This document shows positions 1 to 42,058 of a stretch of 42,058 nt of DNA, piece by piece. The notes under the pieces are model-generated. The model made no database searches and was not told the DNA's origin. It saw only the letters and a list, made by a program, of their open reading frames with translations. Every line of letters begins with the position of its first letter. The first letter of the stretch is position 1. The stretch is from an uncultured Geobacter sp. (GTDB lineage: Bacteria > Desulfobacterota > Desulfuromonadia > Geobacterales > DSM-12255): positions 1 through 42,058 of the forward strand of contig CALMOE010000233.1 in assembly GCA_937871715.1 (NCBI GenBank), in the 5' to 3' direction. Made by a program: the position numbers and the translations under genes.

Positions 1-828
1 TCCGGGGTGGAGTACGACCATGTGCGCCTGCGCCAGAGCGACGCCATTAATCAGGTGGACTTCCTCAACCGCGACGCCGTCCGCTGGGGATTCTACCTGA
101 ACGACACCCTTGCCCTGGGTAGGGTGGCAGTATCCCCCGGGGTGCGCTACGACCTGACCGGCAACGGCGGCGAGCAGTTCAGCCCCTCCCTTGGGGTGAC
201 CTGGCAGCTCTCCGAAAACAGCCTCTTGCGGGCCTACACCGCCAAGGGGTACAGCCTGCCGTCCCTCCTCCTCAACCAGGGGGCGGAAAAGGTCTGGACC
301 TCCCAGCTCGGAGTGGAGAGCAGCGCCGTCCCCAGCCTCTGGCTGAAGGGGACCCTGTTTCGCAATGAGACCTGGGATATCATCGAATGGGATTCGCCAG
401 TCAGCTATCATCACGAAAGGCAGATAAAGCAGGGTGGGGAGCTGGAGCTGCGCACCGCGCCGTGGCACGGTACATCCTTTAGCGGCGGCTACAGCTACAC
501 CGATGCCCGGCGAAGCGGCGACCATGAGGTTGTCAGGAACGTGCCGAGCCACACCCTGCAGCTCGGGGTGCGCTACGACGACTCCCGCTACCTGCAGGCC
601 CTACTTAGCGGCAGGTATCTCTGGTGGAACGCCGACCCCAGGCAGATGGGGCACTACTCCCCCATGGTCTGGGACCTGCATCTGAGCGCCTACCCCTCCG
701 GTCGGAGGGATTCGGGGGCCGAGCTCTTCCTCTCCGTGCGCAACCTGTTCAACGGTTCCCAGTATCTGGTCGAGCCTTTCCACAACCTCCGCCGCTGGGC
801 CGAGTTCGGCTTGAAGGTGCGGTTTTGA
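1..828 (+). CDS. TonB-dependent outer-membrane receptor, C-terminal part (5' truncated)
   Basis: The reading frame is open from the first base of the window, so the N-terminal plug and the first strands lie upstream. About 275 residues remain. They show alternating polar/aromatic beta-strands, many Trp/Tyr residues and Gly-Tyr-Ser turns such as the GGYSYTDAR stretch. The chain ends in Phe (LKVRF-stop), the usual outer-membrane barrel C-terminus. Segments such as SLLRAYTAKGYSLPSL and LFLSVRNLFN match conserved strands of TonB-dependent receptors. The substrate cannot be read from this part. Its stop overlaps the likely TTG start of the next gene (TTGA), and a substrate-binding protein and a histidine kinase follow, so uptake and sensing of the same ligand is a reasonable inference. 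Confidence 0.85.
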   Translation, partial: SGVEYDHVRLRQSDAINQVDFLNRDAVRWGFYLNDTLALGRVAVSPGVRYDLTGNGGEQFSPSLGVTWQLSENSLLRAYTAKGYSLPSLLLNQGAEKVWTSQLGVESSAVPSLWLKGTLFRNETWDIIEWDSPVSYHHERQIKQGGELELRTAPWHGTSFSGGYSYTDARRSGDHEVVRNVPSHTLQLGVRYDDSRYLQALLSGRYLWWNADPRQMGHYSPMVWDLHLSAYPSGRRDSGAELFLSVRNLFNGSQYLVEPFHNLRRWAEFGLKVRF

Positions 829-1703
829 GGCTCCCGGGGCTCCTTGCCATAGCCTTCTGGCTGCTGTTGCCGGCTACCTGCCCGGCATACGACCTTTTGG
901 TGGTGCAGAGCCAGCGCTCGCCGGTCTACGAGGAGGTGATGCGCGGTTTCCGCTCCGTCGCCCCATACTCCCAGCGGCTGATAGTGCTCAACGAGTACAT
1001 CGATGTGGATCTGCAGAGGATCGTGCGGGAGGAGAAGCCCCTGGCCATAATCGCCCTGGGGGACAACGCCCTGGCCGCGGCGCGCAGGTTGAAGCAGATT
1101 CCGGTCATCTCCCTCATGGCATTGACATTCCGCTCCGGCATGGGGGGGCACCCCGCTCTTACAGGGATCGAGGTGCAGATCCCGCCCGAGCGCTATCTTG
1201 GCGTTTTTGCCGGCATCAAGGCACGGCGGGTCGGAATCATAACCAATATGGACCGGAATGCAACCTATCTGAAGCTGGCCCAGAGGCAGGCCCGCCGCTA
1301 CGACCTGGAACTGGTGGTGAGGGACGTGAAGTCCCCCAGGGATGTGGCCAAGCAGCTTGATTCTCTCGTTGGGAATGTGGACTCACTCTGGATGCTGCCT
1401 GACACATCCATCTCCTCCGGCGAGGCTGCTGATGCCTTCTTCTTCTTTTCCGTCAGCCGCGGCGTGCCGGTGATTACTTTCTCCTCGGCCTACCTGGCCA
1501 CGGGTGCCGCCATTGCCGTTGAAATCGATCGTTTCGACATCGGCAGGCAGGGTGGGGAGATGTTCAACTCCATGCTGGATGGTGAAGCTGCTGACGTCAT
1601 CCCTCCTGCCATGCCGAGAAAGAGCAGGGTGAAGACCAATCCTTCGGTTCTGCGCAGGATCGGCATATCACCTGAGCTGCCGGCATTGAGGGGTGGAAGT
1701 TAA
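825..1703 (+). CDS. Periplasmic ABC-type substrate-binding protein (ABC_sub_bind-like)
   Basis: This 292-aa protein starts, in my reading, at the TTG overlapping the receptor stop. The reading frame is open from an ATG at 624, but that longer form would lie inside the receptor gene, and a signal peptide (LRLPGLLAIAFWLLLPATCPAY) follows the TTG directly. The mature part begins DLLVVQSQRSPVYEEVMRGF and shows the alternating alpha/beta order of a two-lobe periplasmic binding fold: residues IIALGDNAL, IPVISLMAL, RVGIITNMD and VPVITFSSAYL. This resembles the ABC_sub_bind family (PF04392 type), often found without a permease beside sensor kinases. No permease or ATPase is adjacent, so it may act as a ligand sensor for the kinase at 1707 rather than in transport. 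Ligand unknown. Confidence 0.75.
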   Translation: MRLPGLLAIAFWLLLPATCPAYDLLVVQSQRSPVYEEVMRGFRSVAPYSQRLIVLNEYIDVDLQRIVREEKPLAIIALGDNALAAARRLKQIPVISLMALTFRSGMGGHPALTGIEVQIPPERYLGVFAGIKARRVGIITNMDRNATYLKLAQRQARRYDLELVVRDVKSPRDVAKQLDSLVGNVDSLWMLPDTSISSGEAADAFFFFSVSRGVPVITFSSAYLATGAAIAVEIDRFDIGRQGGEMFNSMLDGEAADVIPPAMPRKSRVKTNPSVLRRIGISPELPALRGGS

Positions 1704-1706
1704 CCC

Positions 1707-3284
1707 ATGGATATCGGCAGTCGCGCAGGGCGATTTCGCGGGAGCTTCCGCAGCAGGCTTTTTCTGATTTTCACCTTTTTCACCTCGTTGATTTTCATCG
1801 TTTTCGTGCTGATTTATGTCAATGCCGAGAGGAGAAACTTCCGGGAACGCTCCTCCGAGCGGGCGCAGCTCCTCGCCTCCCAGCTGGCCCTTTCCATCAG
1901 GCTCCCCCTCTACGCGCAGAATTTCCCCGAGCTTGCCCGCCAGGCAGGCGATCTCCTTAACCTCCCCAAGGTAAAGCGGATCATTATCCGTGACAGCGAG
2001 AAAAGGACCCTTGTCGATATGGTCTCTGGAACGGGGAAGGATGAAACCTCTCTTGCCGTGGCGACCGCATCCGTACTGCCGGCGACTGCTACCCCAACCG
2101 CCGAGGCAGCCCTCAGTGGTGTATCCTCGCTTGCTGATCTCCCCCTGGGGTCCGTTACGCTCTACATCGACACCAGCGATTTGAAGGCGTCCATACTCTC
2201 CGCAGTCATCGGCAGCGCCATTGTTGCCTTACTCTTCTGGGTGGCGGTTCTTCTCTGCAGCTATCCGGTTCTAAAGCGTGTGACTAGTTCGTTCGAGCTG
2301 CTCATTGCCGGTCTCAACAGGATGATGGACGGGGATTTTAGCGCCAAGATTGTTGTTGGCGAGGATACGGAGGCGGGGAGGGCGGCAATGGCTGTGAACA
2401 GTCTGTCGACTGCCCTGGTGGAGAGGGAGGAGGAGAACCGCAGGCTGCAGCAGGAGCTGTTAAACTCCATGCGCCTTGAGGTACAGGAGGAAAAACGCCG
2501 GATGATGGCCAAGCTGATTCAGACCAACAGGATGACATCCCTTGGCCTCCTGATCTCCAGTCTGGCCCACAACATCAATACCCCCAATGGCGCCATCAAG
2601 CTGGCTGCCCAGCATCTGGATCGCTCCTGGCGGGACGCACTGCCGATACTTGAACAGGCTACGAAGGAGGAGGGGGAGTTTCATGTCGGCGGGTTGCCTT
2701 TCGGCATGGCAAGAGATGAGATCATCGGCGCCAGCGAGTCGATTCTCTGCAATGCCCTTAAGGTCGAGCAGGTCATCCGTGACCTGCGGGCATACAATGT
2801 GGGCGAAAAGAGCAGGTTCACCAATGATGTATCCGTGAATACCGTTGTCAGCGAGGCGCTCACCATCATCCGCGCCCACGGGCGCCAGGGTGAGGTGACG
2901 ATCTTAACGGAGATCTCCCCTGACCTGCCATCGATTACCGGCAACAAATACCAGCTGGAGCAGGTTGTGGTGAACCTGCTCATGAATGCCATGCAGGCAA
3001 CTGCCGGCAGAAACGGTGTGGTTAAGGTGATCACCGGATTCAGCCGGAGCAATGGTGAGGTGAGGATAAGCGTGAGCGATCAGGGTGTGGGTATTCCGCC
3101 TGAGGTTCGCAAGCACCTGTTCGAGGCTTTTTATTCAACCAGAATCGAGAGCGGCGGGAGCGGTCTGGGGCTCTATATTTCAAAATTTATCGTTTCGGAG
3201 CACAAGGGGAGCATAGCCATAGAGTCTGAACCTGGTGCCGGTACCGTTGTCACCATACGTATACCCGTCAATCAGGATCATTGA
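1707..3284 (+). CDS. Membrane sensor histidine kinase
   Basis: The 525-aa protein has a first transmembrane segment near residues 17-38, a periplasmic stretch of about 120 residues, a second transmembrane segment near 163-187, a HAMP-like linker, and a charged coiled coil near 235-265. The H-box SSLAHNINTPNG places the phospho-acceptor at His288. The ATPase part has the N-box NLLMNAMQA (Asn427), the G1 box DQGVGIP (near 458) and the G2 box GGSGLGLYISKF near the C-terminus. It lies 3 nt after the binding-protein stop, so it is probably translated from the same message. Its 3' end overlaps that of the convergent response regulator by 17 nt, and the two likely form a pair. The signal is unknown, but the neighbouring binding protein is an obvious candidate partner. 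Confidence 0.92.
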   Translation: MDIGSRAGRFRGSFRSRLFLIFTFFTSLIFIVFVLIYVNAERRNFRERSSERAQLLASQLALSIRLPLYAQNFPELARQAGDLLNLPKVKRIIIRDSEKRTLVDMVSGTGKDETSLAVATASVLPATATPTAEAALSGVSSLADLPLGSVTLYIDTSDLKASILSAVIGSAIVALLFWVAVLLCSYPVLKRVTSSFELLIAGLNRMMDGDFSAKIVVGEDTEAGRAAMAVNSLSTALVEREEENRRLQQELLNSMRLEVQEEKRRMMAKLIQTNRMTSLGLLISSLAHNINTPNGAIKLAAQHLDRSWRDALPILEQATKEEGEFHVGGLPFGMARDEIIGASESILCNALKVEQVIRDLRAYNVGEKSRFTNDVSVNTVVSEALTIIRAHGRQGEVTILTEISPDLPSITGNKYQLEQVVVNLLMNAMQATAGRNGVVKVITGFSRSNGEVRISVSDQGVGIPPEVRKHLFEAFYSTRIESGGSGLGLYISKFIVSEHKGSIAIESEPGAGTVVTIRIPVNQDH

Positions 3285-4746
3285 GCGAAGATTCATCAGT
3301 CGTCTCCAGGTTGATGTCCGGTTGCTGCGAGACGATCATCTCCAGTTTTTTCTGCAGGGTTGGCCGGCTAATGCCGAGCATCTTCGATGCCATGCTTCTG
3401 TTGCCTTTCGTCATGGCAATGGCTTCGTGCACCAGGAGTGTTTCAACTTCATCCACTGTCGGGAAGGTGTGGAATATGCCGTTCAATGCAAACTGATTGC
3501 TGCCGATTTTGCGGATGAACTTCCTGGGAATCAGTTTTCCCTTACGTAAACCCGGGAAATCGTCCATGGTCAGACTCCCGCTTCGGTTGTGCATGACCGC
3601 ATTATGGATCTTGTTTATCAGTTCGCGCACGTTACCCTGGAAATCGTAGGATATGAGAGCCTTGCGAACCTCACGGGAGAGTTCAGGTGTCTTGATGGAC
3701 AGGGATTTGGCAGTCACTTCCACAAAATGTTCAGCCAGAGGGATGATATCTTCGGGACGCTCCCGCAAGGGTGGGATCTTCAGGGTTTCTGCACTGATAC
3801 GGTAATAGAGATCGCTTCTGAATTTGCCAGATGCCATCAGAGATTCGAAGTTGGCGTTTGACGCCGCAATTATTCTTGCGTCACTCTTGTGCAGTACGTC
3901 GGATCCAAGGCGATAGTATTCTCCTTGCTGCAGCAGGCGCAGGAGCTTGATCTGTGATGCATTGCTCAGATCGCCAATTTCATCGAGAAAAAGAGTCCCC
4001 CCCCTGGCTTTTTCTATCAACCCCTCCCGGCTTTCGCTTGCCCCGGTGTATGCTCCCTTCTTGTGACCGAAGAGGGTGTCGGCGAGCATGGCATCGTCCA
4101 GTCCGGCAACGTTTACGGTTATCATTTTCCCCTTGAATCCGCTGCAGTTGTGAATAGCCGTGGCAATAAGCTCCTTTCCTACTCCTGTTTCTCCTGTAAT
4201 CAGCACTGGCTGTCTTGAGCAGGCCAGCGTTTCAATTACCTTGAAAATGGACAGAATCTTTTCGCTGCACGTTATGAACTCGCTGAAATGCTGCGGAGAG
4301 GAGAGGGGCTTGCCAAGCAGAAATCCTGTCAACTGTTGGTTTCTGGCAACCAGCTCACTGTTTTTGCAGGCGTTTTGCACTACAGACACAAGTTTAGTGG
4401 TGTCGATTGGCTTGGTTATGTAGTCATATGCTCCCTGCTTTATGCAGCTTACCGCATTCTCCAGATCGCTTACCCCCGTAATGATTATTACCGGAATATG
4501 CGGATACTGCTGGGTAAGTTTCGGCAAGAGGTCTGCCCCGGAAAGGTTTGGCATTACCCAGTCAAGTATTACTATAGAGAATGATCTTTCGGCCAGGGTT
4601 GGTAAAACCTGGGTGCTGTCCTGAATGGTCGTAATATTGCAGATATTGTGTGACAACAGGGCTCTGCGAGTGCCATCGAGAAACGCGGCATCATCGTCGA
4701 CAATCAGAATTGCGTGTTCCCTCTCCAACGTATTCATCTGCGGCAT
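3268..4746 (-). CDS. Sigma54-dependent response regulator (NtrC family)
   Basis: The 492-aa protein has three parts. The receiver domain has an acidic pocket at Asp17-Asp19, phospho-acceptor Asp62 in VILDWVMP, Thr90 and Lys112. The AAA+ domain has Walker A GETGVGKE at 185-192 and a Walker B-type LFLDEIGD. Its sigma54-contacting loop reads GAYTGA (231-236) instead of the usual GAFTGA; Tyr occurs there in a minority of active family members. The C-terminal Fis-type helix-turn-helix is near 440-465 (GNRSMASKMLGISRPTLQKK). The first ATG is preceded by AGGACAGG seven bases upstream. It is probably phosphorylated by the convergent kinase. Its targets are not evident: I found no convincing -24/-12 promoter in the window. 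Confidence 0.93.
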   Translation of the reverse strand: MPQMNTLEREHAILIVDDDAAFLDGTRRALLSHNICNITTIQDSTQVLPTLAERSFSIVILDWVMPNLSGADLLPKLTQQYPHIPVIIITGVSDLENAVSCIKQGAYDYITKPIDTTKLVSVVQNACKNSELVARNQQLTGFLLGKPLSSPQHFSEFITCSEKILSIFKVIETLACSRQPVLITGETGVGKELIATAIHNCSGFKGKMITVNVAGLDDAMLADTLFGHKKGAYTGASESREGLIEKARGGTLFLDEIGDLSNASQIKLLRLLQQGEYYRLGSDVLHKSDARIIAASNANFESLMASGKFRSDLYYRISAETLKIPPLRERPEDIIPLAEHFVEVTAKSLSIKTPELSREVRKALISYDFQGNVRELINKIHNAVMHNRSGSLTMDDFPGLRKGKLIPRKFIRKIGSNQFALNGIFHTFPTVDEVETLLVHEAIAMTKGNRSMASKMLGISRPTLQKKLEMIVSQQPDINLETTDESSLNDPD

Positions 4747-4858
4747 TAAATATCCTGTCCTGTTACTGGGATTAATCGCTTGGTAGATAGGTTAGGTGAA
4801 GCTCGTCAGACAAATCAATCAATATCCACTTCAGAGCATAATTTCAATAATTAAATGC

Positions 4859-4887
4859 TTGCGTTTGTAGTTAAAAATGGATATAAC
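4859..4887 (+). promoter_or_regulatory. Candidate sigma70 promoter for tRNA-Asp
   Basis: A -35-like TTGCGT (4859-4864) and a -10-like TATAAC (4882-4887) are 17 bases apart, and the predicted transcription start is about 40 bases before the tRNA. The region is AT-rich. Read by eye only. Confidence 0.4.
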
Positions 4888-4894
4888 ACATTTG

Positions 4895-4919
4895 TTGTTA
4901 CGTCATTAAGCGATAACAA
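4895..4919. repeat. Inverted repeat TTGTTA-N13-TAACAA
   Basis: Perfect 6-bp arms at 4895-4900 and 4914-4919 lie between the proposed tRNA-Asp promoter and the tRNA, and also upstream of the divergent response regulator. It could be an operator for either transcript. The AT-rich context makes chance occurrence quite possible. Confidence 0.3.
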
Positions 4920-4935
4920 GCCGTAATTACAAATT

Positions 4936-5012
4936 GGGGTAGTAGCTCAGTAGGTTAGAGTGCCGGCCTGTCACGCCGGAGGTCGCGGGTTCGAGCCCCG
5001 TCTGCCCCGCCA
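4936..5012 (+). tRNA. tRNA-Asp (anticodon GTC)
   Basis: This 77-nt cloverleaf has a 7-bp acceptor stem (4936-4942 with 5002-5008, one G-T pair), a D-arm with AGCTCAGTAGGTTAGA, a 5-bp anticodon stem (4963-4967 with 4975-4979) and anticodon GTC at 4970-4972. The T-arm has GGTTCGAGCC, the discriminator base is G and CCA is encoded (5010-5012). G73 fits the Asp identity set. Confidence 0.97.
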
Positions 5013-5021
5013 TAAATCTTA

Positions 5022-5051
5022 AAAGTCATGCAATTGCATGGCTTTTTTTTT
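5022..5051 (+). terminator. Rho-independent terminator after tRNA-Asp
   Basis: The stem 5024-5031 pairs with 5036-5043 around an AATT loop (one T-G pair) and is followed by a run of nine T (5043-5051). It lies 10 nt after the tRNA and would separate it from the glycosyltransferase operon. Confidence 0.85.
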
Positions 5052-5121
5052 GTCCATATTAAGCATCTCTTTCCTTTCTCTTGCATGATTTGGCATATTC
5101 ATTTATTCTCGAAAGTTGTGC

Positions 5122-5883
5122 ATGTCACAGATAACAGGACTGACAATATTGAAAGCAACCGTAGTCATACCTACCTACAATGAACGGGATAATATAGAGA
5201 AGCTGTGCAATTCTATACTCTCTCAGGATGACAGAATTCATATTCTGGTTGTAGACGACAACTCTCCAGATGGTACAGGCGAGATAGCCGACTTTATTTC
5301 GCGCAATAATTCCAGAGTCAAAGTTCTGCACCGTGCGGGAAAGCTTGGCCTCGGATCTGCATATCGTGAAGGTTTCAAGATTGCGCTGGGCGATGGTTCG
5401 GACTACATAGTCGAAATGGATGCCGATTTTTCCCATGATCCGGCAATGCTCCCTATTTTCCTGGAAAAGATGGCTGATTATGACCTGGTGATAGGATCAC
5501 GGTATGTAAATGGGGTCAGTGTTGTAAACTGGCCGATTCGCAGGTTGATTTTGAGTTATTTTGCAAGCGTTTATACCCGGTTGATCACAGGTCTGCGTCT
5601 GTCCGATTGCACCGGTGGTTTCAAATGCTTCCGACGAGAGGTGTTGGAGGCGATAAACATTGACTCGATTCGCTCGGATGGTTACTCCTTCCAGATTGAA
5701 ATGAATTACCGTTGTCATGAACAGGGATTCAGGATAGGTGAAATTCCGATCATCTTTGTAGACAGGCACGCCGGAACTTCGAAGATGTCTAAGCAGATTG
5801 TGCGTGAAGCGGTTTTTATGGTCTGGAAGCTAAAGTTAGGCAGTTTGCGCAGCTCTTTACTGGGATCAGGTAGAAGAAGATGA
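5122..5883 (+). CDS. Family 2 glycosyltransferase, polyprenol-phosphate mannosyltransferase-like
   Basis: This 253-aa GT-A enzyme resembles bacterial dolichol/undecaprenyl-phosphate sugar transferases (DPM1 type). Visible motifs are TVVIPTYNERDNI, VVDDNSPDGTG, the DxD-containing EMDADFSHDP and the downstream DCTGGFKCFRR and DGYSFQIEM. There are no C-terminal transmembrane segments, so it is the soluble, single-domain form. It is expected to move a hexose from a nucleotide sugar to a lipid phosphate at the inner membrane; the exact sugar is unknown. Start choice is uncertain. ATG 5122 has only a weak site (GAAAG), whereas TTG 5149, preceded by CAGGA, gives the usual family N-terminus (MKATVVIPTYNE). 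It heads the long cytochrome/secretion operon and overlaps the next gene by ATGA. Confidence 0.88.
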   Translation: MSQITGLTILKATVVIPTYNERDNIEKLCNSILSQDDRIHILVVDDNSPDGTGEIADFISRNNSRVKVLHRAGKLGLGSAYREGFKIALGDGSDYIVEMDADFSHDPAMLPIFLEKMADYDLVIGSRYVNGVSVVNWPIRRLILSYFASVYTRLITGLRLSDCTGGFKCFRREVLEAINIDSIRSDGYSFQIEMNYRCHEQGFRIGEIPIIFVDRHAGTSKMSKQIVREAVFMVWKLKLGSLRSSLLGSGRRR

Positions 5884-6062
5884 ACGAGTACTGGGGGCTC
5901 TTGGCGCAGTTTGGCTTGTGGGGGTGGATTGCGAGTGTTATTTTTCTTATACAGTACTCTTTTCCCGGGGTAGATGCGTTTAGAAGAAAAAGTGCCATTG
6001 TTTGGGGCGTGATATCGATAATATTTTTTTCATGCTGGATAACAGGTATGATCCTGGCCTGA
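5880..6062 (+). CDS. Small two-helix membrane protein, unknown function
   Basis: This 60-aa ORF starts at an ATG overlapping the glycosyltransferase stop (ATGA), a strong sign of translational coupling, and ends 13 nt before the next gene. Residues about 9-26 and 40-59 are hydrophobic, rich in Trp, Ile and Phe. They are joined by a short loop with RRK at 35-37, which predicts a hairpin with a cytoplasmic loop. I do not recognise the family. The coupling suggests that it works with the glycosyltransferase, for example as a membrane anchor. Confidence 0.7.
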   Translation: MNEYWGLLAQFGLWGWIASVIFLIQYSFPGVDAFRRKSAIVWGVISIIFFSCWITGMILA

Positions 6063-6075
6063 TAGAGAGTCTGAC

Positions 6076-7119
6076 TTGAGAAAGATTGCCATTTTTGTAT
6101 TGCTTCTGTTCATGTCTTTGCAGGCATGCGTAAGGTCGCCCGCCAAGCAGATATTATTTGACGATCCTTCACTTTCCCGGGTATGGCCGTCTCCACCGGA
6201 ACAACCAAGAATAAAGCTGATCAAGGTGTTCAAAGGGGCTGAGGAGTTCCTCAACCCGAAGGGACGAATACAATCCTTCTTTGAAGCGTTGACAGGGGAG
6301 CATGGCCACTCATTCGATTTAATGGCCCCTGCAGGGATAGCAGCAGACGGGGAGCGCTTCATTTATGTTGCCGATCCATCTGCACGGCTTGTTCATCGGT
6401 TTGATCTTCGTGAAAATGAAATCGTCTATCTGACCCATGCCGGAACCGAGCCCTTGGCGAGTCCGGTAGGCGTGGCTCTTGACATGGATGGTAACTGCTA
6501 CGTAACCGACTCGGTAAAGGCTAAGGTTTACAAGTATAATGCCGATGCAGAATATGTGGGGACTATCGGGCAGGGTGTAATTGATTTCAAGCGCCCGGCC
6601 GGTATTGCCATTGCCAGAAACGGCAACAAGTATGTTGCGGATGTACTCTCCAATAAGGTTTTTGTCTTTGATCGTTACGACAGGTTTGTTTCTGATTTTC
6701 CCAACCCCCTCTATTCAGAGGGACTGAATAAACCGGTCAATATTGCAGTTGATAAGAGTAATAATGTTTATGTAACTGACGCATTCAGTTTCGCGGTAAA
6801 AGTCTTTGATGAAAAGGGCAATTTAATAAAAACAATCGGTCGAATCGGCGACGGTCCAGGTACCTTCTCCCGCCCAAAAGGGGTTGCAGTAGACAGTGAA
6901 TCACATGTCTACATTGTTGATGCGAATTTTGATAACTTTCAGATATTCAATGAGGAAGGTCGGTTATTGTTGTATGTAGGTAGCGCCGGTAAGAAGCCGG
7001 GAGAATTTTTCATGCCTAACGGCATCTTCATCGATCGTGAGGACAGAATTTATCTTTCCGACTCCTACAACCAGCGAGTGCAGATATTTCAATATATTAA
7101 GGAACAGGCTGCAAAATAA
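6076..7119 (+). CDS. NHL-repeat lipoprotein
   Basis: The 347-aa protein appears to start at TTG (6076), because the signal peptide MRKIAIFVLLLFMSLQAC begins there. The lipobox LQAC predicts lipid attachment at Cys18. The rest is a repeated pattern of about 45 residues of the type GVALDMDGNCYVTDS, NIAVDKSNNVYVTDA, GVAVDSESHVYIVDA and GIFIDREDRIYLSDS. These are beta-propeller NHL repeats, five or six visible. Such propellers usually bind proteins. NHL proteins often accompany extracellular multihaem cytochromes in Geobacter-type genomes, and two cytochrome genes follow directly: its TAA abuts the ATG of the tetrahaem cytochrome. An outer-membrane or periplasmic assembly or anchoring role is inferred. 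Confidence 0.9.
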   Translation: MRKIAIFVLLLFMSLQACVRSPAKQILFDDPSLSRVWPSPPEQPRIKLIKVFKGAEEFLNPKGRIQSFFEALTGEHGHSFDLMAPAGIAADGERFIYVADPSARLVHRFDLRENEIVYLTHAGTEPLASPVGVALDMDGNCYVTDSVKAKVYKYNADAEYVGTIGQGVIDFKRPAGIAIARNGNKYVADVLSNKVFVFDRYDRFVSDFPNPLYSEGLNKPVNIAVDKSNNVYVTDAFSFAVKVFDEKGNLIKTIGRIGDGPGTFSRPKGVAVDSESHVYIVDANFDNFQIFNEEGRLLLYVGSAGKKPGEFFMPNGIFIDREDRIYLSDSYNQRVQIFQYIKEQAAK

Positions 7120-7878
7120 ATGAAATTTGCCGCTATCATCATAATCACATTTCTCTTTTTCGGTTATAGCCTGTCGGAAGGTGCAGGGAAGAAAATATCC
7201 GAGAGGGGAAACAAGCATAATTTTTCCTATCAGAATATCTCCTCAAATTATCGTGCGTTACCTACCGGTGAAATGGAAGGGTTTCCTTCGCGTAGCAATC
7301 AAATCTGCGTTTTCTGCCACACCCCCCACGGTTCAAGTGGCGAGGGGCCTCTATGGAATAGACAAGCCAGTACGGTTTCGTTTTTCAAGCATTTCTCATC
7401 TGCTTCTCTGGCAATCGATGATCCTTCTGTCAGAGGCATCAGTGAGTACGGCCAGCCTAACGGTTCGTCAAGGCTTTGTCTCAGCTGCCATGACGGGGTG
7501 ACGGCTCTGGGCGCACTTTTCTCGACACCCTCAGGTGCAACGCCGATGTATTTTCTGGATGTAAGGACGGGGCAATCAGGGACAAACATTCATCTCCCCT
7601 ATGAGACATACTCATCCCATCATCCGGTCTCGTTCAAATATGATGTAAATGTAAGAAACATTCTAACGAGTCCACCATACAATCGACCTTATTGGTTTTC
7701 CCCTGCTAATGGGGTCACTCTTGATAGATACCAGCGAATGCAGTGTACGACCTGTCATGATCCGCACCAGGATAAATCCGATGTCCAGGATCCGACTACT
7801 CCTTTCTGGACAGGGAAAACATATGCAGAGGTATGTAAATCTTGCCATAACATGGCGTCACCGCCGAGCTTTCCATAG
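7120..7878 (+). CDS. Exported tetrahaem c-type cytochrome
   Basis: The 252-aa protein has a signal peptide (MKFAAIIIITFLFFGYSLSEGAG) and four CxxCH haem-attachment motifs: CVFCH, CLSCH, CTTCH and CKSCH. The contexts CVFCHTPHG and CTTCHDPH are typical of the doubled-CxxCH class of cytochromes. Additional His residues (SSHHPVSF, HLPYETY) could be distal ligands. Haem is attached in the periplasm by the cytochrome c maturation machinery. Final location, periplasm or cell surface, is not decided by the sequence. It sits between an NHL lipoprotein and a larger cytochrome and upstream of the secretion genes, so it may be a partner or a substrate of that machine. Confidence 0.93.
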   Translation: MKFAAIIIITFLFFGYSLSEGAGKKISERGNKHNFSYQNISSNYRALPTGEMEGFPSRSNQICVFCHTPHGSSGEGPLWNRQASTVSFFKHFSSASLAIDDPSVRGISEYGQPNGSSRLCLSCHDGVTALGALFSTPSGATPMYFLDVRTGQSGTNIHLPYETYSSHHPVSFKYDVNVRNILTSPPYNRPYWFSPANGVTLDRYQRMQCTTCHDPHQDKSDVQDPTTPFWTGKTYAEVCKSCHNMASPPSFP

Positions 7879-7886
7879 GATTCTTT

Positions 7887-8963
7887 ATGAAGCTTGTTAG
7901 CAACATACTCATATCGATTATTTTGCTTCTTCTTGCCGCTTTTTATTCTCAGGCGGCTGTCCATATGGATAAAAGCAATCTTCCCCGTGAATGTGCAACT
8001 TGTCACTATAAAAGGAGTTTCAGGGGAGGTGGGGGGGCTGAGCTCTGCATTACTTGTCACGGAAACCCCCAAAGACGCTCTGAGGGGAAGAAGATGCCTC
8101 CGGGCTCAATCGTGCCGAAGGCGTACATGCGCAACATAGAAGCCGAATTCCAGAAAATGTATCGCCATCCCACTTTTGACCTTCCAGGTCGTCACGTTAC
8201 CAATGAGATACTCCCGGAGATCAATCCGAAGGCGTCTAGGCATGCTGATTGTGTAGACTGTCACAACCCCCATTATCTAAGCAGGGATAACAAGTTTGCC
8301 GGAATAATGGCAAAAAAAATAGTCAACAAGCTGGCGGAGGCAACAAAGGAGTATGAGTTATGCTACCGTTGCCATGGCGATTCCGCAAATTTGCCGGGGA
8401 AGTATACGAACAAGAGAGCTGAGTTTTCCTTGAACAATAAATCTTTCCATCCTGTCGAAGGGGAGGGAAAGAACTCCACTGTAATAAGCCTTGTCAAGCC
8501 ATACAAGGAAAAGAGGGTCGCGCCAGAAGATATCTCGATAATTTCCTGCTCTGATTGTCATGGTAATGACGATCCTAACGGGCCCAAAGGGGTGCACGGA
8601 TCAAGGTTCCAATACATACTGGTTGATAATTTCAATGCAGCTGACAATGTGCGCGAAAGCCCACAGGAGTACGCTCTATGCTACCGCTGTCACAGCCGAA
8701 GCAGCATTTTGGGGGATGAGAGTTTTCGTTACCATTCGTTGCATATCCAGGGGAAGTCGTTTCAACAACCTGGAACTTCATGCTTTACATGCCATAACTC
8801 TCATGGCAGCCCGGAGAACAAGTATCTGATTAAATTCAATACAACTGTGGTGTCGCCGAATTCAAAGGGGCTGCTCAAGTTTGTCGAGAAAGGGAGCGCC
8901 AAATTCAGTGGTGAATGCTATTTGAGTTGTCATGGAGTTGATCATGATCCCAAAACCTATTAA
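7887..8963 (+). CDS. Exported multihaem c-type cytochrome, seven CxxCH plus one CxxxCH
   Basis: The 358-aa protein has an N-terminal signal peptide (MKLVSNILISIILLLLAAFYSQA). It carries seven canonical motifs: CATCH, CITCH, CVDCH, CYRCH, CSDCH, CYRCH and CFTCH. Near the C-terminus lies CYLSCH (Cys344-His349), which has three residues between the cysteines. Two segments repeat each other: EYELCYRCHGDSANL and EYALCYRCHSRSSIL, each followed by SFHP- or SLHI-type His residues, which suggests internal duplication. It is probably a periplasmic or extracellular electron carrier. ATG 7887 lies 8 nt after the previous stop. It shares doubled-CxxCH character with its neighbour. Whether the eighth motif binds haem is open. 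Confidence 0.93.
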   Translation: MKLVSNILISIILLLLAAFYSQAAVHMDKSNLPRECATCHYKRSFRGGGGAELCITCHGNPQRRSEGKKMPPGSIVPKAYMRNIEAEFQKMYRHPTFDLPGRHVTNEILPEINPKASRHADCVDCHNPHYLSRDNKFAGIMAKKIVNKLAEATKEYELCYRCHGDSANLPGKYTNKRAEFSLNNKSFHPVEGEGKNSTVISLVKPYKEKRVAPEDISIISCSDCHGNDDPNGPKGVHGSRFQYILVDNFNAADNVRESPQEYALCYRCHSRSSILGDESFRYHSLHIQGKSFQQPGTSCFTCHNSHGSPENKYLIKFNTTVVSPNSKGLLKFVEKGSAKFSGECYLSCHGVDHDPKTY

Positions 8964-8983
8964 AAGGGTATTTGGTTTAATTG

Positions 8984-10192
8984 ATGGCACTATTTACATG
9001 TAAAATAGGAACCGCTGACGGTAAGATTGCCGAAAAGGAGTTCGAGGCTATCAGCGCGGATTTCCTCAGGCAGAATCTTGTTTCGCAGGGTTTTTTTGTC
9101 TTTAGTGTCAAGAAAAAACCGTTTCAATTTGTCTGGAATAAAGGGCTCTCAAGGAAGAAGATAGACACAAAAGGGCTCATTACCTTCAATCAGGAACTGT
9201 TGGTTTTAATTAAGTCTGGTCTGCCAATAATTCAATCGTTGGATACGATTCTTGAGCGGATCGACAACAGCAGACTGGCAGAGGTACTTGAGATAATACG
9301 TGATGACATCAAGGGGGGCAGTTCTTTGTCTGATGCTTTCGAGCGTCATCCAAGCACATTCTCCCATCTTTACATCGCATCAATCAGGGCCGGTGAAAGA
9401 ACCGGCGATCTGCCACAGACAATCAAGCGTTATATAACCTTCCTGAAGAAAACCGAAGGTTTCAGGAAGAAGGTTATCACCGCCATGTTCTATCCGGCAA
9501 TTCTCATGGTTGTTGCCTTCGCAGCCGTGACACTTCTGCTCGTATATGTTGTGCCGACCTTCAGTCAGGTTTACGCGGACGCCGGTTCAAAATTGCCAGT
9601 GCCAACCATGATACTCATAGGTATAACTTCAGTATTAAAAAAATATTTCCTGCTGTTGCTGGCATTTGTCTTTCTTGCTGCATATCTTTTCAAAGAGTGG
9701 GCAAGAACGGTGACCGGACGTCAAGTCATAGATACCTTCAAACTCAAGATTCCGGTAATCGGTGACATTTTCTCCAAGTATTCGGTCGTCAGCTTCACAA
9801 GAACTCTTGCCACAATTATTGAAAGCGGTATACCTATAGTTGAATCATTAAAAATGTCAGTGGCCACACTGAATAACGTGGTTCTTGAGGCAAGGATGCT
9901 GTCGGCGATCAAGAAGGTCGAAGAGGGTGTAAGCCTGAGCGTGGCTATAGACGGTGCTAACCTTATGCCCCCCCTCGCATTGCGTATGTTAAGCGTAGGA
10001 GAGTCTACAGGAGCTCTCGAGGAGATGCTTGAGAGCATATCCGATTATTTCGAGGAAGAGCTTGATCAGCGCATGCATCTTCTCAGTACAGCCATCGAGC
10101 CGGCAATCATGATTCTCATGGGGCTGATCATAGGGGCAATTATCGTGACCATGTACCTGCCGGTATTCAAAATTGCCGGAACTGTCGGCTGA
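8984..10192 (+). CDS. gspF: Type II secretion / type IV pilus inner-membrane platform protein GspF/PilC
   Basis: The 402-aa protein begins at ATG 8984, although the frame is open from a TTG one codon earlier. It starts with the short N-terminal segment typical of GspF (ALFTCKIGTADGKIAEKEF). It then has two copies of the T2SSF domain, seen in the paired motifs FNQELLVLIKSGLPIIQSLDTI and FTRTLATIIESGIPIVESL, and in IRAGERTGDLPQTI and LSVGESTGALEEML. Three transmembrane segments are visible near 167-190, 215-237 and 372-395. It forms the inner-membrane platform that couples GspE ATPase rotation to pseudopilus growth. It lies 20 nt after the cytochrome gene and 8 nt before gspE, so cytochrome and machine genes appear co-transcribed. 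Confidence 0.95.
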   Translation: MALFTCKIGTADGKIAEKEFEAISADFLRQNLVSQGFFVFSVKKKPFQFVWNKGLSRKKIDTKGLITFNQELLVLIKSGLPIIQSLDTILERIDNSRLAEVLEIIRDDIKGGSSLSDAFERHPSTFSHLYIASIRAGERTGDLPQTIKRYITFLKKTEGFRKKVITAMFYPAILMVVAFAAVTLLLVYVVPTFSQVYADAGSKLPVPTMILIGITSVLKKYFLLLLAFVFLAAYLFKEWARTVTGRQVIDTFKLKIPVIGDIFSKYSVVSFTRTLATIIESGIPIVESLKMSVATLNNVVLEARMLSAIKKVEEGVSLSVAIDGANLMPPLALRMLSVGESTGALEEMLESISDYFEEELDQRMHLLSTAIEPAIMILMGLIIGAIIVTMYLPVFKIAGTVG

Positions 10193-10200
10193 CCTTTTTT

Positions 10201-11922
10201 ATGAATATTACCTTTACCCGTAGAAAAATTGGTGAAATACTCCACGACCGCGGCGACCTGACCTTGGGACAGGTCGCGTATGTCATAGAGAAGTTGAAGG
10301 CAAACCCCCAGAGATTCGGTGAGTTATGTCTGCAGGATGGTCTTTTGTCTGAGGACTCGCTCTATGCAGCTCTTGCTGAGCAGTTCAACCTTGAATTCAT
10401 CGACATCTCCTCATTCCGGCTGGATGAGAATATCCTCAACCTCTTTCCAGCGGACATAATCTATCGTTACTCTTTCATCCCCGTCGAATTGCAGGGCGAT
10501 TCTCTGGTGATTGCTGTTTCCGACCCCGTTGATGTCATGAAGCTTGACGAGTTGGAGCTGCTGTTGGACAGGCCGCTGATAATAAAGCTGGCATCACCTT
10601 CGCGCATTCACCAGCTCCTCAAAAAAGGTGAAGGAACCAGCAGGGTACTGAAGGAAGTTTCTGAAGATTTTATGCTTCAGTTGGTGACCGAGACGGAAAA
10701 GGGGGAGGAGGTCCTCTCCGTAGAGGCTATCACTGCCGATACAAGTCCGATAATCAAATTACTCAACTCGACAATCATGGACGCTCTCACGCGGAGGGCC
10801 AGTGATATCCATATAGAAACGGCAATGGAAGGTGTCGTTATCAAGTATCGAATCGACGGGGTTCTTTATAAGGCGACAGACATCATTGACATGCATTTCC
10901 AGGGGCCGATAATCTCCCGGCTCAAGGTAATGAGCGAACTGGATATTTCCGAGAGACGAATACCCCAGGACGGGCGTTTCAAGCTACGAATCAATAACAA
11001 GTCAATTGACTTCCGCGTCTCCATCATGCCTAGCGCCTTCGGTGAAGATGCTGTCATCAGGATTCTCGACAAGGAGAGTATTGCCAGCGATCTCAAGGGT
11101 CTAACCTTGAACGTACTCGGCATGTCGGATCGGGAAATGAGGCGTTTCAGGAAGATGATCCGTGAACCTTACGGAATGGTGCTGGTTACAGGTCCAACAG
11201 GTTCTGGTAAGACCACCACACTTTATGCTGCCTTGACTGAAATTCACACCGGCGAGGAGAAGATCATCACCATCGAGGATCCGGTTGAATATCTTCTCAA
11301 GGGGATAGTGCAGATTCCGGTCAACGAAAAGAAGGGGCTGACCTTCGCCCGCGGTCTTCGTTCAATCCTGCGCCATGATCCTGACAAAATCATGGTTGGC
11401 GAGATTCGCGATCCTGAAACAGCACAGATTGCCGTCCAATCTGCGTTGACCGGCCATCTCGTCTTTACTACGGTGCATGCCAACAATGTATTCGACGTGA
11501 TTGGCAGGTTCATTCATATGGGGATAGACCCGTATAACTTTGTCTCCTGCCTCAACTGCGTCATGGCACAGCGTCTGGTGCGCAAGGTCTGTCCTAGCTG
11601 TAAGAAACCGGTCATCTACAGTGACGAGTTTTTGCAAGAGTCGGCGATCAATCCCGAAGAGTGTAGAGCCGTGACTTTATTTGAGGCAAGTGGTTGCGAA
11701 GAGTGCAATGGTACCGGTTATCGCGGCCGCTCTGCCATTGTCGAGCTGCTTGATTTGACCGACGAGTTAAGAGAGTTGATCGTCTCCAAGGCCCCGGTTG
11801 CCGTTCTCAAAAAGGCGGCAAAAGAGGCCGGGACAATGTTCTTGCGCGAGTCTGCCGTGGAAAAAGTCCTTATGGGGGAAACCACCATAAAGGAAATTAA
11901 CCGTGTAACTTTTGTGGAATAA
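10201..11922 (+). CDS. gspE: Secretion/pilus assembly ATPase GspE/PilB
   Basis: The 573-aa hexameric assembly ATPase has an N-terminal MshEN-type domain (residues about 1-150, FGELCLQDGLLSEDSLYAAL). Next come an N2D region with HIETAMEGVVIKYRIDGV, Walker A GPTGSGKTT (331-339), the Asp box ITIEDPVEY, Walker B/His box HDPDKIMVGEIRDPETAQIA and TTVHANN. A zinc-binding tetracysteine follows, with Cys464, Cys467, Cys499 and Cys502. The tetracysteine is found in assembly ATPases (GspE/PilB) and not in retraction ATPases (PilT). It acts in the cytoplasm on the GspF platform through the PilM-like protein encoded next. No PilT-type retraction ATPase is present, which favours a secretion function over twitching. 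Confidence 0.96.
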   Translation: MNITFTRRKIGEILHDRGDLTLGQVAYVIEKLKANPQRFGELCLQDGLLSEDSLYAALAEQFNLEFIDISSFRLDENILNLFPADIIYRYSFIPVELQGDSLVIAVSDPVDVMKLDELELLLDRPLIIKLASPSRIHQLLKKGEGTSRVLKEVSEDFMLQLVTETEKGEEVLSVEAITADTSPIIKLLNSTIMDALTRRASDIHIETAMEGVVIKYRIDGVLYKATDIIDMHFQGPIISRLKVMSELDISERRIPQDGRFKLRINNKSIDFRVSIMPSAFGEDAVIRILDKESIASDLKGLTLNVLGMSDREMRRFRKMIREPYGMVLVTGPTGSGKTTTLYAALTEIHTGEEKIITIEDPVEYLLKGIVQIPVNEKKGLTFARGLRSILRHDPDKIMVGEIRDPETAQIAVQSALTGHLVFTTVHANNVFDVIGRFIHMGIDPYNFVSCLNCVMAQRLVRKVCPSCKKPVIYSDEFLQESAINPEECRAVTLFEASGCEECNGTGYRGRSAIVELLDLTDELRELIVSKAPVAVLKKAAKEAGTMFLRESAVEKVLMGETTIKEINRVTFVE

Positions 11923-11926
11923 TGCC

Positions 11927-12853
11927 ATGTTTTTTAACAGGAAGACCCTGGGTCTTGAAATTTACAATAACGGTATAGCATTCGTGCTTGCAGGAGTTAA
12001 ACGCTCCTTCCCTTATGTTGAGCGTTATGCCGTTGCCAGGTTCCCCGGTGATATTGTGCGGGCCTCCATGAAAGAGGCCAATATAATTGAGCCGGATGTT
12101 CTCAGGGCAGCAATTTCCGACTGTTATGCCAAGCTCTCCACGAAGATCAAGCGAGTGGCACTGTCAATTCCGGATGCTGCCGGCAGGGTCATGCTTGTCA
12201 ATATGGAGATGCCAGTCAAGGACAAGCAAGAGGGGCTTGATCATGTTAGGTGGAAGTTGAAGAAAAACTTCCCATTGGACATTAGCGATCTGCACCTTGA
12301 TTATCAGGTCATACGTCATGATGGAGCTGGCTCTGCTCTTGTTCTGGTCAGTCTGGTTTCCCGGGGCGTTGTCCGCGAATATGAGGATATGCTCCTTGAG
12401 CTGGAACTGGAGCCGTCTTTTGTGGATTTTGCAAGCTTCAACCTCTACAGGGTATTCTCCTCGCGCCTCGATATGCAGGAGCATTCCTTATACATATCGT
12501 TATCCAGGGGATCATTGTCGGTATTCATCTTTCAGGACGGTTCGCTGGAATTTTATCGCAACAAATTCTTAGGATACAACGAGGTTGACCCTGCGAGGCT
12601 TTTCCGCGAGATCAGCAGTTCCCTGCTTGTATATTCCGACATGAAAGGTGGATTGAAGCCGCGCAATGTCTTTTGTTATGTTTCTGGTGAGAGCGGCGAG
12701 ATGCTCAGGTCGTTGCTGGTGGAGGCGATCGGAATTGAGCCGGTTTTCATGGATACGGTAGCCATTGCCAGTGGGGCTAAGCAGCAGATGGATCGTGAAA
12801 CCATCCCCGATATCTTGACTGCCCTGGGAGCGGCATCTAGGAGTCTGAGTTGA
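11927..12853 (+). CDS. pilM: PilM-like actin-fold assembly protein (GspL cytoplasmic domain equivalent)
   Basis: This 308-aa soluble protein starts at ATG 11927, 4 nt after the gspE stop, with GGA eight bases upstream. The frame extends back to TTG 11912, which would overlap gspE. It resembles PilM/GspL-N: LGLEIYNNGIAFVL, a helical region RALSIPDAAG-type (IKRVALSIPDAAGRVMLV), VRWKLKKNFPLDISDLHLDYQVI, and a second half ending DILTALGAASRS. PilM-class proteins bind the N-terminus of PilN inside the cell and link the ATPase to the membrane ring. The PilN-like gene overlaps its stop by TTGA. Sequence divergence is large, so the assignment leans on gene order. Confidence 0.8.
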   Translation: MFFNRKTLGLEIYNNGIAFVLAGVKRSFPYVERYAVARFPGDIVRASMKEANIIEPDVLRAAISDCYAKLSTKIKRVALSIPDAAGRVMLVNMEMPVKDKQEGLDHVRWKLKKNFPLDISDLHLDYQVIRHDGAGSALVLVSLVSRGVVREYEDMLLELELEPSFVDFASFNLYRVFSSRLDMQEHSLYISLSRGSLSVFIFQDGSLEFYRNKFLGYNEVDPARLFREISSSLLVYSDMKGGLKPRNVFCYVSGESGEMLRSLLVEAIGIEPVFMDTVAIASGAKQQMDRETIPDILTALGAASRSLS

Positions 12854-13380
12854 ATCTGCGCATCAATCTGGCAACCAGGGTGTATGTTGACTATCAGAAG
12901 ATTAATCTGATGTTGGCACTGCTTTTTCTTGCAATTGCCTCCTGGGGCTCGCTCGCCTTATATTCCATCTCTGTCAATGATTCGGAAAATGGGCGCCTGG
13001 AGCAGCTGATTAACAGGTCCAAGGGGAGTGACAAGGACGAAAAGGTCTCTGAAGCTGAGTTCAATAGAGTTATGGCAAACATAAGGTTTGCCAACACCAT
13101 TCTTGACAAGAAGGGGTATGACTGGCTGACCCTGCTCGACAATATTGAACTCTCTGTCCCAGCAGGAGTTTCTCTTAAAGGGCTTTCTCCGGCGGACAAG
13201 GGTGGGCAGATCAAGGTTAGTGGAACCGCGGTTAATTTTGCAACGGTGAGAAGAGTGGTCGAGCAGTTGGAAGGTTCAGGAAAGTTCAGTGATGTTTATC
13301 TGGTAGAGCAGACGTTCTTCAAAGAGGGAAATAGCGTCAAAGGGATCAATTTTACCGTCACCTGTAAGGCAGTTAACTGA
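12850..13380 (+). CDS. pilN: PilN-like inner-membrane assembly protein
   Basis: The 176-aa protein starts at a TTG that overlaps the pilM-like stop. The N-terminus NLRINLATR matches the PilN motif that inserts into PilM. It has one transmembrane segment near residues 17-38 (INLMLALLFLAIASWGSL), then a coiled coil and a periplasmic ferredoxin-like domain (LTLLDNIELSVPAGVSLKGLS, VRRVVEQLEGSGKFSDVYL). It is the counterpart of the C-terminal half of GspL. It would pair with the PilO-like protein encoded next, whose ATG overlaps its stop (TGATG). Split PilM/PilN is the type IV pilus arrangement rather than the fused GspL of classic type II systems. Confidence 0.82.
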   Translation: MNLRINLATRVYVDYQKINLMLALLFLAIASWGSLALYSISVNDSENGRLEQLINRSKGSDKDEKVSEAEFNRVMANIRFANTILDKKGYDWLTLLDNIELSVPAGVSLKGLSPADKGGQIKVSGTAVNFATVRRVVEQLEGSGKFSDVYLVEQTFFKEGNSVKGINFTVTCKAVN

Positions 13381-13934
13381 TGAATCTCTCAATTCTCAAA
13401 GAGATAGCGCTGTCGCGCAAGAGATCGCTCCTGATCCTGGCGTTTCTGTTCCTTGCAGCTATTTTTGCCCAGCTCTATTTAGTCATGTATCAGAAGCCAA
13501 AGCTGGAAAAGGCCAGGTCCGAGTGGGTGAAGCTGCGCGATGTCCAGGCAAGAGGTGTGGCAAGAGTGAGCCGGGACGAGATCTATCGCAGTGGAGAGAG
13601 CGATTTCAAAAAGTTCAGGGAGAGGATCTATGCCAAGAACCAGTTTGCCCGTTTCGTCGGAGAACTGTATGATATCGCAGGTAGAAACAGGCTGGAAGTC
13701 TCATCTGTCACCTATAAGCCCGAGATTAACAAGGAGAACAGCCTGCTCCAGTATGTCATGGCGATCTCTATTTCGGGCAGTTATGGAGAGTTGAAAAAGT
13801 TCATTGCCGACATCGACTCTGCGGGTAACATGCTGCATGTAGACTCCGTTTCATTCTCCTCCCAGGGTGGCGGGAGCGATCTGGTGCAGCTTCAGCTGCA
13901 ATTGACCACCTACTTCAGGACGGAGGCGCAATGA
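13380..13934 (+). CDS. pilO: PilO-like / GspM-like inner-membrane assembly protein
   Basis: The 184-aa protein has a single transmembrane helix near residues 15-33 (RSLLILAFLFLAAIFAQLYLVMY). A charged coiled coil follows (PKLEKARSEWVKLRD), then a periplasmic domain with FARFVGELYDIAGRNRLEVSSVTYKP and YGELKKFIADIDSAGNMLHVDSV, the beta-alpha pattern of PilO/GspM. It would form a heterodimer with the PilN-like protein and set the inner-membrane ring. Its ATG overlaps the pilN stop, and its own stop overlaps the next ATG, so translation is probably coupled through the whole alignment complex. Confidence 0.82.
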   Translation: MNLSILKEIALSRKRSLLILAFLFLAAIFAQLYLVMYQKPKLEKARSEWVKLRDVQARGVARVSRDEIYRSGESDFKKFRERIYAKNQFARFVGELYDIAGRNRLEVSSVTYKPEINKENSLLQYVMAISISGSYGELKKFIADIDSAGNMLHVDSVSFSSQGGGSDLVQLQLQLTTYFRTEAQ

Positions 13935-14551
13935 ACAGGCAGCGATTGATCCTGACCATCATGCTGCTGCTTCTGGCCTGTTCGCTTGTCATCAGCTATC
14001 TGCGCATGCCGAGGCAGGAGAGAGTTGAAAAACTGAAATATGTCAGCGGCATGAAGGTTCCGGTTGTAAGGCCTGCACAGAAAAACGTTGCCAGCGCAGA
14101 TGAGAGGATCCATCTGGAAGTGCTGGATAAAAATCGCTCCAGGGCTGTCTCAGTCAGGCGTGACCTTTTCCACAATATGTTTACCCCTGCTGCGAAGAAG
14201 CCGCTACTGCCTCTGCCCCCGCCGCCACCGCCACCTCTGAAGAAAGCAGTGCCGGAAGTTCCTGTGAAAGAGGTGGTGACTGCACCGCCACTGGTTGTTG
14301 AGCCCACTCCGCTGCAGAGGGATATGGCCAGGTTCACCTTCCTCGGGTTCATGAAGAAGGACAATCGCAAGACGATCTTCCTTTCCAACGAAAAGGAGAT
14401 TTTTCTGGTTAAAAAGGGTGACAGGATAGCCGGTAAATACGACGTGACCTCCTTAACGGAGGAAGCCTTGACAATCTCCAGCATTCAGGATGGGGGAGAG
14501 ATAATCATCCCGCTGGTGGAAAATAGGCCATTACATGCACCGAAAAGATGA
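13931..14551 (+). CDS. PilP/GspC-like periplasmic connector
   Basis: The 206-aa protein has an N-terminal hydrophobic segment (ILTIMLLLLACSLVISYL, residues about 6-24) that may be an anchor. Then come a Pro-rich linker with eight prolines in a row region (LPPPPPPPLKKAVPEVP, near 90-110) and a small C-terminal beta domain, FTFLGFMKKDNRKTIFLSNEKEIFLVKKGD. That domain matches the homology region shared by GspC and PilP. Its role would be to connect the inner-membrane ring to the secretin N-domain. A Cys lies in the hydrophobic stretch (LLAC), so lipidation as in PilP is possible. It precedes the secretin gene by 28 nt. Confidence 0.78.
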   Translation: MNRQRLILTIMLLLLACSLVISYLRMPRQERVEKLKYVSGMKVPVVRPAQKNVASADERIHLEVLDKNRSRAVSVRRDLFHNMFTPAAKKPLLPLPPPPPPPLKKAVPEVPVKEVVTAPPLVVEPTPLQRDMARFTFLGFMKKDNRKTIFLSNEKEIFLVKKGDRIAGKYDVTSLTEEALTISSIQDGGEIIIPLVENRPLHAPKR

Positions 14552-14564
14552 ACACCCTTGTTTT

Positions 14565-14570
14565 CAGGAG
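14565..14570 (+). promoter_or_regulatory. Ribosome binding site deciding the secretin start
   Basis: CAGGAG lies nine bases before ATG 14580. It supports that start over the upstream in-frame start codon at 14535, which lacks a signal peptide. Confidence 0.7.
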
Positions 14571-14579
14571 AGCGCCACG

Positions 14580-17168
14580 ATGAATGTCGTCATTAAAATA
14601 AGCTGCCTGTTTCTGTTATTGATCTCCGCTGCCTGCACCCCCGGACGCACAGCCTTTGACAAGGCCCAGCACCTGGAGCGGCAGGGGATGTTGGACGAAG
14701 CGGTGGTCAAGTATGCCGAAGCCATCAACAGGAACCCCGATACAAGCGAATACAGGCTTCGCTTCCTGAAGGCTAGCGAGAGTGCAGCAAAACAGCATAT
14801 GCTGGATGGGGACAGGCTGCTGGACGCTTCCCGCTATAACGAGGCTTTTGGTGAGTATCAGAAGGCCCTGGCAATGGACCCTTCCCTGGAAAGGGCGAAG
14901 CAGCAGAGCGAGATGGTGCAGAAACTCCAAGGGGCTGCGGTGGCGCTAGCTGAAGGGGCTGCTTTTGAGAAGGCGAACAAGGTCAAGGAGGCGGTTCGTT
15001 CCTATCAAAAGGCGCTCAACCTTAATCCTGCCAACAAGGAGGCCGGAGATGCCCTTGAAAGGCTGATGAAGACGAGGCGTCTCAAGACCGACTCCTTCGA
15101 GCTGAATCTCAAGTCGATAAAACCCATAACCCTCAAATTCAAGGATGCCAAGTTAAAGGATGTATTCAACATCATCACCCAACTGTCGGGGATCAATTTC
15201 ATCTTTGACGATGGGGTAAAGGATGCGAACATAACGATCTTCCTGGAGAACGCCACATTTCAGCAGGCGCTTGACCTCATAACCGGGATGCAGAAGCTGA
15301 ACAGGAAGGTTCTCAATGAATCGACGATGATCATCTACCCCAAGAGTCCGGACAAGGTAAAGCAGTACGAAGATCTTTATGTGCAGACCTTCTACCTTAA
15401 CAAGCTGGATGCCAAGAAGGCTGTCAACCTCATCCGCACCATGCTGCAGGTTAAAAAGATCTACGTCAACGAGGAGATGAACACCCTGGTCATCAGGGAT
15501 ACGGAGGACGTGATCGAGGTTGCCCGCAGGATACTGGAGGCAAACGATGTCCCAGATGCGGAGGTCATCCTCGAAATCGAGGTCATAGAGCTCGCCAAGA
15601 AAAATTCGGAGACCTTCGGCATGGCTCTCAGCAAATATGCCATCGGCTACAACACCCTGTCTCCTTCCGGGGCGTTCTTCAGCGACAGCCTTACATCCAC
15701 AACAACTACAACAAGTTCGACCACTACTGGTACCGCCACGGTTTCAGCTGATACAAGTCAGCTTCTCAATCTATTCAAGTGGGGTGATTACCGCGGCTTC
15801 GTTACCGTCCCCAACGCCACATTCAACTTCGGCAAGAAGATCGGCAATGCCGAAACCCTTTCAAACCCGAAGATACGCATAAAGAATCGAGAGAAGGCCA
15901 AGTTCAACGTGGGCACCAGGGTTCCTATAACCACCACATCAAGCAACGGCGTGGGTAACTACAATGTCAATGTGCAGTACGTTGATGTTGGCGTTAAGAT
16001 AAACGCAGAGCCGACTATTCAGCTTAACAACGATGTGAACATCAAGCTCGGATTGGAGGTCAGTTCGATCCTCTCCAAGGAGACCGTCGGCTCGGACAAA
16101 AACACGACCGTGGCGACGATCGGCACGCGGAATCTGGATACGGTCCTCTCCCTGAAAGACGGGGAGACGAGCATCATAGGAGGGCTTATCCAGGACACGA
16201 AGGGGCAGAATGCCGACAAGATCTTCCTCCTGGGTGACATTCCGATCATAGGCCAGCTCTTCTCCAATCGCGACCATTCCAATGACAAGACCGAGCTGAT
16301 TCTGGCAATTACCCCGAAAATTATCAGGGGGGTTGCGGTTTCCGATCCGGAGGTCGCCGCCTTCTGGTCGGGTCTGGAGGATGACCCGAACATTGCCAAG
16401 CACTATGTCTCCTTCGCTCAGGAGCCGGAATTCGCTGCTGCGGATGGCAAGCAGGGTAAGATTGTCACACCTGCCAAGGATCTGCAGCCCAAACCGGCGG
16501 AGAAGGTTCAGTCACAGCAGCCGGCAGCCGCTCCACAGCCGGCAGCCGACTCCCAGGCTAAGAAGACGGCTCCTGTCGAGGCTACAGCCCAACCCCCTGC
16601 TGCCCCAGCACCCACATCAGCAGTGCAGCCGCTAACGCCCCAGCCCCAGCAGGCAGATCCGACCAAGCCTGAAGCAGCAGCTGCAGCGGAGCAGAAGGGG
16701 TCTGTCGCGCCGCCCCCCCCTATGCCCGAACCTGCGCCAGTTGCGCCGCTAATAGGCAAGGTGTCGCTCAAGGTGGTTGCTCCCGCAACCGTGAAAATCG
16801 GGGAAAACTTCAACGTGGATGTCATGGTGAGCGATGCTGCCAAGCTTTCAGCTGCGCCACTAACCCTGATCTTCGACGCTGCAGCACTTGAGGCCGTTTC
16901 CGTTACGGAGGGGAGCTTCATGCAGCAGGATGGGCGCAAAACCGTCTTCAGCAACAAGATCGACAATCAAAACGGCCAGGTTGCCATAAAGATCACCGGG
17001 GAGGGGGAGGGGGCTTCAGGCGCAGGCAAGCTCCTATCCCTGAACTTCAAGGCCAAGGGGAAGGGTCCTGCAAGCATCGGGTTCGTCGGTGTGAAGCTGA
17101 TGACATCCATAGGGAAGCAGCAGGACTCCATCCTTTACAATGCGGTCGTGGAGGTCAAGCAGCCCTGA
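14580..17168 (+). CDS. gspD: TPR-secretin lipoprotein with C-terminal cohesin-like domain (GspD)
   Basis: The 862-aa outer-membrane channel starts at ATG 14580; a signal peptide follows with lipobox ISAAC, Cys19. Residues about 25-165 are tetratricopeptide-like repeats (RQGMLDEAVVKYAEAINRNP, ASRYNEAFGEYQKALAMDP, KVKEAVRSYQKALNLNP). An N-domain follows near 176-310 (LKDVFNIITQLSGINFIFDDG), then the secretin core near 325-590 with VPIT, SIIGGLIQDT and PIIGQLFSNRDHSNDKTELILAITPKI. After an Ala/Pro/Gln-rich linker (about 620-725), residues 726-862 form a separate beta-rich module (VSLKVVAPATVKIGENFNVDV, LTLIFDAAALEAVSV, AGKLLSLNFKAKGKG) that matches the cohesin fold. The TPR and cohesin additions are not part of ordinary GspD or PilQ. 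Its stop overlaps the pseudopilin ATG. Confidence 0.93.
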   Translation: MNVVIKISCLFLLLISAACTPGRTAFDKAQHLERQGMLDEAVVKYAEAINRNPDTSEYRLRFLKASESAAKQHMLDGDRLLDASRYNEAFGEYQKALAMDPSLERAKQQSEMVQKLQGAAVALAEGAAFEKANKVKEAVRSYQKALNLNPANKEAGDALERLMKTRRLKTDSFELNLKSIKPITLKFKDAKLKDVFNIITQLSGINFIFDDGVKDANITIFLENATFQQALDLITGMQKLNRKVLNESTMIIYPKSPDKVKQYEDLYVQTFYLNKLDAKKAVNLIRTMLQVKKIYVNEEMNTLVIRDTEDVIEVARRILEANDVPDAEVILEIEVIELAKKNSETFGMALSKYAIGYNTLSPSGAFFSDSLTSTTTTTSSTTTGTATVSADTSQLLNLFKWGDYRGFVTVPNATFNFGKKIGNAETLSNPKIRIKNREKAKFNVGTRVPITTTSSNGVGNYNVNVQYVDVGVKINAEPTIQLNNDVNIKLGLEVSSILSKETVGSDKNTTVATIGTRNLDTVLSLKDGETSIIGGLIQDTKGQNADKIFLLGDIPIIGQLFSNRDHSNDKTELILAITPKIIRGVAVSDPEVAAFWSGLEDDPNIAKHYVSFAQEPEFAAADGKQGKIVTPAKDLQPKPAEKVQSQQPAAAPQPAADSQAKKTAPVEATAQPPAAPAPTSAVQPLTPQPQQADPTKPEAAAAAEQKGSVAPPPPMPEPAPVAPLIGKVSLKVVAPATVKIGENFNVDVMVSDAAKLSAAPLTLIFDAAALEAVSVTEGSFMQQDGRKTVFSNKIDNQNGQVAIKITGEGEGASGAGKLLSLNFKAKGKGPASIGFVGVKLMTSIGKQQDSILYNAVVEVKQP

Positions 17169-17668
17169 TGAGTGGCGCCAGAGCCAAGAACTCCGGCATC
17201 AGCCTGGTGGAGCTGATAGTCACCCTCTCCATCCTGGCGATCCTGGCGTCTGTAATTCTCCCCTCGGCGCAGATGATCTCCAAGCGCAACAAGGAGATCG
17301 AGCTGCGCAGGAACCTGCGAACCATCAGGATGGCCATCGACGACTACAAGAAGACCTACGACAAGGGGGTCGACGAGAAGAAAATCATCCCCTCCATGAA
17401 CAAGAGCGGCTATCCGGAGACTCTAGACAAGCTTGTGGAGGGTGAAGATTTCGGCGGAGTACTTAAGGAGAAGAAGAAGTTTCTTCGCCGGGTCCCCTTG
17501 GATCCCTTCTCGGACAAGCAGGCGGCCACATCCCCGGAGTGGGGGTGGGGGTTGCGATCCTATGCCGACAAACCTGATTCAAGCATTTATGGGGGGGAGG
17601 ATGTGTACGATGTCTACTCCCTCAGCGACGGCACAGCCATTGACGGCACAAAGTACAAGGACTGGTAA
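17168..17668 (+). CDS. GspG-like pseudopilin, first copy
   Basis: The 166-aa prepilin has a short basic leader ending in Gly (ARAKNSG), then the conserved start of the mature pilin: ISLVELIVTLSILAILAS, with Glu at position 5 and a hydrophobic helix. The C-terminal part has YPETLDKLVEG, RRVPLDPF, EWGWGLRSYADKP and EDVYDVYSLSDG, a GspG-type pattern. The leader peptidase site is Gly8/Ile9. No prepilin peptidase gene is in this window, so one must act from elsewhere. It is a probable major pseudopilin of the machine and may correspond to OxpG of Geobacter sulfurreducens. The ATG overlaps the secretin stop (TGATG). Confidence 0.9.
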   Translation: MSGARAKNSGISLVELIVTLSILAILASVILPSAQMISKRNKEIELRRNLRTIRMAIDDYKKTYDKGVDEKKIIPSMNKSGYPETLDKLVEGEDFGGVLKEKKKFLRRVPLDPFSDKQAATSPEWGWGLRSYADKPDSSIYGGEDVYDVYSLSDGTAIDGTKYKDW

Positions 17669-17672
17669 GTAG

Positions 17673-18083
17673 ATGAAACTCCTCTCTAGACTTAACAGGC
17701 GCGGTTTCACCCTCATCGAGCTGATGATCGTCATGTCGATTGTCGGCATCCTCGCCTCCATTGCGGCCCCAAACTTCCGCTGGGGGTTGATCAAGGCCAA
17801 GGAGTCTGTGTTGCGCGAGCAGCTCTATACCCTTAATTCGACCATCGACCAGTTTTTTGCCGATAAGGGGAAGTATCCCGATAGCTTGAGTGATCTTACA
17901 GAGGGTTCTTTACCCTATCTGCCGAGAATACCTAAGGATCCTTTCACGGGTCAGCCCGACTGGGTGACGCTGGCGCCGATGGGATCTTCAGACGGAGCCG
18001 AGATAAAGGGAAATATTTATCGTGTGAAGAGCAATTCCCCCTTGAGGGGGAGTGATGGCAAACCTTACAACGAGTGGGAATAG
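17673..18083 (+). CDS. GspG-like pseudopilin, second copy
   Basis: The 136-aa prepilin has leader MKLLSRLNRRG followed by FTLIELMIVMSIVGILASIAAP: processing after Gly11, Phe at position 1 and Glu at position 5. The C-terminal part, GKYPDSLSDLTEG, LPRIPKDPFTGQPDW and GNIYRVKSNSP, is GspG-like but shorter than that of the first copy. It lies 4 nt after the first pseudopilin gene and 6 nt before ftsE. No minor pseudopilin genes of the H, I, J or K type are recognisable nearby, so the pseudopilus may be built of only these two. Confidence 0.9.
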   Translation: MKLLSRLNRRGFTLIELMIVMSIVGILASIAAPNFRWGLIKAKESVLREQLYTLNSTIDQFFADKGKYPDSLSDLTEGSLPYLPRIPKDPFTGQPDWVTLAPMGSSDGAEIKGNIYRVKSNSPLRGSDGKPYNEWE

Positions 18084-18089
18084 GATGGA

Positions 18090-18767
18090 ATGATCGAACT
18101 GCATAATGTCACCGTAAGCTACCAGAAGGATGCACCCGCCCTGAGCGGCGTAAATCTCAAAATCCCCAAAGGGGATTTTGTGTTTTTGACCGGACCCTCC
18201 GGGGCAGGCAAGTCAACGCTCCTTAGGCTTGTCTATGCCGCTGTCAAGCCGAGCCACGGCCATGTGGTTGTGGACGGGCAGAATGTCACGAGAATGACCA
18301 GGCACCAGATCCCTTTCCTGCGCAGGAACATCGGCGTTGTCTTCCAGGACTTTAAGCTCCTCCAGACAAGGAGCGTTTTCGACAATGTCGCCGTAACCCT
18401 TGAGGTCCTGGGGTGGGAGAAGAAGGACATCGGCAAGAAGGTCTACCACGTCCTCAAACAGCTCGGCATCGAGCACAAGATGGAAGCGAGCCCTCAGAGG
18501 CTCTCTGGGGGGGAGCAGCAGAGGGTTGCCCTTGCAAGGGCACTGGTGAACGATCCAAAGATCCTCCTTGCCGACGAACCGACCGGTAACCTGGATGACC
18601 ACAACAAGGACCAGATACTGAAGATATTCAAGGAGGCCAACATCCGCGGCACCACGGTTATCATCGCATCCCACGACAAGAGAGTGGTTCACTACAGCCA
18701 CAACCGCATTGTTCATCTCGAAAAGGGGCGCATTAAGGAGAATAGGGATGACTCGTTCCAGGCATAG
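18090..18767 (+). CDS. ftsE: Cell-division ABC ATPase FtsE
   Basis: The 225-aa ABC ATPase has Walker A GPSGAGKSTLLR, Q-loop VVFQDFKLL, signature LSGGEQQRVALARALV, Walker B ILLADEPTGNLD and switch His in IIASHDKRVV. The N-terminus MIELHNVTVSYQ and the residues around the Q-loop (NIGVVFQDFKLL) are typical of FtsE. With FtsX it forms a mechanotransmitter that switches on periplasmic cell-wall hydrolases during division. It is placed 6 nt after a pseudopilin gene and overlaps ftsX by 20 nt. Confidence 0.95.
   Translation: MIELHNVTVSYQKDAPALSGVNLKIPKGDFVFLTGPSGAGKSTLLRLVYAAVKPSHGHVVVDGQNVTRMTRHQIPFLRRNIGVVFQDFKLLQTRSVFDNVAVTLEVLGWEKKDIGKKVYHVLKQLGIEHKMEASPQRLSGGEQQRVALARALVNDPKILLADEPTGNLDDHNKDQILKIFKEANIRGTTVIIASHDKRVVHYSHNRIVHLEKGRIKENRDDSFQA
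18735..18740 (+). promoter_or_regulatory. Ribosome binding site deciding the ftsX start
   Basis: AAGGAG lies inside ftsE, seven bases before ATG 18748. It favours that start over the upstream in-frame start codon at 18709. Confidence 0.75.
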
Positions 18768-19692
18768 CGTCAGGCCCCACGCATCTGCCATGGGCCCCTG
18801 GAGCAGGTTCTGCTACTTTGCCGCCAAGGCGTGGGCCAACCTGTTGAATAATAGGCTTGTTACGGCAATAACCGTCTTCACCATAACCCTTGCACTGCTG
18901 ATCATATCCCTTTTCCTCCTTTTTTACGTGAATATCGAGGGGACGGTGGACCAGTGGAGCAGGAAGGTTGTGGTAACCGTCTACTTCGAGGGGGAGTTGA
19001 CTCCCCAGGAGGTGACCTCGCTGAAGGGTAAAGTGTCCTCCCTGCAGGGGACGGACAGCGTGCAATACATAGGCAAGGAAGAGGCACTGAAAAGGTTCCG
19101 CAGCCGTTTGAAGGGGCAGGAGTCACTTCTTGAAGGGGTTGCTCCCGATACGCTTCCTGCCTCCATGGAGATATCCCTGAAGAAGCAGTTCCGCTCGTCA
19201 GAGGCGATCGCCTCGTATGTCGCCGCATTGAGAAAAGTACAGGGTATCGGTGAAATACAGTACGGCGAGGAGTGGGTGAGGAAGTTCCTCTCCTTCTACC
19301 AGTTTCTCCGTCTCCTCGGTCTGTTGATAGGTGGCTTCCTCCTACTTACGGTAATGTTCATCGTCTCCAACACCATCAAACTGACCATTCTTGCCAGAAA
19401 GGAAGAGCTGGAGATCCTCAGTCTCGTAGGGGCTACCCCTTTTTTCATCAAGGCCCCATTTCTCATCGAGGGGATGATCCAGGGTGCTTGCGGCGCCCTT
19501 TTTGCCATCATCCTGCTTGTGTCAGGCTATTACGCCTTCCTCTCCAATGCGGTCAATTTTCTCTCCTTTAACCCGGCTGACTCCGGCATGATCTTCCTCC
19601 CCCCTGTTTATATAGCAGCTCTTCTCTTCGGCGGGGTTACACTTGGGTTAATTGGCAGCCTGGCCTCTCTGAAGAAGTTTGTCATAAACTGA
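18748..19692 (+). CDS. ftsX: Cell-division membrane protein FtsX
   Basis: The 314-aa protein starts at ATG 18748, which has a good ribosome site within ftsE. It has the FtsX plan: a cytoplasmic N-terminus, a first transmembrane segment (VTAITVFTITLALLIISLFLL, near 40-62), and a periplasmic loop of about 100 residues (VVVTVYFEGELTPQEVTSL, IGKEEALKRF, LPASMEISL). Three more transmembrane segments follow near 195-215, 245-265 and 285-305, with the family motif TILARKEELEILSLVGATPFFI. The periplasmic loop normally recruits an EnvC-type activator, and such a gene follows directly (TGATG overlap). Confidence 0.93.
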   Translation: MTRSRHSVRPHASAMGPWSRFCYFAAKAWANLLNNRLVTAITVFTITLALLIISLFLLFYVNIEGTVDQWSRKVVVTVYFEGELTPQEVTSLKGKVSSLQGTDSVQYIGKEEALKRFRSRLKGQESLLEGVAPDTLPASMEISLKKQFRSSEAIASYVAALRKVQGIGEIQYGEEWVRKFLSFYQFLRLLGLLIGGFLLLTVMFIVSNTIKLTILARKEELEILSLVGATPFFIKAPFLIEGMIQGACGALFAIILLVSGYYAFLSNAVNFLSFNPADSGMIFLPPVYIAALLFGGVTLGLIGSLASLKKFVIN

Positions 19693-20879
19693 TGCCGATG
19701 CATGCAATTATATTTCTGCAGATAATGCTGCTCTTTATGCTCCCAGGTGTCATATTCGCCGATGTGAAGGATGATCTCAAGGGTATCAAAAGCGAGATAC
19801 GCGAGAAGCAGAAGCTGCTCAAACAGACGAAAAAGGCGGAAAGCAAGGTTTCTGGCGAGCTGGTGCAGATCGACAGGAACCTGAAGGAGAAAGAGGCCGA
19901 TCTTCAGCACCTTGGCAGGGAGTTGAAGCTTGTGGAGTCTGGGCTTGGCCATACCCAGGGGGAGATCCAGACTCTGCTTGCCGAGCTGGCAAGGCGCAAG
20001 GAGCAGATAGACAGGCGGATCTCATCTCTCTACAAGGCCGGCGAAATGGGGAATCTGAGAATATTCTTCTCGTCGGGATCGATACCAGATGTCCTGGAAA
20101 ATCGTCGCTACATGCAGTCAGTGCTAGAGCACGACCGCAAGCTTTTCAATGAGTATCAGGATAGGCTTGGCCAGCTGCAGGCATTGAAGTCCTCGCTGGA
20201 GAGTGAAGCCGCCAGGAAGGAGAAGCTGAGCGACAGGATCAGGGCAAAAAAAAAGGAGATAGAGGACGAGAAGTCGAAGAAGTCCGCCCATTTATCCCAG
20301 ATAAGACAGGAGAAGAAAACCTACCAGCTCTCCCTGAAGGAGTTGCAGGCCAATGCCAGCAGGCTGCAGGCAATGGTTGAAAGGCTTGAAGCAAGAAGCA
20401 GAAAAAGCTATAATTCGAAAGGTGACAAAAAATCTGTTATTTCTGGGAATTATCCTCAGCCTCCGCTCAGCGACAAGGGGTTCGGCTCCCAGCGTGGCAG
20501 GTTGTCCATGCCGGCAGCAGGTGAGGTCGTCAGCAGATTCGGCAAGCATAAGCATCCCGAATTCAACTCCTTTACTTTCAACAACGGCATATCAATAGCT
20601 GCTCCCATGAATGCCGATATCCGTGCGGTATTTGATGGCGAGGTCATATTTGCCGAAAAGTTCAAGGGGTATGGCAACATGCTTATCATCGACCACGGGG
20701 GCGGCTATTTCACTCTTTATGCGCATACCGCTAGAATCAACAAGAGGGTAGGAGCTTCGGTGCGCAGGAATGAGACCGTTGCCCAGGTCGGTGATAGCGA
20801 TTCGACCCGTGGTAGCCAGCTCTACTTTGAGATACGCTACCAGGGGAAACCGATTGATCCGGGCCCCTGGCTAAGGTAA
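19692..20879 (+). CDS. envC: EnvC-like murein hydrolase activator (coiled coil + degenerate LytM domain)
   Basis: The 395-aa exported protein has a signal peptide (residues about 1-24, ending GVIFA), long coiled coils near 25-115 and 150-240, and a C-terminal LytM/M23 domain near 275-395. Active M23 peptidases need HxxxD and the first His of HxH. Here the first site reads FNNGISIAAP, with Asn and Ser in place of His and Asp, and the last reads LYFEIR, with Tyr in place of His. All three zinc ligands are therefore missing, as in EnvC, which activates amidases without cutting peptidoglycan itself. The gene follows ftsX with an overlap, as expected for an FtsEX partner. A second in-frame ATG at 19698 is also possible. 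Confidence 0.9.
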   Translation: MPMHAIIFLQIMLLFMLPGVIFADVKDDLKGIKSEIREKQKLLKQTKKAESKVSGELVQIDRNLKEKEADLQHLGRELKLVESGLGHTQGEIQTLLAELARRKEQIDRRISSLYKAGEMGNLRIFFSSGSIPDVLENRRYMQSVLEHDRKLFNEYQDRLGQLQALKSSLESEAARKEKLSDRIRAKKKEIEDEKSKKSAHLSQIRQEKKTYQLSLKELQANASRLQAMVERLEARSRKSYNSKGDKKSVISGNYPQPPLSDKGFGSQRGRLSMPAAGEVVSRFGKHKHPEFNSFTFNNGISIAAPMNADIRAVFDGEVIFAEKFKGYGNMLIIDHGGGYFTLYAHTARINKRVGASVRRNETVAQVGDSDSTRGSQLYFEIRYQGKPIDPGPWLR

Positions 20880-20911
20880 CCTTTTCATCAATCATCCAGG
20901 TTGGAGGAGTA

Positions 20912-22240
20912 ATGTTTCGTTCAAATCGTAAGGGGAAGTGGATTGTGGCTCTATTGGTTGTCGTCCTGGCCACGCTGATAACTACCACCATGCATCGCAA
21001 CTCGGTGGCTGCCGGCAACGACTACGAGTCCATCGAACTGTTCACCGATGTCCTCTCCATTGTCAAGAAGAGCTATGTGGAGGAGGTTGATACAAAGAAG
21101 CTCATCTACGGTGCCATCAACGGCATGCTCTCCTCTCTGGATCCACACAGCTCCTTCATGTCTCCCGAAACCTACAAGGAGATGAAGATAGAAACCAAGG
21201 GCTCCTTTGGTGGTCTCGGCATCGAGATCTCCATAAAAGAGGGGATTCTGACAGTCATCTCGCCGATAGAGGACACCCCGGCATACAGGGCCGGGATCAA
21301 GGCTGGTGACCAGATACTGAAGATTGACGACAAGTATACCAAGGACCTGACCATCATGGATGCGGTCAAGAGGATGCGCGGCACCAAGGGTACAAAGGTG
21401 ACCCTCTCCATCATGCGTGACGGTTTCGAGAAGCCGAAGGAGTTCCCCCTCGTCCGCGACATCATCCAGGTGAAGAGTGTCAAGTTCAAGACCCTTGACG
21501 AAGGGTACGCCTATGTGAGGATCGCCCAGTTCCAGGAGAAAACTGACGACGATCTGCAGAAGGCTCTGGAGAGTCTGAATGAGTCCAATAAGGGGAAGAT
21601 ACGCGGTCTGGTGCTCGACCTGAGAAATGACCCGGGCGGACTCCTGGAGCAGGCGGTGAGGGTTGCCGAGCACTTCCTCGACGAGGGAAAGCTGATTGTC
21701 TATACCGAGGGGCGTGACAAGGAGTCGCAGATGCGTTTCTCCTCCCGCAAGGGCGACAAGCAGCCCAATTATCCTATCGTGGTCCTGATAAACAGCGGCA
21801 GCGCCAGCGCCTCTGAGATAGTTGCCGGAGCGCTGCAGGATCACAAACGGGCGGTCGTCATGGGGGTGCAGAGCTTCGGCAAGGGTTCTGTGCAGACCAT
21901 ACTGCCTCTTTCCGACAACTCCGGCCTCAGGCTGACCACTGCCCGTTATTATACACCCAGCGGTCGGTCGATCCAGGCTAAGGGGATCTCTCCTGATATC
22001 GTCGTCGATAGGATCGAGCTCGCTTCGGGCGCAGAAAAGAAGGACTCCATGCACCTCAGGGAGAAGGATCTGGAGAACCACTTCGAGAACGATAAAAAGG
22101 AGAGCGCAGCTGACAAGGAAGAGGCCCTGCCGATCTACAAGACGGACGAGCAGGTAAAGTCCGACTATCAGCTTCTCAGGGCACTCGACCTTCTCAAGGG
22201 GTGGGAGATCCTGAAAAAGGTCATGGCAACCGCGTCCTGA
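20912..22240 (+). CDS. ctpA: C-terminal processing protease CtpA (S41 family)
   Basis: The 442-aa protein has an N-terminal signal anchor (IVALLVVVLATLITTTM, about 11-27). A CTP N-domain follows (LDPHSSFMSPETYKEM), then a PDZ domain near 100-180 (GLGIEISIKEGILTVISPIEDTPA, AGIKAGDQILKIDD) and an S41 protease core. Spacing fits the Ser299/Lys324 dyad: SGSASASEI and FGKGSVQ, 25 residues apart as in known Ctp enzymes. A clear GGAGGAG precedes ATG 20912. Ctp proteases trim periplasmic proteins, often cell-wall hydrolases and their regulators, which suits its place behind ftsEX-envC. The charged C-terminal tail (about 370-425) is longer than in minimal CtpB. Confidence 0.95.
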   Translation: MFRSNRKGKWIVALLVVVLATLITTTMHRNSVAAGNDYESIELFTDVLSIVKKSYVEEVDTKKLIYGAINGMLSSLDPHSSFMSPETYKEMKIETKGSFGGLGIEISIKEGILTVISPIEDTPAYRAGIKAGDQILKIDDKYTKDLTIMDAVKRMRGTKGTKVTLSIMRDGFEKPKEFPLVRDIIQVKSVKFKTLDEGYAYVRIAQFQEKTDDDLQKALESLNESNKGKIRGLVLDLRNDPGGLLEQAVRVAEHFLDEGKLIVYTEGRDKESQMRFSSRKGDKQPNYPIVVLINSGSASASEIVAGALQDHKRAVVMGVQSFGKGSVQTILPLSDNSGLRLTTARYYTPSGRSIQAKGISPDIVVDRIELASGAEKKDSMHLREKDLENHFENDKKESAADKEEALPIYKTDEQVKSDYQLLRALDLLKGWEILKKVMATAS

Positions 22241-22267
22241 TATGGAGCCCCATAGGGAGAAGATCAG

Positions 22268-23752
22268 ATGAAGAGAATTTGTTCCCTGCTGGTTTTTTCA
22301 ACGATTTTTCTTGCCGCTTCGGTTTGCGCTGCTGCAAACAGAGTTGGAATAGAAAGTGGATCACCTGGTGTCTTTTATGTCAAGGCGTATGATCTGGTGG
22401 ACATAAGCGGCGTGGAGATCGAGCTCTCCTATGACACCACTGCCCTCGCCAATCCAAGGATAACCCAGGGGGATCTGCTCTCCTCGACGATGTTCATTCC
22501 TAACCCCGCGTACAAGCCAGGCATGGTGAAGATCGCCGCCATGTCTCTCAAACCCCTGCAGCCAAGTGGGGTGCTCGCCGTTCTCACCTTTGACCTCAAG
22601 GGGAGCGCACCGGGGGCGGTGGCCGTTGCTCGCAGGGTTCTCGCTACGTCACAGGGGGCATCGGTCAAGCCACCTCCTCCAAGCAGTGGCGATCCAAAAG
22701 ATATTATAAAAGAGAGCAAGGACGATACTAAGGATACCTCGCTAAACCCTCCAAGGGGTGACCTCGGAAGCACGAACTTGGCCGGCGTCTCCATGGGGAC
22801 GATCACTCTTCCTCAGGACCAGCTTGCAACAACCGAGATGAAGGGGGAGTACCAGCCGCTGGTGACCGATCTGCGCAAGGATATGACCATTCCAGTAGGT
22901 GGGGGAGAAGGTGGGCAGGTGGCTGCCGCATCGGCCTCGACACCCGAGGGTAAGCAGGCAGCCGCTGCATCGGTTGTCTACAAGTCTGTTCTGCAGATGT
23001 TCAGGGAGTTCAAGGGGGAGAGGGTGGCCGCCTCCATGATGGCCCTCTTTGCCAAGGCTGCCTATCCTGACTTCAAGCAGGAGCCCCCCATCGTTATCAG
23101 CGACGGCCTCAATCCGGTGAAGGTTTCCCTGAGGCTGAAACCGAGCGGCAACGAGTCACCCAAGTTCATCCTCCAAGGGGCAAACGTCAAGCAGCTGCGC
23201 GGAGAAGGGGAGGAGTACGACTGGATAGTTGAAGCCGTTCCGAAAAAGGGGGTCAGCGAGGCCAGGCTGATTGCCATCGACGGGCAGAGGACCCTTGAGT
23301 TCCCCCTTGTCGTTGCCCCCCCTGTTAACACCGCCTTAAGCGGCGGGGCCAAGACAAGGGAGAGTGATTTCGGCAAATACCTGGAAAAAGGGTCGAAGTA
23401 CGACCTCAACAAGGATGAGAAGATAGACTACCTGGACGATTACATCTTTGCTGCGAACTACATCGTAGCCATGAAGATAGACCCGGCCAAGCTGGTTGAA
23501 AAGGTTGTCAAGGAGCCTGCCAAGGAGGAGAAAAAAGGGGTACAGCAGAAAGCCGATCCCGCGAAACCAGTGTCCGGTAAGCAGTCTGGCGAGGAGGCTG
23601 GAGAGAAGAAAGCTGGTAAGGCCGGTGAAGTCAGTGGCCAGTCCGACCCCGAGAAGGTAAAGAAGGATAAATCCCGCAAGGATTCGGACAAGCAGAGTGA
23701 AATAGAGGGTGGGAGCCAGGAAAAGAAGAAGCCAGAGCCTGCAGATAAATAG
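22268..23752 (+). CDS. Secreted protein with cohesin-like domain and a dockerin-type calcium loop
   Basis: The 494-aa protein has a signal peptide (MKRICSLLVFSTIFLAASVCAAA). Residues about 25-130 form a beta-rich module resembling cohesins: FYVKAYDLVDISGVEIELSYD, ALANPRITQGDLLSSTMF, SGVLAVLTFDLKGSAPG. A middle part (about 180-350) is not recognised. Residues 379-390 match an EF-hand loop of dockerin type: Asp379, Asn381, Asp383, Lys385, Asp387 and Asp390 fit DxNxDxxIDxxD, followed by the helix YIFAANYIV. Only one such loop is visible, whereas classic dockerins have two. The last 95 residues are Lys/Glu-rich low complexity. It ends the 19-gene run, just before a terminator. The cohesin-like match to the secretin C-terminus suggests a shared function, which is inferred. 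Confidence 0.8.
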   Translation: MKRICSLLVFSTIFLAASVCAAANRVGIESGSPGVFYVKAYDLVDISGVEIELSYDTTALANPRITQGDLLSSTMFIPNPAYKPGMVKIAAMSLKPLQPSGVLAVLTFDLKGSAPGAVAVARRVLATSQGASVKPPPPSSGDPKDIIKESKDDTKDTSLNPPRGDLGSTNLAGVSMGTITLPQDQLATTEMKGEYQPLVTDLRKDMTIPVGGGEGGQVAAASASTPEGKQAAAASVVYKSVLQMFREFKGERVAASMMALFAKAAYPDFKQEPPIVISDGLNPVKVSLRLKPSGNESPKFILQGANVKQLRGEGEEYDWIVEAVPKKGVSEARLIAIDGQRTLEFPLVVAPPVNTALSGGAKTRESDFGKYLEKGSKYDLNKDEKIDYLDDYIFAANYIVAMKIDPAKLVEKVVKEPAKEEKKGVQQKADPAKPVSGKQSGEEAGEKKAGKAGEVSGQSDPEKVKKDKSRKDSDKQSEIEGGSQEKKKPEPADK

Positions 23753-23778
23753 AGAGGCTAGGTGATCAACTTCAAGAG

Positions 23779-23814
23779 GCAGCCCTGTGGTTATGTTGCA
23801 GGGCTGCTTTTTTT
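23779..23814 (+). terminator. Rho-independent terminator ending the cytochrome/secretion operon
   Basis: Nine-base arms GCAGCCCTG (23779-23787) and CAGGGCTGC (23799-23807) pair perfectly and are followed by seven T (23808-23814). The convergent PHP gene runs into this hairpin: its stop codon lies in the loop at 23791-23793. Confidence 0.92.
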
Positions 23815-24663
23815 GTTTTCCAGTACTGCTTTCATGTTTTCAAGGATCTGGGCCGGTATATGGAGGTTGCCCCGGCCGGTTCCCATGGACAAACCCTCTT
23901 CCGTCCCATGGAAGTCCGATCCGCCGGTTATGATGAGCCCGGCGTTTTTTGCCAAATTTCGCAGGAACTGTTCATCGTCATCCATCCCCATGGTGTTGAT
24001 AGCCTCTATGCCATCCAATCCGCTGGCAGCCATCTCTCTGATGATGGCAAACAGTTCGGGGCGGCTGCGGCTCAGGCTCTGGGGGTGGGCAAGGATGGCG
24101 ATGCCGCCGATGCGGTGAATTTCTGAGACGGCATCATGGAAGTTGAAATACTCCTTGGGAACATTGCATGGCAGGAGATAATTGTTGAATGCCTCCTGCA
24201 TGGTCGCGGCATGGCCGTGCCCGATGAGTACCCTGGCGATATGGGGCCGACCAAGGGCGCCATCAGCCCCGGCCAGCACTTCTTCGCTGCTAATCTGTCC
24301 CTTGCCTTCGGACAGTAGTTTTTCATTGATCCGCTCGATTATTCTCAGCCCCCTGGTTTCCCTGCGCTCCCTGAAAAGTCCGAGCTTTTGGCCGAACTGC
24401 TGATCATGGTGATTGATCCAGTAGCCGAGAATATGGACATCGTGGTAATCTTTGTACGCAACTGATAGTTCTACAGCAGGGATTACTTCTATGTCAGCCG
24501 TCTTCGCCGCGGCTATCGCTTCGTCGATGCCTGCGGTGGAGTCGTGGTCAGCCAGAGCAATTGCCTTAATACCCGCTTTCTTGGCGATGCTGACCAGTTC
24601 GGCCGGTGCGTGAATGCCGTCGGAGGCTGTAGAGTGGACATGGAGATCGATTTTTTCTATCAT
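23791..24663 (-). CDS. PHP-domain phosphoesterase
   Basis: The 290-aa protein is a stand-alone polymerase/histidinol-phosphatase domain of the YciV/RNase AM type. Metal-binding motifs are DLHVHSTASDG near the N-terminus, ALADHDSTAG, VIPAVELSV, GRPHIARVLI, ILAHPQ and GSDFHG near the C-terminus. Known relatives hydrolyse 3',5'-nucleoside bisphosphates or trim RNA 5' ends; the substrate here is not readable. The start is supported by AAAGGA six bases upstream. It is divergent from nth with only 43 bases between the start codons. The C-terminal codons and stop lie within the terminator hairpin of the opposite operon. Confidence 0.88.
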   Translation of the reverse strand: MIEKIDLHVHSTASDGIHAPAELVSIAKKAGIKAIALADHDSTAGIDEAIAAAKTADIEVIPAVELSVAYKDYHDVHILGYWINHHDQQFGQKLGLFRERRETRGLRIIERINEKLLSEGKGQISSEEVLAGADGALGRPHIARVLIGHGHAATMQEAFNNYLLPCNVPKEYFNFHDAVSEIHRIGGIAILAHPQSLSRSRPELFAIIREMAASGLDGIEAINTMGMDDDEQFLRNLAKNAGLIITGGSDFHGTEEGLSMGTGRGNLHIPAQILENMKAVLENKKSSPAT

Positions 24664-24706
24664 CTGGTTCCTTTGCTGATCAAGTTCCGGCCATAGTTAA
24701 GGGGGT

Positions 24707-25363
24707 ATGTTGAGTTTTCCCATTGATGAAGTGATAGCCCGTCTGGAGTCGGCTGCCGATTCCTGGGAGACACCGGCGGTGACGGTCGTCTCCAGGAGGG
24801 AAGGGGATCCCTACAAGGTTCTTGTATCATGCATTCTTTCGTTGCGGACCAAGGATACCACAACTGGACCGGCTGCGGAGAGGCTTTTTCGCCTTGCGGG
24901 CACTGCTGAAGAGATGTGCCTTATGTCACCCGGGAAGGTGGAGGCTGCCATATACCCTGTCGGTTTCTATCGCACCAAGGCATTGCAGATAATTGATATC
25001 AGCAGGGAGATTGTCGAACTGCACCAGGGGCGTACGCCGGATAACATCGATGAGCTCCTTAAATTCAAGGGGGTTGGTCGCAAAACTGCCAACCTGGTGG
25101 TAACCCTCGGCTTCGGGTTGCCAGGAATCTGCGTGGATACCCATGTGCACCGTATCTGCAACCGCTGGGGATATGTGGAGACGGCGACACCGGAAGAGAC
25201 CGAAAGCAGGCTGCGACAGATACTTCCCCGCAACTACTGGCTGCGTATCAATGATCTGCTGGTTGCCTTCGGACAGAACCTCTGCAGGCCAGTCTCGCCC
25301 ATCTGCTCCAGTTGTCCAATTTATCAATACTGTATGCGCTGCAATGTGATTAAAAAGAGATGA
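24707..25363 (+). CDS. nth: Endonuclease III (DNA glycosylase/AP lyase)
   Basis: The 218-aa enzyme removes oxidised pyrimidines and nicks abasic sites. It has the helix-hairpin-helix LLKFKGVGRKTANLVV with catalytic Lys126, and Asp144 in CVDTHVHRICNRWG; the 18-residue spacing matches E. coli Lys120/Asp138. The iron-sulfur loop near the C-terminus is CRPVSPICSSCPIYQYC, spacing C-x6-C-x2-C-x5-C, as in the [4Fe-4S] family members. The ATG has a run of G just two bases upstream, a poorly spaced ribosome site, so the exact start is less certain than the function. Confidence 0.95.
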   Translation: MLSFPIDEVIARLESAADSWETPAVTVVSRREGDPYKVLVSCILSLRTKDTTTGPAAERLFRLAGTAEEMCLMSPGKVEAAIYPVGFYRTKALQIIDISREIVELHQGRTPDNIDELLKFKGVGRKTANLVVTLGFGLPGICVDTHVHRICNRWGYVETATPEETESRLRQILPRNYWLRINDLLVAFGQNLCRPVSPICSSCPIYQYCMRCNVIKKR

Positions 25364-25370
25364 AGCTCTG

Positions 25371-25398
25371 TTGCATTCTTCTCCCAAATATGTATATT
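25371..25398 (+). promoter_or_regulatory. Candidate sigma70 promoter for the beta-hydroxyacid dehydrogenase
   Basis: TTGCAT (25371-25376) and TATATT (25393-25398) are 16 bases apart, in the gap after nth and about 49 bases before the dehydrogenase start. Confidence 0.4.
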
Positions 25399-25434
25399 GT
25401 TCCACAGCCACGGTTCTAATAATGCATGAATAAC

Positions 25435-25440
25435 AGGAGG
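25435..25440 (+). promoter_or_regulatory. Strong ribosome binding site deciding the dehydrogenase start
   Basis: AGGAGG with a six-base spacer to ATG 25447. An upstream in-frame ATG at 25426 would place this motif inside the coding region. Confidence 0.85.
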
Positions 25441-25446
25441 GTATCT

Positions 25447-26313
25447 ATGTTAAAAAAAATTGGTTTTCTTGGTTTAGGGACTGTGGGGAAGTATATGGCG
25501 ATCAATCTGCTCAAGGCAGATTATGACATCACGGTCTATGATTCCAACTCTTCGGTGGTGGCAGAGTTGGTAAATATGGGGGCGAAATTCGCCGCTTCAC
25601 CCAGGGAAGCTGCCAGCGGCAAGGATGCAGTGCTTTATATCCGTCCGGAAAAGGAGCGCTTGAGACCTGACATCTACGGCTCCAACGGTATTTTTGCAGG
25701 GATCGGGGCAGGAACTATCCTTGTTGACATGGGGACACACTCTCTTGAAAGCACCCTTGAGATAGCCGAGGAGGCTACCAAGCATAATGTTCTTTTCCTC
25801 GACGCTCCTGTGTGGGGGAGCAAGGAGCATGCTGCCAACGGGCTTCTGACGATACTCGCCGGAGGCGATCCCGCCCTTGTGGGTCGCTGCCGCGAACTCT
25901 TCTCCTACTTCGGGTTGAACGTAATTCATGTTGGTGAAGTCGGAGATGCCACCCGCATGAAGTTCATAGTCAATCTAGTTCAGGCGGAAATGATCCAGGC
26001 TCTGTCGGAAGGGCTTGTCTTCGGCGAAAAAATGGGTTTCAACGCCGACAAGATACTGGAGGTCCTCGATTCCGGCGGCGTTGCCTCTCCACTATTCCAT
26101 TCAAAGGGGAGAACCATGGCACGTGGCGATTTCAGCCGCAACCTCGCCCTGAAGTATGTGCATGAGCAGCTGGAACTGGTGCTGGATCAGGCAAAGAAAC
26201 TAGGGCTCGGGCTGCCAGGTGCAACCTGCGCATGCACTCTCTACGATCAGGCTGATAAGGATGGTCTGGGCGAGGAGGATTTCTCGGCAGTTGTCAAGGT
26301 GCTGAGAAAGTAG
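25447..26313 (+). CDS. NAD(P)-dependent beta-hydroxyacid dehydrogenase (3-hydroxyisobutyrate dehydrogenase family)
   Basis: The 288-aa protein starts after a consensus AGGAGG. It has a Rossmann fold beginning KKIGFLGLGTVGKYMAINLLK (GxGxxG), then FLDAPVWGSKEHAANGLLTILAGG, the substrate-loop family signature, and a conserved Lys in ATRMKFIVNLVQAEMIQALSEGL. The all-alpha C-terminal half includes LALKYVHEQLELVLDQAKKLGLGLP. Family members reduce small semialdehydes such as succinic semialdehyde, glyoxylate or methylmalonate semialdehyde; Geobacter enzymes of this type are known for succinic semialdehyde/glyoxylate reduction. The exact substrate is not determinable. It has its own promoter and terminator, so it is probably monocistronic. 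Confidence 0.88.
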   Translation: MLKKIGFLGLGTVGKYMAINLLKADYDITVYDSNSSVVAELVNMGAKFAASPREAASGKDAVLYIRPEKERLRPDIYGSNGIFAGIGAGTILVDMGTHSLESTLEIAEEATKHNVLFLDAPVWGSKEHAANGLLTILAGGDPALVGRCRELFSYFGLNVIHVGEVGDATRMKFIVNLVQAEMIQALSEGLVFGEKMGFNADKILEVLDSGGVASPLFHSKGRTMARGDFSRNLALKYVHEQLELVLDQAKKLGLGLPGATCACTLYDQADKDGLGEEDFSAVVKVLRK

Positions 26314-26334
26314 CTTGCCATGGAATTGGCTTCC

Positions 26335-26364
26335 AGGGACGGTCATCCCGACTGTCCCTTTTTT
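26335..26364 (+). terminator. Rho-independent terminator after the dehydrogenase
   Basis: Ten-base arms AGGGACGGTC (26335-26344) and GACTGTCCCT (26350-26359) with one G-T pair and loop ATCCC are followed by six T (26359-26364). Confidence 0.92.
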
Positions 26365-26423
26365 AATGTTCCAAGAAATCGTCAGTCATATACTAAACAC
26401 AAAAAGATCAAGGGGTTTGCTGC

Positions 26424-28106
26424 ATGAGCATCGATCCGAACAAGGTCATCTACACGATGATGAAGGTCTCCAAGTTTTACGATAAGAAGCCGGTGATCAA
26501 GGATATTTCCCTATCCTACTTCTACGGTGCCAAGATTGGGGTGCTGGGTCTTAACGGCTCGGGTAAGAGTTCCCTGCTCCGCATCATGGCCGGTGTGGAT
26601 AGTGATTATAACGGCAAGGCGGTGCTCTCCGCAGGTTACAGTGTTGGATACCTTGAGCAGGAGCCTCTCCTAGATGAGGCAAAAACAGTTAGGCAGATAG
26701 TGGAGGAAGGGGTGCAGCAGACCGTTGACCTGATCAATGAGTTCAACGAAATCAACGCCAGGTTTGCCGAACCCATGTCTGATGATGAGATGGCCAAGCT
26801 CTGTGACCGCCAGGCAGAAGTGCAGGAGAAGCTGGATCACCTTGATGCATGGGATCTTGATTCGCGCCTGGAGATGGCCATGGATGCTCTCCGCTGTCCA
26901 GATGGCGATACCCAGGTCAAGGTGCTGTCCGGTGGGGAGAAGAGGCGCGTGGCTCTATGTCGCCTGCTGCTGCAGAAACCGGACATCCTCCTTCTTGACG
27001 AGCCGACCAACCATCTTGATGCGGAAACGGTAGCCTGGCTGGAGCAGCATCTGCAGCGCTACGAGGGGACGGTTATCGCCGTGACACACGACCGGTACTT
27101 CCTGGACAACGTGGCCGGATGGATACTGGAGCTGGACCGTGGCGAGGGGATCCCGTGGAAAGGGAATTACTCTTCCTGGCTTGAACAGAAGCAGAACAGG
27201 CTTGCCAATGAGGAGAAGCAAGAGAGTGAGCGGCAGAAGACCCTGCAGCGGGAACTGGAGTGGATACGCATGTCACCCAAGGGGCGGCATGCCAAGTCCC
27301 AGGCACGTATCAATGCATACGACCAACTCCTTGCCCAGGAGACCGAAAAGCATGCCCGTGATCTTGAGATTTACATCCCTTCCGGACCGAGGCTGGGGGA
27401 TGTGGTCATCGAGGCTGAGAGCGTCTCCAAATCCTATGGTGAACGGCTGCTATTCGATAGCCTCAATTTCCGGCTCCCCAAAGGGGGCATTGTTGGTGTC
27501 ATCGGTCCCAACGGCGCCGGCAAGACGACCCTCTTCAGGATGATCACCGGCCAGGAAACGGTTGATTCCGGCACGTTCAAAGTTGGCGAGACCGTGAAAG
27601 TTGCCTATGTCGATCAGAGCCGCGATACACTCGATCCGTCGAAAAATATATGGGAAGAGGTTTCGGATGGCCAGGACACCTTGCAGTTGGGGAAGATTAC
27701 GGTTAATTCCCGCGCATACGTCTCCAGGTTCAACTTCTCCGGTGCGGATCAGCAGAAGAAGGTAGGGGCACTTTCCGGAGGTGAGCGCAACAGGGTGCAT
27801 CTCGCCAAGGTCCTGAAGGAAGGGGCCAATGTCATCCTCCTGGACGAGCCGACGAACGATCTGGATGTAAATACCATGCGCGCCCTGGAGGAGGCTCTGG
27901 AGAGTTTCACTGGCTGTGCAGTTGTAATCAGCCATGACCGCTGGTTCCTCGACCGGATAGCTACCCACATTCTGGCTTTCGAGGGGGACAGCTCAGTGGT
28001 TTGGTATGAGGGGAATTTCTCCGAATACGAGGAGGACCGCAAGAGACGTCTCGGTGCGGCCGCCGACCAGCCACACAGGATCAGGTACCGCTCTCTTACC
28101 CGCTGA
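26424..28106 (+). CDS. ettA: ABC-F translation factor EttA
   Basis: The 560-aa protein has two ABC ATPase domains and no membrane part. Domain 1: Walker A GLNGSGKSS, signature LSGGEKRRVALCRLLL, Walker B ILLLDEPTNHLD. Domain 2: GPNGAGKTT, LSGGERNRVHLAKVL, ILLDEPTNDLD. An arm insertion lies in domain 1 (ADSDYNGKAVLSAGYSVGYLEQEP region and following), and the inter-domain linker is charged (SWLEQKQNRLANEEKQ...ELEWIRMSPKGRHAKSQARI). The opening YTMMKVSKFYDKKPVIKDISL and the overall length match EttA, which binds the ribosomal E site and gates the first peptide bond according to ATP/ADP. AAGGGG precedes the ATG. Confidence 0.94.
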   Translation: MSIDPNKVIYTMMKVSKFYDKKPVIKDISLSYFYGAKIGVLGLNGSGKSSLLRIMAGVDSDYNGKAVLSAGYSVGYLEQEPLLDEAKTVRQIVEEGVQQTVDLINEFNEINARFAEPMSDDEMAKLCDRQAEVQEKLDHLDAWDLDSRLEMAMDALRCPDGDTQVKVLSGGEKRRVALCRLLLQKPDILLLDEPTNHLDAETVAWLEQHLQRYEGTVIAVTHDRYFLDNVAGWILELDRGEGIPWKGNYSSWLEQKQNRLANEEKQESERQKTLQRELEWIRMSPKGRHAKSQARINAYDQLLAQETEKHARDLEIYIPSGPRLGDVVIEAESVSKSYGERLLFDSLNFRLPKGGIVGVIGPNGAGKTTLFRMITGQETVDSGTFKVGETVKVAYVDQSRDTLDPSKNIWEEVSDGQDTLQLGKITVNSRAYVSRFNFSGADQQKKVGALSGGERNRVHLAKVLKEGANVILLDEPTNDLDVNTMRALEEALESFTGCAVVISHDRWFLDRIATHILAFEGDSSVVWYEGNFSEYEEDRKRRLGAAADQPHRIRYRSLTR

Positions 28107-28131
28107 AGCGGCGAGGTGTTGACGGAGAGTT

Positions 28132-29079
28132 ATGGTGGCGCAGAGAAGAAATTCCTTCAAGCATCCACGCAGGGCAGGCAATGGCAAGCGCAAGCTACTA
28201 CTGCTGGTGCTTGCCGTTCTGTTGGTCGTAATTGCCGTACTCTTCGTGCTGCTTGATGGGCTGAAAAAGGGGAGGTGGGGAGAACGGCATCCTTCCCCTG
28301 TGGTTGAGACTCACAGCATGCCGCAGAGGGGTGGGGCCGATTATCCCCAGGGCGCTTACTCTTCCGCACAGACTTCTCAGCCGCTCCCCCCCAAGGAGAA
28401 ACTGGCTCCAGCCAGGCATGGCAAGTTGGCCATAATAGTCGACGACATGGGGTCCAGCATGAAGGACGCGGAACGTTTGCTGGCAATTGATATCCCCCTT
28501 ACGTTTTCAGTTATACCGGGCCTTGCCAATTCAAGGAAAGTTGCCAATGCGGCACATGCAAGGGGGAGGGGGGTCATGATCCATATGCCGATGGAGCCCC
28601 AGGGGTACCCCGGTCAGAGGCTTGAGAGTAACGGCCTGCTCGTCTCCCAGGGTGAAGGGGAGATTACTGCACGAGTAGAGGCCTACCTGAAGGATGTCCC
28701 CCATGCTACGGGAGCCAACAATCACATGGGGTCCGGCTTCACCGAGCATGAAGATAAGATGCAGCCTGTCCTTGAAGTGCTGAAAAAGAACGGTCTGTAT
28801 TTTGTTGATAGCAAGACGAGCAGTAGATCGGTGGGATACCCCATGGCGGTCCGCATGGGGATTCAGGCTGGGACTCGCAATGTATTCCTTGATAATGATC
28901 AAAATGTTGCGAAGGTGAAGGAGCAGTTGGCACAGGCAGCCACTCTGGCGGCGAAGAGGGGGGGAGTGATCGCCATCTGCCATCCCCATGCCGGCACAAT
29001 CCAGGCGCTGGAGGAGATGATGCCAAAGCTGCATAAGGAGGGGATTACATTCGTTACCGCTGCCCAGATTGTCAGGTGA
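28132..29079 (+). CDS. Divergent polysaccharide deacetylase family protein (YibQ-like)
   Basis: The 315-aa protein has a basic N-terminus, a transmembrane anchor (LLLLVLAVLLVVIAVLFVLL, residues about 22-41), a Pro/Ser-rich linker, and from about residue 97 a polysaccharide-deacetylase-like barrel of the PF04748 class. Motifs are KLAIIVDDMGSSMKDAERLL, PLTFSVIPGLANS, GVMIHMPMEP, ANNHMGSGFTEH, YFVDSKTSSRSVG and AICHPH. The conserved Asp-Asp, His and Glu positions suggest a periplasmic hydrolase or deacetylase, but no substrate is established for this class. GGAGAG precedes the ATG. It lies 25 nt after ettA, and its 3' end overlaps the convergent ParA-like gene by 8 nt. Confidence 0.88.
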   Translation: MVAQRRNSFKHPRRAGNGKRKLLLLVLAVLLVVIAVLFVLLDGLKKGRWGERHPSPVVETHSMPQRGGADYPQGAYSSAQTSQPLPPKEKLAPARHGKLAIIVDDMGSSMKDAERLLAIDIPLTFSVIPGLANSRKVANAAHARGRGVMIHMPMEPQGYPGQRLESNGLLVSQGEGEITARVEAYLKDVPHATGANNHMGSGFTEHEDKMQPVLEVLKKNGLYFVDSKTSSRSVGYPMAVRMGIQAGTRNVFLDNDQNVAKVKEQLAQAATLAAKRGGVIAICHPHAGTIQALEEMMPKLHKEGITFVTAAQIVR

Positions 29080-30463
29080 TCATCGCGGCAATGCTCCCCT
29101 TGATTGTCGAGAAGCTGCGATAGCTCTCTTTCTGCAGGATCTTGTCCGGTCTGCCGGGTTCCACCGGATGAATGATCAGGAACGCCTCCCTGAAGCTGTT
29201 ACCGTAGCCTGAGAGTGTCGTGCCAACAATATCATATAGTGGGCATCTGTCATCGTGAAACATGCCACCGGCGTGGTCACGGTAGTTGATTCGTCTATTG
29301 GTCAGCAGTTGCCCGCTGCTGTCGTATCTTCTGAACTCCACCGCTGAGCTGCAGTTTTCAGGGTGCGGGCGGAGCACAAAGATCGAGTCCCTTGTCGACT
29401 CTCTGAGGAGCATCAGGGTCGGATCTTCATCGCTGATTTGCCCTTTAATGTTGTAGATGGATTGTGACAATACCTTGAGAAAGCAATCTTCCTCGAGGAA
29501 GCCGCTGAAGATCCCGTCAGAAGTCTCGTAGTAATAGCCTGCTGTGCCAATCGATTCCGGCAGAATGTTTCGCTTGCAGATCAGGCAGTCCCTGTTTAGA
29601 CCGCCAAGTCTAGCCTCGTAGGAAATCCTCTCCTTCTCGTTTTCAGCTTCAAGCCAATTATGGAAGAGGAGCGACCTTGGCTCTTTCGTTGCTTGATAGT
29701 CAGCCAGTATATCGCGTGCCAGTGCGGTGAACTGGCCGTGAACATCCGTGCCGCGACCGTGGGTCAGCACAGGATATATCTTGCCGTCGGGATTTGTGTT
29801 GAGGCTTTCGACTTTAGGGCTCTTTGAAATATACGTGTCATGGCACTTGTAGCCGCGATTGATGGCGAAAGCGCGCAAAAGGGTCTTCTGGTCTGCGAAA
29901 AGACCATCGAATTTTATCCGTTCATCTATCAGGCATGGGATCAGCACCAGGCTCTTTTTGTCCAGGCCACGCTTGTCGAACAGGGCGAAGATATTTCGGC
30001 AGTTTTCGAGACTGGGCATATCCTTTACCGGTATAAGCACTTTGTCCGCTGCATAGAGGGCGTTTTCTGTGAGAATGTCCAGGTCCGGTCTGGTGTCGAT
30101 GATGAGGATGCCATCCATCTCCGAAGTTGAGATCATCCTTGCCAGGGACATGGGCCCCTTGATCATCTTCTTTGCCTGGGAGAGGTTTTGCGATGAGGGG
30201 ATGAAGTTGACACCGTATTGGCCTGTTTGGAGAAGCTGGTTGCCAGTCTCGCCGGAAAGGAGGTCAGTAACGGTGTGTTCGTGTTTATCCCCCTTGAAAG
30301 AGAACATCTTGTCGATGGTGAAGTGGTTGTCGAAGGAGAATATGGATACTGGCAGGTCCTCATCGAGTGCCTTGAGAAAGATGGCGAGATTGGTTGCCAA
30401 CGTGGTTTTTCCTACGCCACCTTTTTCAGACGAGACTGTTATGATATACGGAAATTTATTCAT
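29072..30463 (-). CDS. ParA/MinD-type ATPase with unrecognised C-terminal half
   Basis: The first 240 residues or so of this 463-aa protein are a ParA-superfamily P-loop ATPase. They carry the deviant Walker A EKGGVGKTTLATNLAIFL (KGGVGKTT at 14-21), Walker B GILIIDTRPDLDIL, and VLIPVKDMPSLENCRNIFALFD. The remainder (about 250-463) I do not recognise. It contains a CxxC (DCLICKRN), many charged residues, and segments FVLRPHPENCSSAVEFRRYDSSG and LSGYGNSFREAFLIIHPV. ParA relatives usually position DNA, chemoreceptors, pili or secretion machines. No parB or other partner gene is adjacent. Only a weak purine-rich ribosome site (AAAGAAA) precedes the ATG. Confidence 0.8.
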   Translation of the reverse strand: MNKFPYIITVSSEKGGVGKTTLATNLAIFLKALDEDLPVSIFSFDNHFTIDKMFSFKGDKHEHTVTDLLSGETGNQLLQTGQYGVNFIPSSQNLSQAKKMIKGPMSLARMISTSEMDGILIIDTRPDLDILTENALYAADKVLIPVKDMPSLENCRNIFALFDKRGLDKKSLVLIPCLIDERIKFDGLFADQKTLLRAFAINRGYKCHDTYISKSPKVESLNTNPDGKIYPVLTHGRGTDVHGQFTALARDILADYQATKEPRSLLFHNWLEAENEKERISYEARLGGLNRDCLICKRNILPESIGTAGYYYETSDGIFSGFLEEDCFLKVLSQSIYNIKGQISDEDPTLMLLRESTRDSIFVLRPHPENCSSAVEFRRYDSSGQLLTNRRINYRDHAGGMFHDDRCPLYDIVGTTLSGYGNSFREAFLIIHPVEPGRPDKILQKESYRSFSTIKGSIAAMIT

Positions 30464-30492
30464 GGCAGATTTTTCTTTGTGTTGTTGAAATT

Positions 30493-30542
30493 AAAAAAAA
30501 GGCGCTCACTTTCCGCTCTTTTATAGCGTTTTGTGTAGCGCC
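30493..30542 (-). terminator. Rho-independent terminator after tRNA-Leu
   Basis: On the minus strand GGCGCT (30537-30542) pairs with AGCGCC (30501-30506) around a long loop with minor internal pairing, followed by eight U (A run at 30493-30500). It ends the tRNA/rluB block ahead of the ParA-like gene. Confidence 0.75.
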
Positions 30543-30574
30543 TCGATCAGCTGATTCATTTTTCAGCTTTTTAT

Positions 30575-30661
30575 TGGTGCCGAAGACTGGACTCGAACCA
30601 GCACACCCTTGCGAGCACAAGAACCTGAATCTTGCGTGTCTACCAATTCCACCACTTCGGC
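30575..30661 (-). tRNA. tRNA-Leu (anticodon CAG)
   Basis: This 87-nt class II tRNA has acceptor arms 30655-30661 and 30579-30585 (GCCGAAG with CTTCGGC), an anticodon loop TTCAGGT giving CAG, and a long variable arm. Its T-arm has GGTTCGAGTCC, its discriminator base is A and CCA is encoded (30575-30577 on the complement). It starts 12 nt after the rluB stop. Confidence 0.96.
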
Positions 30662-30673
30662 AAGTGATTTTTG

Positions 30674-31456
30674 TTATTTACCACGGTTCTTTTTTTTGTG
30701 CAAGTCTTTTTCTTGAGTTTTAATTTTTTGCTGCTTATCGGGTTTCCCTTCAATAAGTGAGCGAATCTCCTCCTGTGTAAGGTGACGGTATGTTCCGGGC
30801 TTGATCTCCCCCAGTTGCAGGTCACCGTATCTGGTGCGAATTAGTCTGGCCACCAGTAATCCAACGGTTTCACACATCCTTCTGACCTGTCTGTAACGAC
30901 CTTCGTGAATCACTATGGATATCCAGCTGTTTTTGCCGATGGTGCGAACTATTTCAACCTTGGCAGGTGCTGTCCAGCCATCATCAAGCTTGACTCCGTT
31001 AGACAGTTTGGCAATTGTCTCTGGCGTAACCTCTCCGCGTACCTTGACATGATACTCTTTGGGTACCTGGTGGCTTGGATGGGCAAGTCTGTTTGCCCAT
31101 TCTCCGTCGTTGGTTAACAGGAGCAGTCCGTCGGTATTGAAATCCAGTCTCCCGACGGGGAAAAGCCTTTCCGTGATATCTTTTATCAGGTCGGTGACAA
31201 TGGGGCGGCCATCAGGATCCTTCAGGGTTGTCACGTAGCCGGCAGGCTTGTTTAGGAGGATGTAGATTCTTTCTTTCCGAACCGTAATTGGTTTGTCGTC
31301 TACGCTTATTATGTCGACGGAGGGGTCAGCCTTGGAGCCGAGGGTAGTGGTGACAAGGCCGTTTATCGAGACTCTGCCCGAGGTTATCAGCGTTTCCGCC
31401 TCACGTCTCGAGCTAATGCCGGCCATGGAGAGAATTTTTTGTAGTCTTTCAAGCAT
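30674..31456 (-). CDS. rluB: 23S rRNA pseudouridine synthase RluB-like
   Basis: The 260-aa protein has an N-terminal S4 RNA-binding domain (ERLQKILSMAGISSRREAETLI, about 1-60). The RsuA/RluB-type synthase domain has catalytic Asp in LFPVGRLDFNTDGLLLLTNDG (near residue 105), then AHPSHQVPKEYHVKVRG, and EGRYRQVRRMCETVG. Family members modify the peptidyl-transferase-adjacent helix of 23S rRNA (U2605 in E. coli). The C-terminal 25 residues are Lys-rich and probably flexible. The start is odd: a terminator U-tract ends only 4 nt upstream and no ribosome site is visible. The S4 domain nevertheless begins directly after this ATG, so a later start would truncate it. Confidence 0.92.
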   Translation of the reverse strand: MLERLQKILSMAGISSRREAETLITSGRVSINGLVTTTLGSKADPSVDIISVDDKPITVRKERIYILLNKPAGYVTTLKDPDGRPIVTDLIKDITERLFPVGRLDFNTDGLLLLTNDGEWANRLAHPSHQVPKEYHVKVRGEVTPETIAKLSNGVKLDDGWTAPAKVEIVRTIGKNSWISIVIHEGRYRQVRRMCETVGLLVARLIRTRYGDLQLGEIKPGTYRHLTQEEIRSLIEGKPDKQQKIKTQEKDLHKKKNRGK

Positions 31457-31460
31457 AAGT

Positions 31461-31514
31461 AAAAAAATGGCCCATTCAGGAATTTCGGCGACGCCTGTAT
31501 TCTTGAAATGGGCC
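31461..31514 (-). terminator. Terminator-like hairpin between tRNA-Met and rluB
   Basis: On the minus strand the arm at 31499-31514 (GGCCCATTTCAAGAAT) pairs with 31469-31483 (ATTCCTGAATGGGCC) with one bulge and one mismatch, and seven U follow (31461-31467). It lies directly before the rluB start codon and would end the tRNA-His/tRNA-Met transcript or act as an attenuator for rluB. Confidence 0.85.
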
Positions 31515-31542
31515 TTGGGTTAACCTTTGACAAGGTTGTGTT

Positions 31543-31619
31543 TGGTGGCGGTGCAGGGACTTGAACCCCGGACACTACGGATATGAGCCGTATGCTCTGA
31601 CCAGCTGAGCTACACCGCC
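31543..31619 (-). tRNA. tRNA-Met (anticodon CAT), elongator type
   Basis: This 77-nt cloverleaf has acceptor GGCGGTG with CACCGCC, a D-arm GCTCAGCTGGTCAGAGC, an anticodon stem TACGG/CCGTA with loop CTCATAT, and T-arm GGGTTCAAGTCC. The discriminator base is A and CCA is encoded. The first base pair is G-C and there is no run of three G-C pairs above the anticodon loop, so it is not the initiator. A lysidine-modified tRNA-Ile(CAT) is less likely but not excluded. Confidence 0.93.
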
Positions 31620-31658
31620 TAAATTGTATGAATTCCGCATTGCGGATTTAGATTTATA

Positions 31659-31735
31659 TGGGGTGGCTAGTGGGATTCGAACCCACGTATGTACGAGTCA
31701 CAGTCGTAAGTGTTAACCGCTTCACCATAGCCACC
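31659..31735 (-). tRNA. tRNA-His (anticodon GTG)
   Basis: The 77-nt tRNA has a genomically encoded extra G(-1) opposite C73, the His identity element. The acceptor is GTGGCTA with TAGCCAC, the anticodon stem is TACGA/TCGTA with loop CTGTGAC, the T-arm is GTGGGTTCGAATCCCAC, and CCA is encoded. It is first in the minus-strand tRNA block, 39 nt upstream of tRNA-Met. Confidence 0.96.
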
Positions 31736-31779
31736 ATATGTCGCCTGCAGGCTTCAGAGCCGTGCCAAGCAAGATGCAC

Positions 31780-31808
31780 TTTATAGTTTATCCTTCTGGG
31801 TTTGTCAA
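31780..31808 (-). promoter_or_regulatory. Consensus sigma70 promoter for tRNA-His/tRNA-Met
   Basis: Reading the minus strand, TTGACA (31803-31808) and TATAAA (31780-31785) are separated by 17 bases and end about 45 bases before tRNA-His. It is a near-perfect consensus, as expected for a stable-RNA promoter. It diverges from the yceD promoter 143 bases away. Confidence 0.85.
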
Positions 31809-31950
31809 TAATATTTTTCTGGGTGGTCTGCAGTTCTGCTCTGCCTGTCTCTTGTTCGCATGTTAATTATCTGCTTGCATATTTACTTTTAATGGTTTAT
31901 GAAGTGCGCGTGCATGCTGGGTGTCCGCTGCCTGGTGCAGCTGATTGTGA

Positions 31951-31978
31951 TTGACAAAAATTCCCACATAATTATACT
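31951..31978 (+). promoter_or_regulatory. Consensus sigma70 promoter for yceD-rpmF-plsX-fab
   Basis: TTGACA (31951-31956), a 16-base spacer and TATACT (31973-31978). The predicted transcript starts near 31985, leaving a leader of about 25 nt before GTG 32011. The stretch 31809-31950 holds nothing else I can identify. Confidence 0.8.
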
Positions 31979-32010
31979 GCACGTTTCTGATAATTTGTTT
32001 GGGGTGTAAC

Positions 32011-32547
32011 GTGAAGGTTCGTGTCGCAGATATAACTGAAAAGGAGAAGGTGCTCGAGTCCAGGTCACCTGCGACTGACTATCCTACCCTAATGCAGGTC
32101 CAGGAGGATGGTGCTTGTACCTTCCTCGAGCCGATAGACGTCACCCTTTCGATGGTAAATGAATATGGTCATATTCGTGTCAAGGGGCGCGTGGAGACAT
32201 CCATAGGTCTGAAGTGTTCCCGTTGTCTGTCGGATTACACTGCGGACGTCAAGTCAAATTTTACAATCTTCTTCACCAGGTCAACCGGTTCGGTCGAAGA
32301 AGACGAGGTGGAGTTGGCTGAGGAGGATCTTCTTTCCGTTACCTACAGCGGTGATGAGTTAGACCTTGCCGACGAAATTGCGGAGCAGGTTCTGCTTGAG
32401 ATTCCTTATAAGCCTCTCTGTAGGGAGGAGTGTCTCGGACTCTGTCCCGATTGCGGTTCCGATCGTAATATAAATCCGTGCGCTTGCGCCGAAAAGCAGG
32501 CTACTATGGCATTCAGCTCCCTAAGGAGCTTTAAGGTGAAACAGTAA
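32011..32547 (+). CDS. yceD: YceD/DUF177 family protein
   Basis: The 178-aa protein probably starts at GTG 32011: KVRVADI is the usual family N-terminus, and GGGGTG lies just upstream. The frame itself is open from TTG 31999. It contains LKCSRCLSDYTADV and a C-terminal Cys-rich segment PLCREECLGLCPDCGSDRN...INPCAC, a likely metal-binding site. An acidic central part (VEEDEVELAEEDLL) precedes the latter. YceD is encoded with rpmF across bacteria and has been linked to 23S rRNA processing. Here it is 12 nt before rpmF and first in the fatty-acid cluster transcript. Confidence 0.92.
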   Translation: MKVRVADITEKEKVLESRSPATDYPTLMQVQEDGACTFLEPIDVTLSMVNEYGHIRVKGRVETSIGLKCSRCLSDYTADVKSNFTIFFTRSTGSVEEDEVELAEEDLLSVTYSGDELDLADEIAEQVLLEIPYKPLCREECLGLCPDCGSDRNINPCACAEKQATMAFSSLRSFKVKQ

Positions 32548-32559
32548 AGGAGAAATACT

Positions 32560-32742
32560 ATGGCAGTACCCAAGAAGAAGACATCCAAGTCGAGAAAGAA
32601 TATGAGAAGGGCACACGATTTCCTTACAGCTCCATCCGTATCTACCTGCCCGCAGTGCAAGGCCGCCAAGCTTCCCCATCGTGCTTGCCCCTCATGTGGC
32701 ACTTACAAAGGCAAAGAAGTAATCAAGACTGAAGAAGTTTAA
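32560..32742 (+). CDS. rpmF: 50S ribosomal protein L32
   Basis: The 60-aa protein begins [21 protein letters not shown], the conserved basic L32 N-terminus. It has an intact zinc ribbon, CPQC-x11-CPSC. AAAGGAG precedes the ATG at normal spacing. The order yceD-rpmF-plsX is the widely conserved arrangement that ties ribosome supply to phospholipid synthesis. Confidence 0.98.
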
Positions 32743-32768
32743 TCTGTAAAAGATACTGAACAGTCTGG

Positions 32769-33815
32769 ATGCCTATGAAAATCGCCGTTGATGCCATGGG
32801 TGGCGACAACGCTCCACAGGTTGAGGTAGCCGGAGCCGTAGCAGCTGCCAAGGAATATTCTTTATCCATAATACTGGTCGGTGACAAGGAGCGTCTTGTT
32901 GCCGAACTTGCCCAGTACGATGTATCCGGCCTGGATATAACCATTCACCATGCAAGCGAAGTGGTCGGCATGCACGACTCCGCCTCGGATGCTATCAGGA
33001 AGAAGAAGGATTCTTCGGTCAGGGTGGCATTCGATCTGGTCAAGTCAGGAGTGGCGGAGGCGGTCGTCAGTGCTGGGAATTCCGGTGCCACCATGGCAGC
33101 CGGCATGTATGTGCTTAAGCGGATGAACGGTATCGATCGTCCGGCCATTGCCCAGGTCTTCCCAACGCTGACAGGTCACACGGTTGTCCTCGATATTGGC
33201 GGCAATGTGGATTGCAAGCCTGCACACCTGGTGCAGTTCGCCATAATGGGTGAAGTGTATGCAAGGCATGTGCTCGGCGTCAAACAACCTAGGGTCGGAC
33301 TTCTATCCAATGGTGAGGAGGAGTCCAAGGGGAACGATCTTACCCGTGAAGCTAACAGCATGCTACGGGATGTTGCCTTCGACTACTCAGGTTACATTGA
33401 AGGACGGGATATTTTCGCAGGCAAGGTTGACGTAGTGGTCTGCGACGGCTTTGTCGGCAACATTGTTCTTAAGCTGTCCGAGGGGCTTGCCGAGGCAGTT
33501 GGAACAATGCTTAAGGAAGAGATAAAAAAGAAACTGATTTACAAGATCGGCTACCTGCTCTCCCGCCCGGCATTTGCCCGTTTCAAGAAAAAGGTTGACT
33601 ATGCCGAGTACGGCGGTGCTCCGCTCCTAGGTATCAATGGCGTAGGGATGATCTGCCATGGCGGGTCGAATGTAAAAGCGATAAAGAACGCAATCCGTTT
33701 TGCCTCAGATTATGCTGCCAAGGGTGTCAACCAGCGTATGTCTGAAAAGGTACAGGAAAACTTCGCCATATATTCACAGCAGCGCGACTGTTCCAAAGAG
33801 TCGCCTGGTACCTAG
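32769..33815 (+). CDS. plsX: Phosphate acyltransferase PlsX
   Basis: The 348-aa enzyme converts acyl-ACP and phosphate to acyl-phosphate for glycerophospholipid synthesis. Recognisable motifs are [95 protein letters not shown] and [20 protein letters not shown]. Two ATGs lie close together (32769 and 32775). The second gives the standard [10 protein letters not shown] start, and neither has a strong ribosome site. Confidence 0.97.
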
Positions 33816-33829
33816 CAAGGGGTAAAGAT

Positions 33830-34807
33830 ATGCGTGGGAGAGTTACAGGTACCGGTTCCGCAGTTCCAGAAAAGGTGTTGACCAATTTTGATATAAAAAA
33901 GCTGGTTGATACATCCGACGAATGGATCGTAACCCGTAGCGGAATTAAGGAAAGACGAATTGCTTCCGAAGGCGAGTTTACCTCCACATTCGCGACCAGG
34001 GCGGCTTTGAATGCCTTGCAGATGGCGGGAGTGACCCCTGAAGAGCTGGATATGATAATTGTCGCCACGGTTACTCCCGACTTCCAGTTCCCCTCCACTG
34101 CCTGTCTGGTACAGAGCAACATCAAGGCCCAAAACGCTGCAGCATTCGATGTCTCCGCGGCCTGTTCCGGATTTATCTATGCATTGTCAACTGCTGATAA
34201 GTTCATCCGTAGCGGAGCGGTAAGAAAAGCTCTGGTGATCGGAGCGGAAGTCCTATCCAGGATTGTCGACTGGAGTGACCGCAATAGCTGCATACTCTTC
34301 GGTGATGGAGCCGGAGCAGTTGTTGTCGAAGCTGACAGTGGGGATAAGGGGATTCTCGACTCCATGCTTAAGAGCGACGGCTCTTACTGGGACCTACTCT
34401 ATCTTCCTGCTCCAGGAAGCAGAAATCCTGCTTCTCAAAAGGTGCTGGATGAAAGACTCATGTATCTGAGAATGCAGGGTAATGATGTCTTCAAGCTGGC
34501 AGTAAGGGCGATGGAGGAGGCTGCCAACCAGGTGCTGACCGCAGGCGGTTACAGTTGTGACGATATCGATCTGCTAGTCCCCCATCAGGCCAACAAGCGG
34601 ATAATCGACGCCATCGGCAAGAGACTCGGTCTTCCGGATGAAAAGGTCTATGTAAATCTTGACCGCTTCGGTAATACATCGGCTGCTTCCATACCTATAG
34701 CCCTGGATGAAGCCAATCGTACCGGGCGACTGCATTCAGGGAATCTGCTGCTGCTCGACTCCTTTGGAGGAGGTTTGACCTGGGCGGCAATGTCGATGAT
34801 CTGGTGA
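33830..34807 (+). CDS. fabH: 3-oxoacyl-ACP synthase III FabH
   Basis: The 325-aa enzyme performs the first condensation of acetyl-CoA (or another acyl-CoA) with malonyl-ACP. The catalytic triad is visible: Cys112 in FDVSAACSGFIYAL, His252 in LVPHQANKRI and Asn282 in LDRFGNTSAASIPIAL. DTSDEWIVTRSGIKERRIAS near residues 28-48 is the CoA-binding family signature. AGGGG lies upstream of the ATG, which is 14 nt after the plsX stop. Confidence 0.97.
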   Translation: MRGRVTGTGSAVPEKVLTNFDIKKLVDTSDEWIVTRSGIKERRIASEGEFTSTFATRAALNALQMAGVTPEELDMIIVATVTPDFQFPSTACLVQSNIKAQNAAAFDVSAACSGFIYALSTADKFIRSGAVRKALVIGAEVLSRIVDWSDRNSCILFGDGAGAVVVEADSGDKGILDSMLKSDGSYWDLLYLPAPGSRNPASQKVLDERLMYLRMQGNDVFKLAVRAMEEAANQVLTAGGYSCDDIDLLVPHQANKRIIDAIGKRLGLPDEKVYVNLDRFGNTSAASIPIALDEANRTGRLHSGNLLLLDSFGGGLTWAAMSMIW

Positions 34808-34828
34808 CAGTATCTATCTAGTGCAGCG

Positions 34829-34834
34829 AAAGGA
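34829..34834 (+). promoter_or_regulatory. Ribosome binding site deciding the fabD start
   Basis: AAAGGA with a six-base spacer to ATG 34841, favouring it over the in-frame TTG at 34835. Confidence 0.75.
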
Positions 34835-34840
34835 TTGAAG

Positions 34841-35767
34841 ATGGCCAAGAGAGCTTTCTTGTTTCCCGGACAGGGATCTCAATATGCAGGCATGGGAAAA
34901 GAGCTTGCCTCTAATTTCAAGATAGCGGCAGAAACTTTTGCCGAGGCTGACGAAGCCCTCGGATTCAAGCTTTCCGAACTCTGCTTTGCCGGTCCAGAAG
35001 ATGACCTGAAGCTGACCATGAATACCCAGCCGGCAATTCTGGCTGTCAGTGTTGCCGCCCTGCGGGTGGTAAATGTCGAATCCGGTATCGTGCCGGATTA
35101 CCTTGCAGGCCACTCCCTGGGCGAATTCTCCGCTCTGGTAGCCTCGGGTGCACTGCAGTTTTCCGATGCGCTGCGCACGGTCAGAGCTCGCGGCAAATTC
35201 ATGCAGGAGGCTGTTCCTGTTGGTTTGGGTGCCATGGCGGCTATCCTCTCCGTGGAAGCCGACATTCTGGTCGAGATATGCCGAGAGGCCGAGCAGGGTG
35301 AAGTTGTTGCACCTGCCAACTTCAATTCCCCAGGACAGATAGTCATCGCAGGCCATGCGACCGCTGTGAACAGGGCAATCGAGATTGCCAAGGCGCGCGG
35401 CTTTCGCAAGGCAATGCTCCTCCCGGTAAGTGCCCCGTTCCACTCCGCCCTGATGGTTCCTGCTGGAGAGCGTCTGCGCGAGGTGCTGGAGAGCATCCAG
35501 ATCTCTGAGATGAAATTCCCTGTCGTGACAAATGTGGAGGCGGTCCCTAATCAGGACTGCACTCGTATCAGGGAGTTGCTGGTAACCCAGGTAAGCGCTC
35601 CTGTCCGCTGGGATGAGTCGGTAAGGCGTATGGTTCAGGATGGAGTTGTCTCCTTCACTGAGATAGGTTCAGGGAAGGTGCTGTCCGGACTGGTCAAGAG
35701 GATTGACAAGGAAGTGCATTGCTCTAATGTTGAGGACGTACAGGGCGTACGTTCACTGCAGGTCTGA
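34841..35767 (+). CDS. fabD: Malonyl-CoA:ACP transacylase FabD
   Basis: The 308-aa enzyme loads malonate from CoA onto ACP. With ATG 34841 as start, the nucleophile in GHSLGEFSALVA is Ser92 and the catalytic His in SAPFHSALM is His201, exactly the E. coli numbering, which supports the start choice. The oxyanion motif FPGQGSQYAGMG and the QPAILAVSVAALR segment are also present. Confidence 0.97.
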   Translation: MAKRAFLFPGQGSQYAGMGKELASNFKIAAETFAEADEALGFKLSELCFAGPEDDLKLTMNTQPAILAVSVAALRVVNVESGIVPDYLAGHSLGEFSALVASGALQFSDALRTVRARGKFMQEAVPVGLGAMAAILSVEADILVEICREAEQGEVVAPANFNSPGQIVIAGHATAVNRAIEIAKARGFRKAMLLPVSAPFHSALMVPAGERLREVLESIQISEMKFPVVTNVEAVPNQDCTRIRELLVTQVSAPVRWDESVRRMVQDGVVSFTEIGSGKVLSGLVKRIDKEVHCSNVEDVQGVRSLQV

Positions 35768-35801
35768 ATATAAACAATAAATCAAGTTTACGGGAGTTGC
35801 C

Positions 35802-36236
35802 ATGATGGATGTAAATGAGATTATGAAAATTTTACCGCATCGCTATCCTTTTCTCCTTGTCGACCGTATTGTCGAGTTTGAGGAGGGGAAGAAGATCGTC
35901 GGCCTGAAAAACGTTACCATGAACGAGCCGTTTTTCCCCGGCCATTTCCCCGGTCATCCGGTAATGCCAGGGGTGCTCATCATCGAGGCAATGGCCCAGG
36001 TTGCCGCAATCCTCGCCTATAAGTCTTCCGATGAGTCGACCCGTTCCAAGGTTACCTACTTCGTCGGCATAGACAACACCAAGTTCCGCAAACCGGTAGT
36101 TCCCGGTGACCAGTTGCGCCTCGAGCTCGAGGCTACCGGCTGCCGTCGTGGCATCTGGAATTTTGTCGGTAAGGCATATGTTGACGGCAAGCTCGTGACA
36201 GAGTCGGAGCTCAAGGCGACATTCGCAGACAAGTAA
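35802..36236 (+). CDS. fabZ: 3-hydroxyacyl-ACP dehydratase FabZ
   Basis: The 144-aa hot-dog-fold enzyme dehydrates 3-hydroxyacyl-ACP. It shows [13 protein letters not shown], catalytic His48 in [14 protein letters not shown], and Glu62 in [14 protein letters not shown] second ATG directly follows the first (35805). In many Gram-negatives fabZ lies with lpxD/lpxA. Here it is between fabD and fabG, so the whole elongation cycle except the enoyl reductase is encoded together. Confidence 0.96.
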
Positions 36237-36256
36237 TATAAAAGGAGGCAAATAAT

Positions 36257-36994
36257 ATGCCGAAGGATAAAATTGCAGTAGTTACCGGAGCATCCCGCGG
36301 GATCGGCAGGAGCATATCGCTTGCCCTCTCTGCTGCAGGTGCGACAATCGTTGCAGTTGACATGGACAAGGCCGCCACTGATGCCATTGTGGCTGAGATC
36401 ACAGCTGCTGGCGGCAAGGCGCTGGCCGTGATCGGCAACGTTACCGTGCCTGAGGATGCCGAGAAGATGATCGAGGCCGCCATGAATGAGTACGGCCGGG
36501 TGGATATCCTTGTCAACAATGCCGGAATCACCAGGGACGGAATATTCCTCAGGATGAAGGATGAGGACTGGGACGCTGTCCTCTCGGTTAATCTCAAAGG
36601 TGCGTTTCTCTGCAGCCGTGCCGCATCCAAGGTTATGACCAAGCAGCGCTTCGGCAGGATTATCAACATCGCCTCTGTTGTCGGCCAGATGGGTAATGCC
36701 GGACAGGCTAACTACTGCGCCAGCAAGGCCGGACTCATCGGCCTGACCAAGTCCAATGCCCGTGAGCTGGCGAAGCGCAACATAACCGTCAATGCGGTTG
36801 CTCCGGGCTTCATTGCCACTGCCATGACAGATGCCCTCCCTGAGAAGGTCAAGGCCGAACTGATGGCCCAGATCCCCCTGGAGCGTCTCGGCACCGCCGA
36901 CGACATAGCCAATGCTGTACTGTTCCTGGCAGCTGAGAATTCAGGCTACATTACTGGTCATGTACTCTCTGTCAACGGCGGCATGTACATGTAG
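36257..36994 (+). CDS. fabG: 3-oxoacyl-ACP reductase FabG
   Basis: The 245-aa short-chain dehydrogenase has the NADPH motif VTGASRGIGRSISLAL, NNAG in ILVNNAGITRDG, and the catalytic set Ser140, Tyr153 and Lys157 (NIASVVG, QANYCASKAG), spaced as in E. coli FabG. The C-terminal VAPGFIATAMTDALPEKVKAEL and GYITGHVLSVNGGMYM are hallmarks of FabG. AAAGGAGG precedes the ATG. Confidence 0.97.
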   Translation: MPKDKIAVVTGASRGIGRSISLALSAAGATIVAVDMDKAATDAIVAEITAAGGKALAVIGNVTVPEDAEKMIEAAMNEYGRVDILVNNAGITRDGIFLRMKDEDWDAVLSVNLKGAFLCSRAASKVMTKQRFGRIINIASVVGQMGNAGQANYCASKAGLIGLTKSNARELAKRNITVNAVAPGFIATAMTDALPEKVKAELMAQIPLERLGTADDIANAVLFLAAENSGYITGHVLSVNGGMYM

Positions 36995-37102
36995 CGGCCC
37001 GGAAAAAAATATTGCATTTTCCGCTAATCATGATAAGAACCAATTCGGTTCAAATCAAATTCAACGATCCTGATAAGGGAAATAAAAAACGGAGGTATTA
37101 AG

Positions 37103-37333
37103 ATGTCTGTAGAGAAAAGAATCAAAGAGATCGTAGCCGAGCAGCTTGGCGTTGAAGAGTCCCAGGTAACCAACGAAGCATCTTTCATGGATGATCTCGG
37201 TGCCGACTCTCTCGATACCGTAGAGCTTGTCATGGCCCTCGAGGAGGAGTTCGATATCGAAATCTCCGATGAGAATGCCGAGAAGATCCAGACCGTTCAA
37301 GATGCAATCGACTACATCACCGAGCATACCTAA
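37103..37333 (+). CDS. acpP: Acyl carrier protein
   Basis: This 76-aa acidic protein has the phosphopantetheine site Ser36 in [25 protein letters not shown]. It has a strong GGAGG site before the ATG. The 108-base gap before it contains short AT-rich palindromes (for example GAACC-AATTC-GGTTC near 37036-37050) but no convincing promoter. A terminator follows directly. Confidence 0.98.
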
Positions 37334-37341
37334 TTTAAATC

Positions 37342-37396
37342 AGCTCCGCATCGATACTGTCTTTACACACGGTATTTCGTTACGGAGCTTTTTTTT
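37342..37396 (+). terminator. Terminator/attenuator between acpP and fabF
   Basis: The outer arms AGCTCCG (37342-37348) and CGGAGCT (37383-37389) enclose a second inner stem ATACTGT/ACGGTAT and are followed by a run of eight T (37389-37396). It would leave acpP as the end of most transcripts and let a fraction read on into fabF. Confidence 0.85.
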
Positions 37397-37476
37397 AGCT
37401 TCTGTCCGGTCGTAAGTGATCGGATTCAGTAAGCGCCAATATCATCTTTTTCTGTGCGGCAGAGGAGAGTAGCAAA

Positions 37477-38709
37477 ATGAGAAGAGTCGTTATTACAGGC
37501 GTTGGTATCGTCTCCCCCCTCGGGATCGGCAACGGCCAGAACTGGGAAAATGCGATTGCCGGCAGGTCCGGAATCGGCAACATCACACGTTTTGACGTTA
37601 CCGACTTTCCTGTAAAGATTGCCGGTGAAGTTAAAAACTTCAACGCTGAAGAGTTCATCGACAAAAAAGAAGTTAAGAAGATGGACCTTTTCATTCAGTA
37701 TGCCATGGCGGCATCTCACTTTGCCATGGAAGACTCCGGGCTTGTCATCGACGAGAGCAATGCGGAGAGGGTAGGGGTCCTTGTCGGCGCCGGTCTCGGC
37801 GGACTACCGACGATTGAGAAGTACCACCAGGCTCTCAACGATGGTGGTTACAAGAAGATCTCCCCCTTCTTCATCCCGATGCTTATCATCAATCTGGCAC
37901 CAGGGCATATCTCCATGAAGTACGGCGCAAAGGGGCCAAACGTCTCCTCTGTCTCTGCCTGCGCAACAGGCACCCACTCCATCGGCGACGCCTATCACAT
38001 GATCAAACGTGGCGACGCAGATGCCATGATTGCCGGAGGTACCGAGTCTACTGTCACCCCCCTGGCAATAGGCGGATTCGCAGTGATGAAGGCCCTCTCC
38101 AGCAATAACGACTCACCCACCGAGGCCTCCCGCCCCTTCGAGAAGAGCCGGGATGGTTTCGTTCTGGCAGAGGGTGCAGGCATCGTGGTCATGGAAGAGT
38201 ACGAGGCTGCGAAGAAGCGTGGCGCAAAGATCTACGCAGAAGTGGTCGGCTACGGCCTCACCGGCGATGCCTATCACCTCACCGCTCCGGCGCCCGGTGG
38301 CGAGGGGGCGGCCCGTTGCATGAAGATGGCGATAAACGGTGCAGGAATTAACCCTGAAGACGTAACCTACATCAATGCCCATGGTACTTCCACGCCGTTT
38401 AACGATCTCTATGAAACCATGGCAATCAAGTCAGTTTTCGGTGATCACGCAAAGAAACTGATGGTATCTTCAACAAAATCCATGACCGGACACCTCCTCG
38501 GGGCTGCAGGCGGTGTGGAGGCAGCATTCTGCGCACTCTCCATTGCCAACGGTGTAGTGCCGCCGACCATCAACTACCAGGAGCAGGATCCTGAGTGCGA
38601 TCTGGATTATGTACCCAATACCGCTCGCAATGCTGAAGTCAGGTATGCCATGAGCAACTCCTTCGGCTTCGGTGGTACCAACGCAACACTTCTATTCAAG
38701 AAGGTATAG
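37477..38709 (+). CDS. fabF: 3-oxoacyl-ACP synthase II FabF
   Basis: The 410-aa condensing enzyme has active-site Cys162 in [17 protein letters not shown], and the two His motifs [12 protein letters not shown] and [24 protein letters not shown] precedes the ATG. The N-terminus [15 protein letters not shown] is the family start. It elongates acyl chains with malonyl-ACP from FabD. It lies beyond the acpP terminator, so it may have additional promoter input that I could not place. Confidence 0.97.
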
Positions 38710-38718
38710 GGTGTGGCG

Positions 38719-39165
38719 ATGATACTACTCGGCAGCGATCACGGCGGTCTGGAGCTGAAAGAGAGCGTCAAGGCACTACTCGAGGAGCGGGGCATTGGCT
38801 ACGAGGACTGTGGCACCTATAGCACCGACTCGGTGGATTATCCCGACTTCGGCGAGAAGGTATCCAGAAGGGTATCAAACGGCGAAGCGGAAAAGGGGAT
38901 ACTCTTCTGTGGTACCGGCATCGGTATGTCCATCATCGCCAACAAATTCCCCGGGGTAAGGGCGGCTCTGGCGACTGACCTGTTCACCGCCCAGATGGCC
39001 AAGGAGCACAACAACGCCAACATCCTTGTGCTCGGCGGCAGGGTTTTGCAGAAGGAGCAGGCCCTTTCCATGGTTGCCGTCTGGCTGGACTCACAGTTTG
39101 ACGGGGGCAGGCACCAGCAGCGCCTCGACAAGATACGCCAGATAGAGAACGAACTGAATAAGTAA
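38719..39165 (+). CDS. rpiB: Ribose 5-phosphate isomerase B
   Basis: The 148-aa enzyme interconverts ribose 5-phosphate and ribulose 5-phosphate. It shows LLGSDHGGLELKESVKALL, DYPDFGEKVSRRV, and the active-site segment GILFCGTGIGMSIIANKFPGVRAAL with the catalytic Cys. I chose ATG 38719, since AGGG lies seven bases upstream. GTG 38713 in the same frame is too close to that site. It is 9 nt after the fabF stop. Confidence 0.95.
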   Translation: MILLGSDHGGLELKESVKALLEERGIGYEDCGTYSTDSVDYPDFGEKVSRRVSNGEAEKGILFCGTGIGMSIIANKFPGVRAALATDLFTAQMAKEHNNANILVLGGRVLQKEQALSMVAVWLDSQFDGGRHQQRLDKIRQIENELNK

Positions 39166-39190
39166 CAAATTCGTATTTCTAGTACTGATC

Positions 39191-39219
39191 ACGGGACTGC
39201 AAAGTCCCGTTTCCTTTTT
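39191..39219 (+). terminator. Rho-independent terminator after rpiB
   Basis: The arms ACGGGACT (39191-39198) and AGTCCCGT (39203-39210) around loop GCAA are followed by a T-rich tail (TTCCTTTTT). Confidence 0.85.
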
Positions 39220-39310
39220 CAGAATCATCGTCGTGCCACATGTTAAGTAAAGCTACCCAGCTAAACTAACGAATCGATTGTCTCAATCATAAAAAAATAA
39301 GGGGTTTCAC

Positions 39311-40558
39311 ATGTCGATTCTCGAAACATTTGACCAGGAAGTAGCCAATGCGATTCGTAACGAAACGGAGCGGCAGGAGTACAATCTGGAGCTGATAGCC
39401 TCGGAAAACTTCGTTTCCGAAGCCGTCATGGAGGCACAGGGGTCCGTGCTCACCAACAAGTACGCCGAGGGGTATCCCGGCAAGCGTTATTACGGTGGCT
39501 GCCACGAGGTAGACGTGGTGGAGAACCTTGCAATCGAACGTGCCAAGGAGCTTTTCGGCGCAGAGCATGCAAATGTACAGCCCCATTCCGGTTCCCAGGC
39601 CAACATGGCAGTCTATTTTGCCGTATGCAAGCCGGGTGATACCATCCTGGGGATGAATCTCGCCCACGGAGGACACCTCACCCACGGCAGCCCTGTCAAT
39701 TTCTCCGGGAAACTTTTCAATATCGTCCCCTACGGGGTTTCCCAGGAGACCGAGACCATCGACTACGAGGAGGTTGAGCGTCTTGCCATGGAGCACAGGC
39801 CGAAGATGATAGTGGTAGGCGCAAGCGCCTACCCGCGAATCATAGACTTTGTCGCCTTCAGGGCTATTGCGGACAAGATCGGCGCAGTTGTCATGGTGGA
39901 CATGGCCCACTTCGCCGGCCTGGTTGCCGCCGGACTACACCCCAGCCCGATCCCTTACGCGGAGTTCGTCACCACCACCACCCACAAGACCCTACGCGGT
40001 CCACGCGGCGGCATGATCCTCTGCAGGGAGGAGTTTGCCAAGACCCTCAACTCCCAGATCTTCCCCGGAATCCAGGGGGGGCCGCTCATGCACGTCATCG
40101 CCGCCAAGGCAGTGGCTTTCAAGGAGGCGCTGCAGCCCGAGTTCAAGCAGTACCAGCAGCAGATCGTCAACAACGCCAAGACCCTTTCCCAGGCCCTGAT
40201 AGCCAAGGGGTTCAAATTAACCAGCGGCGGCACCGACAACCACCTGATGCTGGTCAACTTCTCCGGCACCGATATTACCGGCAAGGCTGCAGAGGAGGCC
40301 TTGGACAAGGCCGGTATCACGGTCAACAAGAATACCGTCCCCTTCGAGACACGCTCCCCATTCGTTACTTCCGGTATCCGCATCGGTACGCCGGCTGCGA
40401 CCTCCCACGGCCTGAAGGAGAAGGAGATGGAACAGGTGGCGACATTCATTGCCGATGCCATCGCCAATATGAACGATGATGATGCCCTCTCCAGGATAAA
40501 GGGGGAGGTTAACGCACTCATGAAGCGCTTCCCTCTCTATGCCCATCGCCTCAAGTAG
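39311..40558 (+). CDS. glyA: Serine hydroxymethyltransferase
   Basis: The 415-aa PLP enzyme converts serine and tetrahydrofolate to glycine and methylene-tetrahydrofolate. The PLP-binding Lys226 is in [51 protein letters not shown] and [13 protein letters not shown] are the family signatures. AAGGGG precedes the ATG. It is flanked by two terminators, so it is probably its own transcript; I saw no clear promoter or riboswitch in the 91 bases between the rpiB terminator and the start. Confidence 0.98.
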
Positions 40559-40580
40559 ATGGCCTGGTTAAGCTTATTTG

Positions 40581-40606
40581 AAGGGCGCCGTAAGGCGCCC
40601 TTTTTT
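40581..40606 (+). terminator. Rho-independent terminator after glyA
   Basis: Nine-base arms AAGGGCGCC (40581-40589) and GGCGCCCTT (40594-40602) around loop GTAA are followed by T to 40606. Confidence 0.93.
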
Positions 40607-40692
40607 CATTGTAAAGCTTGACAGCACGTTTGAATGCCAAGATAATCCGCCTGCTGACTAAATCCATGCAGTTCGTCTCACCGGGAGGAGCC

Positions 40693-42058
40693 ATGAAGAG
40701 ATATGCTGCCGCGCTGTTTTCCCCCATTATCCTCGCTGGCGTTGCCGTTGCCGATAACGCTCCTCTGAATCTCACCCTGAAAGATGCTCTTCGCTACGCG
40801 GTGGAGCGCAATCTCGACCTTAAGGCCGAGTTTTATAATCCTGCCCAGGCGGAATCGGACACCAGGCGAAACCGGGCAATCTATGAGACACACCTGAAGC
40901 TGGACACCTCATATCGGGACTCCTCTAACTTCTCCACTACCAGCAACTCGGAGCTGCAGCAGAAGTCATTTGTTGTGACTCCCGGCGCATACCGTCTTCT
41001 CCCCTCCGGCGGGACAGCGGCGCTTAACTTCCAGAACGCCCTTCAGGACAATAGCGGGGTTGTGCCTGCGGGCAGATACTGGTCTTCGTCCCTTGAGCTC
41101 TCCCTTTCCCAGCCGCTAATGAAAAATTTCGGCAGGGAGGCGACCGAGCTGAACATCCGGGTGGCCGAGTCTGCCAAGGAGGGGGCTCTTAACCACTTGA
41201 AGACTAGAGTCATTGCGACCGTCGCCCAGGTGGCAACCGAGTATTACCGCCTGGGAAGCCTGCAGGAGGACCTGGCCTCCAGGCAAGTTTCCCTGCAGCT
41301 TGCCCAGAAGATCCTCGCCGACACCGAAGCGCGGGTCAAGGCGGGCGTCATGCCGGCCATGGAGATTCTCAACGCCCTGTACGGGGTCTCATCCCGGGAG
41401 AAGGAGCTGATCGACGCCGAAAGGGGGGGCAGCGACCAGATGGATCTCATCAGGACACTCTTGCAGCTGGAGGGTGGCGGTTCGATCACTGCTGTGGACA
41501 AGCCGGAGCGCACCACATACGCTCTGAACGAGGACGATGCTGTAAGAAGGGCTCTGGCCAGCAGGCCGGAGCTGGACGAGCTGGCCAGCCAGCTGAAGGC
41601 ATACGAAATTCAGGAGAGGGTGGCCATGAACCGGACCCGGCCGGATCTGAACCTCCTTGCCTCTGCGGCAGTGACCGGCTCCGGGAGCAGGCTTGGACGG
41701 GACATGGGGCGGACCGGCTCCATGGATTACCCTGTGTGGAGCATCGGCATGCAGTTTGACCAACCCCTGGGGAATCAGACGGCTGAGAACGACTACATCA
41801 AGAGCCGTCTCAGGACCGAGCAGCTTAAAGTGCAGATCGCCAGCCTCCAGGCCTCAATAGCCAACGAGGTGCGGGGGGCGGTGCGTGGAGTGAACTCCAG
41901 CTACAAGCAGCTCGATGTTACCGACCGTGCCCGCGCCTATGCCGAGGAGCGGCTAAGGGCCTACATGAAGAAGCTTGAGGTCGGCCTGGCGACCAACAAG
42001 GATCTGCTGGACGTGGAGAACGACCTGGCCGCCGCAAGGAGCGGCCAGATCAAGGCCC
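40693..42058 (+). CDS. TolC-family outer-membrane efflux protein (3' truncated)
   Basis: The frame opens at ATG 40693, preceded by GGGAGGAG at good spacing, and runs off the window after about 455 codons. It has a signal peptide of about 20 residues (ending AGVAVA), then NLTLKDALRYAVERNLDLKAE, the usual start of a TolC-type OEP repeat. Further on are SLELSLSQPLMKNFG, a long alpha-hairpin (ATVAQVATEYYRLGSLQEDLASRQVSLQLAQKIL) and the second-half equivalents WSIGMQFDQPLGNQTAEN and YMKKLEVGLATNKDLLDVENDL. It forms trimeric exit ducts for RND pumps or type I secretion. Partner genes would lie beyond the window. The final OEP part is missing only because of the window edge. Confidence 0.92.
   Translation, partial: MKRYAAALFSPIILAGVAVADNAPLNLTLKDALRYAVERNLDLKAEFYNPAQAESDTRRNRAIYETHLKLDTSYRDSSNFSTTSNSELQQKSFVVTPGAYRLLPSGGTAALNFQNALQDNSGVVPAGRYWSSSLELSLSQPLMKNFGREATELNIRVAESAKEGALNHLKTRVIATVAQVATEYYRLGSLQEDLASRQVSLQLAQKILADTEARVKAGVMPAMEILNALYGVSSREKELIDAERGGSDQMDLIRTLLQLEGGGSITAVDKPERTTYALNEDDAVRRALASRPELDELASQLKAYEIQERVAMNRTRPDLNLLASAAVTGSGSRLGRDMGRTGSMDYPVWSIGMQFDQPLGNQTAENDYIKSRLRTEQLKVQIASLQASIANEVRGAVRGVNSSYKQLDVTDRARAYAEERLRAYMKKLEVGLATNKDLLDVENDLAAARSGQIKA

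Follow-up and report, generated by a model that had tools for sequence, protein, structure and literature searches.

Why would a single type II secretion operon encode a cohesin domain on its secretin and, on a second protein, a cohesin together with a dockerin-like calcium loop? We addressed this question in an uncultured Geobacter sp., starting from a stretch of 42,058 nucleotides (the window, i.e. the whole stretch of DNA analysed). The second protein, the 494-residue product of 22268-23752, is named COHF here. The operon runs in the order GspF, GspE, PilM, PilN, PilO, PilP-like, secretin with cohesin, two pseudopilins, FtsE, FtsX, EnvC-like, CtpA-like, COHF and terminator:

8981..14551, + strand: GspF, GspE, PilM, PilN, PilO and PilP-like genes (Pfam, NCBIfam; the PilP-like gene has no Pfam match and is named by position)
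14535..17168, + strand: type II secretion secretin (TPR, N0/STN, Secretin_N and Secretin domains) with a C-terminal cohesin (Pfam, NCBIfam)
16785..17123, + strand: secretin cohesin domain, residues 751-863, after a Pro/Ala-rich linker (Pfam Cohesin E 6.5e-13); a C-terminal domain shared by the related secretins compared
17168..18083, + strand: two pseudopilins in the OxpG/PulG position (N-methylation motifs; order conserved)
18090..22240, + strand: FtsE, FtsX, EnvC-like peptidase and CtpA-like protease, between secretin and COHF (ORFs; ABC domain; conserved order)
22268..23752, + strand: COHF gene, 494 aa (cohesin, linker, Ig-like domain, dockerin-like module); last gene of the operon, with the CtpA gene 27 bp before it (ORF call)
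23774..23812, + strand: probable intrinsic terminator closing the operon (stem-loop with T run)

The gene after COHF (23791-24663) is convergent. The F, E, PilMNO-like, secretin and pseudopilin genes beside FtsE/FtsX are those of a Pul/OxpG type II system; this gene set has been described previously, and the Pul system of Geobacteraceae lies beside cell-division genes (PMC3543383). No GspC was identified in the operon using Pfam and NCBIfam. COHF lies 5.1-8.7 kb downstream of a cohesin secretin, on the same strand, in at least 37 of the 97 genomes of the order, and in the loci inspected the same genes separate the two.

Directly upstream of gspF are two multihaem c-type cytochrome genes (7120-7878 and 7887-8963, with 4 and 7 CxxCH motifs), the second of which ends 18 bp before gspF. 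The pair is placed identically in a same-genus genome (L035 1-750 and 693-1835), and in another genome of the family that place is likewise occupied by a multihaem ORF (L116 14099-14998). Ahead of the cytochromes, 6076-7119 encodes an NHL-repeat (ScyF-like) protein; the dockerin-tagged proteins of contigs C73 and C140, described below, are also NHL-repeat proteins.

COHF itself was modelled at full length by AlphaFold2 with 45 relatives, and was compared with relatives in a family alignment of 88 distinct members; the position of its gene after SecD-pseudopilins-FtsE-FtsX-EnvC-CtpA is conserved. Its parts are as follows:

22268..22336, + strand: signal-peptide-like segment MKRICSLLVFSTIFLAASVCAAA, without a lipobox (sequence; N-terminal helix 2-17 in the model; cleavage site inferred)
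22340..22669, + strand: cohesin domain, residues 25-134 (Pfam, PDB profile search, AlphaFold2, Foldseek)
22670..22969, + strand: disordered variable linker, residues ~135-234 (pLDDT <50 at 155-217; Ser/Thr/Gly/Pro-rich, unconserved in relatives)
22970..23317, + strand: Ig-like beta-sandwich, residues ~235-350, forming one packed unit with the dockerin-like helices
23324..23386, + strand: decayed first F-hand VNTALSGGAKTRESDFGKYLE, residues ~353-373 (intact loop at the same place in 9/88 relatives; model helix 365-373)
23402..23470, + strand: second F-hand, with calcium loop 379-390 and helix 388-401 (invariant Asp; model; PDB profile matches)
23510..23749, + strand: Lys/Glu/Pro-rich disordered C-terminal tail, residues 415-494 (pLDDT ~50; absent from most relatives in the alignment)

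The N-terminal domain of COHF is a true cohesin, both by profile and by fold. In a single-protein search residues 45-118 scored 23.1 bits against Pfam Cohesin (PF00963), for which the cut-off is 24.1, and in the genome search COHF scored 25.7 bits, above that cut-off; the same Pfam model matched 10 of the 12 COHF relatives tested. A profile of the COHF family matched solved cohesins (4ums, E 4e-5; 2xdh, E 8e-5). The pLDDT of the modelled cohesin was mostly >90, and the 49 best Foldseek matches to the AlphaFold2 model were all cohesins or cohesin-dockerin complexes, the top match of the cohesin being a non-cellulosomal one from Archaeoglobus fulgidus (2xdh). An earlier note on this DNA had likened the N-terminal module to the cohesin of the secretin. 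Direct BLASTP of the one against the other gave no match, i.e. it was blind to a relation that profile-profile comparison recovered with a probability of 97.1% and an E-value of 6.5e-11, and the likeness was thus borne out. The Pfam search of the genome found three proteins with one cohesin each. Elsewhere we observed lipoprotein-like proteins (L024, L027 and L029; Cys-Gly-Gly after the signal) that have a COHF-like cohesin without the C-terminal module; as membrane-anchored cohesins, these could possibly serve as alternative docking sites.

Residues 379-390 of COHF are DLNKDEKIDYLD, followed by the helix DYIFAANYIV, and the loop residues named in the earlier note (Asp379, Asn381, Asp383, Asp387 and Asp390) are all in place. 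The window ORFs of at least 100 aa contain, all together, one copy of the motif D-x-[ND]-x-D-x3-D-x2-D, where shuffles lead one to expect 0.025 copies, and it arises in 0.05% of shuffles of COHF. The loop is also conserved in orthologues, a point on which the note had made its reading depend: among 45 family members D379, D383, D390 and D391 do not vary, and conservation of N381 and D387 is at least 90%. No other part of the family is conserved as well as the loop, which is present in 88 members.

The same note described a single dockerin loop. This is true of the window COHF, which carries VNTALSGGAKTRESDF at the first-loop site, but the single loop does not appear to be ancestral: in the alignment, nine of the 88 relatives have an intact first F-hand (e.g. 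DLDKSGKIDDNDF, DLDGSGKVTEADF and DVDKNGVVDDTDF). Because these intact loops lie one F-hand upstream, the most plausible view is that the single loop of COHF represents the second half of a dockerin-like module with two loops, the first of which would have decayed in most lineages. Of the two intact F-hand calcium loops that define Dockerin (PF00404) the window protein has the second only, and Pfam gave no Dockerin_1 (PF00404) match to it. In most of the two-loop relatives tested Dockerin_1 spans positions 3-48, in several of them covering both halves of the module, at E-values of 0.005-0.15 that fall below the cut-off, and EF-hand models score about as well as Dockerin_1; the best PDB profile matches of the COHF loop segment are dockerins, albeit weak ones (E 0.013 and above). 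For these reasons we refer to the C-terminal segment as dockerin-like. As is usual for dockerin-type loops, Asp occupies position 12 (Asp390, invariant) and no helix directly precedes loop 1; in the model a beta-strand reaches the first-loop region. With one calcium loop left and no Pfam Dockerin_1 match, it is uncertain whether the module would function as a dockerin. When the C-terminal module was modelled alone (pLDDT 92, pTM 0.88), the Ig-like domain and the loop-helix part formed one compact unit, for which Foldseek returned weak Ig-like matches only (best E 1.3e-3) and no dockerin or X-module match. One short secreted protein (L023, G010:C121) consists of the Ig-like plus loop module alone, without a cohesin.

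The earlier note had advised looking for other dockerin-like loops in the genome, and four dockerin proteins were indeed present, two on contig C208 and one each on C73 and C140. On C208 the dockerin sits at the C-terminal end of a multicopper-like protein and of a subtilase; their genes belong to a run that also encodes a COHF paralogue and a separate multicopper-oxidase-like protein. The C73 and C140 proteins are of NHL/Ig type. The latter two contigs are 90% identical over 3.6 kb and encode near-identical proteins with the same C-terminal dockerin (L033, G000:C73; L034, G000:C140), i.e. they are either recent duplicates or the assembly of strain variants.

We built a profile of the lineage dockerin (A4) from 19 such dockerins. 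Matches to PDB entries identify it as a true dockerin (2y3n_B, E 1.4e-8; 1ohz_B, E 5e-8), and it was found in 71 of the 97 genomes of the order, with up to 19 per genome and E-values down to 1e-29. In 49 of 53 distinct proteins, at most five residues separate its end from the stop codon, and it therefore looks like a C-terminal tag. Its helix signature, DALLxLRxAVGL (D-A-L-x-x-L-R), is sharply unlike that of the COHF loop, DDYIFTANYL (DDY-I-[FY]-T-A-N-Y-L). Lineage dockerins (e.g. L032 4767-4976) have an insertion in the second calcium loop, ADVAPLxNGxPxPDGxI, and the last residue of the proteins that carry them is usually aromatic (W, F or Y). Pfam Dockerin_1 found 56 of these 97 genomes, as against 71 with the A4 profile, and conclusions drawn from the absence of Pfam dockerins were dropped because of this under-count. 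The Pfam search of the genome found no multi-cohesin scaffoldin. The dockerin proteins of the genome itself belong to the multicopper-like, S8 and NHL/Ig types, and there was no glycoside hydrolase cargo among the dockerin proteins found; the COHF system is therefore not a cellulosome. Apart from the secretion operon, there are also clusters in which the same or adjacent proteins of 249-943 aa carry cohesin and dockerin domains (L143, G047:C3; L099, G041:C14).

In a pattern scan of ~85,000 species genomes, COHF was confined to genomes that are Geobacter-like or otherwise of Desulfuromonadales type. We compared the distribution of COHF with that of the A4 dockerin in samples of the order and class, in which presence calls depend on the E-value cut-offs. 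Among the 97 genomes of the order, 70 had both, 5 had COHF only, 1 had the dockerin only and 21 had neither (Fisher p ~1e-15, with no correction for shared ancestry). Among the COHF-only genomes, G037 and G078 have partial COHF matches, and G013, G016 and G021 have some PF00404 match. Joint absence was seen in several separate genera whose other members have both, so a single event is unlikely to account for it. Outside the order, a single genome of the class-wide sample (G107) had an A4 dockerin, and G107 alone had a nearly full-length COHF (loop DFDGDGSISALD); its two genes are neighbours, 0.5 kb apart on the same strand. COHF and cargo genes lie within 7 kb of each other in nine genomes, in all nine of which they are on the same strand with the cargo upstream.

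The secretin cohesin occurs in genomes of all families sampled in the order. It is not tied to COHF, since seven genomes keep it without COHF or the A4 dockerin (four of the seven without any PF00404 match). By our table, 72 of the 75 COHF genomes have it, and G072 was added after reading its secretin; the secretin of G092 is truncated where its contig stops, and no secretin match was obtained in G009, whose genome is incomplete. All COHF genomes in which the secretin could be read to its end have the secretin cohesin, two that the Pfam search had missed among them. G072 had been a candidate for a COHF genome without it, and was rejected because the C-terminal cohesin is plain on reading (L246), as it also is in G107 (L250); Pfam missed the G072 domain at E 0.01, and Pfam counts of cohesin secretins are therefore too low. 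The pairing of COHF with cargo is better supported than that of the secretin with COHF.

These results suggest that exported proteins of Geobacterales are probably served by a docking system that is cellulosome-like and as yet uncharacterised, and which we picture as working in two steps. In step (i), which we regard as likely, the COHF cohesin would bind the two-loop C-terminal dockerins of exported proteins of the same genome, i.e. in this case the multicopper-oxidase-like protein, the subtilase and the two NHL/Ig proteins. In step (ii), to which we give somewhat less than an even chance, the dockerin-like end, joined to the cohesin by the flexible linker, would dock to a second cohesin, most plausibly that of the secretin, so that cargo would be brought to the pore or held near it. 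The COHF end should meet a different cohesin because its helix signature is so unlike that of the cargo dockerins, and the secretin cohesin is the obvious candidate because it is encoded in the same operon. COHF would serve as a cargo loader if it stays in the periplasm and as a surface tether if it is released outside. Secretin C-terminal extensions are expected to face the periplasm, as in GspD-pilotin structures, which would make loading a better fit than surface display. We give about an even chance to COHF acting as a monovalent adaptor scaffoldin within the Pul/OxpG-type type II secretion system. A broader proposal, that a cohesin-dockerin code addresses exported proteins to the type II system, the C-terminal dockerin being read by the secretin cohesin, the COHF cohesin or both, is put forward tentatively and is on the doubtful side.

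The same modules could be connected differently. The secretin cohesin might itself read the cargo dockerin as a secretion tag, with COHF as a parallel, outer docking protein whose Ig/dockerin-like end sits on a non-secretin anchor. Such an arrangement would suit a lineage dockerin that is as strictly C-terminal as a sorting tag, a secretin cohesin that is found in every family sampled of the order, and a system with PilMNO-type parts in whose operon no GspC was identified. However, seven genomes have the secretin cohesin without the lineage dockerin, and cargo genes nearly always lie beside COHF genes and not beside secretin genes (L138 is the one exception), and we consider this arrangement rather unlikely.

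It is less probable still that the modules do not bind each other at all, i.e. that the cohesin folds are generic beta-sandwiches, the loop is a structural calcium site, and the linkage reflects only a shared envelope or secretion function. The window COHF does have a single loop and no Dockerin_1 match, EF-hand models score about as well in its two-loop relatives, and secretin cohesins do occur without dockerins, but this explanation would leave unaccounted for both the co-occurrence of COHF with dockerins and their gene neighbourhood in two orders. Self-assembly, in which the cohesin of one COHF copy would bind the dockerin-like end of the next to give a chain, is suggested by the presence of both modules on one flexible chain; one cohesin is, however, unlikely to recognise signatures as different as DDYIFTANYL and DALLxLRxAVGL, and some proteins have the C-terminal module without any cohesin (L023), so that we regard chain formation as very improbable. 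The two-step scheme, in which COHF would link dockerin-tagged cargo to a second cohesin, is the reading we prefer.

How type II systems tell their substrates from other proteins is a long-standing question, and the dockerin code, if true, would supply a defined substrate tag where the signal has so far been elusive. The C-terminal dockerin, the adaptor and the cohesin-bearing secretin together offer simple, separable modules for deletion, swap and binding tests. The hosts are related to metal-reducing, current-producing bacteria, in which surface proteins matter for electron transfer, and one class of cargo is similar to the multicopper proteins that Fe(III) oxide reduction requires. Were the modules to serve surface retention only, this would still be a widespread non-cellulosomal cohesin-dockerin system of Gram-negative bacteria with a conserved genomic context.

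In cellulosomes, monovalent adaptor scaffoldins recruit dockerin proteins that escape recognition by the main scaffoldin and, as is proposed for COHF, pair a cohesin for one dockerin-bearing class with a dockerin for attachment elsewhere (PMC4959524). Of these two traits COHF has the cohesin, plus a module that is dockerin-like only. Its Ig-like domain next to the dockerin-like part recalls X-dockerin units, an analogy that we do not claim as homology because Foldseek gave no X-module match. Unlike adaptor scaffoldins, COHF belongs to Gram-negative Geobacterales and to a type II secretion operon, its dockerin is half-eroded, and the cargo on its side consists of multicopper-like proteins, subtilases and NHL/Ig/fn3 proteins. 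Since the window protein has one calcium loop and not two, we do not file COHF as a member of the class.

The closest structural match of the COHF cohesin, that of Archaeoglobus fulgidus (2xdh), is likewise non-cellulosomal. A. fulgidus also has a protein with both a cohesin and a dockerin. We know of no secretion operon or C-terminal-tag context for that pair. Non-cellulosomal cohesins and dockerins occur in many organisms, according to the parts consulted of two reports (PMC9012536, PMC10553843), among them ANME archaea and syntrophic sulphate reducers, which like the hosts here are anaerobes with non-cellulosomal cohesin/dockerin proteins of undetermined partners. The domains listed there include S8 protease and adhesin domains, a further likeness; these are other lineages, and the same parts describe no type II secretin link or conserved operon (PMC9012536, PMC10553843).

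The earlier note had proposed an undescribed cohesin-dockerin system within one secretion operon. This is supported in part, in that the modules lie on several proteins, their linkage is conserved and no prior description was found in the papers searched, but the stronger association is that of COHF with separate C-terminal two-loop dockerin proteins (70/5/1/21 genomes). The literature found on the Pul/OxpG system makes no mention of a secretin cohesin, COHF or dockerin tags, and among the papers searched we found none linking cohesins or dockerins to secretins or to Geobacter secretion. Nor did any of them describe a type II secretin in conserved linkage with a half-dockerin adaptor and a C-terminal dockerin tag. 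A functional parallel comes from the Pul/OxpG system itself, which like that of the window lies beside cell-division genes: G. sulfurreducens requires the Pul system to secrete the multicopper protein OmpB (Mehta et al. 2006, cited in PMC3495685), and in the present genome a multicopper-like protein carries a dockerin tag.
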